A stretch of DNA of 64,000 nucleotides, taken from positions 62,001-126,000 of the forward strand of contig JAPLKG010000002.1 of the NCBI GenBank assembly GCA_026388185.1, read 5' to 3'. Below, in pieces: positions 1 to 64,000 of this stretch. Positions within the stretch are counted from its first letter, which is position 1; each line of letters begins with the position of its first letter. This DNA is from Candidatus Eisenbacteria bacterium (GTDB lineage: Bacteria; Eisenbacteria; RBG-16-71-46; JAFGJU01). The position numbers and the translations under genes are program-made. The notes beneath the pieces were generated by a model. The model made no database searches and was not told the DNA's origin. It saw only the letters and a program-made list of their open reading frames with translations.

Positions 1-445
1 CCGCAATCGCGGCAAGTAACCCAATGAGGAGAATCCCTCCGGGCGATTGCCCCAACCAGACACCGAGGGGAATCGAGAACGCGAAGAGCACCATTGCAAC
101 GAAGATCTTGGCTCCGTGATATATTCTGAGAGCGTTCTCCCTACGATAACCCGCATACGTGAGCAGCTTCTTTAGTCTCGGCTCCGCCTTGCGCCCCCTC
201 GTGGGGGCAAGCCCCCCAACTACGCCCTTCAGCGAATCCAGGGCGCTACTCGACACATATCTCGCTTTAGCCGTGAACCCGACACGTTTCGGCCCACGCC
301 GTCCGTCCGTGTCACTCAGCGCTCCCAACCTCTTCTCCAGCGCTTCGGGAGGCTTCAACGCGAAGTAGAGAAGAACTCCCGCACAGAGGCTGAGGCTGGC
401 GAACACGAGCAGCGCTATCATCTGAATGGAACCCAACATCGTCAT
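1..445 (-). CDS. tadC: TadC-like inner-membrane platform protein of the Tad pilus (partial)
   Basis: The C-terminal part lies beyond the left edge. The visible N-terminal ~148 residues open with a hydrophobic segment (MIALLVFASLSLCAGVLLYF) and a basic cytoplasmic stretch. The phrase LLTYAGYRRENALRIYHGAK is the kind of sequence that precedes the T2SSF domain in TadC. A second membrane segment begins before the edge. TadB and TadC form the inner-membrane platform on which the TadA ATPase drives Flp pilin assembly. Its ATG overlaps the TGA of tadB (ATGA), showing translational coupling; a second in-frame ATG lies two codons on. Identity rests on position after tadB and this N-terminal pattern, since the diagnostic T2SSF domain is mostly outside. 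Confidence 0.82.
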   Translation of the reverse strand, partial: MTMLGSIQMIALLVFASLSLCAGVLLYFALKPPEALEKRLGALSDTDGRRGPKRVGFTAKARYVSSSALDSLKGVVGGLAPTRGRKAEPRLKKLLTYAGYRRENALRIYHGAKIFVAMVLFAFSIPLGVWLGQSPGGILLIGLLAAIA

Positions 446-1410
446 ACCTCTAAGTTCACTATCCGTCTGATCCACACGTAGCCAATGGCTTGCAGACCTA
501 ATCCGATACCCAGCATGTAGTGGCCCACGTGATCACGAAATAGAAACATGATGTACGAAGGATTCACCAAGAGAAGTATCAACCCCACGCAAACCGGCAA
601 CAGCGCAAGAACGATCCCGGAGAGTCTGGCTTCGGCCGTTAGGGCGCGAAGTTGCCCCAGAATCTTGAACCTTTCCCTCACGGTGTAGCTGATCTTCTCG
701 AGTATCTCAGCGACGTTGCCACCGGTCTCCCTCTGGATAATCATGGCTATGGCAAAGAACCTCAGGTCAAGGCTGTCTATCCTCTCCGTCAGGTTCAACA
801 GGGCCTCTTTGAAACTCAGTCCGAGGTTTTGTTCGTCGAAGGTGTCCTTGAACTCGATGCCGACGGGATCCGGCATTTCCTCGCCCACCATCTGGATTGC
901 GCCGGTAAACGCGTGACCTGCTCTCAATGCGCTCGTCATCAGGTCCATGGCGTCGGGGAACTGCTCCACAAAAAGCTTCACCCTTCTCCGTTTTCTCCTC
1001 ACGACGTTTACGATCGGAAGAGATCCCGCAAGAAGGGCCCCCACAAGTCCCGAAATCGGCGAGCGTCCGATCCAATTCGCCAAGGCGAACCCTACTGCGG
1101 CAAAGATCAGGGTGAAGAGAAGCAGCTCGCCCACTCTCATCGGTGAATCTGCCTGCTTCAGGAGTTTGTCCAGCCTGCGGGCGATGGCAACCCTGGAAAG
1201 CCACCTGTTTAACGCAGGTATCTGACTCAGTAGCTCGTCCCTCAGAATACTTGGAGAGATCGTCGCCACGGGACTTTGCCTGACGATGGCGCTCAAGCGT
1301 CTCTTGAGCCTTCCGACCTTGCTCTCACGCGAGGTCTGCCAGCTGAGAAAGACGGCGATTATGGCGAATACTATCGCTAAGAAAATCGAAACAAATGCTA
1401 GAGCCAGCAA
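442..1410 (-). CDS. tadB: TadB-like inner-membrane platform protein of the Tad pilus
   Basis: This 322-residue protein has an N-terminal membrane segment (residues ~3-22), a basic linker and a T2SSF domain in the second half. Recognisable platform-protein phrases are QFPDAMDLMTSALRAGH and IIQRETGGNVAEILEKIS, followed by the final pair of hydrophobic helices. The family sits in the inner membrane and couples the TadA ATPase to polymerisation of Flp pilin. It follows tadA by about 20 bp and overlaps tadC by four bases, so it belongs to the tad operon. Length and topology are normal. Confidence in the family is high; the B versus C assignment rests on gene order. Confidence 0.93.
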   Translation of the reverse strand: MLALAFVSIFLAIVFAIIAVFLSWQTSRESKVGRLKRRLSAIVRQSPVATISPSILRDELLSQIPALNRWLSRVAIARRLDKLLKQADSPMRVGELLLFTLIFAAVGFALANWIGRSPISGLVGALLAGSLPIVNVVRRKRRRVKLFVEQFPDAMDLMTSALRAGHAFTGAIQMVGEEMPDPVGIEFKDTFDEQNLGLSFKEALLNLTERIDSLDLRFFAIAMIIQRETGGNVAEILEKISYTVRERFKILGQLRALTAEARLSGIVLALLPVCVGLILLLVNPSYIMFLFRDHVGHYMLGIGLGLQAIGYVWIRRIVNLEV

Positions 1411-1429
1411 ACGCTTCTCCTTTCCCTAA

Positions 1430-2782
1430 TCATACGTCGTCAAAAATGCCCGGAGGAAGATGGACGCCGGAAAGGAAGAGTCTCTCGGCGAACTTGGGCC
1501 TGATTCCCGTCGGCTTGAACCTGCCGAGCACGGTCCCGTCCTCCGCCACGCCCATGCGCTCGAATACGAAGATGTCCTGCATCGTCACGACGCTGCCTTC
1601 CATGCCGACGATCTCAGAGACGTTCGTAACCTTTCGTCTTCCGTCACTCAATCTCGAGATCTGAACCACCACGTCCAGTGCAGAAGATATCTGTTCGCGA
1701 ATGGCCTTCTCCGGAAGCTCCAGTCCGGCCATCAACACCATGGTCTCCAATCTGCTCAGCGAGTCACGCGGGCTGTTGGCGTGGACAGTGGTCAGCGAGC
1801 CGTCGTGCCCCGTGTTCATGGCCTGGAGCATGTCGAGTGCCTCGTCGCCTCTAACTTCACCAACGATGATCCTGTCCGGGCGCATTCGCAGAGCATTGCG
1901 GACCAGGTCTCTCTGATTTACCTTACCCCTGCCTTCGATGTTGGGCGGCCTGGTTTCAAGTCTCACTACGTGTTCCTGCTGAAGCTGTAGTTCGGCGGCA
2001 TCCTCTATCGTCACGATGCGCTCCTCTTCAGGGATGTAGGACGAGAGAATGTTGAGAAGCGTCGTCTTCCCCGCGCCCGTGCCTCCAGAGATGAGCAAGT
2101 TCAGTCTGGCTTTCACCGCACCCTTAAGAAGCTCAAGCATGCCCCCGGTGATCGACTCAAAACTCAGAAAATCGTTCGCCGTCAAGGGATTTGCCCCGAA
2201 TCGTCTGATGGACAGTACGGGGCCGTCGATCGCGAGCGGAGGAATGATTGCGTTCACACGCGAGCCGTCGGGCAACCTGGCGTCAACCATGGGTGAGGAC
2301 TCGTCCACCCTCCGGCCGACCGCCGCCACGATTCTATCTATTATCTGTCTTACGTGGGCGTCGTCCTTGAATCTCACCGTCGTCAGTTCGAGCTTGCCGA
2401 ACCTCTCGATGTAGACCTGGTCGGACCCGTTCACCAGAATGTCGGACACGGTCGGGTCCGCCAGGAGCGGCTCTATGGGACCCAGCCCGAGCGTCTCGTG
2501 TACGACTTCTTCCACGAGTCTCTCGCGGTCCGCTCGGCTCAAGGGAAGAGTCTCGCTCTTCACCATCTCTTCGAGCAACAGTTTCACCTGGCCGTGCAAC
2601 TGATCGCGAGAGAGGGTCTCTATGTTGGAGAGGTCAAGCTTCTCAATCAACTTGTGATGCACACGCGACTTGAACTCCTGGTATGCATCCCTCGCCACAG
2701 GAGGTTCATGCACATTCCAACTGAACCTGTCCCCCCTTACCTTTGCCGCTTCCTGGGATCTTAGTCTTTCAAAAAGAGCCAT
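1430..2782 (-). CDS. tadA: TadA/CpaF secretion ATPase of the Tad pilus
   Basis: A hexameric type II/IV secretion ATPase that powers assembly of Flp pili on the cytoplasmic face of the inner membrane. The 450 residues show the CpaF layout: an N-terminal helical domain, the segment [20 protein letters not shown], the Walker A loop GGTGAGKTT at ~233-241, an acidic Asp/Glu box, a Walker B region around [13 protein letters not shown] and the His-box phrase [17 protein letters not shown]. These are all conserved residues of an active ATPase. It follows cpaE by 3 bp and precedes tadB. Nothing looks truncated. Confidence 0.97.
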
Positions 2783-2785
2783 CGT

Positions 2786-3973
2786 CTACCTCCTCAAGAG
2801 TCTAGCGAGCCCACCTTTCTTGGGAGCAACTTCATCAGACCCTCGTTCAGCGCTGCCTCCACTGAGAGTCGCTGCCAGCTCGCGAAGATTCTGCGTCACT
2901 GGCGACTGAGGCGCTGACTCAAGAAGGGGCACACCCGTATTGATTGAGTTACTGACGCTTCCGTAGTCGTTCGGAATTCGCCAGAAAATCGGATACTCAA
3001 AACCCCTCTCGAATTTCTCCGCCGCATTGGATTTATTCACGATGAACCTGTTGAGCACCAGTTTAACCTTGTCCTGTCCGTAGCCCAATCTCTGGAAAAT
3101 CTCGATGCACCGTTTGGTGTTCCTGATCGCCGGGAGTTCGAGCGCGGAAACCATAAAGATGGAATCCGACAGATCCAAAGCCTCCACACTTCTCTCGTCG
3201 AAGGCGTGCGCCGTGTCGACAATCACGAACTCGAACATCGACCTCATGAGGCGAAGCACCTGGCCGACCTGCTCGGCTGTAATCGTCTCTGCCTCTTCGG
3301 CCTGGTGCGGTTCGGCCATCACGTACACACCGGACGGGTGCTGCGTCATGTGAGCCTTCAGAAGCGTCTGATCCAGTTTCTCGTAACTGCGAGTTACGTC
3401 TGCGATCGTGTAATTGGGCTGTACGTTGAGAAACATCGCTACGTCGCCGAATTGAAGGTCCAGGTCCACGATGGCACAGGACTTCTTCATGTCTTGTGCA
3501 AGAAATACGGCAAGATTGGCGGAAATCATCGTCGTGCCAAGCCCGCCCTTGTTGCTGAAGATGGTGACGATCTCACCCGCGATGGTACCTACGGCCTGCA
3601 GCCTCCGCATGACCTTCCGCACGGACGCTACCAGCTCGTCCTGGTCGGGAGGCCTTCTCAGGAATTCCTGCACACCCGAGCGCATGGCTCTCAAAATGAT
3701 CTCGGGTTTGGTCTCCGAACAGATGGCGAAGACTGCCGACTGCGGACAAACCTCGACAATCTTTGCTGCCGCTGAGAGAAACTCCTCCGGAGGGGTGCTC
3801 ACTTCGAGCAGCACAATGTGTGGCCTGTACTGGCGCACAAGATTCACGCCGATCCGCAGGTCTCCGCTTTCGGCCTTTACCGAGGCTCCCGGAACGTCCC
3901 GAAGGAGGCCACGCAAGGTGAACCGCATGTCCTCGTCCCGGTCGATTATCACTATCCCTATTTCGTCCATCAT
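2786..3973 (-). CDS. cpaE: CpaE/TadZ-like localisation ATPase with a pseudo-receiver domain
   Basis: A MinD/ParA-type protein that places the Tad machine in the cell. The N-terminal ~120 residues fold like a response-regulator receiver. The acidic pair is present (IDRDED), but the phospho-acceptor Asp is replaced by Glu (VLLEVSTP) and the conserved Lys region reads LRRPP, so phosphorylation is unlikely. The C-terminal half has a deviant Walker A loop (NKGGLGTT) and the switch motif VDLDLQFGD. I start at the double ATG after a GAGAG stretch, 22 bp beyond the cpaC stop. An upstream in-frame start would overlap cpaC and lacks family similarity. Confidence 0.92.
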   Translation of the reverse strand: MMDEIGIVIIDRDEDMRFTLRGLLRDVPGASVKAESGDLRIGVNLVRQYRPHIVLLEVSTPPEEFLSAAAKIVEVCPQSAVFAICSETKPEIILRAMRSGVQEFLRRPPDQDELVASVRKVMRRLQAVGTIAGEIVTIFSNKGGLGTTMISANLAVFLAQDMKKSCAIVDLDLQFGDVAMFLNVQPNYTIADVTRSYEKLDQTLLKAHMTQHPSGVYVMAEPHQAEEAETITAEQVGQVLRLMRSMFEFVIVDTAHAFDERSVEALDLSDSIFMVSALELPAIRNTKRCIEIFQRLGYGQDKVKLVLNRFIVNKSNAAEKFERGFEYPIFWRIPNDYGSVSNSINTGVPLLESAPQSPVTQNLRELAATLSGGSAERGSDEVAPKKGGLARLLRR

Positions 3974-3995
3974 ATACTCTCTATTCCACTTTCCT

Positions 3996-5141
3996 CTATT
4001 TCTCTGCCGATGCCTTGCCCGTCCCCGGCCACGTCGGGACCTCCAGGGCGCTGTAAGAGGTGACGATCTTGGGAGTGACCAGCATGACAACCTCTGACTC
4101 GTTCTTCATGAAACTGGTGCTCTTGAAAAGAAGTCCAATTATGGGAATGTCGCCCAAAATGGGCATCTTGGAGACACTTCTAACCTCTTCACTGGTGATG
4201 AGCCCCCCGATGGCCAGAGTTTGTCCGTCTCTCAGCTCCACCGTACTCTGCGCTTTCCGCGTCCTCAAGGCAGGTATCCTGAATCCACTAAGCGTGACGC
4301 CGTTGTCCCAGTCTAGCGTGCTCACCTCAGGCTCCACCTTCAGGTTCACCACGCCAGAGTCCACGACGGTCGGCGTGAACGTCAGACTGACTCCGAACTC
4401 TTTCCACTCGATCGTCACGGTCACCCCACCGCCGGTTGGCGTTACGATGGGGACGGGAATCTCACCGCCGGCCAGGAACTTGGCCTCGTGACCGCTTATT
4501 GAGACAAGCGTTGGCTCTGCAAGAGTGTTGACGTAACCCTTCTTCTCCAGAGCCTTCAGTATCCCGGAGATATCGTAGTCGCCACGCGTTAGCGACACGA
4601 ACATAGAAACGCCCGACGTAACACTGAGCGGTATCGACGGCGTAGCAACTAGTCCCGAAAAGCTCCCGACCGTCAAGTCGGTGAACTTCTCACCGGCCTC
4701 CGAAGGGTCAAGATCTATCTTCACAAACTCATTTCCCACCAGATCGATTCCCAGGTTCTTGAGGGCCGTCCGGTTGACCTCCGCAAATCTCACTTTGAGC
4801 ATGACCTGCTGAAAGGAAGTGTCGGTATGAACGACAAGGTCGTAGAACATTGGCCGGTCTTCGCTGTCCCAGACCACCATGCTCGTCGTCCCCGCTGCCT
4901 TTCCGTTGATTAGGATTTGTCTCGGTGAGGCCACCATCACATCGGCAATGTTGGGGTCCGTCACAGAAACTCTGGTGATGTTCTCGGTAAATGCCAGGAC
5001 CTGAGACTTGCCGATTACGACCTCCATTTTGAGGAGCGATCCGGCAGGAACCGCTGCCGCACTAGCGGGCCAGAGCGAACCAGAAGCCATCAGAAGGAGC
5101 CCGGAAATCACGAACCAGGCAAAACCTCTCATTCTGAACAT
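3996..5141 (-). CDS. cpaC: CpaC/RcpA outer-membrane secretin of the Tad pilus
   Basis: This protein forms the outer-membrane channel for the Flp pilus. It has a Sec signal peptide (basic N-terminus, hydrophobic core, probable cleavage after ASAAA). The pilus-specific N-terminal domain includes VTDPNIADVMVASPRQILINGK. The secretin domain shows AEPTLVSISGHEAKFLAGGEIPVP in two adjoining pieces, and the terminal signature reads KMPILGDIPIIGLLFKS. At about 381 residues it is a short CpaC without an obvious BON domain. The start could be GTG or the ATG one codon later; a GGAGGGG element lies 7-10 bases upstream. It is the central gene of the operon, 92 bp after cpaB. Confidence 0.95.
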   Translation of the reverse strand: MFRMRGFAWFVISGLLLMASGSLWPASAAAVPAGSLLKMEVVIGKSQVLAFTENITRVSVTDPNIADVMVASPRQILINGKAAGTTSMVVWDSEDRPMFYDLVVHTDTSFQQVMLKVRFAEVNRTALKNLGIDLVGNEFVKIDLDPSEAGEKFTDLTVGSFSGLVATPSIPLSVTSGVSMFVSLTRGDYDISGILKALEKKGYVNTLAEPTLVSISGHEAKFLAGGEIPVPIVTPTGGGVTVTIEWKEFGVSLTFTPTVVDSGVVNLKVEPEVSTLDWDNGVTLSGFRIPALRTRKAQSTVELRDGQTLAIGGLITSEEVRSVSKMPILGDIPIIGLLFKSTSFMKNESEVVMLVTPKIVTSYSALEVPTWPGTGKASAEK

Positions 5142-5233
5142 CACTGACGTTCCCCTCCATTTCCCGCGCCATGCCTCTGCAGGAAAAGCTGCGGGTAGAA
5201 ACCACGAGACAACGATTCCCTTCCAGCTACTGC

Positions 5234-6112
5234 CTAATCCCCTGCCTTCTCCTCGAATTTCTCTTCGCTTCGTTTGTTTCCACGTATCACTTCAACCTGT
5301 ATCGGCTTCTTGACGGGCTTCACCACCTGCTCGGTTCGGGGCGCCGGAGTGACCACGGGGCGAGGCGCCCTCACGATGCGCACCGGAGCCGCGCGTTGCA
5401 CCGGTTCTCTCGACTCAAGCATCCTCAGAACAGTGGTCCCCGACGTTGCGGCAGAGTCCGCATCAGCAGGGTTTCTCAGCACCAGCTGGATCTCTCCGCT
5501 GCTTGACGCCAGAGCAAGCTTTTCCGCCTCGCTGGGAGTCACGAGCAACGTCACAGACTGCGTTTTCATGGGCTTGCCGCCGTTGTCTTCGAGCCTCTCG
5601 TCCGCGGCAAGCACCAGCAGGTTTTGAAGCACAATTTTCGACACCGTCTCTTTTTCAGTCTCCGGCCGAATCGTAACAACCACGTCCACCTTTGTATCGG
5701 GCAATACAAACCCGCTGACGCCGCTGACCACGGTCACGGGAACGGTCATGGCTCGCATGCCAGTCGGCACACGCATTGGCAGTCCCCTGTCCGCTCCAAC
5801 GGGTGCGAGCTTGTTCTCCAGAATCGGCTCGCCGATCGTGATGGGCGTCCTCACAACTCGGCCCGCCAGCTCCTGGCTGGAACTCATGGCGCCTGTCGGG
5901 ACTATTTCCCTGGGCCAACTGGCCGTCTGAGTGTTGTCCTCGCCAAGAATCGTCCCGAACGGAAGCTCCTTCGAGGCGACAACCACCGGCTGAGTAGAGA
6001 CTTTTCTCTCTTTTACTATCTTGTCGTACTGGGCAAGATAACGATAGATCGCTACGCTTGCCAGCAGTCCAAAAACGACAGCGAGAATCACGACGACCCT
6101 GATTCTGGTCAC
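5234..6112 (-). CDS. cpaB: CpaB/RcpC periplasmic assembly protein of the Tad pilus (SAF domain)
   Basis: RcpC/CpaB is a periplasmic, inner-membrane-anchored protein that helps stabilise or gate the secretin. An N-terminal anchor (VVVILAVVFGLLASVAIYR) is followed by a SAF domain containing ELPFGTILGEDN. The RcpC core holds GMRAMTVPVTVVSGVSGFV, a family hallmark, and DVVVTI. The C-terminus is a Pro/Arg/Val-rich basic tail. The GTG start has a good GGAGG eight bases upstream. It lies between the TadE-like gene and cpaC in the same operon. Confidence 0.94.
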   Translation of the reverse strand: MTRIRVVVILAVVFGLLASVAIYRYLAQYDKIVKERKVSTQPVVVASKELPFGTILGEDNTQTASWPREIVPTGAMSSSQELAGRVVRTPITIGEPILENKLAPVGADRGLPMRVPTGMRAMTVPVTVVSGVSGFVLPDTKVDVVVTIRPETEKETVSKIVLQNLLVLAADERLEDNGGKPMKTQSVTLLVTPSEAEKLALASSSGEIQLVLRNPADADSAATSGTTVLRMLESREPVQRAAPVRIVRAPRPVVTPAPRTEQVVKPVKKPIQVEVIRGNKRSEEKFEEKAGD

Positions 6113-6134
6113 TTGAAAAACCTCCGTCTCAAGT

Positions 6135-6488
6135 TCAGATTTCCCTGCGCATAGTGCAGGCCGCTCTCAGAGGCAATCCGCTCAATTTAGGAAACAGATT
6201 TCCAAAAGAGGTACGAGAACCTATTGCAACGTCTACAGTCACAAGTGTGCCCTTGGAAGGAAAACCCTCGAAGGGAACCTTCACTTGAATGTCTTTCACT
6301 AGAACGCGCGAGGCAGCGAGGACGCCGAGGAGCACCCACGCCCCGGAAAACCAGGGCGGGGTCACAACGATCGCAAAGAGCGTTGACGCGACAAGTGCGC
6401 ATCCTACTACTGCCGCGCCTTTTTGGGATCGAAGCTTTGGTAAGAGAATTTTCACCCGGAACCGCCTTCTAAACCTAAGATCCGTCAC
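6135..6488 (-). CDS. Small TadE-like pseudopilin candidate
   Basis: A 117-residue protein with a class III prepilin-like leader: a basic N-terminus, then QKGAAVVGCALVASTLF, then a second hydrophobic stretch (WVLLGVLAASRVLV). This resembles the G|AxxxE processing site of Flp and TadE. However, the residue five after the presumed cleavage is Gly, where Flp in this same operon has Glu. The C-terminal part is a short beta-rich tail. It sits between flp and cpaB, a usual place for minor pseudopilins. The GTG start follows TGAGGGAT. Identification as TadE-like is inference from leader and location; sequence similarity is weak. Confidence 0.55.
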   Translation of the reverse strand: MTDLRFRRRFRVKILLPKLRSQKGAAVVGCALVASTLFAIVVTPPWFSGAWVLLGVLAASRVLVKDIQVKVPFEGFPSKGTLVTVDVAIGSRTSFGNLFPKLSGLPLRAACTMRREI

Positions 6489-6496
6489 CAGACAAA

Positions 6497-6546
6497 TCCC
6501 TCAGGCCGGGGGCTACCTCACCGGGTAGCTCACCCGGCTCGAGGGA
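6497..6546 (-). promoter_or_regulatory. Nested hairpin between flp and the rest of the tad operon
   Basis: On the transcribed strand, TCCCTC pairs with GAGGGA at the two ends. Inside, a perfect 6-bp hairpin CCGGGT/ACCCGG competes with a GCCGGG/CCCGGC pairing. There is no U-run, so it is not a classic terminator. In Tad operons pilin is needed in large excess over machinery. A strong hairpin just after the pilin gene could protect the flp transcript 3' end or act as a partial attenuator. The function is inferred; the pairing is seen. Confidence 0.5.
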
Positions 6547-6557
6547 CTTTCCTCTCA

Positions 6558-6577
6558 GTCGTGATAAGATTCACGAC
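6558..6577 (-). promoter_or_regulatory. Stem-loop immediately after the flp stop codon
   Basis: A perfect 7-bp inverted repeat, GTCGTGA and TCACGAC, with a 6-base loop. It starts three bases after the flp stop codon. No T-tract follows. Together with the larger hairpin downstream it may set pilin versus machinery transcript levels by blocking 3' exonucleases or by partial termination. Confidence 0.5.
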
Positions 6578-6579
6578 AT

Positions 6580-6756
6580 TTAGCTGCCGGGGACCTCACC
6601 CAGCTTGCCGGCTATCAACGTGAACACACGAATCAGCTCGTCGCGCAGCAGTATGATCGCGCTTATGACCGCGATTGCAACCAACGCGATAAGAAGCGCA
6701 TACTCCGTAACCGCAGCACCTTTCTCGTTCTTGAAAAGGTTCTTTAAGAACTTCAT
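6580..6756 (-). CDS. flp: Flp-family major pilin
   Basis: The major subunit of the Tad pilus, secreted after cleavage by a class III prepilin peptidase (not seen in the window). The 58-residue product has a short basic leader ending in NEKG, the processing site G|AAVTEYALL with Glu at +5, and a long hydrophobic assembly helix (IALVAIAVISAIILL). The C-terminus is short and charged. I chose the internal ATG because AGGGAGGAT precedes it at proper spacing and Flp leaders are short; an upstream in-frame start adds eleven atypical residues. It is the first gene of the tad operon, behind a sigma-54 promoter. Confidence 0.96.
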   Translation of the reverse strand: MKFLKNLFKNEKGAAVTEYALLIALVAIAVISAIILLRDELIRVFTLIAGKLGEVPGS

Positions 6757-6927
6757 TCCCTTATCCTCCCTTCTTTCTAGTCGGAGCAATGTCCAAGAAA
6801 CTTAACCAGTAAAGTGAAACAGGCCGAATGAATCACCTCCCCACAACGTGCCGCAATCTCGATTTGCAGGTCGCGGATGAACGTCTTTGTCGACGTGCAG
6901 ACTATCTAGGCATCCGGATCAAGTCAA

Positions 6928-6944
6928 GGGAATTCCCAATTGGG
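6928..6944. promoter_or_regulatory. Two overlapping perfect palindromes in the flp leader
   Basis: GGGAATTCCC and CCCAATTGGG are each perfect 10-bp palindromes and share three bases, making a 17-bp block. They lie about 30-45 bp downstream of the start point predicted from the sigma-54 site and about 170 bp upstream of flp. They could be an operator for a dimeric regulator, or two mutually exclusive RNA hairpins. No regulator gene is adjacent. The rest of the 417-base gap between flp and the upstream gene shows no further ORF that I believe. Confidence 0.4.
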
Positions 6945-6985
6945 GTTCAATCGCACGACAGACCGGGCCTCCCACGCTCCACAAA

Positions 6986-7001
6986 TGCAAGCCCTGTGCC
7001 A
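6986..7001 (-). promoter_or_regulatory. Sigma-54 (RpoN) -24/-12 promoter of the flp-tad operon
   Basis: The minus strand reads TGGCACAGGGCTTGCA. This matches the RpoN consensus TGGCAC-N5-TTGCW at every defined position, with the GG and GC pairs at the required distance. It faces flp, which begins about 230 bp downstream, giving a predicted leader of about 220 nt. Sigma-54 promoters need an enhancer-binding ATPase; neither rpoN nor such an activator is in the window. The palindromic GCAATTGC and nearby repeats at about 7029-7042 are possible upstream activator contacts, but that is speculative. Confidence 0.75.
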
Positions 7002-7173
7002 CTACGTTCTCGCAACTGATATCTCTGCAATTGCTGCGCAGAAAGTAAGTTGTGGCACTTATCGGGGGGATGGCGGCGCATCTCGGCAAAGATTCTTCTC
7101 TTCCGCTGCGGCTTTTTCGCACAAAAAGGGGGATTTTGCACGGCAGTAGGACCGGGCGGTCACGGAGGGGAAA

Positions 7174-8013
7174 TCAACTGGGAAGCAGACCCAGGTCCTC
7201 AAGAACGCCCCTGACCGGAGCGAACTGGAATGCACGGAGCAGGACCTCAAGGATGGGGCGCGTCCGGCCGAGGCGCAAATAGTGGTTGGGCCGTTCAGTT
7301 ATTGCACACATTCGAGGTTGGCAGGGATCCACTTCCCAGGGGTGAACGCTCACCATGACGGGCAGATTGCGGCCATTTTCGCAAGTTACAAAGCGTTTCG
7401 TAATCCAGCACGGCATCAGCCTCAGGTAGGCCCCGGAAGCAAAGGGGATATTCCAACTCGCGAATCTGGCCGTCGACATGGGAAACTCTACGATCTCCCC
7501 CCTCCCCACCTTCCTAAGGTGCGGTCGTCGTTCTGCCGAGGAAATCCCATACACTCTGCGCCGGATCGGATAGATGCTCGAGTCATATAGGTGACCGGTC
7601 TCGGCGAGCACCTCGAGTGCCCAGATGGACCTCTCTGTGATGGAGTAACTCGGTGCTCTAAAACCCACTACCCGTGAACCCGAAATGTCCTCCAACAGGG
7701 ATTTCGTCCTCATCACTTCTTCCCTGAATTCAGACCGGCTCAGTCGATAGACGAGCCTGTGACTCCAGCCGTGCGAAGCGATTTCGTGACCCGCTGCTAC
7801 GACGTCTCTCACCAGGCCGGGGTCCTTCGCGGCATTCCAACCCAGGAAGAAGAACGTGGCGCTCGCGTTGTACCTTCCGAAAAGCTCGACGAGCTCCCTC
7901 GTGTTCCTTCCAAACCTGGTCTCGTACGAGTCCCACGACGAGAAGGCGACTTTGTGCTCGAAGGAGCGGACCTGGAAATAGTCCTCCACGTCGACGGAGA
8001 GAGCGTTGATCAT
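7174..8013 (-). CDS. XrtA/PEP-CTERM-type polysaccharide deacetylase
   Basis: A NodB-homology deacetylase that removes acetyl groups from an exopolysaccharide. The opening SVDVEDYFQV is the hallmark of the XrtA-associated branch, and ASHGWSH supplies the metal-binding His pair. RAPSYSI and the C-terminal HPWEVDP (active-site His region) are also present. I prefer the ATG giving MINALSVDVEDYF because family members start there; a GTG eleven codons upstream is possible. It ends the exopolysaccharide cassette, ~30 bp after the epimerase gene. No exosortase or PEP-CTERM protein is in the window. The product looks cytoplasmic (no signal peptide), as is typical of this branch. Confidence 0.9.
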   Translation of the reverse strand: MINALSVDVEDYFQVRSFEHKVAFSSWDSYETRFGRNTRELVELFGRYNASATFFFLGWNAAKDPGLVRDVVAAGHEIASHGWSHRLVYRLSRSEFREEVMRTKSLLEDISGSRVVGFRAPSYSITERSIWALEVLAETGHLYDSSIYPIRRRVYGISSAERRPHLRKVGRGEIVEFPMSTARFASWNIPFASGAYLRLMPCWITKRFVTCENGRNLPVMVSVHPWEVDPCQPRMCAITERPNHYLRLGRTRPILEVLLRAFQFAPVRGVLEDLGLLPS

Positions 8014-8074
8014 GAATTTCACCGTAGGGGAAAGTGTCTCAAACACTGAACCGGGATGAGATGAGTGTTGTGAT

Positions 8075-9031
8075 CTAGCTTCTGCAGTCCTTGAGCCAGC
8101 CGAACGTCTTCCGCAGCCCTTCCTCGAAACTAACCGCGGCCTTGAAAGAAAGTTCGCGTTCGGCTCTCTCGGTGGCGGCTTCGGAGTGCCTGACTTCTGC
8201 CGCTCGCGGCTCCGCGTATCTGGCCTTCACGGCCAGACCGCTTATCCGTCCGATGGTCTCTACCAACTCGTTCAAGGTCTTGCGGTTTCCCCTGGCGATG
8301 TTGTAAGTGCGTCCGCTGATTCCTTCCTTGCGGCAGGCAAGCAGGTTAGCCTCTACCACGTCATCCACAAACGTGAAGTCCCTGCTTTGTTCTCCGTCGC
8401 CGAAAACCACGGGCGTGCCTCCCGACAGGACCAGTGACATGAAGATGGGGATAACTGCGGCATACTCAGAGTTCGGATCCTGCCTCGGACCGAAAACATT
8501 GAAGTAACGGAGCGAAACCGTCTCCAGGCCGTACACCGAGGAGAAAACCCGGCAGTATTCCTCCGCCGTGAACTTGCTGAGAGCGTACGGAGAGCACGGG
8601 TTGGGTCTCATCTCCTCGCGATTCGGGAGGCCGGCGCCGTTGCCGTATGCCGAGGACGAACTGGCGTATACCAACCTCTTGACCCCCGACTCACGTGCGA
8701 CCTTAAGAAGGAGCAGCGTGCCACCGACGTTCACGCTGTTGGTGGGAACGGGATCCACGACCGAGCGCTGAACCGAGCACAGGGCCGCCTCATGAAATAC
8801 GTATTTGACTCCCTGCAACGCCTTTCTCACGGTCGCTTCGTCACGGATGTCGCCTCTCACGACCTCGAGCCTGCCCTTGCCTTGGGAAGCGCCTATCACG
8901 GCCTCGATATTCTCTTCTTTGCCCGTCGACAAATCGTCGATTACCGTGACGTCAAGGCCTTCTTTGAGAAGTCGCTCAACGATGTGCGAGCCAATAAAGC
9001 CTGCACCGCCTGTAACCAAATACCTACACAT
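8075..9031 (-). CDS. NAD-dependent nucleotide-sugar epimerase (SDR family)
   Basis: An extended-SDR enzyme, probably a UDP-N-acetylhexosamine or UDP-glucose 4-epimerase acting in exopolysaccharide precursor supply. The Rossmann motif GGAGFIGSH is at the N-terminus. The catalytic Ser region is YASSSSAYGN and the YxxxK motif is YALSK. The phrase RYFNVFGPRQDPNSEYAAVI is typical of WbpP-type epimerases. The ATG giving MCRYLVTGG matches the family; a TTG four codons earlier is an alternative. It lies between the nucleotide-sugar dehydrogenase and the deacetylase. Confidence 0.92.
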   Translation of the reverse strand: MCRYLVTGGAGFIGSHIVERLLKEGLDVTVIDDLSTGKEENIEAVIGASQGKGRLEVVRGDIRDEATVRKALQGVKYVFHEAALCSVQRSVVDPVPTNSVNVGGTLLLLKVARESGVKRLVYASSSSAYGNGAGLPNREEMRPNPCSPYALSKFTAEEYCRVFSSVYGLETVSLRYFNVFGPRQDPNSEYAAVIPIFMSLVLSGGTPVVFGDGEQSRDFTFVDDVVEANLLACRKEGISGRTYNIARGNRKTLNELVETIGRISGLAVKARYAEPRAAEVRHSEAATERAERELSFKAAVSFEEGLRKTFGWLKDCRS

Positions 9032-9055
9032 GGTCCGAAACAAAACCTCGCTCTT

Positions 9056-10456
9056 CTAGAGTCTCCATATCCCTTTTGATTTGATTCCCTTCAGGACGTT
9101 CCGAGAGTCAAAGATGAGATTGGCCTTGGAGACGATCATCTTGTAGTCGAAGGCGCTGTGCGCAGTGGTTATGACCACACAATCAGCCTTTTCAAGCAGC
9201 TCAGCGGTCAAAGGCTTTGCCTTCATGTGAAAACGGTCCGTTCTTATCTCAGGAATGTGTGGGTCGCAATATGACACCTCTGCGCCGAGCCCAGTCAACA
9301 TCTGGTAGATGTCCAACGCGGGGGACTCCCGTGCGTCATCCACGTCGGCTTTGTACGCCACGCCGAGAAGCAATATGCTCGAGCCGTTAACGCTCTTGCG
9401 AACCGAGTTCAGTGCCTCTCCGACCTTATTGACCACGTGATACGGCATGCTTCCGTTCACTTGCCCTGCCAATTCTATAAATCTCGCCTCGAAACCGCTC
9501 AATTTCGCCTTCCAAGAAAGGTAGAACGGATCTATCGGGATGCAGTGACCTCCCAGACCCGGACCCGGGTAAAACGGCATGAAGCCGAACGGCTTGCTGG
9601 CCGCCGCCTCGATGACCTCCCACACGTCAATCTTCATCTTGTCGCACATGAGCGCGAGTTCGTTTACCAGCCCGATGTTCACGCTGCGGAAGGTGTTTTC
9701 CAGAAGCTTCACCATTTCTGCAACCCGCGTAGAAGACACGGGCACCACCGAAGGCGTGCAGCATCTGTACAGGGCCACGGCGACCTGGCTGCACTGCGGC
9801 GTCACGCCGCCGACAACCTTGGGGATGTTCCTAGTCATGAATTTCTTGTTTCCCGGGTCAACCCTCTCGGGAGAGAAGCCCAGGAAAAAGTCCTTTCCCA
9901 CTTTCAGCCCGGTTTCCTCGAGCATGGGTAGTATCAATTCGTTAGTGGTGCCGGGATAGGTCGTGCTCTCGAGGACAACGAGCTCTCCGCGATGAAGAAA
10001 CTTTGCGATCTGTCCGGTGGCGTTCACGATGCTGGAAACGTCCGGATCGCGGGTCTTTCTAAGTGGAGTGGGAACGCATATGCTTACGCAATCCATCTCG
10101 AGCAGCCTCGAGAACTCGCGGGTCGCCTCGAGCCGACCCGCTCGAACCTCCCGCCTAAGCTCGTCATTTGACACGTCCCGAATGTAGGAATCTCCGCTGT
10201 TCACACGGTCTATCTTTGCCTTCTCGGTATCGATCCCAGTGACGCGGAACCCGGATCGCGCGAATTCGACAGCGAGAGGAAGTCCAACGTATCCCAGACC
10301 AATCACAGCTATCCGCGCCTTGCGAGTCTCTATTCGTCCCTTGAGGCTCCGCAACACTGCGCCCGTTCGCTCCGAAGTCCCGCTTCCGCGTCTCGTCTTG
10401 CCCGAACGCACGACTTCATCCTTAGGTCTTGGATTTCTTCTTTGTCCCTTTTTCAT
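9056..10456 (-). CDS. UDP-N-acetylhexosamine dehydrogenase (WecC/WbpA family)
   Basis: Oxidises a UDP-N-acetylhexosamine to its uronic acid with two NAD+. It has the N-terminal Rossmann motif GLGYVGLPLA, the middle domain, and the catalytic Cys in GLGGHCIPIDPFYLSWK. The UDP-binding C-terminal domain begins around GVAYKADVDDARESPALDI. The start is uncertain. Homology begins near LKGRIETRKARIAVIGLG, leaving a basic N-terminal extension of about 40 residues, and every plausible ATG lies inside the 3' end of the upstream BY-kinase gene. The pairing with the epimerase suggests production of an N-acetylhexosaminuronate for the polysaccharide. Confidence 0.92.
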   Translation of the reverse strand: MKKGQRRNPRPKDEVVRSGKTRRGSGTSERTGAVLRSLKGRIETRKARIAVIGLGYVGLPLAVEFARSGFRVTGIDTEKAKIDRVNSGDSYIRDVSNDELRREVRAGRLEATREFSRLLEMDCVSICVPTPLRKTRDPDVSSIVNATGQIAKFLHRGELVVLESTTYPGTTNELILPMLEETGLKVGKDFFLGFSPERVDPGNKKFMTRNIPKVVGGVTPQCSQVAVALYRCCTPSVVPVSSTRVAEMVKLLENTFRSVNIGLVNELALMCDKMKIDVWEVIEAAASKPFGFMPFYPGPGLGGHCIPIDPFYLSWKAKLSGFEARFIELAGQVNGSMPYHVVNKVGEALNSVRKSVNGSSILLLGVAYKADVDDARESPALDIYQMLTGLGAEVSYCDPHIPEIRTDRFHMKAKPLTAELLEKADCVVITTAHSAFDYKMIVSKANLIFDSRNVLKGIKSKGIWRL

Positions 10457-11204
10457 CTCCGTACCCATAGTAGTGGTAGTCGTAGTAGTAAGGAAGTACC
10501 TCGTCTGCATTGTTTATTACGGCACCCAATACGTTTGCGCCCCCTTCGCTCAGCAAAGACCCTGCTCTGGCCACAACCTCGACGGGAGTCCGTCCCGCCA
10601 TGACGACAAGCAGAACTCCGTCGCAATGCCCCGATATCAGAAAGGCATCGGACACAGGCAAGACGGGAGCAGTGTCTAGAATCACGAGATCAAAGTTTGC
10701 CCGCAGCTCTCCTATAATGTCCTTGAACACGGAGGACTCGAACAACGCGGTGGGCACGCCTATTCCTCTGCCGCTTGTCACCAACTTCAGATTCGAAAGC
10801 TCGGTGTTTTTCACGACAGAAGAGAGCGGCAGAAGACTCGTCAACGCATCAGCCAAACCCACCCTTTGACTCACGCCGAACAGGTTGTGCAAACGCGGCT
10901 TCCTCAGGTCACAATCCACGACGACGACCTTCTTTTTCGAGTGCGTCGCCGCCACCTGGGCAAGACAGGCAGACGTCGTCGTCTTCCCCTCCCCTCTCCT
11001 CGCACTCGTGATCAGTATCACCGAAAGCTTGCGCTGCGCATCCATCCTGGACAACCGAGTGGAGAGCCTGTGGAACTCGGTCCCCACGGGTGAGTCCCCG
11101 CCAACATCGCTGAGCGGGAGCCGGCCTACGGTTCTGGCAATTGGCGCGAGGCGCTCTTGCTCACCTGTGGCGTACAATTCCCTTGTCGTCTCCTGTTTGC
11201 TCAT
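10422..11204 (-). CDS. Bacterial tyrosine kinase (BY-kinase, CpsD/Wze type) with tyrosine tail
   Basis: A cytoplasmic P-loop tyrosine autokinase that works with a Wzz/CpsC-type membrane activator to control polysaccharide polymerisation. It shows Walker A RRGEGKTTTS (~69-78), Walker A' VVVVDCDLRKPR (~93-104) and Walker B LVILDTAP (~173-180). The C-terminus carries the autophosphorylation cluster: seven tyrosines between residues 239 and 248. Here kinase and membrane activator are separate proteins, as in Firmicute CpsC/D. It starts 6 bp after the GumC-like gene and its end overlaps the dehydrogenase gene. Confidence 0.95.
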   Translation of the reverse strand: MSKQETTRELYATGEQERLAPIARTVGRLPLSDVGGDSPVGTEFHRLSTRLSRMDAQRKLSVILITSARRGEGKTTTSACLAQVAATHSKKKVVVVDCDLRKPRLHNLFGVSQRVGLADALTSLLPLSSVVKNTELSNLKLVTSGRGIGVPTALFESSVFKDIIGELRANFDLVILDTAPVLPVSDAFLISGHCDGVLLVVMAGRTPVEVVARAGSLLSEGGANVLGAVINNADEVLPYYYDYHYYGYGDEKGTKKKSKT

Positions 11205-11210
11205 CTCCCG

Positions 11211-12890
11211 TCAAGGTCCTTCCGTTTGCTCCAGAGAAATCCCTACCTCAAGCCCCTGCTGGCCTCTGCCGAGCAGGTTCGCCAGAGGTTCGTGGGCCAG
11301 CTTAAAGCCCACGGTGAGTATCAGCGCGGCAAGGACCACATAGTATGGCCACCTTCTTGCCTTCGTCGTTTCCCAGAAAGTCGCGCCCGGCACCTTCGGG
11401 ATCGTGCCAAGCACGGGTATGCCCAGAGCACTCGTGACGTCACCGACTGATTTCACAGAATCGTCCATGTACTCCGACAGAACGACGTAACAAATCCCCA
11501 TGAAGGGACCAAGGAGAAAAGCCAGTATCAGAATCTTGTCCCTTCCCGGCCCTGCCTGGGTGAAGGGCCTGGTGGCCGGCTCAATGACTTCGATTCTGAC
11601 GCCCAGCCTCGTGGTCTGGGCCGCCTCCGATATCTGCGACGAAGTGAGCTGGCGCCTCAGTGATTGAAGCACCGTGTTGTTGGCTTCGACTTCCTGCCCC
11701 AGCCTCGCTAGCTCCATTTCGTCCTGGGGTCTTCTTCCTGCCGCCCGACTGTACTGCCCCACGAAACCCGAGACGAGCCCCCTTCTTTTCTCCAGAGAAC
11801 GTACAACGTAGTCGTCATAGACTTGTTCGGACACCAAAGAGAGAAGACCGTCGGGCGAGCCGCGGAGAGTATTGCCGACCGTTTCTTCTATCGCCGCAAG
11901 CAGCCTCTCCCTGGCCAGTCCCACCCTCTCCATGATCGAACTCCTCGAGACTCCTTGAACGAGCAACGGGACATCGGCCTGCTCTTCCTTCGCGAGCCGG
12001 GCGTATGCCGAGTTGATGCCGCTGCTTCTTATGAGCGTGACCGGATTCACCGCGTTCGGATAGGTTGCGTCCATCGCCTCCTTGGACGTCTTGCGGTTTG
12101 CCTCAAGCTCGGCGATCTCCGTCTCCGTCTGCTCCAACACAGACCGCGCTGAGGCGACGTTATTCCCGCCCGACACGCCGTCGCGAGCGGCCCTGGTGGC
12201 CATCTGGGCCCGGAACTGCCTCAGCTTCTCCTCGCTCTGCCTTAGCTTTTCCTCGTAGACCGGAAGCTGATCCTCGCTGAACGTGCCCGCGGCCCTTATG
12301 TCCGCCAACTGCCCCTTCGTGACGTACTCGACAAACAACCCCGTGACACCGTCCGTCAAGCGGAAGGCTCTCTCCGGGTCAGGGTCCGAAATCGTGATTC
12401 TATAAAGATTCGGTCCCATCTCCGCAATTTTGATGCTCCTCCTCAGAGCGTCCACCATCAGTCTCTTCTCGTACTCCTCGATACTCACTCCGTGCGCCTT
12501 CGCCGACTCGAGATTCTCCGGCGCGTTCCCCGGCAACCTCAGCTTCAGCTCTTGAACCACCTCGCCGAGGAAGATCCCGCTCTTCAGCCTTGCCTCTATC
12601 TGCACCAGTCGACCAGCATCTTCGTAGCTTCCCGTCGGTTTCTGAACGATCATGTCACCCATTTCGCGGGCAAACGGAAGCTTTTCCTCATAGATAACGA
12701 CGCTCGAGGATTCATACACGGGGGCAACAAGGGTGAGACCGGTAATCGCGGCGCAGGGCACAAGAACGACGGGAAGCAGGATGTACCGCAACTTTCTCCT
12801 CATCGCTCTGAAGTAACGAAGAACTTCGGCTCCCGCTGAGATTGTTTCGTGCCGATTCAAAGTGACTCCTCTATCCTTTCCCGATGACAT
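11211..12890 (-). CDS. GumC/Wzz-type polysaccharide co-polymerase
   Basis: An inner-membrane chain-length determinant and export protein. It has an N-terminal transmembrane helix (YILLPVVLVPCAAITGLTLV), a Wzz domain, a long coiled-coil periplasmic region and a second transmembrane helix (PYYVVLAALILTVGFKL) near the C-terminus. A further hydrophobic stretch, ILILAFLLGPFMGICYVV, lies before VGDVTSALGIPVLGTIPKV, which is typical of the GumC class. I start at MSSGKDRG; an upstream in-frame start would add nineteen residues without similarity. The BY-kinase it should activate follows directly. Confidence 0.9.
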   Translation of the reverse strand: MSSGKDRGVTLNRHETISAGAEVLRYFRAMRRKLRYILLPVVLVPCAAITGLTLVAPVYESSSVVIYEEKLPFAREMGDMIVQKPTGSYEDAGRLVQIEARLKSGIFLGEVVQELKLRLPGNAPENLESAKAHGVSIEEYEKRLMVDALRRSIKIAEMGPNLYRITISDPDPERAFRLTDGVTGLFVEYVTKGQLADIRAAGTFSEDQLPVYEEKLRQSEEKLRQFRAQMATRAARDGVSGGNNVASARSVLEQTETEIAELEANRKTSKEAMDATYPNAVNPVTLIRSSGINSAYARLAKEEQADVPLLVQGVSRSSIMERVGLARERLLAAIEETVGNTLRGSPDGLLSLVSEQVYDDYVVRSLEKRRGLVSGFVGQYSRAAGRRPQDEMELARLGQEVEANNTVLQSLRRQLTSSQISEAAQTTRLGVRIEVIEPATRPFTQAGPGRDKILILAFLLGPFMGICYVVLSEYMDDSVKSVGDVTSALGIPVLGTIPKVPGATFWETTKARRWPYYVVLAALILTVGFKLAHEPLANLLGRGQQGLEVGISLEQTEGP

Positions 12891-13010
12891 TGCCTGTTGC
12901 TGGCTTTCCCTTGTTTGAAGAGTGAACCTGAGCGAACATCCCCCCAATTGCCGTCAAAACCAAAGCGCCATCTTACCACAAGCGCTATCGCTTCCCAAAT
13001 ATCAATATGA

Positions 13011-14057
13011 TCACACGGGTTCCCTGCTGTTCCCTCGTCGGGCCGACATGACCCGGTTTTTTCCACCGTGCTTTGCATCGTACAGGGCAATGTCAGCCGA
13101 CTCTATCATTTCACCAACGCTCTGACCGTCTTCAGGATAAGTGGACACGCCAACGCTGCAGGTGATTTCGCCGCTGGGCACTTCCGGAAATGGCACGCTG
13201 GCCACCGCCATCCTCACGCGTTCCGCAAGCACGAGGGCTCCCTCCTTAGGCGTGTGAGGAAGGATGAGCAGGAATTCATCTCCACCGTACTTCGCTACGA
13301 AGTCGATGCTCCTTGCAGTCGTCTTGATTACGTACGCCAACTGCTTCAACACCGTACTGCCCCTCAGGTGACCGAAGCGTTCATTGTAGGCCTTCAAGTT
13401 GTCCACGTCCAACATCAAAATCGAGAACGCCTCGCCGAATCGAGCAGCTCTATCCAGCTCTCTGCGAAGAGCAGTCTTAAGATACCTGAAATTGTAGACT
13501 TGAGTGAGTTCGTCTGTCACCGCGAGTTGCTCGACTCGCTTGTACAGATCCGCGTTCTCTATTGCTATGGCAGTCTGATTGGCAAGCACACACAGCACGC
13601 TCAGGTCCGACTCGCTGAACGATCCGCCCTTGAGCTTGTTGACCGCGACAAGAACGCCCAGCACCGCCTCGCGCGCCTTGAGTGGCGCACATATGCAACC
13701 GCGGGTTCCAAGGCCCGGCACCATGTCCGCATCCTCCCCCAACCCGGCTTGCTCCGCCACCTTCGGGATAATCACAGGCTTCCCCTCCATCATCACCCAA
13801 CGCACAACGCCCCTGTCCCCCGCGCCCTCGTGCTTTTCCATCGGCCCTTCACTACCGCTTTCCTGTCTCCTCTTCGCATACTTCGCCACTCCACTCCCTT
13901 CCAAGGCAACAAGAAATACGGCCTCAGCCTCCAGCACCTCCAGCGTGCATGAGAGCACCTTCGAGAAAGTCTTCTCCATCTCCTCGCCAGCCGTGATAAG
14001 GCTCGAAATCTCAACGAGGGTGCCAAGAAATCTTTCGTCGCACACTAGGGAAGGCAT
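13011..14057 (-). CDS. GAF-GGDEF diguanylate cyclase with intact I-site
   Basis: Makes c-di-GMP from two GTP. A GAF domain occupies about residues 10-165, ending near LANQTAIAIENADLY. A short helical linker with TDELTQVYNFRYL leads into the GGDEF domain. The active site reads GGDEF (about 258-262) and the inhibitory I-site RSID lies exactly five residues upstream, so the enzyme should be active and product-inhibited. No membrane segment is seen. It lies about 120 bp upstream of the polysaccharide co-polymerase gene, suggesting local c-di-GMP control of exopolysaccharide. The ATG follows TTAGGGGC; a TTG two codons earlier is less likely. Confidence 0.93.
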   Translation of the reverse strand: MPSLVCDERFLGTLVEISSLITAGEEMEKTFSKVLSCTLEVLEAEAVFLVALEGSGVAKYAKRRQESGSEGPMEKHEGAGDRGVVRWVMMEGKPVIIPKVAEQAGLGEDADMVPGLGTRGCICAPLKAREAVLGVLVAVNKLKGGSFSESDLSVLCVLANQTAIAIENADLYKRVEQLAVTDELTQVYNFRYLKTALRRELDRAARFGEAFSILMLDVDNLKAYNERFGHLRGSTVLKQLAYVIKTTARSIDFVAKYGGDEFLLILPHTPKEGALVLAERVRMAVASVPFPEVPSGEITCSVGVSTYPEDGQSVGEMIESADIALYDAKHGGKNRVMSARRGNSREPV

Positions 14058-14133
14058 TGCCAACGCCCCTAACTCAATGAAAAACCGTGCAACCTCAATT
14101 ATCCCAACGCCAATTGAGCAACTTCTGTGCCAG

Positions 14134-14502
14134 CTATCTCGAGGAACCAGGAATCTTAGCCTGCTTGATGGCCCTTAACAAGCGGCGGGTCACTCCGCCA
14201 AGAACGAGGAGGATTATGACGAGACCTACAGGAACGAAGAAAATCTCCCGAAGGTCAAGCCCTCTGACGCGGACCATGTGGAAGAACTTCGCGAGGGCGT
14301 AGAGAACCATGCCCGCGAGAAAAACTACTAAGGCCAGTAGCACCAACCGACTCGCCAGGTACTCCCTGCTGCCACTGAGGCGCTCTCCCGATCCAGTCCC
14401 CGACTCCGCCCTGGGCCTCGCGCGAAGGCTCACGCTCCGGCCGTGCCCGCGGCGTCTCAAGCCGAGTCCGCTTTCAAAGCTACCTCTGTCGAAATGCCTC
14501 AT
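14134..14502 (-). CDS. Small two-helix membrane protein, function unknown
   Basis: I do not recognise this 122-residue protein. The first ~45 residues are Arg/Gly/Ser-rich and probably cytoplasmic. Two transmembrane helices follow (LVLLALVVFLAGMVLYALA and IFFVPVGLVIILLVLGGV) with a basic connecting loop and a short basic tail. It lies between the secreted M28 peptidase and the diguanylate cyclase in one orientation. No strong ribosome binding site is seen. The hydrophobic pattern and clean gene spacing support it being real; no function can be given. Confidence 0.6.
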   Translation of the reverse strand: MRHFDRGSFESGLGLRRRGHGRSVSLRARPRAESGTGSGERLSGSREYLASRLVLLALVVFLAGMVLYALAKFFHMVRVRGLDLREIFFVPVGLVIILLVLGGVTRRLLRAIKQAKIPGSSR

Positions 14503-14531
14503 CACGTCACCGCATCACTTTCGCGCAACTG

Positions 14532-16766
14532 TTATCTCACAATTGCAAACCTTCCGTAGTCTACCTTCTTCTGTGCCCCGTCGTCGACGCTCAGCCGGTA
14601 GAGGTACACGCCGGGCGCGATCGCGCCACCGGAAAGGACGTTGCTCAACGCCACGTCGTTGTCTCCCGGAACCAGGCTCGCGCAACGGCAGTCTCCGTCC
14701 CTGCACCCCCCGATTTTCCGACCCGAGATGTCGTATACGTCCACTTGCGTGAGGGTTGCCTCGCGGGTCACGAAAACCCTCAGCCTAACGTCAGCGAGCG
14801 AGACGTTCGAGGGGTTCGGAAATACAAAAGACTTCTTTATCGCGAGGGTCGCCGAGCGGACAAGCAACGCCTTTGAGACAACGTTGTTGTCCCTGTTTCC
14901 CTCCGCCTCACCGGCGTCAATCACGAGATAGATGGAGTGCGCTCCAACGTCGCTCTCAGTGAGCAGCCAACTCAGAGGCTCGATCACCGGGCTTCCGCCC
15001 GAAGGAATCGGTGTGGTCGCGACGGAAATGAGTCTCTCCCCCATCAGCCGACCGGAAGAGGGAGTCCCGTCGTAGACGCCCACGCGTACCGAGATTGTCT
15101 CCGGCACCGCCGCGCCCAGGTTGTGAAAGGACAGGCCTATGCTTAGGACACTTCCGACGTCTCCCTCCTGGATCGACAGGGTGCGTCCCTCCAGCCTAAG
15201 TAGCAGATCTCCCGACAGCACCTCCAGATCCCAAGGGTCGGTCGTCGTAGCGAAATAGGCCACGGACGCGGCGCCTAACCTCGCGACTTTCCAGGCCAGG
15301 GAGTAGTTGAGCGTGCCTGCCGTGTCGTCGATCGTGTGATAGTACGGGTTGACGACTGGAGAACCGCCTTGCTCGAAGAAGTGCACGCCGTCAAAGCCCG
15401 CCGACCAAAAGGAGGAATGGTCACTCGAGTCGTAAGGACCCACCACCTGGACCAGTCCGACTCGCACCCCGATCGAATCGAACAGGCTCTCCGAAACATT
15501 CTTGATGTGAGCGGAGAGCCAATCGGAAGAAGCGTTTGTCCGGAGAAAAGTGGAGTCTGCCGCCTCTCTGTATGCCTGCATGTCAAAATTCAGAGCACCG
15601 AGCATGTTGTAGCCCTGAGCCTTTCGACTCGCGACGTAGGCCGCGCTCCCGAAAAGGCCCTGTTCCTCGGCAGAAAAGAGCACGAACTCCATGTCAAAGT
15701 CGAATTCCAGATCACTCAAGGCCCTGGCGCATTCGAGCACGCTCGCCACGCCGCTCCCGTTGTCGTCCGCACCCGGCGCAGGATCTACCCTCCAGTCCCA
15801 TCTTCTGTCCGGATCCGGATAGACCGTCCTACCTCCATTCGAATCGTAATGGGCGCAGAGGACAAACGTGCCGCTGCCGGGTACGCGACCCGGAATTCGC
15901 CCGACCACGTTGTACCGAGTGTAGTTCACCCCGGCGTAACGAAAAACAAAGGAGTCGAGCGAAGCAGTACCCCTTCCACCGAAGTAGGCCTCCAGCTTCG
16001 CCTTCAGCCACAGAGGAATCGCAAGCGAGTCAGGACGAGAGTCAGGGCAAAACCCGTAAAACGTATAGCGGCTCCGCAGCTTGGCAGAGTCGTCGTCGAA
16101 GCTCAAGAAGTGAACCGTCGCCCTTATGGAGTCCTCGTTCACCTCGCTCGCAACGGCACCAAGAAACCGCTCATCGGCAATCCCCAGCACACCGGTGGTT
16201 CCTCTCCCGACCCCGAGCTCGGCAGGCCTGCCTCTTGGGAACCCCGTCTCACGTCCCATTCTCTCGGGCAACAGCGTCAGCGAAGAGACGAAACCAGGAA
16301 GACGCGGTTCCAGCGTCTCGTCTACACCAAGAAGGTAAAGGCCGCCCCCCAGAGGCACCAGCCTCCCGTACGCGGCAAGCGAGTCCCTCGACGCGGGGTC
16401 GGCCGGTGTGAGAAGCCAGTAGCGCTTGCCTGCGCACACCGTATCGACGACTTCGGCCGTCACCCCCGCAGAGCGAAGAACAGCCAGTTCACCTTCTCTG
16501 ACCTCAAAGACCGCAAAACCAGGCTGCGAGTAACGGAGCACGTGACCCGCACTCTCGACAAAATCAAGCTCAGAGGCGTCCTTCCACGGAATCCTGACGA
16601 GCAGATTATCTTCCGCCACGGCGTATCCGGCACTGCCGGACAATCCCGCAACCACCATGAGCAACCCCAGCCCCAGGAAACCCGGGGACATCAAAGCTCT
16701 CACGTGCCACTCGCCGAATATCGCACGGCGCGCCCTCTTCTTGCCATCGCGCACGGTCTTCAACAT
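14532..16766 (-). CDS. Secreted M28-family zinc aminopeptidase with C-terminal sorting-type domain
   Basis: Probably a secreted peptidase that removes N-terminal residues from peptides. A signal peptide is present (basic start, LGLGLLMVVAGLSGSAGYAVA). The M28 catalytic domain shows VLCAHYDSNGG (His, Asp), GADDNGSG (bridging Asp), FSAEEQGLFGS (Glu pair), NFDMQ (Asp) and SSDHSSF (His), so all zinc ligands are present. CARDB-like beta regions follow. The last ~90 residues (FVFPNPSN...VYLYRLSV) form a FlgD/sorting-type Ig domain. A Cys-rich insert (GGCRDGDCRCA) interrupts that domain. The chosen ATG has GGAGAG seven bases upstream; an earlier ATG abuts the tRNA. Confidence 0.9.
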   Translation of the reverse strand: MLKTVRDGKKRARRAIFGEWHVRALMSPGFLGLGLLMVVAGLSGSAGYAVAEDNLLVRIPWKDASELDFVESAGHVLRYSQPGFAVFEVREGELAVLRSAGVTAEVVDTVCAGKRYWLLTPADPASRDSLAAYGRLVPLGGGLYLLGVDETLEPRLPGFVSSLTLLPERMGRETGFPRGRPAELGVGRGTTGVLGIADERFLGAVASEVNEDSIRATVHFLSFDDDSAKLRSRYTFYGFCPDSRPDSLAIPLWLKAKLEAYFGGRGTASLDSFVFRYAGVNYTRYNVVGRIPGRVPGSGTFVLCAHYDSNGGRTVYPDPDRRWDWRVDPAPGADDNGSGVASVLECARALSDLEFDFDMEFVLFSAEEQGLFGSAAYVASRKAQGYNMLGALNFDMQAYREAADSTFLRTNASSDWLSAHIKNVSESLFDSIGVRVGLVQVVGPYDSSDHSSFWSAGFDGVHFFEQGGSPVVNPYYHTIDDTAGTLNYSLAWKVARLGAASVAYFATTTDPWDLEVLSGDLLLRLEGRTLSIQEGDVGSVLSIGLSFHNLGAAVPETISVRVGVYDGTPSSGRLMGERLISVATTPIPSGGSPVIEPLSWLLTESDVGAHSIYLVIDAGEAEGNRDNNVVSKALLVRSATLAIKKSFVFPNPSNVSLADVRLRVFVTREATLTQVDVYDISGRKIGGCRDGDCRCASLVPGDNDVALSNVLSGGAIAPGVYLYRLSVDDGAQKKVDYGRFAIVR

Positions 16767-16801
16767 CACCGTCTCTCCATTCTGCTTTCGCGGATTTCCC
16801 A

Positions 16802-16878
16802 TGGTGCGCCCGAAAGGATTCGAACCTTCGGCCTGCGGATCCGGAGTCCGCCGCTCTATCCAGCTGAGCTACGGGCGC
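16802..16878 (-). tRNA. tRNA-Arg (anticodon CCG)
   Basis: A complete cloverleaf with acceptor GCGCCCG pairing CGGGCGC, discriminator A and an encoded CCA. The anticodon stem GCGGA/TCCGC encloses loop CTCCGGA, giving anticodon CCG for codon CGG. The T arm carries GGTTCGAATCC. The first ten bases overlap the end of recN: the recN TAG stop is formed by tRNA positions 8-10. Confidence 0.97.
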
Positions 16879-18569
16879 ACTAGCATCTCCCTCGCCTGCT
16901 TGAGGGTGGTTTCGGAAACCTTGTCTCCTGCCAGCATGCGTGCAATCTCCTTCACTCTCTCTTCGCGGCCTAAGGCCTTCGCGCTGGCATAGGTTCTTCC
17001 CCCCTCAACCTCCTTCGACACGAAGAAGTGCGTATCTCCCAGGCAGGCAATCATCGGGATGTGCGTGATGCAGATGATCTGCTTGGCGCGCGAAAGCGCC
17101 TTCAGTTTCTCACCAACCACTCCGGCGATCTTGCCCCCTATTCCAACGTCTATTTCATCAAACACCATCACGTCCACGGCGTCGGCCTGCACCAGCACCG
17201 TCTTCAGTGCGAGCATTATTCTGGACACCTCTCCGCCTGAGGCGATGCGCACGAGCGGTCTCAAGTCCTCTCCCACGTTGGGAGAAATGAAGAATTGGAC
17301 TTCTCCAGGGCCCTGAGCGCCCACTTTGACCTTCTTTCCCTCAAGTTCGACGTCGTGCGACTCCTCGTCGCGGAGCTCCAATTCGACCACGAATTTGGTG
17401 TCCTTCATGCCGAGACTGGCGAGCTCCTTTTCGACCTCGCGCTCCAGCTTCTTTGCGGCCGTTCGCCTTTTCTCAATGAGAAGTTGTGCGGCTTTTCTCA
17501 ACTCGGTTGTTCGCTCCTGAATTTCGGCTCCGAGCTCGCACTCCCTCGTCGAGTCACCCTCTGCCGAGGAGAGCTTCGACTTGAGTTCCTTTCCGAACTG
17601 CACTATCTCGGCCACACTCCGGCCGTATTTCTTCTTCATCCTGCCGATCAGATCGAGTCGCGATTCAATCTCGTCCAGCCTCGACGGCGAGAACTCCAGC
17701 GACTGCAAGTAGCTTCCCAGCGAACGCCCCACTTCTCCCACCGCAATCTCAGCGGAGGCGAGCTCCGCCTGGAGCGCCTCAAGCTTCCCATCTATTGCGG
17801 AGACGCTCTTGAGGGCCTTCGACGCCCTCGATAGCCTCTCTACGCACGCCAACTCGTCTTCGTAGAGAAGACTGCTGGCCTCTCTGACTGCGGAGGCGAG
17901 CTTCTCAAAGTTCGCCAACACGGCTCGTTCTTCCTCGAGTCTCTCCTCCTCACCCTCCTTCAGTTGCGCTGATTCAATGTCTGAAACCTGGAACCTTGTG
18001 AACTCGATCTGCGCCTGCACCTCGCGTTGCCCGGAGAGAAACCGCTCAAGTTCATCTCTGGTTTGCCTGAGGCTCAGGCAAACCTCCCAGACTTTCCCCC
18101 TCAGCTCACGTGTAGAGCCGAAGGCGTCGAGCAAATCGACGTGCGTGCTCTTCCTGAGAAGTGACTGGTGTTCGTGCTGGCCGTGGAAGTCAACGAGTAG
18201 ATCCCCGATTCTCTTCAGAACATTCAAGGAAACGGGCTCACCGTTTAGGTAGGCGCGCGTCCGTCCCTCCGACGAGATCTCCCTCTTCACGACGACTTCG
18301 TCCGAGTCTGACTCGATTCCTGCTGCCTCAATCTCCCGCAGAACTCCCCTGCTACGCCCCATCTCAAAGACGCCGGCTATTCTCGCCGCCTTTTCGCCGG
18401 TCCGCACGATTTCAGAACCAGCCTTCTCGGCAACTACCAGCCCTATTGCCCCCACTATGATTGATTTTCCAGCTCCCGTCTCACCCGTCAGCACGTTGAG
18501 ACCGGGCTCGAACTCCAGCGAGAGCTCCTTGACGACTGCAAGTCCGCTTATGGTGAGCTGCTTCAGCAA
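16869..18569 (-). CDS. recN: DNA repair ATPase RecN
   Basis: An SMC-like protein in recombinational double-strand-break repair, cytoplasmic and nucleoid-associated. Walker A is GETGAGKSIIVGAIG near residue 31. Long coiled-coil arms flank the middle, followed by the ABC signature SGGEVSRIMLALK and Walker B VMVFDEIDVGIGG. Its 566 residues are normal length. The start is TTG, with GGGAGG about eleven bases upstream; family members begin at just this point. The last three sense codons and the stop lie within the tRNA-Arg gene. NadK lies directly upstream, a common arrangement. Confidence 0.96.
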   Translation of the reverse strand: MLKQLTISGLAVVKELSLEFEPGLNVLTGETGAGKSIIVGAIGLVVAEKAGSEIVRTGEKAARIAGVFEMGRSRGVLREIEAAGIESDSDEVVVKREISSEGRTRAYLNGEPVSLNVLKRIGDLLVDFHGQHEHQSLLRKSTHVDLLDAFGSTRELRGKVWEVCLSLRQTRDELERFLSGQREVQAQIEFTRFQVSDIESAQLKEGEEERLEEERAVLANFEKLASAVREASSLLYEDELACVERLSRASKALKSVSAIDGKLEALQAELASAEIAVGEVGRSLGSYLQSLEFSPSRLDEIESRLDLIGRMKKKYGRSVAEIVQFGKELKSKLSSAEGDSTRECELGAEIQERTTELRKAAQLLIEKRRTAAKKLEREVEKELASLGMKDTKFVVELELRDEESHDVELEGKKVKVGAQGPGEVQFFISPNVGEDLRPLVRIASGGEVSRIMLALKTVLVQADAVDVMVFDEIDVGIGGKIAGVVGEKLKALSRAKQIICITHIPMIACLGDTHFFVSKEVEGGRTYASAKALGREERVKEIARMLAGDKVSETTLKQAREMLVRP

Positions 18570-18593
18570 CGACTGAAAGCCTCCCGCGCGCTT

Positions 18594-19457
18594 CTAGCGC
18601 TTCGCTAACCCGCCCCATCCCAGTTTTGTTCTCAGCACTTCGTAGAAGGACCGATCACCGGAACGGACAAGCAGAGTGCTCTCGTTCGCCTTCCTGAACA
18701 ATGCCTTCTCGCCCCGGGCGAGTCGCCGGCCCTCCTGCCCGTCCATGGTCAATGTCACCTCGCTCTTGTCAGCGAGCACCTCGATCTTCAGCTCCTCGTC
18801 CTCGGAGAAAATGAGGGGCCGCACGGCCAGCGTGTGCGGGCAAATAGGAGTTGCGATCAGGGCCCTTATGGTCGGCTTCATCACAGGACCGCCCGCCGAA
18901 AGTGCGTAGGCCGTGGAACCGGTCGGAGTAGATACAATGAGTCCGTCCGCGAGGAACGTACCAACGTAGAAGTCCGACACCCACATGTTGATTTGTACCG
19001 CCCTCGAGAAGGCAGACTTGTTCATCACGGCGTCGTTCAGACACGCGTATCTCGAAGTCACCTGACCGGAAGCGTCCTCCACCCGCGCCTCGAGCATCAT
19101 TCTCTCTTCCACCAACAGTTGCCCTCGTCCGATTTTCTCGAGCGTGGGTATCACCTCGGGAACCGTCAACTCGGTCAAGAATCCCAGACCTCCGAGGTTG
19201 ACACCGAGGAGAGGTATTCTGGCGCGACATGCGTGTCTCGCAACCGCAAGGAGTGTCCCATCCCCGCCCAACGCGACCATCAATTCGCATTTGCTCGGAA
19301 GCTCGGAGAGCGAGAATCCTTCTCTGCCCATTGCGGTCGCAACGCGTTCCTCAAGCCAAGCCGTTGTCCCCCGCTGTTCGAGCCACTGCACGATTTCCTT
19401 CACGGTACCCAAAGCGTTTTCCTTATTCAGATTCGCGACAATGCCCACGTTCTTCAT
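18594..19457 (-). CDS. nadK: NAD kinase
   Basis: Phosphorylates NAD+ to NADP+ in the cytoplasm. Diagnostic motifs are ALGGDGTLLAVARHA (catalytic Asp in GGDG), NLGGLGFLTE and the nucleotide-binding phrase ISTPTGSTAYALSAGGP. Its 287 residues match the family. The ATG overlaps the dxs stop (ATGA), and recN follows after ~24 bp, so dxs, nadK and recN appear co-transcribed. Confidence 0.97.
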   Translation of the reverse strand: MKNVGIVANLNKENALGTVKEIVQWLEQRGTTAWLEERVATAMGREGFSLSELPSKCELMVALGGDGTLLAVARHACRARIPLLGVNLGGLGFLTELTVPEVIPTLEKIGRGQLLVEERMMLEARVEDASGQVTSRYACLNDAVMNKSAFSRAVQINMWVSDFYVGTFLADGLIVSTPTGSTAYALSAGGPVMKPTIRALIATPICPHTLAVRPLIFSEDEELKIEVLADKSEVTLTMDGQEGRRLARGEKALFRKANESTLLVRSGDRSFYEVLRTKLGWGGLAKR

Positions 19458-21337
19458 TTGAGTTCACTCGCCCCCAAAAAACTCAACGTTGCCTTTGCAA
19501 TCCCCCGGGCGGTGAGCCCGAGCTTTTCCAGCAAGGCTCCCCTACTCGCATGTTCGATAAAGGCATCCGGAATTCCGAGCCGCTTCACGCTGGCGCAGAC
19601 GCCGTTCGCCTCGAGGCATTCGAGCACCGCCGAGCCGAAGCCTCCCGCCAGCGACCCTTCCTCGACGGTGACCAGTTTACCCGACTTCCTCGCGAGGCGG
19701 CAAATCAGCTCGTCGTCAACAGGTTTCGCGAACCTCGCGTTGACGACTCCCGCTTTGATTCCCTTCTCCGAAAGCATCTCGGCCGCCTCCAGGCAAGGAT
19801 ACACCATGGAGCCTATCGCGCAGAGGACGACGTCCTCGCCCTCCCGCACGCACTCGGCACGACCGCCACGAAGCTCACTGAAGGCCAAAGTCGCGTCTGA
19901 CCCCACTCCCTCCGAACGGGGAAATCTTATTGCGGCCGGTCCCGGGCAGGCCTTCACGGCCGTGAAAAGCATGTTCCGCAGTTCGCCTTCGTCCTTCGGA
20001 GCCATGACGGTCAGACCCGGTACGGCTCTCAAGTAGGCAAGGTCCAGACAACCGTGGTGCGTCGGCCCATCCTCTCCAACGACACCGGCTCTGTCCACCA
20101 CAAACACGACCTTGAGATTCTGGAGTGCCACGTCGTGAACGATGTGGTCAAACGCTCTCTGCAAAAACGTGGAATAGATCGCCACGACAGGCAGCGCCCC
20201 TCTGGACGCAAGCCCTGCCGCGAAGGTAACAGCGTGGCCCTCTGCCATTCCGACGTCGAAGAATCTTTCTGGAAATCTATCGGCGAATCCCGCAAGGCCG
20301 GTGTTGTCCTTCATCGCCGCCGTGATCACCGTCACGTCCTTGAATTGAGCTCCGATTTCCACAATCGCGCTGCCGAAAACGTCTGTGTAAGTTGGGTACT
20401 TGGTCTTCTTTTCCGCCTCGCCGGTTATCTTGTCAAAGGCGCCGACACCGTGATAGAGGCTCGAATTCTCTTCGGCCCGCTTGTAGCCCTTCCCCTTCAC
20501 TGTCAGCGTGTGCAGCATCACGGGTATCTTCACCTCTTTCAACTGTGTCAACACCGCGATGAGATCCGAGATATTGTGCCCGTCAATGGGACCGTAGTAC
20601 TTGAATCCCAACTCTTCGAAGATCGTTCCGGGAAGAAGAAGGCCCTTGAGACTTTCGGTGATCCTTCCCGCGAGATACCTGGCCCTTCCGCCTGACGGCA
20701 TCCTGCCCAGCAGCTCCCACAGGTCCGCCTCAAAGCGCCTGTAGCCCGGGGCCGATATGAGCTTGGTCATGTACTTCGCCAGGGCGCCGACGTTGGGAGA
20801 GATCGACATCTTGTTGTCGTTGATAATGACTATGAGTCTTTTCCCGAGGCCGCCTGCCTGGTTCAGTCCCTCGAAAGAAAGCCCGCCGGTCAACGAACCA
20901 TCTCCGATCACGGCCACCACGCGATAGTTCTCTCCTCTTATGTCTCGTGCGCAGCTCATTCCGAGCGCGGCAGAGATTGACGTGCTGCCGTGGCCGGTTC
21001 CGAACGCGTCGTGTTCACTCTCGCTTGGTTTTGGAAAACCGCTGAGGCCGCCCTCCTGCCTCAACGAAGAGAACGATTCGTTTCTGCCGGTCAGTATCTT
21101 GTGCGCGTACGCCTGGTGTCCCACGTCCCATATAATCTTGTCCTTGGGAGAGTCAAAAACGTAGTGGATGGCTATGGCAAGCTCCACTGCTCCGAGGCTC
21201 GGGGCAAGGTGACCGCCGGTAGCGGAGACAACGGAGATAATTCTCTCTCTGATCTCTGCGGCGAGCTCGGTGAGTTCGGGGACGGAGAGTCTTTTCAAGT
21301 CATCGGGCGTTTTGATGTTGTCGAGAAGCCTTCCCAC
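19454..21337 (-). CDS. dxs: 1-deoxy-D-xylulose-5-phosphate synthase
   Basis: The thiamine-diphosphate enzyme that starts the MEP isoprenoid pathway from pyruvate and glyceraldehyde 3-phosphate. The N-terminal TPP domain has HQAYAHKILTGR and the metal/TPP motif GDGSLTGGLSFEGLNQAG. The pyrimidine-binding domain has DRAGVVGEDGPTHHG. Its 627 residues are standard. The GTG start lies behind AGGAGGAGTTAG. It clusters with the prenyl diphosphate synthase and PAP2-like genes upstream. Confidence 0.97.
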   Translation of the reverse strand: MGRLLDNIKTPDDLKRLSVPELTELAAEIRERIISVVSATGGHLAPSLGAVELAIAIHYVFDSPKDKIIWDVGHQAYAHKILTGRNESFSSLRQEGGLSGFPKPSESEHDAFGTGHGSTSISAALGMSCARDIRGENYRVVAVIGDGSLTGGLSFEGLNQAGGLGKRLIVIINDNKMSISPNVGALAKYMTKLISAPGYRRFEADLWELLGRMPSGGRARYLAGRITESLKGLLLPGTIFEELGFKYYGPIDGHNISDLIAVLTQLKEVKIPVMLHTLTVKGKGYKRAEENSSLYHGVGAFDKITGEAEKKTKYPTYTDVFGSAIVEIGAQFKDVTVITAAMKDNTGLAGFADRFPERFFDVGMAEGHAVTFAAGLASRGALPVVAIYSTFLQRAFDHIVHDVALQNLKVVFVVDRAGVVGEDGPTHHGCLDLAYLRAVPGLTVMAPKDEGELRNMLFTAVKACPGPAAIRFPRSEGVGSDATLAFSELRGGRAECVREGEDVVLCAIGSMVYPCLEAAEMLSEKGIKAGVVNARFAKPVDDELICRLARKSGKLVTVEEGSLAGGFGSAVLECLEANGVCASVKRLGIPDAFIEHASRGALLEKLGLTARGIAKATLSFLGASELK

Positions 21338-21455
21338 CTAACTCCTCCTGGCATTTCCACTCCGACCTGGACCGAGCGACTCTTCATCCTCTCAGTCGGC
21401 CCGCCTCAGAACGACCAGACGGCCGACCATGCGCAGCCTGTCGCGGAACCGTTCG

Positions 21456-21890
21456 CTAGAACCAGGCCAAGGCATACAGAATACCTATCGCACCGCCTAC
21501 AAAAACTTCAAAGGGAGTGTGGCCCAACAGCTCGCGGAGCCTCTCCTCTCTAGCCTTCTTGAGATGCTCATGAACCAGGCGGTTCAAGATCCTTGCCTGC
21601 TTACCGGCCGCCCTCCTCACGCCCGCCGCATCGAACATCACTATGAAACTGAAGAAGGCAGTCACGTGAAAGAGAGGCGATGCGTAACCCTGAATGTTGC
21701 CAACCGCCGTGGAAAGAGCACACACGGCGGCCGAGTGGGAACTCGGCATTCCTCCCGTCTCGACGAATCTCCTAAAGTTGATCTTCCTCTCCCTCAGTAG
21801 GAAAGATAGCCCTTTCATCGCCTGCACAAGCAGGCCGCAACTGCAGGCAATAAGTAAGGGGCTCCTTTGCATGGTCTCAGCTATTTGCAT
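21456..21890 (-). CDS. Divergent PAP2 (DUF212) family membrane protein
   Basis: A 144-residue membrane protein with the DUF212 signatures GGMPSSHSAAVCAL and GHTPFEVFVGGAIGILYALA. These resemble acid-phosphatase/vanadium-haloperoxidase motifs. It has about four hydrophobic helices and a charged loop. The biochemical role of the family is not established to my knowledge. Its position between the prenyl diphosphate synthase and dxs suggests an isoprenoid diphosphate phosphatase, which is inference. Confidence 0.88.
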   Translation of the reverse strand: MQIAETMQRSPLLIACSCGLLVQAMKGLSFLLRERKINFRRFVETGGMPSSHSAAVCALSTAVGNIQGYASPLFHVTAFFSFIVMFDAAGVRRAAGKQARILNRLVHEHLKKAREERLRELLGHTPFEVFVGGAIGILYALAWF

Positions 21891-21918
21891 AATTGTCCTT
21901 CACCTGTCCGAAGCTCCG

Positions 21919-22866
21919 CTATCTGCCAGCGACGACGGCCCTCCGCACAACGTAATCAGCCAGGGCCTTGAAGTGCGCTTCGTACTTGCCGAACCCCGTG
22001 ACGTCTATCTTTGCATCATCCACCAGAGCTTGTGCTTTGGCCAGAGACTTCTCGAGTCCCTTGACGAGCGGGTACGTGGCCTTCCTCCTGACCCTGTCCC
22101 GCGCCCGTGACTTACCCAGTTCCTCGGAACTTGCCTTCAGGTCTCTGATGTCATCAACGATCTGAAAAGCGAAGCCCAACCGGCTCCCATATCTTGACAG
22201 CGCGTCAAGCCTCCGCCGGGGTGCACCTGCCAGGAGAGCCCCGAGACGGACGGAGCAGGTGATCAAGGCTCCCGTCTTGTGAGTATGGATGTAATCGATC
22301 GTGCCCGGTGCCACAATCTTCCTCTCGGACTCAATGTCCAACACCTGTCCTCCAACCACGCCCATGGTGCCTGCGGCCCGAGCTACTTCGTGCACCATTC
22401 TGCTGGTTCTAACACCCAATGACGGTCGCGAAATCCCCAGAGAAGACAGGAGCTCAAAGGCGAGCGAAAGCAGTGCATCACCTGCAAGGAGCGCCACGGC
22501 CTCGCCAAACGCGACGTGCACCGTGGGCTTGCCCCGACGCAGCGTGTCGTCGTCCATGCAAGGCAGATCATCGTGAATCAGAGTGAAGCTGTGAATGAGC
22601 TCCATCGCGGCACCGACCGTGTAGATTTCCCTTCCCCTACCCCCGCAGGCCCTGTACGCCATGACGGAGAGGATGGGCCTGATCCTCTTGCCTCCACCCA
22701 GGACCCCGTAGGCCATGGCCCTGTGCACCGAAGAAGGCCTTCGCCTCGGATTCGGAAGCACGTCGGACAACACAGCTTCGATGCGTGCCGCCTCTTGCTT
22801 CATGAATCGATCCAGGAACGCCGGAATCTCGGCCTCTTCCGGCTTACTTCTGAGACCCCTCTTCAT
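21919..22866 (-). CDS. ispA: Polyprenyl (farnesyl/geranylgeranyl) diphosphate synthase
   Basis: Condenses isopentenyl diphosphate with allylic diphosphates. The first Asp-rich motif is DDLPCMDDDTLRRG and the second is QIVDDIRDLKAS; GGGKRIRP binds substrate. The chain length of the product cannot be read from sequence with certainty. The start is unclear: this ATG overlaps xseB by 23 bases, and another ATG at MKQEAARIE would give a more typical N-terminus. The order xseA-xseB-ispA-dxs is widely conserved. Confidence 0.93.
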   Translation of the reverse strand: MKRGLRSKPEEAEIPAFLDRFMKQEAARIEAVLSDVLPNPRRRPSSVHRAMAYGVLGGGKRIRPILSVMAYRACGGRGREIYTVGAAMELIHSFTLIHDDLPCMDDDTLRRGKPTVHVAFGEAVALLAGDALLSLAFELLSSLGISRPSLGVRTSRMVHEVARAAGTMGVVGGQVLDIESERKIVAPGTIDYIHTHKTGALITCSVRLGALLAGAPRRRLDALSRYGSRLGFAFQIVDDIRDLKASSEELGKSRARDRVRRKATYPLVKGLEKSLAKAQALVDDAKIDVTGFGKYEAHFKALADYVVRRAVVAGR

Positions 22867-23107
22867 CGGGGAACGAGAGCGGCTCAAGCCTGAAACCCTC
22901 CTCGGTCGACACAAGTTTCTGAATCTTCGCCTCTGCACCATTCAGCCTCTGGGTGCATTCCTTTATGAGCTTGGTGCCTTCCTCGAAATAGGCCACCGAC
23001 TTTTCCAGTGAAACGTTGCCTCTTTCCAGGGCGTCCACGATCTCTTCCAGTCGCTCCAGAGCCTGCTCAAACGTCTTACCGCTCCGTTCACGACTCACGT
23101 TTTTCAT
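22844..23107 (-). CDS. xseB: Exodeoxyribonuclease VII small subunit
   Basis: The small helical subunit of ExoVII, which degrades single-stranded DNA together with XseA. The family pattern [32 protein letters not shown] (in two parts: [12 protein letters not shown] and [15 protein letters not shown]) is present, and 87 residues is normal. Its ATG lies inside the last codons of the xseA reading frame. It appears intact although xseA is frameshifted. Confidence 0.95.
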
Positions 23108-24325
23108 TCTCTCTTACCCCCTCCACACTGCAAACAAGCGCGCCACGGTAGAGCTCGACGTTCACCTTGTCGAACAAACGAACGTCTGAAGTGTCACGAA
23201 CAATCCTTCCGCTCACGTCTTCCCTGCAGACGGCGTAGCCCCTGCGAAGCACTTCGCGCGGATCGAGCGCCCTCAGTCTCGCCGCCGAGGCATTCACGAG
23301 CTGCCGCTTGTGCCCCAGCAGATTCGTCGCGGCAGTCTGTGTTCTCCGCGACAGCTCGTCGATCCTCTGCATTCTCTGTCTCACAACGTCCAGGGCCCTG
23401 GCGAAGCCGTAGCGGCCCCTCAGCCGCTCAAGCTCTCGACGCATGGTCGTGAATTGGGTTCTCATGGCCACGACCAGGCTCCGGGCCATCGCGAGAATTT
23501 CCTTTAGCGTCTCTTGCTTATCCCTCACCACGATTTGAGCGGCCGCCGACGGCGTGGGAGCCCTCACGTCCGCGACTAGATCTGAAATCGTGAAGTCGAT
23601 CTCGTGCCCGACGGCGAGACGACCGGTATCTTTGACGCGTATATGGCCCTCGCCACCACTTCCTCGTTGAAGGCCCAGAGGTCTTCGAGAGAACCTCCGC
23701 CCCTTCCCACTATGAGAACGTCGACTTTGCCAAACCTGTTGAACTCCTCGATCGCACTCGCTATCTCGCAGGCGGCTCCTTCACCTTGCACTCTGACCGG
23801 ACTGAGAATGATACTCGCACAGGGTTGCCGCTTGCGTATGATTCTGATGATGTCGCCTATGGCCGCACCTGTCGGCGAAGTGACCACCCCGACGTTCCAC
23901 GGAAATGCGGGAAGGCTCTTCTTTCTCGCTTCGTCGAAAAGACCCTCCTTGGCAAGCCTCTTCTTCAGCTCCTCGAACGCAACCTGAAGCGCGCCAAGAC
24001 CCGCCGGAATCAACTCGTACACGCACAGTTGGTACTGTCCGCTTCTCTCGTAGACGGTCAGCTCTCCCTTCGCCTCGACACACATCCCGCTCTCGGGCGT
24101 GAAGGTAAGATTCGAGTTTGCGGATCGAAACATGACGCATCGAACCTGAGAGTTTTCGTCCTTGAGTGAAAAATACATGTGTCCCGAAGTGTGAAGGGTG
24201 AAGTTGGAAATCTCCCCCCTCACCCATACCAGACCGATGTTCGCCTCGATGAGCTCCTTCACCATCCGGGTCAGCTCGGAGACGGAATATCGAGTGGACG
24301 ACGCCCGTCTACCGGACATGTTCAT
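23088..24325 (-). pseudogene. xseA: Exodeoxyribonuclease VII large subunit, split by a one-base frameshift
   Basis: Two frames together make one XseA of about 410 residues. The upstream frame has the OB-fold (VRGEISNFTLHTSGHMYFSL) and the catalytic-domain start with GVVTSPTGAA and [16 protein letters not shown], then reads [12 protein letters not shown] and stops. The downstream frame resumes with [25 protein letters not shown] and runs to the normal C-terminus. The break falls at about base 23614, where TCGCCGTCGGGCAC lacks one base relative to the conserved Ser-Ala-Val-Gly-His. Either the gene is inactivated or this is a sequencing or assembly error. No slippery heptamer is visible. The start overlaps folD by 17 bases. 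Confidence 0.93.
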
Positions 24326-25211
24326 TTCGATCTCCCGTTTGCATCCTGCATGCCTCGACGGTGTTTCTCAGAAGCATTGCCACGGTCATGGGACCCACCC
24401 CGCCGGGAACCGGCGTTATTGCGGAGGCGATCTCACTCACCTCGTCGAACTTCACGTCACCCACGAGCCTGTTCCCCGTCGGCGTAGACGGATCGTCTAT
24501 TCTATTCATCCCGACGTCCACGACTACTGCGCCTGGAGAAACCATGGAAGCCCGCACGAACTCTGCCCTCCCCACGGCCGAGACCAGTATGTCGGCGGAA
24601 CGAGTTATTTTCTCGAGGTTCGTGGACGAAGAATGGCAGAGGGTCACGGTCGCGTTGAGACCGGGCTTCTTGAGACTCAGGTAGTTTGCCAGAGGCTTTC
24701 CCACTATCATGCTCCTGCCAACAATCACGACGTGGGCACCCTCCACAGAGACGTCGCTTCTGTCCAGCAATTCCTTTATGCCCATGGGGGTAGCAGGGAC
24801 AAAAAGAGGCTCGCCCATCGAAAGCCTCCCCACGTTGATCGGATGGAAGCCGTCAACGTCCTTCTCGGGATTCATTAGGCTCAGTACCCTCAATACGTCC
24901 AGATGCGGCGGAAGGGGGAGCTGCACTATGACTCCGTGTATCGAAGTGTCACGCCCGATCTCTCCGAGGAGCGTCGCGATTTGCTCCTCCCTGCAATCCC
25001 GTGGCAGTTCCACGATTGCGGACCGCACCCCGACTTCCTCGGACGACTTGGCCTTCGCGTTCATGTATGTGATGGAAGCAGGATCCTGGCCGACCCGTAT
25101 CATCGTGAGACCCGGCACGATGCCGAGTCGCATCAGTTCCTCGACCTCGGCCTTGATTTCCTTTCTCAGAGCTGCCGCTATGTGCTTCCCCTCGAGTAAC
25201 CTCGCGGACAT
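24309..25211 (-). CDS. folD: Bifunctional methylenetetrahydrofolate dehydrogenase/cyclohydrolase
   Basis: Interconverts 5,10-methylene-, methenyl- and 10-formyl-tetrahydrofolate using NADP+. It shows the catalytic-Lys region YMNAKAKSSEEVG, the substrate motif VQLPLPPHLD and the cofactor-binding GRSMIVGKPLANYL. The C-terminal motif is PVPGGVGPMTVAMLLRNT. Its 300 residues are normal. The ATG directly follows the ymdB TAG stop, indicating tight coupling. Confidence 0.97.
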   Translation of the reverse strand: MSARLLEGKHIAAALRKEIKAEVEELMRLGIVPGLTMIRVGQDPASITYMNAKAKSSEEVGVRSAIVELPRDCREEQIATLLGEIGRDTSIHGVIVQLPLPPHLDVLRVLSLMNPEKDVDGFHPINVGRLSMGEPLFVPATPMGIKELLDRSDVSVEGAHVVIVGRSMIVGKPLANYLSLKKPGLNATVTLCHSSSTNLEKITRSADILVSAVGRAEFVRASMVSPGAVVVDVGMNRIDDPSTPTGNRLVGDVKFDEVSEIASAITPVPGGVGPMTVAMLLRNTVEACRMQTGDRNEHVR

Positions 25212-26006
25212 CTATTTCTCCTCACCGACGTTCGCACGCCTTGACAGTCTCTCGATGTGCGTGCAGACACCGGTCGTGGGCTCGATATCCAAGATCACGC
25301 CGTTGATTCTCACGTCCAATTTCGCCGGCACGAGCCTGACCGGCGTCTGGGAAAGAAATCGCTGTATGGCGGCCTCCTTCTCGATGCCTATGACCGAATC
25401 AAAAGGTCCCGTCATCCCCGCGTCGGTGATGTAGCCGGTCCCCTTGGGCAATATTCTCTCATCAGCGGTCTGGACGTGCGTGTGCGTCCCGACAACCGCG
25501 CTCACTTTTCCGTCCAAGAACCATCCGAGCGCCACTTTCTCGCTCGTGGCCTCCGCGTGCACGTCCACTACTATCACGGGCGTCTCGGATCTCAATCGCT
25601 CTACCGCCTCCTCGGCACATCTGAAGGGGCAGTCCACCTCTTTCATGAAAACGCGGCCCAGGAGATTGAGAACTGCTACCCTGCTCCCGTTCCGCGCGGT
25701 AAAGACACCCGCCCCCAAACCTGGAACGCCCGGCGGGTAGTTCGCGGGTCTTAAGACCCTGGGTTCCTCGGCCACCAGTTCAGTGGCCTCTCGTCTGTCC
25801 CAAAGGTGGTTTCCGCTGGTGATAACGTGGACGCCGAGCGAAAAGAATTCCTCGGCGATCGGTCTGGTGAGCCCGAATCCGCCGGCCGCGTTCTCTCCGT
25901 TCGCTATGCAAAAATCGGCCTTCAGCTCGGCAGAAAGTGACGACAAGACCTTGAGAGCATACCTGCCGGGCGAGCCCACCACGTCTGCAAGAAAAAGCAC
26001 TCGCAT
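25212..26006 (-). CDS. ymdB: YmdB-family metallophosphoesterase (TIGR00282)
   Basis: A di-metal phosphodiesterase; the Bacillus member hydrolyses 2',3'-cyclic nucleotides and affects biofilm gene expression. Metal-binding motifs visible are LADVVGSPGR, NGENAAGG, SGNHLWDRRE, VDVHAEATSEK and GTHTHVQTADERI. The ATG giving MRVLFLADVVG matches the family; a TTG two codons earlier is possible. The pairing directly downstream of RNase Y is widely conserved and points to RNA metabolism. Confidence 0.94.
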   Translation of the reverse strand: MRVLFLADVVGSPGRYALKVLSSLSAELKADFCIANGENAAGGFGLTRPIAEEFFSLGVHVITSGNHLWDRREATELVAEEPRVLRPANYPPGVPGLGAGVFTARNGSRVAVLNLLGRVFMKEVDCPFRCAEEAVERLRSETPVIVVDVHAEATSEKVALGWFLDGKVSAVVGTHTHVQTADERILPKGTGYITDAGMTGPFDSVIGIEKEAAIQRFLSQTPVRLVPAKLDVRINGVILDIEPTTGVCTHIERLSRRANVGEEK

Positions 26007-26053
26007 CAACAAACCTTGCTCAGAATCTGACTTTCCTCAGAACCCTCTCATCG

Positions 26054-27622
26054 CTACTTCGCGTACTCCACTGCCCTCGTCTCGCGTATCACGACGATCT
26101 TTATCTGTCCTGGATACTCAAGCTCGCGTTCGACTTTCCTCGCGATCTCGGACGCGAGGACGGCGGCTTTTGCGTCGTCCACTTCCTTGTGCTCGACCAT
26201 GATTCGAATCTCTCTCCCGGCCTGAATCGCGTAAGCCTTACCAACTCCGGGGAAGGAATCTGCCACTCTCTCGAGCTTCTCGAGCCGTTTGACGTAGGTT
26301 TCAAGACTCTCGCGTCTCGCGCCCGGTCTCGCACCGGAGACGGCGTCCGCTGCCTGCACGAGGACGGCCATCAGCGTGTCGGGCTGGGGGTCGTTGTGAT
26401 GTTCGGCCACTGCTTCTATGACGATCGGCGCCTCACCGTACTTGACAACCAGCTCCCTGCCGATTTGCGCGTGTGTCCCTTCAGCTTCGTGATCGGCCGC
26501 CTTGCCGATGTCGTGGAGAAGCCCGGCTCGCTTTGCAATGGTTGCGTCAAGCCCCAACTCGGAGGCCATCATCCCCGCCAGGAACGCCACTTCCTTGCTG
26601 TGCTCAAGCACGTTCTGCCCGTAGCTCGTACGGTATCTCAATCTACCGAGAAGTCTGACCAGTTCGGGATGGAGCCCGTGGATCCCCACCTCCAGACACG
26701 TCTGCTCACCGGTCTCCCTGATTTGTTCCTCCATCTCCTTCTGAGTCTTGGTCACGACCTCTTCTATGCGACCTGGATGTATCCTGCCGTCGTTTATCAA
26801 TTTCGAGAGCGCGACCTTTGCGATCTCTCTTCGAATGGGATCGAAGCCCGATAGAATGACGGCCTCCGGAGTATCATCTATGATGACGTCGACACCAGTA
26901 GCGGTCTCAAAAGCCCTGATGTTTCGTCCCTCTCTTCCGATTATCCTTCCCTTCATTTCGTCGTTCGGCAGTGACACCACGGAGACCGTCGACTCCACGA
27001 CGTGTTCGGCGGCGCACCGTTGTATCGCCAGGGTCAGGATTTTTCGCACTTCCTTGTCGGCGTCACGCACGGCATTCTCTCTTATTTCGTTCAACAGGCG
27101 TGCCGCATCATGCCGAGCCTCGCTCTCAAGATTGGACATGAGAAGCGCCTTGGCCTCTTCGGCAGTGAGCCCCGCTATTTTCTCCAATCTGGCATTCTGT
27201 TCCCTTATGAGTCCCGCGAGCTCCTTGTCCCTTTCCTCGATGGCCTTCTCTTTCGTGAGGGTATCCCGCTCCAGCCGCCTCAGTTCTCTTTCCTTCCTCT
27301 CCAGAAGGTCCGCTCGCCGGTTCAGGCTGCCTTCCCTCTCGCCCAGCCTTCGCTCCAGGACCTGAAGCTGCTGCCGCGTGGCCTGAGTCTCTTTTTCGAA
27401 GCTTGCCTTGGCCTTGTACCACTCGTCCTTGGCCTCGAGAACCGCGCCCTTCTTTCTTGTTTCGGCTTCCTTCTGAGCCTCGCGGACTATCTTCTCGGCC
27501 AATTTCTCCGCGCTGACGAGCTTACTCTCAGAGACCTTCTTGTACGCGTACCAGCCCGCGAAGAAAACACCGATTGCAACCAGCACGCCCAGTATCACGT
27601 AGAACATGACAGCGTAACTCAT
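26054..27622 (-). CDS. rny: Ribonuclease Y
   Basis: A membrane-anchored endoribonuclease that initiates mRNA decay. It has an N-terminal transmembrane helix ([20 protein letters not shown]) and a long coiled coil rich in Glu/Arg/Lys to about residue 200. The KH domain has [17 protein letters not shown]. The HD domain contains [23 protein letters not shown] and [17 protein letters not shown]. Its 522 residues are standard. GAGGTGG precedes the ATG. A 6S RNA candidate lies in the gap upstream. Confidence 0.98.
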
Positions 27623-27659
27623 CTATAACCACCACCTCACGGGCAGCTCCGGAAAAGGA

Positions 27660-27840
27660 AAATCCCCACCGGACTGCCGTGTGACAGAGACTCTTGAACC
27701 TGGGAAATCCAGGTGGGTGCCAGACTCAAGGTCGTCGCGACCCCGCGAGTAGCGGGTCCCGCTCTTACCTCGAGAACAGGCTCCCCTTGAACAACTGTTG
27801 GCTCAAAAACGCCTACATCATCACGCGCACGGTAGGGATT
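27660..27840 (-). ncRNA. ssrS: 6S RNA (SsrS) candidate
   Basis: The gap between zapA and rny holds a ~181-nt structured segment. Its ends close as a 10-bp helix, ATCCCTACCG with CGGTGGGGAT (one G-U), continued by TGC/GCA and CGTG/CACG around a bulged G. The 5' side contains TTTTTGAGCC. The 3' side has ACCTTGAGTCTGG pairing with CCAGGTTCAAG, much like the E. coli CCTTGAA...TTCAAGG element, followed by CACGGCAG. A T-rich stretch (ATTTTCCTTTTCC) follows the 3' end. 6S RNA mimics an open promoter and binds sigma-70 holoenzyme; ssrS after zapA is a classic location. A TATAAA lies at the 5' edge, so the exact start is unsettled. Confidence 0.78.
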
Positions 27841-27947
27841 TATACTCAGTGCATGGAGCCTCATCACTCATGAAATGTGGCAGATCTCCTTCCTGAGTCA
27901 ATTCCTCCTTCCGTCTAGCACTGCCATCCAAGTGGCGGAAGCTGGAT

Positions 27948-28244
27948 CTAAGCATCAGCCACTGCCTCCTCAAGTTTCGAGGCGAGTGAGGCTGCCTTGT
28001 CACGGATTTGCGAGAGCGTAGTGTCACGTTCCTTTCTCTCTTTGAATAGCTCGTCCGCAAGATTCAGGGAAGCAAGAATGGCCACCTTGCCCAGCGAGGT
28101 TACCGACAGTTTCTCGTTTATCTCTCTCATCTTGGAGTCCACGTATCGCGCAACTTCCGCAATGTATTCCGGGTTGGCCTCTCCACGAATCTTGTATTCT
28201 CCCCCGAATATCTGAACCTTGATGACGCTCTGGTCTTCGCTCAT
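27948..28244 (-). CDS. zapA: Cell division protein ZapA
   Basis: A small cytoplasmic FtsZ-associated protein that bundles protofilaments. The family pattern is clear: KVQIFGGEYKIRG, EVARYVDSKMREIN, VAILASLNLADELF, then a C-terminal coiled coil. It pairs with a ZapB-like coiled-coil gene just upstream. I choose the ATG before SEDQS, as in most ZapA proteins; an in-frame ATG four codons earlier exists. Confidence 0.93.
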   Translation of the reverse strand: MSEDQSVIKVQIFGGEYKIRGEANPEYIAEVARYVDSKMREINEKLSVTSLGKVAILASLNLADELFKERKERDTTLSQIRDKAASLASKLEEAVADA

Positions 28245-28317
28245 CTCTTCTCTCATTCAATCCATGGGGTCGGAAGAATCCCAGCTTCCTTTCCCTACCG
28301 TTCGACTACTTTCTAAC

Positions 28318-28611
28318 CTAGCCACCTAATCCCTCAAACGAATCGAATCGAGACAAAATCCCTTCCAGGCGAGCCTCAACCTCTTTCCTCTGTTCGATCA
28401 GAGACTTGCGTTCCTTCTCGAGCTGACCGATCTTGGATCGAAGCTCCCTGACGGCGCCGTCGTTCCCCGAAGCACTCTTCCCCACCTCGCCAAGGCGCCC
28501 ATTGAGTTCCTGATTCTCGGACCTGAGATTCGCGTTCTCCTCCTTGAGTCTTCTGATTGCCGAAGCAACGCGTTCAACCTTCTTCTCGAGTTCAATAAGA
28601 ACGTTATCCAT
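28318..28611 (-). CDS. ZapB-like coiled-coil protein
   Basis: A ~97-residue protein made almost wholly of heptad-repeat coiled coil (LEKKVERVASAIRRLKEEN, LRSENQELNGRL, IGQLEKERKSLIEQ). ZapB-type proteins of this size link ZapA at the Z-ring to the nucleoid. Identification rests on coiled-coil character plus position directly upstream of zapA, since such proteins have little sequence signature. The ATG giving MDNVLIELE is preferred; an upstream start overlaps pheT. Confidence 0.75.
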   Translation of the reverse strand: MDNVLIELEKKVERVASAIRRLKEENANLRSENQELNGRLGEVGKSASGNDGAVRELRSKIGQLEKERKSLIEQRKEVEARLEGILSRFDSFEGLGG

Positions 28612-28649
28612 AATGAATGAGTCGACCCGAATGGTGCAATCCCTCGCGC

Positions 28650-31064
28650 TCAATCAGCCTGGCCCGATTGCCTTCCCCGAACACCGGCCCCCCGGACCTC
28701 GAGGCCCCTGACGACGCGCTCCATGATCTCGTCCACCTGAGCGTCAGAGAGCGTCCTCTCAACGGACTGGAAACTCAAAGAGTAGGCAAGGCTCTTCTTG
28801 CCTTTCGAAACCGCGTCGCCGGCGTACACGTCAAAGAGCTTGATGCTACGGAGGTTCTCCCCCGCAACACCCTCAATGAATCTGGCGATCTCCTCCTGCG
28901 GAAGTTTCTCATCCACGATGACTGCAACATCGCGTTTGACGGACGGAAATCTCGAGGGTTCCTCGAATCTACCTCTCCCGCCCGCAATCGACCGCAAGAC
29001 TTCGGCGTCGAGCTCGAACACATAAACGTCTCGTTCGATCCCGAACCCTTGGACGAGTTCTCGGCGTGCTAATCCAAACAAACCCAACGCCTTGTTATTG
29101 CAGGAGATACAGCCTGACGCTTCCCTCTCTACAACGAGGCCATCATAACAAAGCACCTCATAATTGTCAACCTTCAATTTCCTCAAGAGCGCCTCCGCGA
29201 CGCCCTTGACGTCAAATATGTCACACTTTTCCGGTTCTGCTTCCTGCCACGAAGGCGGTCTCTTCCGACCGCATATCGCGGCTGCGATGGCGTAGCGTTC
29301 CTCCGGCCAACCGCTCTCGGTGCCGCGAAACGTCTTGCCGATCTCGAAGAAGCGAATATTCTCCACACTCCTTCTCAAGTTGAAGCTCACGGCGTCGAGC
29401 AAACTGCAGAGAACCGAAGGTCTCAGAACTGCCTCAGCGTTCGAGGCAGGATTCGAGAGCGCGGCAAGTCGATCGACTCTATCGTCGCCCACAAATCGAG
29501 ACGCCTTCTTCGGATCGACGAGCACCTTGGTCACCACTTCGAAGAGTCCCAGAGACGCAAGACAGTCCGCGCACTCTTCCAGAAACTCTTCCTTCTCCTC
29601 GTCCAGGCCGGGCACCCAACTCAAGTTCGCCGCCCTCTCGGGGAACTTGTCATAGCCGAAGCTGCGTGCAATCTCCTCCACGACGTCGACTTCCTCGTGC
29701 ACGTCGTGTCTGAACGACGGGACGCTGACCTCGGCGCCACCGGCCTTGGCCTCCCAGCCGAAACCCAGGGCTGAAAGTCGCTCTTCCATGAAACCGGCCG
29801 GAACACAACCGCCGAGTATGCGATTTATCCTTGCGGGGTCAACGAACACTCTCGTCGGCGGCCTTTCGGGACCGTGGCTGTCTATCACTCGTCCCCTGCA
29901 AGCGCCACCCGACAGAGAAGAAACGAGCCAGCCCACGTATTCCACACACTTTGCCGCCATCTCCGGGTCCGTTCCCCTCGAAAATCTCAAGGACGCCTCG
30001 GTTTCGAGCCCAAGCTTCTTCGACGCACCCTTCACGACCGCGGGTGCAAAGTTGGCGCTTTCGAGGAAAAGACGACTCGAGGTCTCAACCACTTCTGTGT
30101 CCAGCCCACCCATCACGCCGGCTATTGCGATCGGTAGCTCCCCGTCGGTGATGAGAAGGACTTCGGGACCGAGCAATCTCGTGACGCCGTCGAGGGTCAC
30201 GATTCGCTCCAGATGTCTCGCCCTTCTTACCAGAATGGATCGTCTCTTCATCCGCTCCACGTCGAACGCGTGGATCGGCTGGCCAAAGGAGGCCAGGCAA
30301 TAGTTGGTCGAATCTACGATGTTGTTGAGCGACCTGAAACCCGCTATCTGGAGTCTCTTCCGTAGCCACAGAGGCGAGGCAGCCGCGCGCACTCCACTCA
30401 CGAGACGGCCGCAGTAGCGAGGACAATCCTCGGTTTTCTCTATCTTCACATCCACGGTCTCGTCAGGCGCGGCAGGCTCTTCTATGGGCGTGACTTCGGG
30501 GAACTTGAGCCTGGCCCCTGTGAAGGCCGCAATCTCCCGCGCCACACCGAACATGGAAAGACAATCCGGTCTGTTATGGCTGACCTCGATTTCGAGCACG
30601 GTTTCTTCGGCACCCAGTTGCTCGTCCAGCGTTATGCCGACCCTGGTCTCCTCGGGAAGCCCCATTATCCCTGCCGCGTCGCTGGTCAGCCCCAGCTCCG
30701 AGCCGGAACAGAGCATGCCTTCCGAACGTTCCCCTCGTATCGTGACACTCTCGATTCTTTGTTCTCCCGGCAAGACCGAACCCACGCGCGCAACGGCCAC
30801 CTTCATTCCCTCCGTGACGTTCGTGGCTCCGCAAACGATGTGGAGCCTCTCGTCACCGACGGACACCTCGCACACCACCAGCCTGTCCGCCCGCGGGTGC
30901 TTCTTCACTTCCATTACCTGGCCCGTGACGATTCCCGGATACTCCGGTTCACACGGACCCACGCTCTCGACGGGAAAGCCCAGCATCGTGAGGCAGTCGG
31001 CCAGCGCCGAAGGAACCATTTCGATCTCCACGAATTCGCGGAGCCAGTTGTACCCTATCTTCAT
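28650..31064 (-). CDS. pheT: Phenylalanine-tRNA ligase beta subunit
   Basis: Together with PheS it forms the alpha2-beta2 enzyme charging tRNA-Phe. It begins MKIGYNWLREFV, has the EMAP-like tRNA-binding domain (VTGQVMEVKKHPRADRLVVCEV), the B3/B4 editing domain, B5, and the C-terminal FDX-ACB domain (EEPSRFPSVKRDVAVIVDE). About 804 residues is normal, with a Gly/Arg-rich extension at the very end. It follows pheS by ~17 bp. Confidence 0.97.
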   Translation of the reverse strand: MKIGYNWLREFVEIEMVPSALADCLTMLGFPVESVGPCEPEYPGIVTGQVMEVKKHPRADRLVVCEVSVGDERLHIVCGATNVTEGMKVAVARVGSVLPGEQRIESVTIRGERSEGMLCSGSELGLTSDAAGIMGLPEETRVGITLDEQLGAEETVLEIEVSHNRPDCLSMFGVAREIAAFTGARLKFPEVTPIEEPAAPDETVDVKIEKTEDCPRYCGRLVSGVRAAASPLWLRKRLQIAGFRSLNNIVDSTNYCLASFGQPIHAFDVERMKRRSILVRRARHLERIVTLDGVTRLLGPEVLLITDGELPIAIAGVMGGLDTEVVETSSRLFLESANFAPAVVKGASKKLGLETEASLRFSRGTDPEMAAKCVEYVGWLVSSLSGGACRGRVIDSHGPERPPTRVFVDPARINRILGGCVPAGFMEERLSALGFGWEAKAGGAEVSVPSFRHDVHEEVDVVEEIARSFGYDKFPERAANLSWVPGLDEEKEEFLEECADCLASLGLFEVVTKVLVDPKKASRFVGDDRVDRLAALSNPASNAEAVLRPSVLCSLLDAVSFNLRRSVENIRFFEIGKTFRGTESGWPEERYAIAAAICGRKRPPSWQEAEPEKCDIFDVKGVAEALLRKLKVDNYEVLCYDGLVVEREASGCISCNNKALGLFGLARRELVQGFGIERDVYVFELDAEVLRSIAGGRGRFEEPSRFPSVKRDVAVIVDEKLPQEEIARFIEGVAGENLRSIKLFDVYAGDAVSKGKKSLAYSLSFQSVERTLSDAQVDEIMERVVRGLEVRGAGVRGRQSGQAD

Positions 31065-31081
31065 CGCGAAAAAACACACTC

Positions 31082-32125
31082 CTAGCCGAATTGGCCGAGA
31101 AACCTGACGTCGTTCTCAAGGAAAAAGCGTATGTTGCCTATTCCGTACTTGAGCATCGCCAACCTCTCGATGCCCGCTCCGAAAGCAAACCCGGTGAGTT
31201 CACCGGCGTCGTATCCCACGCGTCTCAGGACGGCAGGGTGAACCATGCCGGCACCCAAGATCTCCAGCCACCCGCTCCCACCACACATCCTGCACGCACC
31301 CGAAGCCGGAGGCGACTGTCCCCCCGAACAGGAAATGCACGTCATGTCAACCTCGGCACTGGGTTCCGTGAAAGGAAAATAGAAAGGTCTGAAGCGGACT
31401 CCCGTCGCGCCTCCAAAAAACCGCCTCACGAAGTACGCGAGAGTCCCTTTGAGGTCCAGAAACGTTACGCCCCTGTCAACGTAGAGACACTCGAGCTGAT
31501 GGAACTCCGGTGAGTGAGTCGCGTCAGGTGCGTCCTTGCGATATACCCTTCCCGGGAAAATCATCCGGATTGGAGGCGGCATTCTCTCCATCACTCTTAT
31601 CTGGACAGGCGACGTGTGAGTCCTCAGGACCAGCTCTTTTCCGACGAAAAATGTATCGCCTTGTTCCCTCGCCGGATGCCCTTCGGGAATGTTGAGCGCT
31701 TCGAAGTTGTGATACACGTCCTCGACGTCCGGGCCCGTCGCGACGGAAAACCCCATTCCTACGAAAATGGACTTGAGCTCCTTCACGACGACGGGAAGAA
31801 GATGTCTCCTCCCCGTCCATTGCTGCACCCCGGGAAGTGTGATGTCGAGTCCCTGCGGCGCCGCGCCTCCCAGCTCCGTTTTCAGTCGCTCCGTCGATCC
31901 CGCGAGGAGAGAAGTCAGCGCCTCTTTCGCGTCGTTAGATAGCTTTCCGATCGCGCCTCGTTCCGGGCCTGAAAGGTCTCCGATACTCCTCAGGACAGAC
32001 GTGAGAAGGCCCCTCCTGCCGAGGTACTTCACTCTTATTCCTTCGAGTTCCTCAAGTGATGAGGCCGCCTGGATTTCTCTGGCGGCGCTCTCCCTCAGCT
32101 CCAATACGTCCTTCTCGATACTCAC
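31082..32125 (-). CDS. pheS: Phenylalanine-tRNA ligase alpha subunit
   Basis: The catalytic class II subunit. It has the N-terminal coiled coil with LGRRGLLTSVL, the motif 2 region GRVYRKDAPDATHSPEFHQLE and the motif 3 region GFAFGAGIERLAMLKYGI. I choose GTG giving VSIEKDVLELRES because this matches PheS N-termini; upstream in-frame starts fall inside rplT. That start lies a few bases after the rplT stop and has no obvious ribosome binding site, suggesting translational coupling to rplT. Confidence 0.95.
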   Translation of the reverse strand: MSIEKDVLELRESAAREIQAASSLEELEGIRVKYLGRRGLLTSVLRSIGDLSGPERGAIGKLSNDAKEALTSLLAGSTERLKTELGGAAPQGLDITLPGVQQWTGRRHLLPVVVKELKSIFVGMGFSVATGPDVEDVYHNFEALNIPEGHPAREQGDTFFVGKELVLRTHTSPVQIRVMERMPPPIRMIFPGRVYRKDAPDATHSPEFHQLECLYVDRGVTFLDLKGTLAYFVRRFFGGATGVRFRPFYFPFTEPSAEVDMTCISCSGGQSPPASGACRMCGGSGWLEILGAGMVHPAVLRRVGYDAGELTGFAFGAGIERLAMLKYGIGNIRFFLENDVRFLGQFG

Positions 32126-32129
32126 ATCG

Positions 32130-32504
32130 TTACCCGGCGGCCGCCCCGGGGCGTGCCGCGCTCTTCGCCACCTCCGCCAGCTTGGCGAATCCCTCTCTGT
32201 CGTGCAACGCAATGTCGGCCAGAACCTTCCTGTTGATCTCCACGTCTGCCTTCTTGAGACCCGAGATGAACGTGCTGTACGACATCCCGTTCAGTCTGGC
32301 TGCGGCGTTGATTCTCGAAATCCACAGTGACCTGAAGTCTCTCTTTTTTGTCCGCCTGTCACGATAAACGTACTGAAGGCTCTTTATCAGAGTCTCTTTG
32401 GCCGTCCTGTGAAGCGCGTGTCTCCCGCCCCGAAAGCCCTTGGCCGCTTTGAGTATCTTTCTGCGTCTCCTCCTGCCGGCGGGTACGGTCCTTGCTCTTG
32501 GCAT
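32130..32504 (-). CDS. rplT: 50S ribosomal protein L20
   Basis: A 23S-binding ribosomal protein that also represses its own operon in studied bacteria. It has the basic N-terminus ([18 protein letters not shown]), [32 protein letters not shown] and [17 protein letters not shown]. It is slightly longer than most, with an Ala/Gly tail [17 protein letters not shown] precedes the ATG. It lies in the standard infC-rpmI-rplT order. Confidence 0.98.
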
Positions 32505-32571
32505 TGTCCTCACCTCTTGAAAATAGGCTCACTCACACTTCCAGAGAACCACGCAAGGTGGATTCTCCAGA

Positions 32572-32766
32572 TCATACATTGAGCATTCTACGAACTCTGC
32601 CCTTGTCCTCTGCCGAGACAAGCGCAGACTTTGAGAGTTTCCGCTTCCGTTTCCGTGTCTTGCTAGTCAAAATGTGCGCGGCGTACGCGTGGCTGCGCAA
32701 AATCTTTCCCTTTCCCGTCACCCTGAATCTCTTTCTCGCACCTCTGTTCGTCCTAAGCTTGGGCAT
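32572..32766 (-). CDS. rpmI: 50S ribosomal protein L35
   Basis: A small basic ribosomal protein of 64 residues. It starts [20 protein letters not shown] and carries the [15 protein letters not shown] segment. It lies between infC and rplT as expected. The ATG is three codons after an in-frame upstream start that lacks family support. Confidence 0.98.
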
Positions 32767-32838
32767 CCTCAACACTCCTCATTTCCGCCGAACTCTCGCT
32801 CGTCGCGTCGCAAAAGTCGTACCCGGCGCGTCAATAAC

Positions 32839-33369
32839 TCATGCACGCGGCTTTGGGGACTTCGGAACCATCACAATGACAAGATTCTTGCCCTCGGCGC
32901 GAACCGGGATCTCTATCTGACCAAGAGCTTCCATGTCGGCGATCACGCGCGCAAGGAGCTTGTGGCCAAGTTCTGCGTGCGTCATTTCTCTTCCCCTGAA
33001 CGTGACGGTGAACTTCACCTTGTCGTGATCCTCGAGAAATCTCTTGGCATGATCAATCTTGAATTGATAGTCATGTTCCTCGATCTTGGGCCTCAGTTTC
33101 ACCTCCTTGAGGTGCATGATGTGCTGCTTCTTCCTTGCCTTCTTCGCCCGCTTACTCTGTTCGTACTTGAACTTGCCAAAGTCCATGATCCGGCACACTG
33201 GAGGCTTCGAATTGGGTGACACCTCGACCAGGTCAAGACCATGCTCCTGAGCAGCAAGAAGAGCATCCTTCGAGGGCATCACTCCCAGTTGAGCGCCGTC
33301 GGGGCCGATTACCCTCACGGCGGGGACCCTGATTCTCTCGTTCACTCGCACTTTCTTTTCTTGCACGAT
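32839..33369 (-). CDS. infC: Translation initiation factor IF-3 (probable ATC start)
   Basis: Binds the 30S subunit and checks start-codon selection. The family pattern is complete: VNERIRVPAVRVIGPDGAQLG, MDFGKFKYEQSKRAKKARKK, KFTVTFRGREMTHAELG. The start is unusual. An AGGGGGTGG ribosome binding site sits eight bases before an in-frame ATC, and GTG is the next codon. infC in many bacteria uses AUU, AUC or AUA so that IF-3 can repress itself, so I prefer ATC. GTG one codon later, or a GTG overlapping the ribosome binding site, are alternatives. A terminator-like hairpin lies just upstream. Confidence 0.95.
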   Translation of the reverse strand: MVQEKKVRVNERIRVPAVRVIGPDGAQLGVMPSKDALLAAQEHGLDLVEVSPNSKPPVCRIMDFGKFKYEQSKRAKKARKKQHIMHLKEVKLRPKIEEHDYQFKIDHAKRFLEDHDKVKFTVTFRGREMTHAELGHKLLARVIADMEALGQIEIPVRAEGKNLVIVMVPKSPKPRA

Positions 33370-33395
33370 TGCAACCACCCCCTGACTGAACGTGC

Positions 33396-33431
33396 AAACA
33401 AAAAGGCGGAGGCGTCTGACAGACCCCCGCC
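33396..33431 (-). terminator. Rho-independent terminator/attenuator before infC
   Basis: The transcribed strand can form GGCGG/CCGCC, then GG/CC and GTC/GAC, with single-base bulges and a TGTCA loop. TTTTTGTTT follows directly. It ends only about a dozen bases before the infC ribosome binding site. It may simply end thrS transcripts, or act as an attenuator in the infC-rpmI-rplT leader as known for L20-regulated operons in other bacteria. Confidence 0.7.
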
Positions 33432-33474
33432 AGCTTCAACAGAAAAGAACGACAGTTCGACTCATTGACAATAT

Positions 33475-33500
33475 ACCCTGGGAGCTACGCCCCGCAGGGT
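33475..33500 (-). promoter_or_regulatory. Perfect hairpin in the thrS-infC gap
   Basis: ACCCTG and CAGGGT form a 6-bp stem enclosing a second paired segment, GGGGC with GCTCC around a GTA loop. No U-run follows, so it is not a simple terminator. It lies upstream of the infC terminator and could be part of a leader RNA controlling the ribosomal-protein genes. No function can be assigned from sequence. Confidence 0.4.
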
Positions 33501-33541
33501 GAGAAGCCGGCGGCCTCTGCTTCACCAATACGGTAACTATC

Positions 33542-35455
33542 CTATAACCTCTTTCCTATCTCATCAAGCAAATTCTTCCTGAAATCCTCGAGCGACTGGG
33601 ACCCGAGCTGTCCCTTCTTCTTGCTCCGAACCGAGACCTCCCTGCGCTCGGACTCTCGCTTTCCGATCACCAGCACGTATGGAATCTTCTGTAGCTCCGC
33701 GTCTCTTATCTTGCTGCCGATCGTCTCGTCCCTGAAGTCGGCGTCGACCCGTATATCGCTCTGTCTCAGGTCTTCCAACACGGCGCGGGCCCATTCCAGA
33801 TTCTCGGCGCTTATGCTGGTTATCACCACCTGTACCGGAGCAAGCCACGCCGGGAACTCGCCTGCGTAATGCTCGATGAGACTCGCCGTGAAGCGTTCGA
33901 GCGCACCCAGGACGGTGCGGTGTATCATTATCACTTCGTGTTCTTTCCCATCGGCGCCCACGTACCCGACCGAGAACCTGCCCGGCAGGTTAAAGTCAAA
34001 CTGTATTGTCGGCCCCTGCCACGCTCTACCGAGAGCGTCGAGCAAACTCACGTCGATCTTGGGCCCGTAGAAAACGGCCTCGCCTTCCGCGCGCTTGTAC
34101 GGAAGCTCGCGCCGTTCGATGGCTCTCTTGAGCGCGTCCTCCGCCTCTTCCCACAGGGAATCGTCTCCGGCGTACTTGTCCTTGTGCACAGGATCCCTCA
34201 CGCTCAATTGAACATTGATCTGCTCGAACCCGAATGAGTGGAGCATGTAGAGAGCGAGGTCGAGGACACCGTCGATTTCCGCGGACACCTGCTCCCTCGC
34301 ACAAAAAATGTGGGCGTCGTCCTGGGTAAATCCTCTCACGCGAAACATGCCGTGAAGCACACCGGACCGTTCGCGTCTATAGACGGTTCCCAGCTCGGCA
34401 TAGCGGATGGGAAGCTCCCTGTAGCTCCTGCGTCTCGACTTGTAGATCAAGATGTGACCCGGGCAATTCATCGGCTTGAGCACGTAGGGCTGCTCGTCGA
34501 TGTCAAACGTGTACATGTTCTCCCTGTAGAATTCCATGTGGCCCGACCGTTCCCAGAGCTCCGCTCTGGCAATGTGAGGAGTGCTCACGAGCTGATATCC
34601 TCTCTTCACGTGTTCCCGCTTCCAGAATTCTTCAATCACGTTTCTTATGATCGCGCCCTTGGGATGCCAGAAAGCGAGTCCTGCACCCGCGGCCTCCTGT
34701 ATGCTGAACAGGTCCAGCGTGACCCCAAGCTTTCTGTGGTCGCGCCTCTCTGCTTCCTTGAGCTTCGCGAGGAAACCTTCAAGCTCCTCCCTCCGAGGGA
34801 AGGAGATGCCGTATATCCTCTGAAGCATCGGCCTCGACTCCATGCCTCGCCAGTACGCGCCTGCCACCGAGAGAAGCTTCGCAACGCCTATCGAACCCGT
34901 GGACTGAAGATGAGGGCCGCGGCAGAGGTCCACGAACGCACCCGTCCTGTACACGGAGATCTCCCCTTCCTTGATCTCGCGGACAAGCTCGACCTTGTAA
35001 GGCTCGTTCAAGTCCGTGAAGAGTCGCACTGCGTCGTCTCTTCCGAGGACTTCCCTCTCGAATCCAACATCGGAACTCATTATTTCGCACATCGTTGCTT
35101 CGATACTCTCAAGTTCTTTCTCGGAGAACGGGCTGGCTCTTTCGAAGTCGTAGTAAAAACCCTCCGAGATTGCGGGGCCGATCCCGAGCTTGCATTCCGG
35201 GAAGAGCCGCTTGACGGCCGCGGCCAGGACGTGAGACGTGCTGTGCCAGTACACTTCCCTGCCGGCCTCACTGTCAAACCCAAGGAATTGAACGGCACAC
35301 GGCTTGGTGAGCGCCGCATCCCAGTCCACAAGTTTGCCGTCCACCAGCACGGCAAGATGGCCGGCTCGTCCACCCAATCTTTCGGACAACTGCCTTGCAG
35401 TCACGCCGCTTTCACATTCGATTTCGCCTTTGCCTTCGACACGAATCTGCAACAC
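33542..35455 (-). CDS. thrS: Threonine-tRNA ligase
   Basis: Charges tRNA-Thr and edits mischarged Ser. The N-terminal TGS domain and the SAD editing domain (HSTSHVLAAAVKRLFPE, DLCRGPHL) are followed by the class II core. The zinc-binding Cys lies in MNCPGHILIYKSR, and motif 3 lies near GALERFTASLIEHYAG. The C-terminal anticodon-binding domain ends the 637 residues. The start is GTG or the TTG one codon on, behind GGGAGGTT. No T-box leader is present upstream. Confidence 0.97.
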   Translation of the reverse strand: MLQIRVEGKGEIECESGVTARQLSERLGGRAGHLAVLVDGKLVDWDAALTKPCAVQFLGFDSEAGREVYWHSTSHVLAAAVKRLFPECKLGIGPAISEGFYYDFERASPFSEKELESIEATMCEIMSSDVGFEREVLGRDDAVRLFTDLNEPYKVELVREIKEGEISVYRTGAFVDLCRGPHLQSTGSIGVAKLLSVAGAYWRGMESRPMLQRIYGISFPRREELEGFLAKLKEAERRDHRKLGVTLDLFSIQEAAGAGLAFWHPKGAIIRNVIEEFWKREHVKRGYQLVSTPHIARAELWERSGHMEFYRENMYTFDIDEQPYVLKPMNCPGHILIYKSRRRSYRELPIRYAELGTVYRRERSGVLHGMFRVRGFTQDDAHIFCAREQVSAEIDGVLDLALYMLHSFGFEQINVQLSVRDPVHKDKYAGDDSLWEEAEDALKRAIERRELPYKRAEGEAVFYGPKIDVSLLDALGRAWQGPTIQFDFNLPGRFSVGYVGADGKEHEVIMIHRTVLGALERFTASLIEHYAGEFPAWLAPVQVVITSISAENLEWARAVLEDLRQSDIRVDADFRDETIGSKIRDAELQKIPYVLVIGKRESERREVSVRSKKKGQLGSQSLEDFRKNLLDEIGKRL

Positions 35456-35579
35456 AACCTCCCGGGTTTTCTAGAGAGCGTCCGTGCCCATTGCGATGCG
35501 ACCTGGCACGGCCTCGTCGCCGTACGAGGTGCTCCCGAGCGTCCGCAAACGCGGCTGCCGAGGGCTTCTGATGCAATAA

Positions 35580-35656
35580 TGGTGGGCGATACTGGACTTG
35601 AACCAGTGACCTCCTGCATGTCAAGCAGGCACTCTAACCACCTGAGCTAATCGCCC
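35580..35656 (-). tRNA. tRNA-Val (anticodon GAC)
   Basis: Acceptor GGGCGAT pairs with ATCGCCC, with discriminator A and encoded CCA. The anticodon stem CCTGC/GCAGG encloses TTGACAT, giving anticodon GAC. The D arm (TAGCTCAGGTGGTTAGAGT) and T arm (TGGTTCAAGTCCA) are regular. Confidence 0.97.
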
Positions 35657-35732
35657 ACCCAAGCTCCCGTTATGCTGATCAGCTTAATCCGGGCAACGAT
35701 ACTTGTCAACCCGGCCGGAGAAAGCGTCTGTG

Positions 35733-35806
35733 TACCCCCGGCGTGACTCGAACACGCGACAAACGGTTTAGGAAACCGCTGCTCTATCCACCTGAGCTAC
35801 GGGGGC
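35733..35806 (-). tRNA. tRNA-Arg (anticodon CCT)
   Basis: Acceptor GCCCCCG pairs with CGGGGGT (a terminal G-U). The anticodon stem GCGGT/ACCGT encloses TTCCTAA, giving anticodon CCT for codon AGG. The T arm GTTCGAGTC is normal. Unlike the other tRNAs here, the 3' end reads ACAC, so CCA is not encoded and must be added by CCA transferase. Confidence 0.94.
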
Positions 35807-35952
35807 AATTAACTTTCCATCTTAATACTTCGCCCGGATTAGGGCAACTTCAAACGGACGGGCACGTTCGCTGAGACCTTCTCTCGGCACCTCGTGCCCT
35901 CACAGACGACGGCACCAACAAGGCACAATGCGCAACACGGCCTGCGGCCCGT

Positions 35953-36480
35953 CTACTCACTGGCGTACTTGACGAGGGAGAACACGTCGTAGGCTTGAAG
36001 ACGCTCGCGCCCCTTCAGGAACTCCAGCTCCACGAGGAAGAGCATCCCGGCGACGACTCCCCCAAGCTTCTCCACCAGTCTCGCGGCCGCTACCGCCGTG
36101 CCGCCGGTAGCCAACAAGTCGTCGACAATCACGATTCTCTCACCCGCTTCTATGGCATCGAGATGGACTTCGAGAGCGTCAGTTCCGTATTCAAGCTGAT
36201 ACTCTTCTCTCGCCTTCTCCCACGGAAGCTTCCCCGGCTTCCTCGCGGGTATGAAAGGAAGCCTCAGGCAATACGCAAGCGCCCCTCCCAGCACAAACCC
36301 TCGCGATTCCATGGCGAGAATCGCTTCCGGGTTCCTCTTCGCGCATTCCTCGGCCAGCGCGTCTATCACCCCCGCAAACTCGGCGCCTTCCTTCAGCAAC
36401 GTCGTAATGTCCCTGAACACGATCCCCTTCTTGGGAAAATCCGGAATGTTTCTTATCAATTGCTTGAGGTTGCCGGACAT
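35953..36480 (-). CDS. apt: Adenine phosphoribosyltransferase
   Basis: Purine salvage enzyme converting adenine and PRPP to AMP. Diagnostic segments are IPDFPKKGIVFRDITTLL, MESRGFVLGGALAY and the PRPP-binding loop IVIVDDLLATGGTAVAAARL. The internal ATG has a perfect GGAGG six to ten bases upstream; a start ten codons earlier is unlikely. The 175-residue length is normal. Confidence 0.96.
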   Translation of the reverse strand: MSGNLKQLIRNIPDFPKKGIVFRDITTLLKEGAEFAGVIDALAEECAKRNPEAILAMESRGFVLGGALAYCLRLPFIPARKPGKLPWEKAREEYQLEYGTDALEVHLDAIEAGERIVIVDDLLATGGTAVAAARLVEKLGGVVAGMLFLVELEFLKGRERLQAYDVFSLVKYASE

Positions 36481-36553
36481 TCTTCTGCCTCCTTGGAACT
36501 CCCAAGACAACGGTTACGGTCCCCGCCGTCTCTGCCGCTCGCCGTCTGCGTCG

Positions 36554-37711
36554 CTAGTGCCCGCCCTGATCTTCGGTCTCGGCCTGCCGCTCTCTGCTCT
36601 CTATGAACTTCTTCAGCCTTGCCAGAGCGCGTCTTTCGATCTGTCTGACTCTCTCCCTGGTTACACCGAACAGCGCCCCCGTCTCTGCAAGGGTGTGTAT
36701 TCTCCCGTCATGAAAACCGTATCGTATTCTCAGAATCTTCTCTTCCCTACCAGGCAACTTGCCCATGAGCCGTTCCAGTCTCTCGTGCTCTATCTGAAGC
36801 TCCACCATCTCCTCGGGGCTTGGCACGGTGAGGAGTGGCTCGTACTGAGAGAGATCTCCGTAGGCTTCAGAAACGGAAGCATAATCGAAGGACTTGATTC
36901 CCCCTATGAGACTCTGAACTTTCTCGACCTTCCTCGGCGATTCTCCCATTTCAAAGGCGATTTCCTCGAGCGTCGCGGTCCTCGAGAGCTTCCTCGCCAG
37001 AAGTTTCTCGGTGGAGATGCACCTGTTGATTAGCTGGAGCATGTGAATCGGAATCCGAACCGTGCGCCCGTAGTTGGCGATTCCTCTGACCACGGACTGT
37101 CGTATCCACCACGAGGCGTACGTGCTGAAGCGTCTCTCACGCGATGGGTCAAAACGCTCTACGGCAGTGATGAGACCCAGATTGCCTTCTTCGATGAGGT
37201 CTAGGAGCTCGACACCACGATTTTGGTACGCCTTGGCGATTCGCACGACGAGCCTCAGGTTCGAGAGAATCATTTCCCTTCTCGCCTCTTGGTCGCCGGC
37301 GATGACCGCCTTGGAAAGCTCGATTTCTTGAGCCGGGGTAAGAAGCGGATACCTGCCGATCTCTCTCAAGTAAACTTGGATGGGTTCTATTCCATGATGA
37401 GTCCGGCCCGCCTTGCGTTCTGCAGTTATGCGCTCTTTCTCTTCGTGCTCGAGCATCTCCACCTTGACGCCCGCCGCAGCCGCGCGGTCAAGAAAGCGTT
37501 CAAACTCCGCCATATCGAAATCCGGCCCGTGAAGAAGCCTTTCGACCTCCTCGTACGACACAAACCTCGTGTCCTTGGAGTGCGCAAGTATGTCTTCAAG
37601 CTTCGCCCGGAACTTACTCGTTACGCCGGGGCGGCCCTTCTCGCCGGAATCGTGCCCGGCTGCTGCCTTGCTCTTTGCAGCTTGGTCTCTTTTCGTGCCC
37701 CGCTTCCCCAT
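36554..37711 (-). CDS. RpoD-like RNA polymerase sigma-70 factor
   Basis: A sigma factor of ~385 residues. The N-terminal part resembles region 1.1 (FVSYEEVERLL...EFERFLDRAAAAGVKVEML), expected of primary sigma factors. Region 1.2 is IQVYLREIGRYPLLTPAQE, and region 2 is NLRLVVRIAKAYQNRG with DLIEEGNLGLITAVERFD and WWIRQSVVRGIANYGRTVRIPIHM. Region 4 ends in GVTRERVRQIERRALARLKKF. The segment ANYGRTVRIP differs from the usual ADQARTIRIP of RpoD, so a group 2 factor is possible. The start chosen follows GGAAAGGAAGTA; an ATG ten codons earlier is also open. Confidence 0.92.
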   Translation of the reverse strand: MGKRGTKRDQAAKSKAAAGHDSGEKGRPGVTSKFRAKLEDILAHSKDTRFVSYEEVERLLHGPDFDMAEFERFLDRAAAAGVKVEMLEHEEKERITAERKAGRTHHGIEPIQVYLREIGRYPLLTPAQEIELSKAVIAGDQEARREMILSNLRLVVRIAKAYQNRGVELLDLIEEGNLGLITAVERFDPSRERRFSTYASWWIRQSVVRGIANYGRTVRIPIHMLQLINRCISTEKLLARKLSRTATLEEIAFEMGESPRKVEKVQSLIGGIKSFDYASVSEAYGDLSQYEPLLTVPSPEEMVELQIEHERLERLMGKLPGREEKILRIRYGFHDGRIHTLAETGALFGVTRERVRQIERRALARLKKFIESRERQAETEDQGGH

Positions 37712-37811
37712 TACTTCCTTTCCCGTGGATCTCTTTCTCATCGTCTAACAATCCTGTTGCTCACAACTGACGCGTCCGACCGCGCTTCAGCCGCTCGCCC
37801 TTCGCACGCAT

Positions 37812-38090
37812 TCAGAAACTCACCCTGAAACGTCCGAGCTCACCCGTGTGTTCCTTCCACTCCACGTGCACGTCACTCACTTCGGCCGCCCGCGGTCCTT
37901 CCCTCAGAAGAGAAACGAACCTCTCGATCTCGTCTCTCTCTCCCTCCGCTTCGATCTCCACGCTTCCGTCCAGCACGTTTCTCACGTAGCCGTTGAGACC
38001 GAGTGAGTTCCCGTGGCGCAGGGCGAAGGACCGGTACCCCACTCCCTGCACGATTCCCGACACGATTATCTTTGCCCTCACCTTTTCCAT
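37812..38090 (-). CDS. acyP: Acylphosphatase
   Basis: A small enzyme that hydrolyses acyl phosphates. The family pattern is complete: VSGIVQGVGYRSFALRHG with the catalytic Arg, and LGLNGYVRNVLDGSVEIEAEG with the catalytic Asn. Its 92 residues are normal. It stands between the sigma factor gene and tRNA-Pro. Confidence 0.95.
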   Translation of the reverse strand: MEKVRAKIIVSGIVQGVGYRSFALRHGNSLGLNGYVRNVLDGSVEIEAEGERDEIERFVSLLREGPRAAEVSDVHVEWKEHTGELGRFRVSF

Positions 38091-38176
38091 TCTGAAATTG
38101 CCGGCTCCTCGCCGTCAACCGGGTAGGCAGAAACGGAGATGTCCGAGGCAATCCGGATTGCCTCGCGATTCCGTTC

Positions 38177-38253
<77 letters not shown>

Positions 38254-38323
38254 ACCACGTTCCCGACATCTATATTATCAGCCTCGCCGACCTGCCATGA
38301 GCAGATTCCGCCGCGGGCCGACT

Positions 38324-38980
38324 CTACGCATTCCGCCCTCCCACGAGAGGCACGAATCTCACGCGTTCTACTTCTTTTCGAAGTACCTTGTCTCCTCGCC
38401 GCTCGAGAAGCACCACGCACTGCTCCTCCTGCACGCCCACCGGCAACACCATCCTACCCAAATCGGCAAGCTGTTCCGACAGTCGCGAGGGAATCTCCGG
38501 TGCCGCCGCGCTCACTACTATTCTATCAAATGGCGCAAAAGATTTCCAACCGGCTCTGCCGTCTCCGATTCTCACGATGACATTCTTGATCCCGAGCGAT
38601 TCCAGCCTTCTTCTCGCCCTCTCGGCAAGCTCCGGTATTCGCTCTATCGCAAACACGCTCCTGGTCAGCTTGCTCAAAACGGCCGCGTTGTAACCCGAGC
38701 CCAACCCCACTTCCAATACTCTCTCCGGACCGGACAGCTTCAAGAGTTCACACATCCGCGCCACGATGTAGGGCTGTGACATGGTCTGCCCGTGGCCTAT
38801 CGGCAAGGCATGCTCTCCGTACGCTTCGGGCCAGAGAGCCTCGTCCACGAAGACGTGCCGGGGCATCTGCGCCATGACTTCGAGCACCCTCTTGTCACGT
38901 ATTCCTCTTCCGACAAGCCCCTCTCTCACCATGTTGCGTCTCGCGATCAAGAAGTTGTCCGAGACACCCGTCTGTGCCAC
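38324..38980 (-). CDS. pcm: Protein-L-isoaspartate O-methyltransferase
   Basis: A repair enzyme that methylates isoaspartyl residues with S-adenosylmethionine. It has the PCMT segment VDEALWPEAYGEHALPIGHGQT, then SQPYIVARMCELL, and the SAM-binding motif VLEVGLGSGYNAAVL. It starts with GTG behind GGGAGCAACG. It follows surE by 15 bp; surE and pcm adjacency is a widespread stress-repair pairing. Confidence 0.95.
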   Translation of the reverse strand: MAQTGVSDNFLIARRNMVREGLVGRGIRDKRVLEVMAQMPRHVFVDEALWPEAYGEHALPIGHGQTMSQPYIVARMCELLKLSGPERVLEVGLGSGYNAAVLSKLTRSVFAIERIPELAERARRRLESLGIKNVIVRIGDGRAGWKSFAPFDRIVVSAAAPEIPSRLSEQLADLGRMVLPVGVQEEQCVVLLERRGDKVLRKEVERVRFVPLVGGRNA

Positions 38981-38995
38981 GCGTTGCTCCCGTGA

Positions 38996-39742
38996 TCAGG
39001 GCGACAGGTCCCAGCCCTCCGCCTCAGACATCCGCGCGTAGTCAGTCATGTCCAACTGCAAGGGCGTGACCGAGATCGCGCCTTCCTCTATCGCCATGAA
39101 GTCCGTCTGTCCCTCCGCGGGTCGCCACGAAGGCTCGTTTCCCCCTATCCAATAGTAAGCTCTCCCGCGAGGGTCGACTTTCTTGATCAAAACGTCCCTG
39201 TAGACCCTCTTCCCCAGTTTGGTGACCTTCACACGCGATATCCGTGCTCCCGGCAGATTAGGAACGTTTACGTTGAGAAGCGTTTGACAATCCATCCCCT
39301 CTTCAAGAATTCTTCCCGCAAGTTTCAGAGCAAACGAAGAGGCTGCTTCAAAGGAGTAAGGAGGCTTCCCGGCGAGCGAGATTGCGAACGACGGCGCACC
39401 CTGGAGCGTGCCCTCGATGGCCGCGGCGACCGTGCCCGAGTAGCTCACGTCCTCCCCAAGATTAGGCCCGTGGTTTATGCCCGCCACGACCAGTCGAGGT
39501 TTCTCTTTCAGCAGACCGTTGAAGGCAAGGAGCACGCAGTCCGTGGGCGTCCCGTCCAAGCTCAGAACAGAGTCCTCGATCTCCTTGACTCGCAGGGGAT
39601 GATTCAACGTCAGCGAATGGCTCGTCGCGCTTTGCTCTCTATCCGGGGCTACGACCACCACCTCGGACAATGTTCCCAGGACTTTCCTGAGGGCCAGAAG
39701 CCCGCCGGCACCTACGCCGTCGTCATTGGTCACAAGAATCAT
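38996..39742 (-). CDS. surE: 5'/3'-nucleotidase SurE
   Basis: A metal-dependent nucleotidase active on nucleoside monophosphates. The metal-binding opening VTNDDGVGAGG is present, with HSLTLNHPLRV, GTPTDCVLLA and GINHGPNLGEDVSYSGTVAAA in order. At 248 residues it is of standard length. It precedes pcm. Confidence 0.96.
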   Translation of the reverse strand: MILVTNDDGVGAGGLLALRKVLGTLSEVVVVAPDREQSATSHSLTLNHPLRVKEIEDSVLSLDGTPTDCVLLAFNGLLKEKPRLVVAGINHGPNLGEDVSYSGTVAAAIEGTLQGAPSFAISLAGKPPYSFEAASSFALKLAGRILEEGMDCQTLLNVNVPNLPGARISRVKVTKLGKRVYRDVLIKKVDPRGRAYYWIGGNEPSWRPAEGQTDFMAIEEGAISVTPLQLDMTDYARMSEAEGWDLSP

Positions 39743-39829
39743 GCGCCTCTTTCCTCGAGCCCTCGACGCGGAGCGTTATTGCAAAAGCCTGCGCCTCGGG
39801 CGGTGTCTACGGGGCCGACAAGAATCGCG

Positions 39830-40513
39830 CTACTTCGCGTCACGCGTCCTCCTTCTGGAAGAAAGCACCAATTTGGAGAAACGAACGGCGTCCTTCCAGG
39901 GCTTGATGTAGCTCGTCTCCCTTCCGTAAATGGCCGGCATAGGAATGAAGTCTATGCGAAAGCCCTTCCGGACCGCCTTGATCAGTATTTCCGACTCGAG
40001 GTCGTAGCGCGCGCCTTCAAGTCTTACGCTCTCCAGCACGCGACTACTTATGAACCTGAAACCGGATTGACTGTCCTCGATGCTTTGTCCGGCAAGTTTC
40101 GAGACGATCCAGGAGGTAACCTTGTTTACAATCACGCGCACGAAGGGCATGCCGCCCAAGTCCTTCATCCTCGAGCCGATCACGATATCTGCGCCTTCAC
40201 TTCCTGCTCTCTCTATGAGCGCGGGAATCAAAGAAGGATCGTGCTGGCCATCACCGTCTATCGTGACCACACCGGAGTAGTTGTGTGACAGCGCCCACTT
40301 GAAGCCCGTTCTCAGTGCCATGCCCTTTCCCATGTTGCGCGGGTGTCTGAGAACGGTGTAGCCCCGCTTCTCGGCCTCGTCCGGATAGCCGTCGGGGGAA
40401 CCGTCGTCAACCACGACGACGTTCTCCTTGCCGACCGCCCTGGCGGTTTTCGCCAACACCTCCAGCAGCTCTGCTCCGGTGAGATAGGCGGGAACGATCA
40501 CGACAACCTTCAT
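39830..40513 (-). CDS. Family 2 glycosyltransferase (dolichyl-phosphate-sugar synthase-like)
   Basis: A cytoplasmic GT-A enzyme that probably transfers a sugar to a lipid phosphate or envelope glycan. Motifs are VIVPAYLTG, VVVDDGSPDG (nucleotide binding), NMGKGMALRTGF, IDGDGQHDPSLIP (DxD) and SQSGFRFISSRVLE. It has no transmembrane helix of its own. It directly abuts the lpxL-type gene (no spacer), so a role in lipid A or envelope glycolipid modification is a fair inference. The exact donor and acceptor are unknown. Confidence 0.88.
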   Translation of the reverse strand: MKVVVIVPAYLTGAELLEVLAKTARAVGKENVVVVDDGSPDGYPDEAEKRGYTVLRHPRNMGKGMALRTGFKWALSHNYSGVVTIDGDGQHDPSLIPALIERAGSEGADIVIGSRMKDLGGMPFVRVIVNKVTSWIVSKLAGQSIEDSQSGFRFISSRVLESVRLEGARYDLESEILIKAVRKGFRIDFIPMPAIYGRETSYIKPWKDAVRFSKLVLSSRRRTRDAK

Positions 40514-41416
40514 CTATTCAGCTTCTCGCCATATGGGTTCGAAAGTGAACCACTGGTCCGGGTAGAGTCGCACGTACTTTTCCATTACCCCAATGCAACG
40601 ACGCATCATGTCCTCGAAGGCCCCCTCACCGGCGCCGGGCCTGATGGGTTCTTCAACACAGAATTTGAAACGACTCCCTCTTTCCCTCACCACAAACCCG
40701 GGGACGATCGGCGCCCCCGTGCGAAGGGACAGCACCACGTGGCCGTACGGCACCAGAGCGGGGGAGCCGAAGAAGTCGGTCTCCATTCCAGGTCCCAGGA
40801 TATTTCTGTCACCCAGAATGGCGATGCACTCGCCCCGTCGCAGAGAGCCGACGAGTTCGTTCGTAGCGCGCGCCCTCGAAACCACTCCGATTCCCTTCTT
40901 GGTCCGTCTTCGCACAAAAAACCGGTCGATGCGCTCGTTAGTGTGCGGCATGGCGACGACCGAAAGAGGAAAACCGCTCAGCGAGAGAATTGCGCCCCCC
41001 AACTCCCAGTTACCCACGTGCGCTCCAAAAAAGATCACGCCCCTTCCCTTCCGAAACTCCTCCCTCACAACTCGAACCATGTCCATATTCACGTTCGACG
41101 TGATCGACTCCGAGGAGATCCTGGGGAAACGCAGAAAATCTACAATGCACTGCCCGAAGTTCCTGAACGTTTTCTTCGCGATCTTGGTGAGCTCCTTGTC
41201 GCTCACCGAATCGCCAAACACGCGCCGCAGGTTGAAGATCACCGCCCTCCTGGACTTTGCGTTGAGAGCAAAGTTCAGGTCAGCGAGCGTCAGAGCGATG
41301 GAATAACTTACGCGAACGGGTACTACTCGCGCGAGCGCCCCGCCCATCTCGTAGAGGACGTATCCCAGGATGTTCAGCAAGCTACCGAATATGAGTCGAC
41401 TCCACTTCTTCCCCAA
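40514..41416 (-). CDS. LpxL/HtrB-family lipid A acyltransferase
   Basis: Transfers a secondary acyl chain to lipid A on the inner-membrane face. It has an N-terminal hydrophobic segment and the catalytic HX4E motif in FFGAHVGNWELGG. ALNAKSRRAVIFNLRRVFGD is typical of the family's N-terminal half, and PDQWFTFEPIW of its end. This supports an LPS-bearing outer membrane. The start is TTG behind GGAG. It is fused by spacing with the glycosyltransferase gene. Confidence 0.92.
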   Translation of the reverse strand: MGKKWSRLIFGSLLNILGYVLYEMGGALARVVPVRVSYSIALTLADLNFALNAKSRRAVIFNLRRVFGDSVSDKELTKIAKKTFRNFGQCIVDFLRFPRISSESITSNVNMDMVRVVREEFRKGRGVIFFGAHVGNWELGGAILSLSGFPLSVVAMPHTNERIDRFFVRRRTKKGIGVVSRARATNELVGSLRRGECIAILGDRNILGPGMETDFFGSPALVPYGHVVLSLRTGAPIVPGFVVRERGSRFKFCVEEPIRPGAGEGAFEDMMRRCIGVMEKYVRLYPDQWFTFEPIWREAE

Positions 41417-41443
41417 TATTTCCCGCTCCTCTAAAACAGAAAA

Positions 41444-41520
41444 TGGTCGGGGCGACTGGATTTGAACCAGCGACCACTAGCCCCCCATGCTAGTGCGCTA
41501 CCTGGCTGCGCCACGCCCCG
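41444..41520 (-). tRNA. tRNA-Pro (anticodon GGG)
   Basis: Acceptor CGGGGCG pairs with CGCCCCG, with discriminator A and CCA encoded. The anticodon stem CTAGC/GCTAG encloses ATGGGGG, giving GGG for codon CCC. Its acceptor stem is identical to that of the tRNA-Pro (CGG) in this window. Confidence 0.96.
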
Positions 41521-41628
41521 ACCACAGCGTAAATCCACGAACGTGCTGCATGATACTATATTTTCATCTCGCTCGCAAGGTCATTGCCCGCGCCACGCCC
41601 GACGCAACAGCCCTCGCGGTGGCATTCT

Positions 41629-42000
41629 TTAACCTTTCTCGCGGACCGTCGAAAGGATGCCCTCCAGTTCCTTCCTCACTTCCCTCAGAAACTGAGTTGC
41701 TCCCTCCTTCTCGGCCGCGCTCTTCGACGGACCCGAAGATGTGCTTCTGTCTTCGAGTAGTTTCTTGCGAGCGCCGGAGATCGTAAACCCTTGTTCGTAC
41801 AGCATCTTCTTGATGCTCATGACAAGGGCTATGTCCTTTGTCCGATACATCCTGTTGCCGGCGCGATTCTTCTTGGGCTTGAGCATCTTGAATTGCGTCT
41901 CCCAATATCGCAATACGTGAGCCTCGACGCCCGCAATCGCGCTGACCTCGCTGATGGAGTGGTACGTCCGGCCTTTCTCCTCGTCTACCAAATGGAGCAC
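41629..42000 (-). CDS. MerR-family transcriptional regulator
   Basis: A DNA-binding protein with an N-terminal MerR winged helix ([22 protein letters not shown], in two pieces [10 protein letters not shown] and VLRYWETQF). [18 protein letters not shown] forms the wing, and a C-terminal helix ([16 protein letters not shown]) probably dimerises. There are no Cys residues for metal sensing. Such short MerR proteins often follow DNA-supercoiling or lipid genes without known signals. A TTG three codons inside, behind AGGGAGGTG at better spacing, may be the true start. Confidence 0.9.
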
Positions 42001-42007
42001 CTCCCTT

Positions 42008-43009
42008 CTACCAAGTCTCGGATCTCAACTCTCTACTCATGAGCTCATCCATCGCAGAGTGAGCATCTTTGCCCTCGAACAATACGGCGTAGACCTGCTC
42101 GGTGATGGGCATCTCAACCTCGTGACGCCTCGCAAGGTGAAGCGCGCTGCGCGTGGTTCTCACGCCCTCGGCCACCATGACCATCTCGGAAAGCACCCCC
42201 TCCAGTCTCCGCCCTTTGCCCACTTGCTCTCCCACGTGCCGGTTCCGGCTGTGGCGACTCAGGCAAGTGACGACCAAATCGCCCACGCCCGCCAACCCGA
42301 AGAAAGTCTCGCGCCTCGCGCCCAGAGCGACGCCGAGCCTCGTCATCTCCGCTAGGCCTCTCGTTATCAAGGCCGCCTTCGTGTTGTCCCCATAGCCTAT
42401 GCCGTCACAGATACCCGCGGCTATCGCTATCACATTTTTGATAGACACTCCCAACTCGACCCCGGTAACGTCCTCGCTGGAGTAAACCCTGAAGTGATTC
42501 GTGGAAAAGAGCTGTTGAACCTGTTTGGCAAGAGCAACGTTGGACGAGGCCGCCACGACCGCCGTCGGGCACATTCGGCTGACTTCCTCGGCGTGGCTCG
42601 GTCCCGCGAGAACCACTATCTTCTCCGCCACGCCAGACGGGAGTTCGTCCGCCAGGACCTCCGACATACGCATCAAGGAGTCGTCCTCCAGACCCTTCGT
42701 GCCACTCACGACGACTGCGCACGAAACCTCGAGCTTAGCGAGATTCTTTGCAACACTTCTCAGCGTGTGAGAGGGAACCGCGAACACCACAATCTCACGT
42801 CCCTCGACCGCATCAGAGATGTCTGAAGTGAATTGGACGGTCGGCGGTATCGACACTCCGGGAAGAAACCTCTCGTTCTCTCCGCTCTTGATGACGCGCT
42901 CACACTGTTCGTTGTCGTACTCCCAGACCTTTACATCCGCGCCCTTGGATCCGAGCACAATCGAGAGCGCCGTACCCCACCCGCCTCCTCCTAGAATCAC
43001 GAATCTCAT
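42008..43009 (-). CDS. gpsA: Glycerol-3-phosphate dehydrogenase [NAD(P)+]
   Basis: Reduces dihydroxyacetone phosphate to sn-glycerol 3-phosphate for phospholipid synthesis. The nucleotide-binding motif is GGGGWGTAL, the substrate region has GTKGLE and LAGPSHAEEV, and the catalytic Lys is in GVSIKNVIAIAAGICDGIGYGDNTKAAL (seen as GVSIKNVIAIAAG and GDNTKAALITRG). It sits directly after plsY, which uses its product via the phospholipid pathway. Confidence 0.97.
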   Translation of the reverse strand: MRFVILGGGGWGTALSIVLGSKGADVKVWEYDNEQCERVIKSGENERFLPGVSIPPTVQFTSDISDAVEGREIVVFAVPSHTLRSVAKNLAKLEVSCAVVVSGTKGLEDDSLMRMSEVLADELPSGVAEKIVVLAGPSHAEEVSRMCPTAVVAASSNVALAKQVQQLFSTNHFRVYSSEDVTGVELGVSIKNVIAIAAGICDGIGYGDNTKAALITRGLAEMTRLGVALGARRETFFGLAGVGDLVVTCLSRHSRNRHVGEQVGKGRRLEGVLSEMVMVAEGVRTTRSALHLARRHEVEMPITEQVYAVLFEGKDAHSAMDELMSRELRSETW

Positions 43010-43016
43010 AACCTTC

Positions 43017-43646
43017 TCAACCTCCGCGCAGGCTCAGTTTCCTCTCCGTTCGTTGAAGAATGCGCCTTATGTTACTCCTGTGAGCCACAAGCACGAGGAC
43101 AGCCACTGCCAACGAAACTCCGAACATGCTTTCCCACCCATTCACTCTCCCGGCGCTGGTGAAATAAACGGCGACGGGCAGTACCACCGCGCCCGCTATC
43201 GAACCCAGGGAGACGTACCTCCAGCGTGCGACCACCAGCACCCACACCGCCAAGGAAACACCGAGGGCCGCGGGAGCAATCGACAGGAACATGCCGGCGG
43301 CCGCGGCTACCCCCTTGCCTCCCCTGAATGACGCGAAGACGGTCCAGATGTGACCGCAGACCGCCGAAACTCCTCCCAACAACATGAGATCCACTTCACC
43401 AAGCCCGATCCCTTGCCGCCACAACAGAGATCCGGCGAGGGCACTCATGGCGCCCTTGGAGACATCCAAGAGCAAGACTCCCACTCCCGGCGCCGCGCCC
43501 AGGGTTCTAAACGTGTTCGCCGCCCCGAGATTTCCGCTCCCGTGATCCCTGGGGTCGACGCCCTTGGAGAGCTTGCCTACAATGAGGCTGAAAGGAATAG
43601 AACCCAGAAGATAGCCAAACAGGACTGTCAGGACGATGCGATCCAA
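43017..43646 (-). CDS. plsY: Glycerol-3-phosphate acyltransferase PlsY
   Basis: An integral membrane enzyme that moves the acyl group from acyl phosphate to glycerol 3-phosphate. The conserved loops are present: LLGSIPFSLIVGKLSKGVD, RDHGSGNLGAANTFRTLG and FRGGKGVAAAAG. Several transmembrane helices are visible. The start is TTG behind AGAGGTTGAC and overlaps the vicinity of the der stop. The order der-plsY-gpsA is widely conserved. Confidence 0.96.
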   Translation of the reverse strand: MDRIVLTVLFGYLLGSIPFSLIVGKLSKGVDPRDHGSGNLGAANTFRTLGAAPGVGVLLLDVSKGAMSALAGSLLWRQGIGLGEVDLMLLGGVSAVCGHIWTVFASFRGGKGVAAAAGMFLSIAPAALGVSLAVWVLVVARWRYVSLGSIAGAVVLPVAVYFTSAGRVNGWESMFGVSLAVAVLVLVAHRSNIRRILQRTERKLSLRGG

Positions 43647-43647
43647 G

Positions 43648-44976
43648 TCAACCTCTCTTGCGAATCACAGTTCTCAATTTCAATCTGATCGGGGTGCCAT
43701 CGAAACCGAATCTCTGCCTCAGACAACGCATCAGATACAGGATGTACGCCTTCCTGAAAGCTCTGGCGTCGTTCGTCATCAGCGTGAAGGTAGGCGGTTC
43801 GACCGAAGACTGGAATGCCCTCTTGATCGACGGAGTGTGGCCCGACCTGGAGACCGGAGGTTTTTTCTTCTCAACGGCAATCTGCAGGGCGCGAGTCAAC
43901 TCCTCCTCACCAAGTTCTCTTCGACTTTCGGACAACACCGAGAGAGCCAGTCTTGGCAATTCCGACACTCTTTGCCCCGTCAGAGCAGACACGAAAACCG
44001 CGGGCATATGCTGGAGAAACGGAATCTGCTCCTTCATGAGCTTCTCAAGCTCTATCGAGGTCCTGGAGTCCTTCTTGACCAGGTCCCACTTATTGAAAAC
44101 CACTACGGACGCCTTACCCGATCGGTAGGCAAGCGCTGCGATCCTGATGTCCTGGGCGGTCAGAGGAACGGACGCGTCAAACAGCACAAAAACCACGTTT
44201 GCCCTCTCCACGCTTCTAACGGCTCTGACCACACAATACACCTCCACCTTGTCGGACACACTCCTTTTTCTCCTCAAGCCTGCCGTATCGATCAACATAA
44301 ACTCGTGACCGTCACAATGCAGGAGGGAATCGACGGAGTCTCTCGTGGTCCCGGGTTGTTCGTCGACCAGCATTCTCTTCTGGTGAAGGAGCCGGTTTAC
44401 CAGAGAGGACTTCCCCACGTTTGGTTTCCCTATCACTGCGACTCTGATGGCGTCGCTGGACTCCTCGACCGGAGGAGTCTCGCCGAGAGATTCCTCCACC
44501 TTTTCCAGCAGCTCTCCCGTCCCCGTTCCATGAAGAGCGGAAACGGGAAGCGGTTGGCCCATTCCCAGACGGTAAAACTCGTGAACCAGCATCTCCCTGT
44601 CAAGGTTGTCAACTTTGTTCACGACGACGATGGAGTGCTTGTTTTTCTCTCGAAGGAGTTTTGCTATCTCGACGTCGAGGGGCGTGATACCGCTCTCGCC
44701 GTCAACGACGAGAAGCACCAGGCTGGAGGTGTCGATTGCCAGCCATGCCTGCTCTTTCACCAGCGCCTCCATGCCGACCGCGGCCGTCGGCACGTAGCCT
44801 CCGGTGTCGACGAGAGAGAATGATCGTCTGCCCCATCTGACTACTGCGAGATTCCTGTCGCGGGTTACACCGGGGTCCCCGTGAACGACGGCCGCTTTCC
44901 TTCCCAACAGTCTATTGAAAAGCGTAGACTTCCCTACGTTTGGCCGTCCCACTATCGCTACGACTGGGTTTGGCAT
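43648..44976 (-). CDS. der: Ribosome biogenesis GTPase Der (EngA)
   Basis: A double-GTPase for 50S assembly. Domain 1 has GRPNVGKSTLFNRLLG, DTGGYV and NKVD. Domain 2 has GKPNVGKSSLVNRLL, DTAGLRRK and NKWD. A C-terminal KH-like domain ends at KLRTVIRKRG. Its 442 residues are standard. Its first ~20 codons are also read in another frame as the C-terminus of the upstream DUF512 gene. Confidence 0.98.
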   Translation of the reverse strand: MPNPVVAIVGRPNVGKSTLFNRLLGRKAAVVHGDPGVTRDRNLAVVRWGRRSFSLVDTGGYVPTAAVGMEALVKEQAWLAIDTSSLVLLVVDGESGITPLDVEIAKLLREKNKHSIVVVNKVDNLDREMLVHEFYRLGMGQPLPVSALHGTGTGELLEKVEESLGETPPVEESSDAIRVAVIGKPNVGKSSLVNRLLHQKRMLVDEQPGTTRDSVDSLLHCDGHEFMLIDTAGLRRKRSVSDKVEVYCVVRAVRSVERANVVFVLFDASVPLTAQDIRIAALAYRSGKASVVVFNKWDLVKKDSRTSIELEKLMKEQIPFLQHMPAVFVSALTGQRVSELPRLALSVLSESRRELGEEELTRALQIAVEKKKPPVSRSGHTPSIKRAFQSSVEPPTFTLMTNDARAFRKAYILYLMRCLRQRFGFDGTPIRLKLRTVIRKRG

Positions 44977-46207
44977 CAGCTATTCCTTCCAAGATGAGCT
45001 TGTGACCCGACAGTTCCTCCAGTCGGTCCGGGCGAAATCCATCCAGAAACAGCCCCTCTTCGTTGAGGCAGCTCCCGCTGATTGCGGCGACCTCCTCGGG
45101 CTCGAGACTTCGCATCGCCCTGAGAATGTCTCGGCCCGTCAGAAGGCCGGACACGGTGATCGATCTCCCGAAAAAGCGATTTTCTATTCCGACGGTCCTC
45201 GTTTCGCCGTCGCCGAGCACGCTCGTGCAGACCGGTTCCGCGAGCTTTCCAGTGAGTATGGCGACCGGCCTGCCGCGCGCTTTGACCCGAAGTCGTCGCT
45301 TCAGAGAACTCGAGTTTTCGAGAAGAAGCCGCACCAGTCCCACGCCATTTTCGAGCTGAGGAAAACCCTCGTATTCCCTGACTCCGGGAACCGTGGCGTC
45401 ACTCAGAAGGTAGAATTCGTCCGCCGCAAAAACAAACCTGGTCCCCATCTCGGCGACGAAACCCCTCTGCCATCCGGTGATTCTCTCCAGAAGCTCGTCG
45501 CTGCATCTGCGATCCATTGCTTTGAGAGAAGGTAGCCTCTTCCTGAATCGTGAGAGCCCCACCGGCACTACGGCCACCGTTCTCAGGCCTGGAGAAAGCT
45601 CCTTCAGCTCTGTGACAGTTCTCTCGATTTCTGTCCCGTCGTTTATGCCGGGGCACAACACGACCTGCGCGTGAACCTGAATTCCTCCCTCCGTCAGGGC
45701 TCTGAGTTTCGGAAGAACGTCGGCTCCTCTCGCGCCACCCAGCAGTCTTGCCCTCACCGAGGGATTCGTGGCATGCACGGAAACATAGAGAGGGCTCAGC
45801 CTCTGCGTTATGATCCGCCTGATCGCAGAGGGTCCCAGGTTCGTCATGGTCACGAAGCTCCCGTGCAGGAACGACAGGCGATAGTCTTCGTCCTTAACGT
45901 AGAGCGTTTCTCTCAAGCCCGGTGGAAGCTGGTCCACGAAACAAAACAAGCATTTGTTCGAGCAGGTGATAGGCTTGAGAGGCTCAAACCTGAGGCCGAA
46001 AACGCCGCTTCCGTCTCTCCTGAGCCTTACACGAAACTCCCCGGCCCCTCTTCTTGCGGTCGCACGGACGTCATCACGCTGGCTGTGGAAGACAAAATCA
46101 ATTATGTCCCTCACCGGGTTGGACCCAAGGCCGACTATGACGTCTCCTCTCTTGAGACCCGACCCTTCAGCCTGGCTGCCTTCCTTTACTGCTTCGATCC
46201 TTAACAT
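44912..46207 (-). CDS. DUF512 protein with PDZ-like and radical-SAM-type domains
   Basis: The N-terminal ~70 residues resemble a PDZ domain (EGSQAEGSGLKRGDVIVGLG). Then comes CSNKCLFCFVDQLPPGLR, a CX3CX2C cluster motif as in radical SAM proteins. A DUF512 C-terminal region follows. The family is widely found next to der and is sometimes called an Fe-S oxidoreductase; its reaction is unknown to me. The stop lies 65 bases inside der, in a different frame, so the last ~20 residues (SRSDSGTAKRREVYAFQ) share DNA with the first Der G-domain. Confidence 0.9.
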   Translation of the reverse strand: MLRIEAVKEGSQAEGSGLKRGDVIVGLGSNPVRDIIDFVFHSQRDDVRATARRGAGEFRVRLRRDGSGVFGLRFEPLKPITCSNKCLFCFVDQLPPGLRETLYVKDEDYRLSFLHGSFVTMTNLGPSAIRRIITQRLSPLYVSVHATNPSVRARLLGGARGADVLPKLRALTEGGIQVHAQVVLCPGINDGTEIERTVTELKELSPGLRTVAVVPVGLSRFRKRLPSLKAMDRRCSDELLERITGWQRGFVAEMGTRFVFAADEFYLLSDATVPGVREYEGFPQLENGVGLVRLLLENSSSLKRRLRVKARGRPVAILTGKLAEPVCTSVLGDGETRTVGIENRFFGRSITVSGLLTGRDILRAMRSLEPEEVAAISGSCLNEEGLFLDGFRPDRLEELSGHKLILEGIADAKPSRSDSGTAKRREVYAFQ

Positions 46208-46238
46208 TGTACTTTAGGCTCGCCTCGCCAGAGACGAA

Positions 46239-46313
46239 TGGAGCGGGCAACGGGATTTGAACCCGCGACTCTCAGCTTGGGAAGCTGATACTCTACCACT
46301 GAGTTATGCCCGC
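46239..46313 (-). tRNA. tRNA-Gly (anticodon CCC)
   Basis: Acceptor GCGGGCA pairs with TGCCCGC, discriminator T, with CCA encoded. The anticodon stem TCAGC/GCTGA encloses TTCCCAA, giving CCC for codon GGG. The T arm is CGGGTTCAAATCCCG. Confidence 0.97.
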
Positions 46314-46371
46314 TCTCTCGGTTTGTCGTGTCCCGTAACCAAAGATACCCTAAAGAATTGCAGCCGCCATG

Positions 46372-47334
46372 TCAAGTAATATTCGATGTGTCGTCTCTCT
46401 TGAGGATTTCTAGGACCCTCTCGGCGGTCCGATCCGCATCCTCTTCATCGGGGACGTCCAGCCAAGCCGTGATCGAGGCTCCGTTCAGCCAAGTCATCTG
46501 CCTTTTTGCAAACCGCCGCGTCTGCACCTTGACCTTCTCCGTGGCCGCAGAGTAGCTGACTTCGCCCCGGAGATGTTGAACCATTTCACGATACCCGACC
46601 GTTCTGAAGGAAGGCCAAGCCTCAGAGAATCCTTTCTGCACGAGACGCCTCAATTCTTCGACCAGACCCGCCTCGAGCATCCTTTCGACCCTCTCGTTGA
46701 TCAGCCCGTAGAGGACTTCCCTCCGGCGTCTCAGACCGACGAGACGAAGAGCAAACTTGCCGGGTCTGGTCGAGGTTCTCTGGAGCTCCGAGATGGATTC
46801 GCCCGTGAGCTCAAAAACCTCGATCGCACGAATGACCCTCTCGGTGTCCCGCGGATGAATGCGCCTGGCGGAAACGGGATCAGTTCTTGCCAACCTCTCG
46901 TGCAGGGCCTCTCGACCCTGCCGTTCAACGAATTGCCGGAGTTCCGCGCGAAGTGATTCGTCCCTTTCGGGCCCTTCGAAGAGCCCTCTCTCGAGAGCCC
47001 GCAGGTAGAGACCCGACCCGCCTACGACGATCGGAACCCTGCCTTCCTTCGCGACGGTTTCCATCGCGGCCGTCGCGTCGACCTTGTACCTGCCACAGCT
47101 ATACGCTTCCCAAGGTTCTACCACGTCCACCAGATGGTGAGGCGCGCGGGATCTCTCTTCCGGAGTCGGTTTGGCCGTGCCTATGTCAAGCTCTCTGTAG
47201 ATCTGGCGGGAATCTGCAGAAACTATTTCCCATCCCTGTGATTCCGCGATTCTCACGGCGACCGCAGTCTTGCCGACGGCCGTGGGTCCTACTATTCCCG
47301 GGACGAGTAGCTTCTGGCTGGCGTCTCTGACCAC
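46372..47334 (-). CDS. miaA: tRNA dimethylallyltransferase MiaA
   Basis: Adds a dimethylallyl group to A37 of tRNAs reading UNN codons. It has the P-loop GPTAVGKTAVAV, SADSRQIYRELDIGTAKPT, PHHLVDVVEPWEAYS and GGSGLYLRAL. The 320 residues are standard. The GTG start follows AGAGGGCCAA and lies 8 bp after the mutL stop; the mutL-miaA order is widely conserved. Confidence 0.97.
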   Translation of the reverse strand: MVRDASQKLLVPGIVGPTAVGKTAVAVRIAESQGWEIVSADSRQIYRELDIGTAKPTPEERSRAPHHLVDVVEPWEAYSCGRYKVDATAAMETVAKEGRVPIVVGGSGLYLRALERGLFEGPERDESLRAELRQFVERQGREALHERLARTDPVSARRIHPRDTERVIRAIEVFELTGESISELQRTSTRPGKFALRLVGLRRRREVLYGLINERVERMLEAGLVEELRRLVQKGFSEAWPSFRTVGYREMVQHLRGEVSYSAATEKVKVQTRRFAKRQMTWLNGASITAWLDVPDEEDADRTAERVLEILKRDDTSNIT

Positions 47335-47342
47335 TTGGCCCT

Positions 47343-49076
47343 CTAGCTTCTACCAAGTCTTCGCTCGAGCTCTTCGAAGGAGATTCTGATGAACGTGGGG
47401 CGTCCGTGCGGATCACCTTGGGGCATGCTTGTGCCAAAGAGCCTGTCGACGAGGTGATTCATTTCTTGCAGCGTCAGCGCGTCTCCGGCCTTCACAGCCG
47501 CATGGCAGGCAAACGATCGAGCCAGTCTCTCTTCGAGGCTCTGGTCCTCCCCGGCTTCCTTCATCGTGCCGTCTATGATGTCGTGCAGCAGTTGACCCTC
47601 ACGCCAGCAGCGTAAACCGGCGGGTATGCCCCTCACCACGATTCTACTCTTACCGGACGCCTTTATGTCAAACCCGAGTTTTCTGAGATAGACCTCCGTG
47701 TCAAGGAGCACCTCAAACTCCTCGGGAGTGAGGTCGATCAAGAGCGGGAAGAGAAGCTGTTGCGTGGAACATGAACCCTTGGATAGGACTCTCCGCGCCT
47801 CTTCGTAGAGAATGCGCTCGTGAGCTGCGTGTTGATCGATGATGACGAGGCCGCCCTTGATCTGCGCCAGGACAAAAGCCTTGTGGAGCTGCCACAGGGG
47901 CACGACCACCGTCTCCCCCTGAAGCTCTGCCTCAGGGCTCGGCAACTGAAACGGAGTCTCGACTGACAGAGAAAGCTGTCCACTCGTCGGCTCGTATCCC
48001 AAAGGCGATTCAGTCACTACAGAACTATTCTCAAGTACCACTTCAAGCTTTGAGAAACCTGGAAGGTTCACGCCGGAAAGCACGGTTCTTGAGGCCTGGC
48101 GAAGCGCGTCCTTCACCGTATCGCGCACAAAACCTCTGACCAAGCTCTCGTCCATGAACCGAACCTCTCGCTTCGTAGGATGTATGTTGACGTCCACCCT
48201 GTCCGGTGCAAGGCTCAAGAGGATTATGCAGAGAGGATACCTCTCCCGTGGCAGGAGCTCTGCGTAAGCCTCTCTCAAGGCAAAGATGAGCGTCGGGCTC
48301 GCAATCCAGCGCCTATTCACGAAGAAGAGCTGGTGCTCGCTGCTCGTTCTGGACAGCTCTGCGCTACCAAGATAACCCTGTATTCCCATTCCTTCTCTCT
48401 CCGAATCGATGGGAATGAGCTGCTCCGCGGTCTGAAGGCCGTAGAGTGACACCACGCGGTCGAACAGGCGAATGCTGGGGGAAAGATTCAGAAGCTCTCG
48501 TTCGTTCTGTTTGAGAATGAAGTGGATGTTCTCAAACGCGAGCGCGTCGGAGCTCACCACTCTGATAACGTGTCTGAACTCCGTGCTCTTCGACTTCATA
48601 AATCTCCGCCTCACGGGAGTGTTGAAGAAGAGGTCTTTCACGGTAACCGTCGTGCCGGGCGCCCTCCCGGTTTCGGACACCTCCTCGATTTCTCCGGCCG
48701 TGCAGCGGATCAACGTACCCGACAGGCTCTCGTTGGAACGAGTCGAGAGAAGAAGTCTCGAGACCTGAGCAATGCTGGGCAGAGCCTCGCCCCTGAAGCC
48801 AAGCGTGCTTATGGCAAGAAGGTCCTCCTCGTCCAGAAGCTTGCTCGTGGAATGCCTCTCGAGGCAGAGGAGAGCGTCCTCCTTGCTCATGCCGCAGCCG
48901 TCGTCCGACACGGAGATCTCCACGTAGAGCGGGTCACCCACGCGAACGGTTATCCGGGTCGCTCCGGCATCAATCGAGTTGTCGATCAGCTCTTTGGCAA
49001 CACTCGACGGGCGTTCTATGATTTCGCCTGCGGCGATTCTCCTCACGAGTTCTTCAGACAGCCTTGTTATCTTCAT
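47343..49076 (-). CDS. mutL: DNA mismatch repair protein MutL
   Basis: The GHKL ATPase of mismatch repair. The N-terminal motifs are KELIDNSIDAGATRI, DDGCGM, TLGFRGEALPSIAQV and the ATP-lid region. The C-terminal domain carries DQHAAHERILYEE, matching the DQHA(X)2E(X)4E metal-binding motif, so MutL should be an endonuclease as in organisms without MutH. No mutH is seen. MutS lies about 10 kb upstream on the same strand. Confidence 0.97.
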   Translation of the reverse strand: MKITRLSEELVRRIAAGEIIERPSSVAKELIDNSIDAGATRITVRVGDPLYVEISVSDDGCGMSKEDALLCLERHSTSKLLDEEDLLAISTLGFRGEALPSIAQVSRLLLSTRSNESLSGTLIRCTAGEIEEVSETGRAPGTTVTVKDLFFNTPVRRRFMKSKSTEFRHVIRVVSSDALAFENIHFILKQNERELLNLSPSIRLFDRVVSLYGLQTAEQLIPIDSEREGMGIQGYLGSAELSRTSSEHQLFFVNRRWIASPTLIFALREAYAELLPRERYPLCIILLSLAPDRVDVNIHPTKREVRFMDESLVRGFVRDTVKDALRQASRTVLSGVNLPGFSKLEVVLENSSVVTESPLGYEPTSGQLSLSVETPFQLPSPEAELQGETVVVPLWQLHKAFVLAQIKGGLVIIDQHAAHERILYEEARRVLSKGSCSTQQLLFPLLIDLTPEEFEVLLDTEVYLRKLGFDIKASGKSRIVVRGIPAGLRCWREGQLLHDIIDGTMKEAGEDQSLEERLARSFACHAAVKAGDALTLQEMNHLVDRLFGTSMPQGDPHGRPTFIRISFEELERRLGRS

Positions 49077-49264
49077 CCGAGCCTCCGTCGGCTAGACTAT
49101 ATCAGAAAGTCTTGAACCAGTGTCAACCAGGATGTGGTGAAGCGCGGATATGGGAGGAATCTTCCACGGCTCCCGAGCACTCCGGAGCCCCCGGAAGGGA
49201 CTCACGAGGCGGGTTTCTTCTCACGAAGAGCGAGGGCTCGCGTCACTCGCCAGAGCGTCTCAAA

Positions 49265-50005
49265 CTACTTCACTATCGGTGACGCATTCTGGTCGAAGGG
49301 GTTCATTCTCATGGCAAGAGAAAACAAGAACGGAAAGTTACCTTTCAGATATTTCATGTAGTCCAGCCACTCGCTGGCCAACTGCCCGTAGACTCTCTTT
49401 ATGTCGCCGGCGAGATGCTGATAGTCGCGGTCTGGAAGAACCGTCGCGTCCTCCCTGGCTGCAAGTTCCTCGGTAAGATGGAAAACTGCACGGAGAAGAA
49501 CCGTAAATGTTTCGTGCTCGAGAAGCGTCGGATTCTCGACGAGCCGCAGCAGGAAATCCCGTTTCCCCACGAGAAAGCTACGAAGACCTATCAAGTCCAC
49601 CTTCCTCACTTCCACGCCATAGTCATAAACCTTGAGGCGCTTGCTCATCCCCGAGAACTCGCGTTCAGACCAATTATCCGTCACGATGAGCTCTTTTCGA
49701 ATCGCCTCCAGCTTTGGATCGAAGTCTGAGAGATAGGCCAACAGTTTCGTTCCAACTTCGCTGAAGAACGCTCCTATCACCATGTTCAGCTTTTCCAACC
49801 TCGCACGCTTTTCTCGTTCGTTCAGCAGACTGTGTATTATCAAAGTAACCAGCAGAACCTCGATGAAGACGAAAGCAATGTCGCCGACCAGATACATGAA
49901 GAGATGACGCGCGTCTCGGAAGATGGCATAGTCGATAGAGTAGAAAATCGCCGACAGTATGACCAGTGTCACACCCAGCAAGACCTGCCAGCCCGGTCGC
50001 CTCAT
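49265..50005 (-). CDS. Two-helix membrane protein of unknown function
   Basis: I do not recognise this 246-residue protein. It begins with two transmembrane helices (VLLGVTLVILSAIFYSIDYA and LFMYLVGDIAFVFIEVLLVT). A long cytoplasmic, mainly helical and charged region follows, including LHLTEEL-like segments around LRAVFHLTEELAAR. The phrases DYAIFRDARHLFMYLVGDIAF and LASEWLDYMKYLKGNFPFLF recall a small family of uncharacterised bacterial membrane proteins. A perfect AAGGAGGG precedes the ATG. It stands between mutL and the RRM gene with about 140-190 bp on each side. Confidence 0.8.
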   Translation of the reverse strand: MRRPGWQVLLGVTLVILSAIFYSIDYAIFRDARHLFMYLVGDIAFVFIEVLLVTLIIHSLLNEREKRARLEKLNMVIGAFFSEVGTKLLAYLSDFDPKLEAIRKELIVTDNWSEREFSGMSKRLKVYDYGVEVRKVDLIGLRSFLVGKRDFLLRLVENPTLLEHETFTVLLRAVFHLTEELAAREDATVLPDRDYQHLAGDIKRVYGQLASEWLDYMKYLKGNFPFLFSLAMRMNPFDQNASPIVK

Positions 50006-50144
50006 CCGTCGTCCCTCCTTACTCAAAAGAAAAGGGAGCCTGTGAGCTTGCGTTCCGCGAGACCACAAGGATCTCGCCGACCTACCGCTACCGGCCCCCC
50101 GCCAAGCACATGATCATAAAAGAAGCAACACTCCCGAGCGCCTG

Positions 50145-50480
50145 CTAGAAGCGCCGCCCACCTCCACCTCCGCCTCGCCTCTGGCCACCGCCGCCGCCGC
50201 CACCAGCGCCACCGGGTCCCCTGCGGCCGCCGCCCTCAGTGCGAGGTCTGGCTTCATTGACGTTGAGCGTTCGTCCTTTCAAGTCCTTGCCGTTCATGCC
50301 GGCGATCGCGGACTGAGCCTCCGTCTTTGTGGGCATGTCCACGAATCCGAATCCTCTTGATTCGCCGCTGAACCTGTCCTTTATGATGGTCGCCGACGCG
50401 ACCTGACCGAACGCCTCAAACGCCTGCCGCAAGTCCTCTTCGGTGACTTCACGCGACAGATTGCCCACATAGATGTTCAT
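50145..50480 (-). CDS. RRM-type RNA-binding protein with Gly/Arg-rich tail
   Basis: A cytoplasmic single-RRM protein like the cyanobacterial Rbp and other small bacterial RNA chaperones. RNP2 is IYVGNL and RNP1 is RGFGFVDM, with SREVTEEDLRQAFEAFGQV between helix elements. The tail after residue ~80 is almost pure Gly and Arg (RRGPGGAGGGGGGG, RRF at the end), suited to non-specific RNA binding. AGGAGG precedes the ATG. A sigma-70 promoter lies about 335 bp upstream, giving a long leader as in many cold-shock genes. Confidence 0.94.
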   Translation of the reverse strand: MNIYVGNLSREVTEEDLRQAFEAFGQVASATIIKDRFSGESRGFGFVDMPTKTEAQSAIAGMNGKDLKGRTLNVNEARPRTEGGGRRGPGGAGGGGGGGQRRGGGGGGRRF

Positions 50481-50814
50481 CTTGGCCTCCTCTAAAGTTG
50501 GGGGTTGACGGCAACGTTTCGCGCAGCGCAAGAAACCTGGTTACAATCTAACACGACATCTGTCCATCTTGAGTGAGAAACTCATCACGGCAGGATCGAG
50601 AAGTTCTGTGGATGCTGACTTCGCGGAGATGACTCTGACGGAAGCAAGACTCTCTAGAATCTCTCGTATCCAAAGCGACACAGTGGGGAAAATCCAACAT
50701 CGACGTGACGCAAGGCGTCCCGGCTGCGGGGTTTCTCGAAACAACCCTGAATTCCCTCTCCGCAACCTGTGGCAGCCTATCCCTCCTCCAACGTACAGTC
50801 CTGCAACGGAACCC
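50481..50814 (-). promoter_or_regulatory. Long untranslated leader of the RRM gene
   Basis: Between the RRM start codon and the promoter lie about 325 bases without a convincing gene. One open frame runs through it, but it has no ribosome binding site and no recognisable protein pattern. The length is typical of cold-inducible mRNAs that use their leader as a thermosensor, so a regulatory leader is possible. I see no strong hairpin or known riboswitch core. Confidence 0.4.
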
Positions 50815-50843
50815 ATTTTATAGGTGTCAGGAAAGCGGGTCAA
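50815..50843 (-). promoter_or_regulatory. Sigma-70 promoter for the RRM gene
   Basis: The minus strand has TTGACC, a 17-base spacer and TAAAAT, close to the consensus TTGACA/TATAAT. It points towards the RRM gene and lies just after the end of the PelD-like gene. The start point would fall about seven bases beyond the -10 box. Confidence 0.65.
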
Positions 50844-50932
50844 GACAATTGTTGCCAAAAAATGATATTTCAACCTGTGCCGTCGAGGAGGAGTGATCGC
50901 AACGGAGGTGAGACTCGCAAGCGCGGACCAGA

Positions 50933-53209
50933 CTACGATAGCGAGACGCTGATCAACTGATGTGCCTTCTTGAGGTCCGATACGTCTTTGGGCCAGTAGA
51001 GTTGCAGGCCCTTCAGACTGAGTTCGGGAGCAGGCGAGACGTACCTCACTGCCCCGATGCGCGCGAGAAGAACTTCGATTCTCTCGAGGATGACGTTTCC
51101 GTCCCTCGGAGTCTGAGGGGAAACCACGACAAAGGTGGCCTCGCCTGTTCTACCGATCGTGTCCACCTCTCGAACGCTCTTTCGCAAACCCCCACAGAAT
51201 TCTTCGAGAAACGCGGAGCGCCACTCGTCTCCCAGTCTCTGGAAGGCCGCGGTCAATCCTTCCACCTCGGCGACGGTGATACAGAAGCCGATTCCATATC
51301 TCTCGTACCTCTTGGCTTCATCGTCAATCTTCTTCAACACTGCCTGGGCGCCAAGAAGCCCCGTCTCCGAGTCTCCTTCGGTGAATTGCTCCGCCTGCAT
51401 GGAGATCAGCACTCTCTGGAGGCCGTGCGCCGCGTATCCACAGAACGACTTGAAGAGATTGCCTTCTCCCTCGCCGAAGGCTTCCTTCTTTCCCTCTTTC
51501 ATTCTGAGAAGAATAGAGACGCCGAGGAACTTGCCTCCGGCCCTGAGAGGTCCCACCAAGAAGGAGCTGATGCCCAACCTTTCGACTTCCAGGCAAAGCG
51601 TTTCGTCGGCATCTTCGGAAGAAATGAAGCTCATTTCTTTCAGGGACTCGGCCGCGAGAAGCTGTCTCGCTCTACCCAGTCCGTCTTCCTCTTCCACGCC
51701 TTCCGTGCCGCGCAGACCGTCGACAAACCAGGTGCGTCCGTCTTCGCACGCGATAAGGCTGACGTCCGCCTTGAAAAGGCGCACTCCCTCCGACGCAACG
51801 ATACGCACGACTTCCTCTATCTTATGAGTGGTCATCAAGGAAGAAGCAACCTGGTTGAGTTCCGCCAGCACCGAGGCCTGTTCTCTGAGTCCGAGGAGCG
51901 AAATCTCCCGACCCAGTTCCTTCGCCATGTACCGCCCCACCCTCTCAAAGGCGCTCAGGAAAGCCTCGAGCTCGACTTCGCTCACCTTGATGGAGTCAAA
52001 AACAAGAAGCCCCTGCTTGTGCTGAGCTCCCAGAGGGACGCACAGAATCCCAAGGTCTTCGCCTCCCAGAATCGGCGAGACGATGCTCCCCGGAAGAAGC
52101 ACTCGCGACTTGCCGGACGATGCGGCCCGGCCGAGGAATCCTTTGCCATCTACTACGACGCGCGGAAGCAAGGGCTCCGCGTCTTTGGTCGAGGAGGCAA
52201 AAAGGATCGATCTTCCACTTCGTTCCTTGTCGGGAAGGTAGATGTAACAGTCGGCTTCGAGTTCCCGCCCCAGTGAGTCGGCGAGAAGGCGTACTTTCTC
52301 ATCAAGCGGGACTTCCTTCATCAATTCTTCTTCTGCCGCTTCCCTCAGAGTGAGCTCCAGTGCTTTGTTGGCAATCGTGCTGTATTCGACGGCCTTGTGA
52401 ATGACTTCGGTCACTCTCTCGGCCAATTTTTCCAGAAGATGAAGATCTCTGCCCTGGAAGACGGAAGGATCTTTGGAACTGCCCACGTTGAGAACGCCGA
52501 TCGCGCGACCCTTGGCCATCAAAGGCACGCACATGGCTGCCTTGACGTCACTTCTTTCCTTCCCGCCTCGCTGCTGGTCGATCTCCGCCTCTCCCGAGAT
52601 CAAGAGAGGGCGCCCCTCCAGAGCCACCTTCCCCGCGATCCCTTCACCAAGTCTCTGCCTGGTCGTGCGAACCGTGTCCCCACTCAGCCCCTGAGCCATG
52701 GCGATACGCAGTTCTCGCCCCTTCTCGTCCAGAAGCATGATGGAGCCGGAGTCGGCCCCCGTACATCTGATCGCCAGATCAAGAATCCACCTGAGGAGCT
52801 TCTGCCTGTCAAGAGCGAGACTCAATGTGTCGGCCAGCGTGCCGAGGGCCAGGGATTCCTCTGCCCCCAGCTCGAGCGCGCCGGGCTCGGGCGTCTTATC
52901 TTCGGGGACGCGCCCCGTGGCCTCATCGGGCCTCATCGTCCCGACCCCGCCTCCCAGTATTTGGTTGACCATGCGCTTCGCCTCTTCGCTTCCGCACAAG
53001 ACCACGTCCACGTCCAGAGACGTCAGCGAGGCAATATTGGTCGTCGCCGGAAGTCGCATGATCTCCGCAATCCTCAGCGCGGCGGCGGAGGCGTCTTCGT
53101 CAGCTATGGATACCACTTCCCAGCGATCGTCCTTGACCATTGCCGGGATTAGATCGAGGTCGCTCTCTTTGAGACCGACGATTGCCAGATTTCTCTTTAT
53201 TGTGTCCAT
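50933..53209 (-). CDS. Multi-GAF protein with degenerate GGDEF and intact I-site (PelD-like c-di-GMP receptor)
   Basis: A 758-residue cytoplasmic signalling protein. Residues ~1-95 look like a Rossmann-type domain (NLAIVGLKESDLDLIPAMV). Three GAF-like domains follow: ~120-290 with VKAAMCVPLMAKGRAIGVLN, ~305-440, and ~455-595. The last ~150 residues are GGDEF-like, but the active site reads GEATF (689-693), so cyclase activity should be lost. REVD at 680-683 keeps the RxxD I-site at the exact five-residue spacing. This matches the logic of PelD, which binds c-di-GMP through such a site. A sigma-54-like element lies upstream. Its output partner is not evident. Confidence 0.85.
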   Translation of the reverse strand: MDTIKRNLAIVGLKESDLDLIPAMVKDDRWEVVSIADEDASAAALRIAEIMRLPATTNIASLTSLDVDVVLCGSEEAKRMVNQILGGGVGTMRPDEATGRVPEDKTPEPGALELGAEESLALGTLADTLSLALDRQKLLRWILDLAIRCTGADSGSIMLLDEKGRELRIAMAQGLSGDTVRTTRQRLGEGIAGKVALEGRPLLISGEAEIDQQRGGKERSDVKAAMCVPLMAKGRAIGVLNVGSSKDPSVFQGRDLHLLEKLAERVTEVIHKAVEYSTIANKALELTLREAAEEELMKEVPLDEKVRLLADSLGRELEADCYIYLPDKERSGRSILFASSTKDAEPLLPRVVVDGKGFLGRAASSGKSRVLLPGSIVSPILGGEDLGILCVPLGAQHKQGLLVFDSIKVSEVELEAFLSAFERVGRYMAKELGREISLLGLREQASVLAELNQVASSLMTTHKIEEVVRIVASEGVRLFKADVSLIACEDGRTWFVDGLRGTEGVEEEDGLGRARQLLAAESLKEMSFISSEDADETLCLEVERLGISSFLVGPLRAGGKFLGVSILLRMKEGKKEAFGEGEGNLFKSFCGYAAHGLQRVLISMQAEQFTEGDSETGLLGAQAVLKKIDDEAKRYERYGIGFCITVAEVEGLTAAFQRLGDEWRSAFLEEFCGGLRKSVREVDTIGRTGEATFVVVSPQTPRDGNVILERIEVLLARIGAVRYVSPAPELSLKGLQLYWPKDVSDLKKAHQLISVSLS

Positions 53210-53253
53210 TAAGGAGTGCCTTCCTCACATGTTTTGAGACAAGGGCTTGCAGA

Positions 53254-53269
53254 TGCAACAAACATACCA
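53254..53269 (-). promoter_or_regulatory. Sigma-54-like promoter before the PelD-like gene
   Basis: The minus strand reads TGGTATGTTTGTTGCA. The GG and GC pairs and TTGCA match the RpoN -24/-12 consensus at correct spacing, but TGGCAC is TGGTAT. The gene starts about 35 bp after the expected start point. It is weaker than the flp promoter and is reported with caution. Confidence 0.45.
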
Positions 53270-53430
53270 AGAACCGCGGAGGCTTCGACCCTCCGCCAAC
53301 GCCCGTTGCTCCCGCAACCGTCGTGCCTCACGACAGTTCCAGCCCCACCCGGGCTTCCTCGTCCGGCTCACTCTTTGTTCTTCTCGAAAACGAATTGCAG
53401 ACCGCAATGCTTCTTGCTTTTTGCGAGGGC

Positions 53431-55593
53431 CTACATCAGTTTAAGCCTGCCTGTCCCGATGTTTTGGGCCCTGTCCCGGGCTCGGACAACGATCGTGTGC
53501 TCTCCAGGTGCAAGCGCCGGTCCGTGCGCGACCTCGCCGAGCACAAAGGAAAACTCTTCGCGCGGAGAGTCAAGTAGCCCGTCCGAGGACTGGACATTCC
53601 GCCACTCGCCTCCGTCCAGAGAATAGTCGAGCCCCACTATCGGACTCATGTTGTCTGAGACCCTGCCGCCTATTCTGACGCCGGCCTCTTCTCTCGCATA
53701 CTTGAGGCCGGAAACAGTCGGAGGGGTGTTGTCTATCTCGAAAGGCAGACTCACGCCCTCGGCAGTCAGCGCCTCCGAAGTCGTGTTGTCTGGTAAGTCA
53801 CTCGCCACTACCTTGAGCAGGTAGGTCCCGTCGGCAAAGGATCCGCTATTCCACGTGAAAATCGGCTCCTTGAAATCCTTTTCCAAAAGTCTCCAATTTG
53901 CCTCGTCGATTCCGCGACAGAAGATCGAGAAGATGAGCCTGTCACCATTGGCATCAGAAGCCTGCCAGACTGCGGTACGAAAAACCCTCGCCCAGGTCGC
54001 GTCCTCTGGGGCGCGTTCTTCCTCATCCGAGGTCAGAGAGTATTCCACCTTGATCCCGCCCGGAAGCGTCTGGGAAATCCTCTCCGGTATCTTGTCCATG
54101 CCGCCCCTCGAAAAAGCCACGCCCTGGGGTAACACCTGAACGGAGGTCACCGTAGGTGCGACATTCTTCTCGAGGTAGGATAGAGTCACCTTTCTGAACG
54201 AGGGCGAAGGTCTTCCGCTCGACGAACGCAGTGCGGCCTTCCATTGCAGAAATCTTCCCGGAAACGACTTCCCAACTTCTCCAGACGATGACAGCTCTTC
54301 ACCCCATTCACTCCAAGTCTTGTCCGGCTTCTCACAATTGCCCGATCTGACGGAAAACGCGAGAGAGGTCCCGGGCGGAACTTGCCCCTCCCAAGTGAGA
54401 CCCCCGCATCGTGAGACGCCGACGGCATCAAAAACATTGGACACAAGCGTGCCCTCTCTGCAAAAGGACGGTCCGGCAGAATAGACTCTGGCTCTGTTGC
54501 CCGTCGAGAAGACGAGGGCACGACCCACTCCAACAATGTCCAGAATCTGCGAATCGGCGACCTTCTCGAGAAGCTCCACCTTTCCGTTCACCAGGCCGTA
54601 AATGGTCCCCTCATCGCCGGTCCCCACGATCAGACTGTCCTTTCCGGCAAGATAAAGCGAATAGACGCTCGAACGCGAAGTCGTCCAGAGCTTGAGTGCA
54701 GTCCCGTCCTGCCATATCTTGTAGATGGCTGACATCAACTTCGTTTGCTCCTGGACCTCGGAGCCGGTGTCGTCCGACCCCGAATCTGTCTGCTGCGCGA
54801 CGCCTTTCCTGCTCTGAGACACCGCGACAGCGTACACCACTCCGTCTCCGTCCACCACAAGGTCTCGCACTTCCTTCTCGTCGCAATCGTAGAGAACCTG
54901 TCCCTTGCCCTGGTAGGAGACGGATATCACAAGGCCGCTTCCCTCCGTTCCCAGGATCAACTTTCCATCGACATACTTGGCACACATGACGTGCCTCTCG
55001 CCCGTCTCGTAGAAGAGCTCTCCTGAGCCGTCGGGCGTTATCCTGTAGACCCTGCCGTGATCGCCGGTCCCGGCGTACAGATTTCCTTTCTCATCGATGG
55101 CCAGACACCAGACGTAGCTTTCTCCGGTCTTGAAGAAGACGGAGCTCTCTCCGTTTGGGCTTATCTTGTAGACCAGACCTCCCGGCGAAGTACCTGCGTA
55201 CACGGCGCCGTTCTTGTCAACCGCAAGACTCAGGACTTCGAGCTCAGGGCTGTCCAGAACGAGAGACGTCTCGCCGCGTGCGTCAAATTTGTACACGTTG
55301 CCGCCGTCGCCGCTCCCTGCGTACAAGTTTCCCCTCGCATCCCTCGCGACGCACCAGAAGTAGCTTTCGTCGCCGCTAATGAGGCTGTCCAACTCGAGGG
55401 CGAGCGACACGACGTCGGATTGTCTGATGGACACGCATTCGGGAGTGCCGCTCAGAAATTCCGACGCCTTCTCGGTGGTCCAGAAGGACGTCTCTCTTGC
55501 CGCGATGGTGCCGGGCAGGCCCGCCACAACAGCGACCAGGATCAGAGATATTGACAGCGCTAGTTCCCAAGAACGAAGCTCTTTTGGCCTCAC
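53431..55593 (-). CDS. Secreted beta-propeller protein with C-terminal Ig-like domain
   Basis: A 720-residue secreted protein, role unknown. A signal peptide is followed by five or more propeller blades of about 40-45 residues with repeats such as GNLYAGSGDGGNVYK, GAVYAGTSPGGLVYK and GNLYAGTGDHGRVYR. This resembles NHL/two-component-regulator propellers. Beta-rich domains follow from ~400. An Ig-like fold with DNTPPTVSGLKY and SLDGGEWR lies near the end. GTG with GGAGGTAGAC starts it two bases after the S55 gene stop, so the two are coupled. No kinase or membrane domain is present. Confidence 0.88.
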   Translation of the reverse strand: MRPKELRSWELALSISLILVAVVAGLPGTIAARETSFWTTEKASEFLSGTPECVSIRQSDVVSLALELDSLISGDESYFWCVARDARGNLYAGSGDGGNVYKFDARGETSLVLDSPELEVLSLAVDKNGAVYAGTSPGGLVYKISPNGESSVFFKTGESYVWCLAIDEKGNLYAGTGDHGRVYRITPDGSGELFYETGERHVMCAKYVDGKLILGTEGSGLVISVSYQGKGQVLYDCDEKEVRDLVVDGDGVVYAVAVSQSRKGVAQQTDSGSDDTGSEVQEQTKLMSAIYKIWQDGTALKLWTTSRSSVYSLYLAGKDSLIVGTGDEGTIYGLVNGKVELLEKVADSQILDIVGVGRALVFSTGNRARVYSAGPSFCREGTLVSNVFDAVGVSRCGGLTWEGQVPPGTSLAFSVRSGNCEKPDKTWSEWGEELSSSGEVGKSFPGRFLQWKAALRSSSGRPSPSFRKVTLSYLEKNVAPTVTSVQVLPQGVAFSRGGMDKIPERISQTLPGGIKVEYSLTSDEEERAPEDATWARVFRTAVWQASDANGDRLIFSIFCRGIDEANWRLLEKDFKEPIFTWNSGSFADGTYLLKVVASDLPDNTTSEALTAEGVSLPFEIDNTPPTVSGLKYAREEAGVRIGGRVSDNMSPIVGLDYSLDGGEWRNVQSSDGLLDSPREEFSFVLGEVAHGPALAPGEHTIVVRARDRAQNIGTGRLKLM

Positions 55594-55595
55594 GT

Positions 55596-57377
55596 CTACC
55601 TCCCGGCCTTTTGATGCTTAATCTTCAAGCTCACCGATCGGCGCCCCTCCAGCGCGTAGTCGGTGTCCGACGCGACTGCGCCGAGTATTCCCAGCGGCGT
55701 CTCGGTGAGTGCACCTGAACGAGTCGAGCTATCCAGCACGCTGGAGAAAGAGGAAGGCGGCGATGGGAACGGCTTGCCTTCAATCCCTGCCTCCTCACTC
55801 CGCGCAGAAAGCACGCACTCGAGTCGATCCCCTCTCCCGGAACTCTCGATCTGTGACATCAACTGCTCCAGATTCGCCGGAGGAAGTCTCCTGTTCGTCG
55901 ACTGCTCTTCCCACACCCTCATTTCTGGAGCGGAACACACCAGGATTCGAGCGCGCTCCGCCTCGCACGTCAAGGGAACGACCAGACTGAACCGCCTCAA
56001 GAACACTTCCCCCCTGAACGGTTTTAGCTTGACGGTGACGCGTATCGAATCGCCGGGCATTACTTCCTCGGGGCGAACGGACACCTCTTCAATCGAAGCC
56101 ACCCTCTGCTCTCGCCGGACGAGCAGCGTGCAATCTATGCGACGGACGTCGGCCTCTTCGAACTGGTTGTTAAGGAGAGTTTCTACCGGCGCAGAAACCA
56201 TTTTCGAGATTGCCGAGGCAGGATCGGTAGTGAAAAGGACGTTCTCGTATTCCACCTCGTGTGTCGCCCCGTGCTTGTCGACGAACTCAATCTCGCCGGC
56301 TGCCTTTATGGTCATGTCTCCGACGGCGCCGCACAACGTGAGCGCCGCGCTGGTCGCGCTCCATCCCACAAGCATTCCGGTGAGGAGCTTGTTTTTCACT
56401 ACGTCGAAGTGAAACGTCCTTTCGCCCCCCGTCCCGGTCTTCACAACGACGCCCACCGGTACTAGAGAAGGAACGGATCCAATCTCGCCTAAGACCCCCG
56501 AGAGACTCTCACCGGTTATCTTTCCCACCATCCGCAACGGAGACGCAAGTTTCACCGAGCCCGCAAGGCTCGGGAGCACCGTGTGCACGTACGCGGTACT
56601 CATGGGGATCCCGGCGAGATTTCCGAGCATGAGCCCGTGGCCGAAACCAAGTACTCTTGCCCCTTCCGTGTACGTCACGGTCCCTATGGCCGCCACGACA
56701 CCGTCTCCCCTCACGAACTGCGCCGCCATCGCGGCCCCCGGGACGAGCGTATCGCCTTCGACCGATCCTCCGGCGCCGCCGGTTTGTGCCACCACCATGT
56801 TGAGGCCGCTCGCCTCCTGTTCTATCACGCGCAGAACCGCTGGATGAAAGCCCGAAACCAGGAGCGGCGTCTCAATCGCCTTCATCGTCCCCGCAGGGAT
56901 TTCCCAGTCGCCCGAACTCAAGTCATTCCGGCTCCTCGGCTGGGCCGAGCCTGAGCCGATTCCCGCGGTCTCAAGCCCCAGCATCTCCTTTATCGGCGTG
57001 ACCCCGACGATAGGCTCTTTTGAGAAAGCCCAGGTGTACGCCATGGCCCCGATCAATTTGCCTTCGACGTAAACAGGCGTTCCACTCATGCCGGCTGCGA
57101 TTCCTGCGTTATCCACTTGTGGCCCCGACGCTCTCGCAAGTATGAGGTCTCCCCCAGGTCTCCAATTGCGGAGCACCCCGAGTATTTCAACGTCAAATTC
57201 CTCAATTCTCGAGCCCAAGAACACGCTCTTTGCCTTCCCCTTCATCCCGGGACGTATTTCATCCAGATTCATGAAGGACGCATCGACAGCCGCGGTCGGC
57301 CCCGGCGCACACACCACGAAGCAGCCAAAGAGAAAGACTTGAACGACCAGTCTTGTGACCCAGAGCCCTTTTCTCAT
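55596..57377 (-). CDS. SpoIVB-like S55 family protein with permuted catalytic segments
   Basis: A 593-residue exported protein (signal peptide ending near TAAVDA). The S55 nucleophile segment GIAAGMSGTPVYVEGKLIGA is at residues ~92-111 (Ser98) preceded by EEFDVEILGV. The His segment IGTVTYTEGARVLGFGHG is at ~231-248 (His247) and is followed by RMVGKITGESLSGVLGEIG. In SpoIVB the His segment precedes the Ser segment, so the order here is reversed. The usual Asp position appears to be Ser. Beta-rich domains fill the C-terminal half. It could be a protease or an autocleaving scaffold. The propeller gene follows two bases later. Confidence 0.85.
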   Translation of the reverse strand: MRKGLWVTRLVVQVFLFGCFVVCAPGPTAAVDASFMNLDEIRPGMKGKAKSVFLGSRIEEFDVEILGVLRNWRPGGDLILARASGPQVDNAGIAAGMSGTPVYVEGKLIGAMAYTWAFSKEPIVGVTPIKEMLGLETAGIGSGSAQPRSRNDLSSGDWEIPAGTMKAIETPLLVSGFHPAVLRVIEQEASGLNMVVAQTGGAGGSVEGDTLVPGAAMAAQFVRGDGVVAAIGTVTYTEGARVLGFGHGLMLGNLAGIPMSTAYVHTVLPSLAGSVKLASPLRMVGKITGESLSGVLGEIGSVPSLVPVGVVVKTGTGGERTFHFDVVKNKLLTGMLVGWSATSAALTLCGAVGDMTIKAAGEIEFVDKHGATHEVEYENVLFTTDPASAISKMVSAPVETLLNNQFEEADVRRIDCTLLVRREQRVASIEEVSVRPEEVMPGDSIRVTVKLKPFRGEVFLRRFSLVVPLTCEAERARILVCSAPEMRVWEEQSTNRRLPPANLEQLMSQIESSGRGDRLECVLSARSEEAGIEGKPFPSPPSSFSSVLDSSTRSGALTETPLGILGAVASDTDYALEGRRSVSLKIKHQKAGR

Positions 57378-57485
57378 TCTCACCGTCCTGTCACAGTACG
57401 GCCTTCACCACGCACGCAGCGGTTGTGCTTCGCAGTTGAAAGCCCTCCGTCACCGTTTCTCATTCACGGGCGAGTTCGTCCCGAG

Positions 57486-58616
57486 TCATTTCCGCTCAAG
57501 AGTGTCGACGTTGACGACCTCGTACCTTCGCGTACCCATTCCCAACTCCTCGGCGTACTCTATTTGTCTCTCGCCCTCTATCTCCAGTCTCAGGCCCTTG
57601 AACTTGTCCGCGCCGGGACCCACGTCGGGCCCGAGCCCCGAACCCGGCAGGGCCGGCTGGGCGTTGACCATGTCGAGCGACGCCTGCTCCACCGCGACCG
57701 GATCGATCGAGCCAAGAATCCCGACGTTCGGGACAATCGCGTTGTCGCTCCAGCCGAGGCAATCGCAATCGGGCGTCACATCGAGCACAAAATTGAAGAA
57801 CGCGGCTCTTCCCTTCTTGTTCTCGAGCACGCCGTAGGCGGTCTCAACGATTTTCTCGCAAAGGTTCCGAGGTGATTCGTTCCACAGTATTCTGAGAGCT
57901 CGCTCCGGACACACGGAAATGCACTCGCCGCAGCCCGAGCACTTCGAGTAGTCGAACGTCGCCTTTTGCGCCACAATCCTTATTGCGCTCGACGGACAGT
58001 CTTCAACGCACCTGGCGCATCCCGTGCACGAGCCCTTGTCCCTGAATTCCGGTTTCACAACGGCGTGCATCTTCTGTTTCGCGCTTCTCGAGCCGAGACC
58101 CATCCCGATGTTCTTAAAAGTACCCCCGAATCCCGTACCAAGGTGTCCCTTGAAGTGAGAAATGCAGAATAGGGCGTGCGCGTGGTGTGCGTTTGCGCCG
58201 TACCGGACTTTCTTGAAATGCTTCAGCCCCACCTCGACTTCGACGTAATCCCGCGACGCTATTCCGTCTGCTATCACGATGGGAGCCCCGATGGTGGCGT
58301 GACTGAACCCGTGCCGGACCGCCAGATTGAGATGGTCTATGCCGTTACTCCGCTCACCCAGGTAGAGTGTGCAGGAGTCGGTCAGAAAAGGCTTTCCCCC
58401 CCCTTCCTTGATCCAGTCCACCGCCTTCCGCACAAAGATGGGATGAACGAACGTGGTGCATCCTTCCTCGCCGAAAGTCAACTTTACGGCGACAAGATCT
58501 CCTCTTTCAAAGATGTTCAACGACATGGCCTCGAGCATGCCACCGAACCTTGCCACAAGACCTCTGTTCGTTTTCGACCTGACCGGGGCGAAATAGACCT
58601 TAGCGACTTCCGGCAA
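57486..58616 (-). CDS. DUF362 protein with two 4Fe-4S ferredoxin clusters
   Basis: A cytoplasmic iron-sulfur protein of 376 residues. The DUF362 region occupies most of it. In the middle are two cluster motifs, CTGCARCVEDCP and CSGCGECISVCP (about 190-230). The family's reaction is not known to me; members are often near redox or uncharacterised operons. The start is TTG with a strong GGAGGTGGAG. It overlaps the TIM-barrel gene by 17 bases, so the two are coupled. Confidence 0.92.
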   Translation of the reverse strand: MPEVAKVYFAPVRSKTNRGLVARFGGMLEAMSLNIFERGDLVAVKLTFGEEGCTTFVHPIFVRKAVDWIKEGGGKPFLTDSCTLYLGERSNGIDHLNLAVRHGFSHATIGAPIVIADGIASRDYVEVEVGLKHFKKVRYGANAHHAHALFCISHFKGHLGTGFGGTFKNIGMGLGSRSAKQKMHAVVKPEFRDKGSCTGCARCVEDCPSSAIRIVAQKATFDYSKCSGCGECISVCPERALRILWNESPRNLCEKIVETAYGVLENKKGRAAFFNFVLDVTPDCDCLGWSDNAIVPNVGILGSIDPVAVEQASLDMVNAQPALPGSGLGPDVGPGADKFKGLRLEIEGERQIEYAEELGMGTRRYEVVNVDTLERK

Positions 58617-59406
58617 GCTTCTCCACCTCCTCGAAAAGTTTCTTCAGGAATCTAATCCCTCTCTTCGCCGCCTCGATGTTGAGACTCTCGTCCATGAGAA
58701 TCCCTTGATACTGCACCTCAACGAGTCTCGTCACGACTTCTCTCCAGTGAATGTTGCCTTTCCCTATCTCCAGGTGGTCGTCCCTGACTCCACGGTTGTC
58801 GTGTACGTGAACGTGAGCCACGAGGTCGCGGCCGAAGTGCTCCAGCATCTTCTCCGGCAAGACCGTGGTCGTGTTGGCGTGGCCGACGTCGAACGTTACT
58901 CCGGCTCCTTCCAAGCCCTCCACCAGATGCATGACGCCCGACGCAAGACTCCTATCCAAGAAGGGAAAACCCGAAGGCATGTTCTCGACACATACCCTGA
59001 TGCCCCTTGGCCTCGCGAAAATGTGGATCTCCTCAAGAGATTCCTTCTCGAGCGCTCTGATCTTCTCACGCTCCTCGATGGAGCCCCGCGTACCGGGGCT
59101 CGGATGGACGACTATGATCGAGGCCTCGATCACGGAACCCACCTCGATCGCCTCGAGTATGCGTCCCACGCTCTGCTTTCTCAGTGAATAGTCCAGCGCG
59201 CCAATGTCCGTCGACGTGAATGGAGAATGCACCGTGTATTCCACGCCGAGGGCCTTCCTGACGGACTGAAGAAACCGCGTGTTTATGTCGAGCGGCGTTG
59301 CGTAGGGGCTGTCGCAGACTATCTCGACCGCCTCGAAACTGTCCTTGGCCCCATCGAAAAACTCCTCGACCCTGCCTTTCATGAGCGTTGAAGCGCCGAA
59401 TTTCAT
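58600..59406 (-). CDS. TIM-barrel sugar-phosphate isomerase/epimerase-like protein
   Basis: Belongs to the AP endonuclease 2/xylose isomerase-like barrel superfamily. The metal-site residues appear in CVENMPSG, FDVGHANT and HVHDNRG, and HSPFTSTD is near the start. The substrate is unknown. The ATG giving MKFGASTLM has GGAGG upstream; an in-frame start twenty codons earlier is inside mutS. It ends inside the start of the DUF362 gene. Confidence 0.9.
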   Translation of the reverse strand: MKFGASTLMKGRVEEFFDGAKDSFEAVEIVCDSPYATPLDINTRFLQSVRKALGVEYTVHSPFTSTDIGALDYSLRKQSVGRILEAIEVGSVIEASIIVVHPSPGTRGSIEEREKIRALEKESLEEIHIFARPRGIRVCVENMPSGFPFLDRSLASGVMHLVEGLEGAGVTFDVGHANTTTVLPEKMLEHFGRDLVAHVHVHDNRGVRDDHLEIGKGNIHWREVVTRLVEVQYQGILMDESLNIEAAKRGIRFLKKLFEEVEKLAGSR

Positions 59407-59431
59407 CCTCGCAATCCTCCGAGTCGCCCTT

Positions 59432-62035
59432 CTATTCCTTGTCGGCCACGTGAGCCGTTCTTGCATACTTCCGCTTCAGTTCGTCGAGCACGCGCAGCGC
59501 TTCCAGGGGTGTCATGCATTCCGTGTCCATCCCGGCAAGCTCCTTCACCATAGACCTCGCGCTTTCGGCGAAGAGGTCAAGCTGATCACCGGGTATTACT
59601 GCCTCCGCCCTACCCAGCGGGCTCGGCCCGCCATTTTCGAGGGACGCGAGTATTTCCTTCGCCCTTTGCACGACAGGCTCAGGCAAGCCGGCCAGCCTCG
59701 CGACCTGGATTCCATAGCTCCTGTCCGACGCCCCCTCGACGACCTTCCTCACGAAAACTATCCTGTCGCCCCATTCCTTGACAAGCACGTTGATGTTCCT
59801 GACTCGTTCCATCTGCGATGCAAGTGCGGTCAGCTCACGGTAGTGCGTCGCGAACAAGGTTCTGGGCCCCAGCCTCTGAAGATACTCGAGCACGGCCCAC
59901 GCGATGCTCATCCCGTCAAACGTGCTGGTGCCCCTGCCTATTTCATCAAGCACGACGAGGCTTCTTGCGGTACAGTTATTGAGAATGCTCGCGGTCTCGC
60001 TCATCTCTGCGAAGAACGTCGAGCGCCCCCTGGCAATGTCGTCCGACGCACCCAACCTGCAGAACACCCTGTCCACTACTCCGATCTCGGCAAGATTCGC
60101 CGGAACAAAACCGCCCATCTGAGCGAGCACGACCGCGAGTGCTATTTGTCTCGTGTACGTGGACTTCCCTGCCATGTTCGGACCCGTGACGATCAAGACC
60201 TGTGCATTTTCGCCGTCCATGTCCACGTCGTTCGGCACGAACCCCTCGTCTTCGAGCATCGCCTCGACAACCGGGTGTCTCGAGTCGCGCAACAATATTC
60301 TTGTGTCCTCACGCATCTGGGGCCTCACGTATCCTCTATCGAGGGCGACGCGAGACAACGACAGGAGCAAGTCTGCCTCCGCAACTGCTGCCGCCGCCTC
60401 GAGAAGAGCGGCGGAGGCTTGGGACACCCTCTCCTGAAGCTCTCCCAGCAACCCGAGCTCGATCTCGAGTTCCCGCTCCTCCGCACCAAGGACGAGGCTT
60501 TCCCTCTCCTTGAGTTCTGCGGTTATGAAACGCTCCGCATTCACGAGGGTTTGCCTTCTCACGTAATCAGACGGAACACGCGAGAGATTGGCTTTCGTCA
60601 CCTCTATGTAGTAACCGAACACTTTGTTGTATCCGACCTTGAGCGTGTTTATCCCCGTTCTCTTCCTCTCTCTTTCCTGAAGCGACCTTATCCATTGCTT
60701 CGCCTCGAAAGAGGAATCCCTTACGCCGTCAAGCTCTTCGCAAAAACCCGGCCGGATGAACCCGGGAACTCGTGCCATCAGCGGCGCGTCTTCCACGAGC
60801 GCCCTCTCTATGACCGAGGCAAGCTCGTCGGTCTCGCCTATTCTGCCGCCGAGCGCCTTGAGAAGAGAGCTGCCGGCGCGCGTCAGGATTTCCCGGATCC
60901 CCGGTAGCCTTCTCATGCACTTGCCGAGCGACACCACGTCCCGCGGACCGCCCTTCCGATTCACGATCCTGCTCAAGAGCCGTTCGACGTCCAGAAGTCC
61001 TGCGAGCGCCTCAACGAGCGTTTCTCTGGTCCGCGCGTCGGACGCCAGCTCACTGACAGACTCGTGCCGCTCCGATATGACCTCCACGCGCGCGAGCGGC
61101 CTCAAGATAGTCATTCGAAGAAATCTCGAGCCCATCGCCGTCTCGGTTCTCCTTATGGTTCCAAGCAAGGAGCCATCTTCGTTGCCCGTCCGAATCGACT
61201 GGACGAGCTCAAGATTGCGGATCGTTGTGTCGTCCATCATAAGAAAATCGCGCTGCCTGTATCTCGTCAACTTGAAAATCTGCTTGAGTCGCGTTCCCTT
61301 GAGCTCCTTCAGGTACGCCAGCAATGCTCCTGCCGCCACGGCGCCGGCGTCGTCCCCGTCGAAGCCAAACGATCCCAGCGAGGAGGTCCCGAAGTGCGCC
61401 TCGAGCTGGGAACAGGCGGCGTGCGCACTGAACTGCCAGCCTTCTCTCTCCGTGATCCTCGCCGCAGAGTGCCCCTTCAGTCTTTCCGACAGAAGGCGCG
61501 CGAGATCTGAACCCTCTGGCACGACGATCTCGGCCGGAGAGAGCCTCTCGATTTCCTCGATGGCCTCACCAAGTTTCATTTCACTAGCTTCAAACTCACC
61601 CGTTGAAACGTCTGCGACCGCAAAACCGCACGGCTCCCCTGCGGCCACGGCCACGACGTGATTGTTCTTCCCTGCTTCGAGCAGCGAGTCCGAAAGCACG
61701 GTCCCGGGAGTGACGACTTCGACCACTTGCCTGGCGACAAGCTTCTTACTCTTGTCCGGCTCTTCGATCTGATCACATATTGCCACACTGTGGCCGTTCT
61801 GTATCAGTTTGGATATGTACCGCTCGGCGCTGTGCCACGGAATCCCGGCGAGAGGAATCTTCCCCTCTTCGTCTCTGTCTCGAGACGTGAGAGCGAGCCC
61901 CAGCACTTTCGAGGCGGTAATCGCATCGTCGTAGAAGGTCTCGTAGAAATCTCCCATCCTGAAGAGGAGAATGCAGTCGCGATGTTTCTCCTTGATCCGG
62001 CTGTACTGACGCATCATCGGAGTTTGCTTCTTCAC
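59432..62035 (-). CDS. mutS: DNA mismatch repair protein MutS
   Basis: Recognises mismatches and recruits MutL. The N-terminal mismatch-binding motif is MGDFYETFYDDA (Phe-x-Glu). The ATPase domain has GPNMAGKSTYTRQIAL, FFAEMSETASILNN and VVLDEIGRGTSTFDG. The start is uncertain: GTG giving VKKQTPMMRQYSRIKEKH is preferred, as MutS family N-termini begin near there; upstream TTG is possible. Length ~867 is normal. Confidence 0.97.
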   Translation of the reverse strand: MKKQTPMMRQYSRIKEKHRDCILLFRMGDFYETFYDDAITASKVLGLALTSRDRDEEGKIPLAGIPWHSAERYISKLIQNGHSVAICDQIEEPDKSKKLVARQVVEVVTPGTVLSDSLLEAGKNNHVVAVAAGEPCGFAVADVSTGEFEASEMKLGEAIEEIERLSPAEIVVPEGSDLARLLSERLKGHSAARITEREGWQFSAHAACSQLEAHFGTSSLGSFGFDGDDAGAVAAGALLAYLKELKGTRLKQIFKLTRYRQRDFLMMDDTTIRNLELVQSIRTGNEDGSLLGTIRRTETAMGSRFLRMTILRPLARVEVISERHESVSELASDARTRETLVEALAGLLDVERLLSRIVNRKGGPRDVVSLGKCMRRLPGIREILTRAGSSLLKALGGRIGETDELASVIERALVEDAPLMARVPGFIRPGFCEELDGVRDSSFEAKQWIRSLQERERKRTGINTLKVGYNKVFGYYIEVTKANLSRVPSDYVRRQTLVNAERFITAELKERESLVLGAEERELEIELGLLGELQERVSQASAALLEAAAAVAEADLLLSLSRVALDRGYVRPQMREDTRILLRDSRHPVVEAMLEDEGFVPNDVDMDGENAQVLIVTGPNMAGKSTYTRQIALAVVLAQMGGFVPANLAEIGVVDRVFCRLGASDDIARGRSTFFAEMSETASILNNCTARSLVVLDEIGRGTSTFDGMSIAWAVLEYLQRLGPRTLFATHYRELTALASQMERVRNINVLVKEWGDRIVFVRKVVEGASDRSYGIQVARLAGLPEPVVQRAKEILASLENGGPSPLGRAEAVIPGDQLDLFAESARSMVKELAGMDTECMTPLEALRVLDELKRKYARTAHVADKE

Positions 62036-62142
62036 CGAGCACCGCCAATCTGTTTTCGAGACGCTTCGGCATTCTCTCGAGAAGCCAAATCGTGGGAAAG
62101 AGCGCAGTCTCTTGCGGGGCAACTTGGCTGCGCAAGCCTAAG

Positions 62143-63150
62143 TCACTTTGCAACTATGCTGTAGGAGAGACCGAGGCGAGCCCGAAGCTCTTTGCCCTTG
62201 CGCTCGGCGGCCTCCCTCGTAGGAAAATCTCCCAAGCCTACTACGTAGAGAACTCTTCCGCCGCGCTCCTCTTGCACTATTACGACCTCAGTCACACCTT
62301 CGTCTCTCAGCAGGGACGCCAGCCCGTTTGCGTTGGTTTCCTGACTGAAAGCACCCAGCTGTAGCGTGTAATTGCCGGCCTGCGTCGAGACGGCCTTTGC
62401 CTTTCCTGCGTCCCTTGTCCTCTCACGGACAAGCGTGGCCTCGGAGGTCGCAGGAAACTCTCGTCGAAGCCTCGCGTAAAGGGCGAGCGCCTCGTTCTGC
62501 CGCCCGAGCTTGTCGAGGCAGACTCCCGCGCCATAGAGCGCACAGGGGAGCCAGTCGCTCCGGCCGAACTTCGTCACAATTCGTGTGTACTCCGAAAGGG
62601 CCAGAGAGTAGTTTCCCTCGGCCCTGAGACAATCACCTACCCCGAGTGTCGCCGGTACCACGAGGCCTGTTCCTGCGTCGTCCGCCTTCACGGCTTCGAA
62701 GTGTGGTATCGCCTTTGCGGGATCGCCGGCTCCCTCCAGTGAGAGGCCCAGCCAATAGACCGCCGTCACGCGTTCTCTCTTGGATGGTTTGAGATCTCTC
62801 GCCTTCTCAAAGTGCTTCACGGCTCCCAAGTAACTGCCAAGCGCGTAGTAGTGAAGACCGAGTTCCGTCTCGGCGCGCCAACGAAGCGGGTGGCCGGGAA
62901 ACTCCGACACAAAACGCTCGAGCAGGCCCAATGCGCGTTTTCCGTTCTCTTCGCACAGGCCCTGGATCAACAGAGCCTCGCCCCTGGCCTTCTGATCCTG
63001 CGAACTCGCCAGGACACTCGTCGCGATCTCCCTGGCCCGGTCTCTCTCACCCTTGCCCAGTAGCTCCCAGGCCTTCGCGAGTTCCTGAGCGCCTGCCAGG
63101 GACTGAAGCGCGACCAGCAGTCCTATCGAAAGCAAGATCACTTTCTTCAC
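62143..63150 (-). CDS. Exported TPR protein with C-terminal SPOR domain
   Basis: It has a signal peptide (VKKVILLSIGLLVALQSLAGAQE), then several TPR repeats (YYALGSYLGAVKHFEKARDL, GDPAKAIPHFEAVK, GRQNEALALYARL) and a final SPOR domain from ~257 (YTLQLGAFSQETNANGLASLL). SPOR domains bind denuded peptidoglycan at division sites, so a periplasmic envelope role is likely. The GTG start follows TAGGGGTG and lies 11 bases after the upstream stop; earlier starts would overlap the LapB-like gene. Confidence 0.88.
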   Translation of the reverse strand: MKKVILLSIGLLVALQSLAGAQELAKAWELLGKGERDRAREIATSVLASSQDQKARGEALLIQGLCEENGKRALGLLERFVSEFPGHPLRWRAETELGLHYYALGSYLGAVKHFEKARDLKPSKRERVTAVYWLGLSLEGAGDPAKAIPHFEAVKADDAGTGLVVPATLGVGDCLRAEGNYSLALSEYTRIVTKFGRSDWLPCALYGAGVCLDKLGRQNEALALYARLRREFPATSEATLVRERTRDAGKAKAVSTQAGNYTLQLGAFSQETNANGLASLLRDEGVTEVVIVQEERGGRVLYVVGLGDFPTREAAERKGKELRARLGLSYSIVAK

Positions 63151-63161
63151 CGAAGGCACCC

Positions 63162-64000
63162 CTACGACAAGAAGCTCTCCCAGGTCTGGCATTTCGGACA
63201 GCGCCAGAGTACGTCCGGAGAACGGTATCCGCAAGCCGAACACACATAATCCTCGGTTCTCGCACCGATGACTTCCAAGAATCTCTTCAACTCGTCCATG
63301 GCCTCGTCCGTCTCACCCATCTGGTAGAGAAATGCTATCAGCCTCTGCCTGGCGAGAGCAGAAACCGGGTCGTACGCCAGAACCTCTCGCAACACGCGGA
63401 CCGCCTCTTTGAGATCTCCCTTCTTCTGGTGAAGACCCGCCAGCTCGATGAGCGTTCTCACGTTCTTCGGGCTTTCTCTGAGGATGGCTTCGTACACCGC
63501 GACGATGTCGCTGAGGTTTCCTCGTTCAAAATAGGCCCTCTCGAGTCTGCCGAAAACAACGTACGCTATCTTGGGGAACCGGGACGCTATGAGCTCCCAG
63601 AGACTGATCGCTCTTCTCAAGTTCCCTTCCTCGAGATAGATGTCACCCAGATAGAGAAGAGCCGGCACGCATTCGCTGTCCAATCTCAGGGCATCCTTGA
63701 AGTATCTCTTGGCCTCTTTGGGCTTGCCCCGCCTGAGAAAATCGTGCCCGATGTAACTCTTGTACAACCCCAGGAACGGCCGTCCTTTCCTCCCCTCGAG
63801 CTTCTCCAGCTTTTCCAGCTCCTCCTGCATCTCGTAGGCCTTGTCCCACTCCCTCTGTATCTCGTAGACCCGCGTCATCAGCCTCAACGGGAAGGGGCTC
63901 TGCTTGTTCATCGCCCTGATTTTCTGCGCACAAACAATCGCTTCCTGGTACTTGCCGCAGGCAAGATTGTCCTCCGCAAGGCTCCTGTAGAGAGCCTCGA
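63162..64000 (-). CDS. LapB (YciM)-like TPR protein with rubredoxin-type zinc site (partial)
   Basis: The 5' end lies beyond the right edge and the frame stays open to it (EALYRSLAEDNLACGKYQEA). Many TPR units are visible (GKPKEAKRYFKDALRLD, GNLRRAISLWELIA, GDLKEAVRVLREVL). The C-terminus has CSACGY and CPKCQTWESFL, a four-Cys rubredoxin-like site. This is the LapB arrangement. In E. coli LapB sits on the inner membrane and controls LpxC degradation and LPS assembly. The internal Met-Asn-Lys is not a start because coding continues upstream of it. Confidence 0.88.
   Translation of the reverse strand, partial: EALYRSLAEDNLACGKYQEAIVCAQKIRAMNKQSPFPLRLMTRVYEIQREWDKAYEMQEELEKLEKLEGRKGRPFLGLYKSYIGHDFLRRGKPKEAKRYFKDALRLDSECVPALLYLGDIYLEEGNLRRAISLWELIASRFPKIAYVVFGRLERAYFERGNLSDIVAVYEAILRESPKNVRTLIELAGLHQKKGDLKEAVRVLREVLAYDPVSALARQRLIAFLYQMGETDEAMDELKRFLEVIGARTEDYVCSACGYRSPDVLWRCPKCQTWESFLS

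Follow-up and report, generated by a model that had tools for sequence, protein, structure and literature searches.

We find that a gene of a Candidatus Eisenbacteria bacterium, lying in a 64,000-nucleotide stretch of its genome (the window, meaning the whole stretch that was analysed), probably encodes a soluble receptor for c-di-GMP, in which a diguanylate cyclase domain that has lost catalysis serves to bind the ligand. We prefer this reading because the catalytic residues of the domain are lost, the I-site triad is kept, and an intact cyclase is found in every genome that carries the gene. The gene and the features of its protein are as follows:

50933-53209 (-): focal gene, complete, encoding 758 residues (open reading frame list), with orthologues in G001, G002 and nine genomes of family f4
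52919-53209 (-): Rossmann-fold domain, residues 1-97, of the Gfo/Idh / aldehyde-dehydrogenase NAD-binding type, without the glycine-rich dinucleotide loop (AlphaFold2, Foldseek; boundary checked)
52400-52858 (-): GAF1, residues 118-270 (Pfam GAF_2, E 7e-30), 19% of columns invariant
51971-52306 (-): GAF2, residues 302-413 (extra stretches of GAF_3; GAF secondary-structure order in the model), 5% of columns invariant
51470-51820 (-): GAF3, residues 464-580 (extra stretches of GAF_3; model), 5% of columns invariant
50936-51394 (-): degenerate GGDEF domain, C-terminally shortened, residues 606-758 (Pfam profile positions 4-110 of 161; tree clade 100/100), 16% of columns invariant
51161-51172 (-): REVD, primary I-site motif, R680-D683, invariant in 12 of 12 orthologues with differing synonymous codons
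51131-51145 (-): GEATF in place of GGDEF, residues 689-693, a dead active site; positions 3 and 4 lost in 12 of 12 orthologues, position 2 in 8 of 12
51080-51082 (-): R710, counterpart of the second I-site arginine (PleD R390, SgmT R794, PelD-Bc R395), invariant in 12 of 12 orthologues

The protein is predicted to be soluble, since we find no hydrophobic stretch of transmembrane strength along its 758 residues (the highest 19-residue hydropathy is 1.42). The Pfam search gives up to three GAF stretches, and the full-length AlphaFold2 model, made from 11 orthologues, shows an alpha/beta domain at residues 1-97, three GAF-type domains and a GGDEF-type domain from residue 606, with long helices (253-296, 414-460 and 580-608) linking the GAF domains. 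With a mean pLDDT of 78 and a pTM of 0.40, this model is usable for the domain folds and not for their arrangement; the best match to it over the full length is the Idiomarina diguanylate cyclase linked to a bacteriophytochrome (PDB 6et7, 5llw). The Rossmann-like N-terminus proposed in a preliminary description of this DNA is supported by a confident model and a fold match: the first 100 residues modelled alone reach a mean pLDDT of 88 and a pTM of 0.79, and Foldseek matches them in the PDB to 1nvm_B and 1tlt_B (TM 0.67-0.73 on the query, prob 1.00). The glycine-rich dinucleotide-binding loop is absent from this domain, where VGLKESD or LDLPDDR stands and the first loop has no invariant glycine, so that the domain is unlikely to bind NAD in the usual manner. 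No effector domain was recognised in the protein.

The C-terminal domain belongs to the GGDEF superfamily by both profile and fold. The focal sequence matches the Pfam GGDEF family (PF00990) at residues 613-718 with 23.3 bits against a cut-off of 23.8 (E 5.9e-5) and exceeds the cut-off in a second search; all 11 other family members match it (best 5.5e-16), a profile of the family matches solved GGDEF structures in the PDB (DgcR 3e-16, PleD 8e-10), and the model of the focal domain has the GGDEF beta-alpha order. What the family lacks in its sequences is the residue set of an active diguanylate cyclase, namely GG(D/E)EF together with the metal Asp, the Lys and the Asn: these three and GGDEF positions 3 and 4 are intact in none of the 12 orthologues, and no common residue replaces them. 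The earlier suggestion that GEATF removes catalysis thus holds for the family as a whole, with catalytic positions replaced in every member.

The orthologue set (n = 12) covers all three genomes of the bacterium's own family (f1) and all nine genomes of a second family (f4), one sequence being a fragment; we found no further orthologues outside these two families among the 47 class genomes searched. REVD sits exactly five residues ahead of GEATF, as had been claimed (680-683 against 689-693). Conservation of RxxD in homologues had been named beforehand as the refuting test, and we find both R680 and D683 kept throughout the set. The idea of a dead GGDEF domain with a preserved I-site is further strengthened by R710, which the preliminary description had not mentioned and which follows R680 at a distance of 30 residues in each of the 12 proteins. 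The focal protein is only 28-33% identical to its f4 orthologues, and the branch between the two families, at 2.08 changes per column in the tree, is long enough that unconstrained residues would have changed. Because this branch is long and the codons of the invariant I-site residues differ synonymously between orthologues, R680, D683 and R710 are held by selection and not by recency, and we read the I-site triad of this family as retention under selection.

A motif of this kind in a single sequence means little, given that RxxD is present in about 44% of published GGDEF proteins (PMC3974145). Among intact GGDEF domains sampled from the class, R and D are both present in 39 of 39, so inheritance of RxxD is expected and it is the retention of the motif after the loss of catalysis that needs explaining. 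As a matched control we use a separate degenerate family, REC-GGDDF, from the same genomes and with an equally long branch, in which the Asp is kept in 12 of 12 sequences but the Arg in 1 of 12. The difference in Arg retention from the focal family, where it is 12 of 12, gives a Fisher p of about 1e-5, uncorrected for relatedness. This comparison suggests a structural role behind the retention of the I-site Asp, which leaves the Arg as the residue to judge by; the Asp alone is weak evidence. The REC-GGDDF proteins (loci L093, L141, L142, L150 and L152-L159 of the f1 and f4 genomes, with a receiver seen in L093) are themselves probably dead and not I-site receptors. A third set of GGDEF proteins, in f4 (L132-L134, L140, L147-L149 and L151), keeps RxxD as RGTD, RGSD or RTTD beside the motifs GYDEF, GADEF, AGDEF, EGDEF and SGEEF; these are further candidate c-di-GMP receptors or atypical cyclases.

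Published cases show that RxxD alone is an imperfect predictor of c-di-GMP binding. Of 11 GGDEF proteins with RxxD in an ORF screen of V. cholerae, just three, all of them GGDEF-only, were positive (false negatives are discussed there), and the GGDEF domain of TmoK (M. xanthus) neither makes nor binds c-di-GMP. One alternative is that the focal domain is a structural relic, serving as a dimerisation or scaffold module in which REVD supports the fold or a protein contact, c-di-GMP is not bound and the GAF domains alone do the sensing. The inner motif residues E681 and V682 are as invariant in the orthologues as R680 and D683. Such invariance is uncommon in I-sites; it hints at some other or additional constraint and leaves room for a role in protein contacts. 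GAF1 is the best conserved domain, and the Asp that persists without the Arg in the REC-GGDDF family indicates that the motif is partly structural. Against this, that same family shows the Arg to be dispensable for the fold, yet it is universal in the focal family, as is the distant second arginine. We consider the relic unlikely and favour a c-di-GMP receptor.

Such a receptor could find its ligand in these cells. The focal genome (G000) encodes three intact GGDEF proteins, each with RxxD, and two other degenerate ones without it, along with three HD-GYP proteins and one PilZ protein; one or more intact GGDEF domains occur in each of the 11 others that carry the focal gene. A histidine kinase of the same genome (L094, G000:C5:19245-19646) has a C-terminal degenerate GGDEF domain that reads DSGEM, with RREG where RxxD is expected. 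One cyclase lies within the window:

13011-14063 (-): GAF-GGDEF protein with an intact active site, keeping GGDEF and RSID (alignment to the focal protein)

This protein had been described (as 13011-14057) as a paralogue that aligns column by column with the focal one. The two do align, over the C-terminal half of the focal protein, and share the order of GAF then GGDEF with RxxD at the same spacing, but there is a one-residue gap after the motif and the C-terminus is longer than that of the focal protein. Identity between it and the focal domain is only 24%, and a recent duplication of the GAF-GGDEF gene is ruled out by the tree, in which the focal family forms its own clade on a long branch. 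The GAF-GGDEF gene adjoins genes of Flp-pilus type (secretin, RcpC/CpaB) and of surface polysaccharide (a sugar epimerase, a UDP-glucose dehydrogenase, an AAA_31 ATPase and a Wzz-like protein without a Pfam match) at 3996-14063 (-), which is likely a surface locus under c-di-GMP control, at a distance of 37 kb from the focal gene. No c-di-GMP riboswitch in the window reaches the gathering threshold, the only matches being tRNAs and a 6S RNA (27659-27841 (-); Rfam RF00013, 72.7 bits).

The presence of active cyclases raises the question of whether the focal protein is instead a dead partner subunit, forming a heterodimer with an active cyclase such as the one at 13011-14063, which its I-site triad would cross-link and inhibit; its role would then be to adjust c-di-GMP synthesis and not to act as a receptor downstream. 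Cross-linking between GGDEF domains through the I-site is established for PleD and WspR, the focal C-terminal half aligns to the GAF-GGDEF protein, and the latter has orthologues throughout the class, including most genomes that carry the focal gene. However, the two genes are unlinked, about 37 kb apart, the focal domain has low identity to the GAF-GGDEF protein and falls outside its clade, and in G002 the intact cyclase that accompanies the focal gene is a different one. We regard a partner subunit as rather improbable. More doubtful still is that the domain keeps some enzyme activity, original or altered, or that it senses a different nucleotide, for instance GTP at a remodelled A-site: some degenerate motifs are active (AGDEF of VCA0965) and some degenerate GGDEF domains bind GTP or hydrolyse ATP, but in this family substitutions occupy the catalytic and GTP-binding positions that we examined, with no common replacement, and the C-terminal segment of the GGDEF domain is absent from the Pfam match.

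Returning to the receptor reading, a degenerate A-site with an intact I-site is an established receptor signature, and the focal protein carries its sequence features (a degenerate A-site, RxxD and a second arginine) in the manner of PopA and SgmT. The closest functional parallel, by analogy, is SgmT of Myxococcus xanthus (GAF-histidine kinase-REC-dGGDEF; PMC3509222), which is likewise cytosolic with an N-terminal GAF and a C-terminal degenerate GGDEF domain. SgmT has a GGGVF A-site and an RHPD I-site followed 31 residues on by R794, and is sequestered upon c-di-GMP binding (PMC3509222); it differs in its kinase and receiver domains, neither of which occurs in the focal protein, whose GAF domains number three and whose N-terminus is a Rossmann domain. 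PopA of Caulobacter (REC-REC-dGGDEF), as cited in PMC3509222 and PMC10333796, also combines a degenerate A-site with an intact I-site and is sequestered upon c-di-GMP binding, with receiver domains where the focal protein has GAF and Rossmann domains. The Idiomarina bacteriophytochrome-diguanylate cyclase (PDB 6et7, 5llw) resembles the focal protein in its GAF-like sensory chain, long helices and C-terminal GGDEF domain; it is, however, active, senses light through PAS-GAF-PHY, has no Rossmann domain and reaches a TM of only 0.3-0.4 over the full length.

The label 'PelD-like', used in the preliminary description, survives only as an analogy. PelD (P. aeruginosa, B. cereus; PMC7112168) shares the order of GAF then degenerate GGDEF and the RxxD with a second arginine, a pattern that in the B. 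cereus protein binds c-di-GMP with a Kd of 103 nM (PMC7112168). The second arginine follows the first after 30 residues in the focal protein, 31 in SgmT (R763, R794) and 32 in PelD-Bc (R363, R395). PelD differs in having transmembrane helices ahead of a single GAF domain, a Pfam family of its own and a pel operon, none of which the focal protein has: the Pfam PelD GGDEF family gives no match at E <= 1 for the focal sequence or at 0.01 for the 11 other members, PelD structures are not among the best 60 PDB matches of the family profile, and no pel genes lie near the focal gene in f1 or f4. We therefore reject PelD membership on profile, topology and gene context. The architecture had been called unrecognised, which is fair for the whole chain, but its parts have precedents in the GAF and degenerate GGDEF domains of SgmT and in those PelD proteins that carry an N-terminal SDR (Rossmann) domain with GAF and degenerate GGDEF (PMC7112168).

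The focal gene lies beside two genes for exported proteins:

53431-55593 (-): exported beta-propeller protein, 720 residues, upstream neighbour of the focal gene (Pfam Reg_prop 1.5e-9), in 43 of 47 class genomes
55596-57383 (-): exported SpoIVB (S55)-like protein, 595 residues, next upstream (Pfam Peptidase_S55 7.8e-6), in 43 of 47 class genomes

The gene order in f1 and f4 is mutS upstream, then the S55-like gene, the propeller gene and the focal gene, followed by mutL and miaA, except that mutL lies elsewhere in G002 and two extra genes precede it in G000. Across the 47 class genomes the S55-like and propeller genes are generally adjacent and mostly without the focal gene, so that the pair is the older element and the focal gene a neighbour that came later or is restricted to certain lineages. 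The focal and propeller genes are separated by roughly 200-300 bases, a spacing at which co-transcription is possible; a promoter and terminator scan around the focal gene stayed at chance level. These conserved neighbours are exported, whereas the focal protein is cytosolic. In the S55-like protein a GMSG(T)P serine segment (around residue 110) stands ahead of a conserved GFGHG histidine (H249). The order in SpoIVB is the reverse, which suggests a rearranged or permuted SpoIVB relative.

In loci examined from other families, no focal homologue follows the propeller gene; an M16 peptidase, a hydrolase or other genes are found there. In the search for homologues beyond the class, a peptide-pattern scan of 84,980 genomes, sensitive to close relatives only, gave one GAF-only match, and 12 genomes outside the class gave GAF or GGDEF matches only. 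A search of the literature returned no papers on this neighbourhood of genes or on effectors that combine Rossmann, GAF and GGDEF domains.

How might such a receptor work? In the mechanism we propose, c-di-GMP produced by the cell's intact GGDEF proteins would bind as a dimer to R680, D683 and R710 at the I-site. With their long helices, the three GAF domains would form a rod-like parallel dimer, and GAF1 may bind a small molecule; the majority of the invariant columns lie in GAF1 and the degenerate GGDEF domain, the most constrained regions, and this suggests that two ligands act as inputs. Acting together, the GAF1 ligand and c-di-GMP would determine how far apart the C-terminal domains stand or how they oligomerise. 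Because no catalytic or DNA-binding domain is present, we favour ligand-controlled dimer or partner binding as the output, most likely a protein-protein contact or sequestration as in SgmT and PopA, with a speculative partner and possibly by way of the Rossmann domain. A bolder proposal, that this family founds a class of soluble dual sensors (GAF1 ligand and c-di-GMP) with Rossmann output which place the older, class-wide S55/propeller envelope module under c-di-GMP control in two families, strikes us as improbable.

If the receptor reading is right, the family is a further lineage where a diguanylate cyclase domain has lost catalysis while the site that binds its product is predicted to persist, and the separate degenerate family that lost the arginine serves as a clean internal control. 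It also offers a candidate receptor without a recognisable effector domain, adjoining a conserved gene pair for which we found no literature, and the partner of the focal protein would point to what c-di-GMP controls in this bacterial class.
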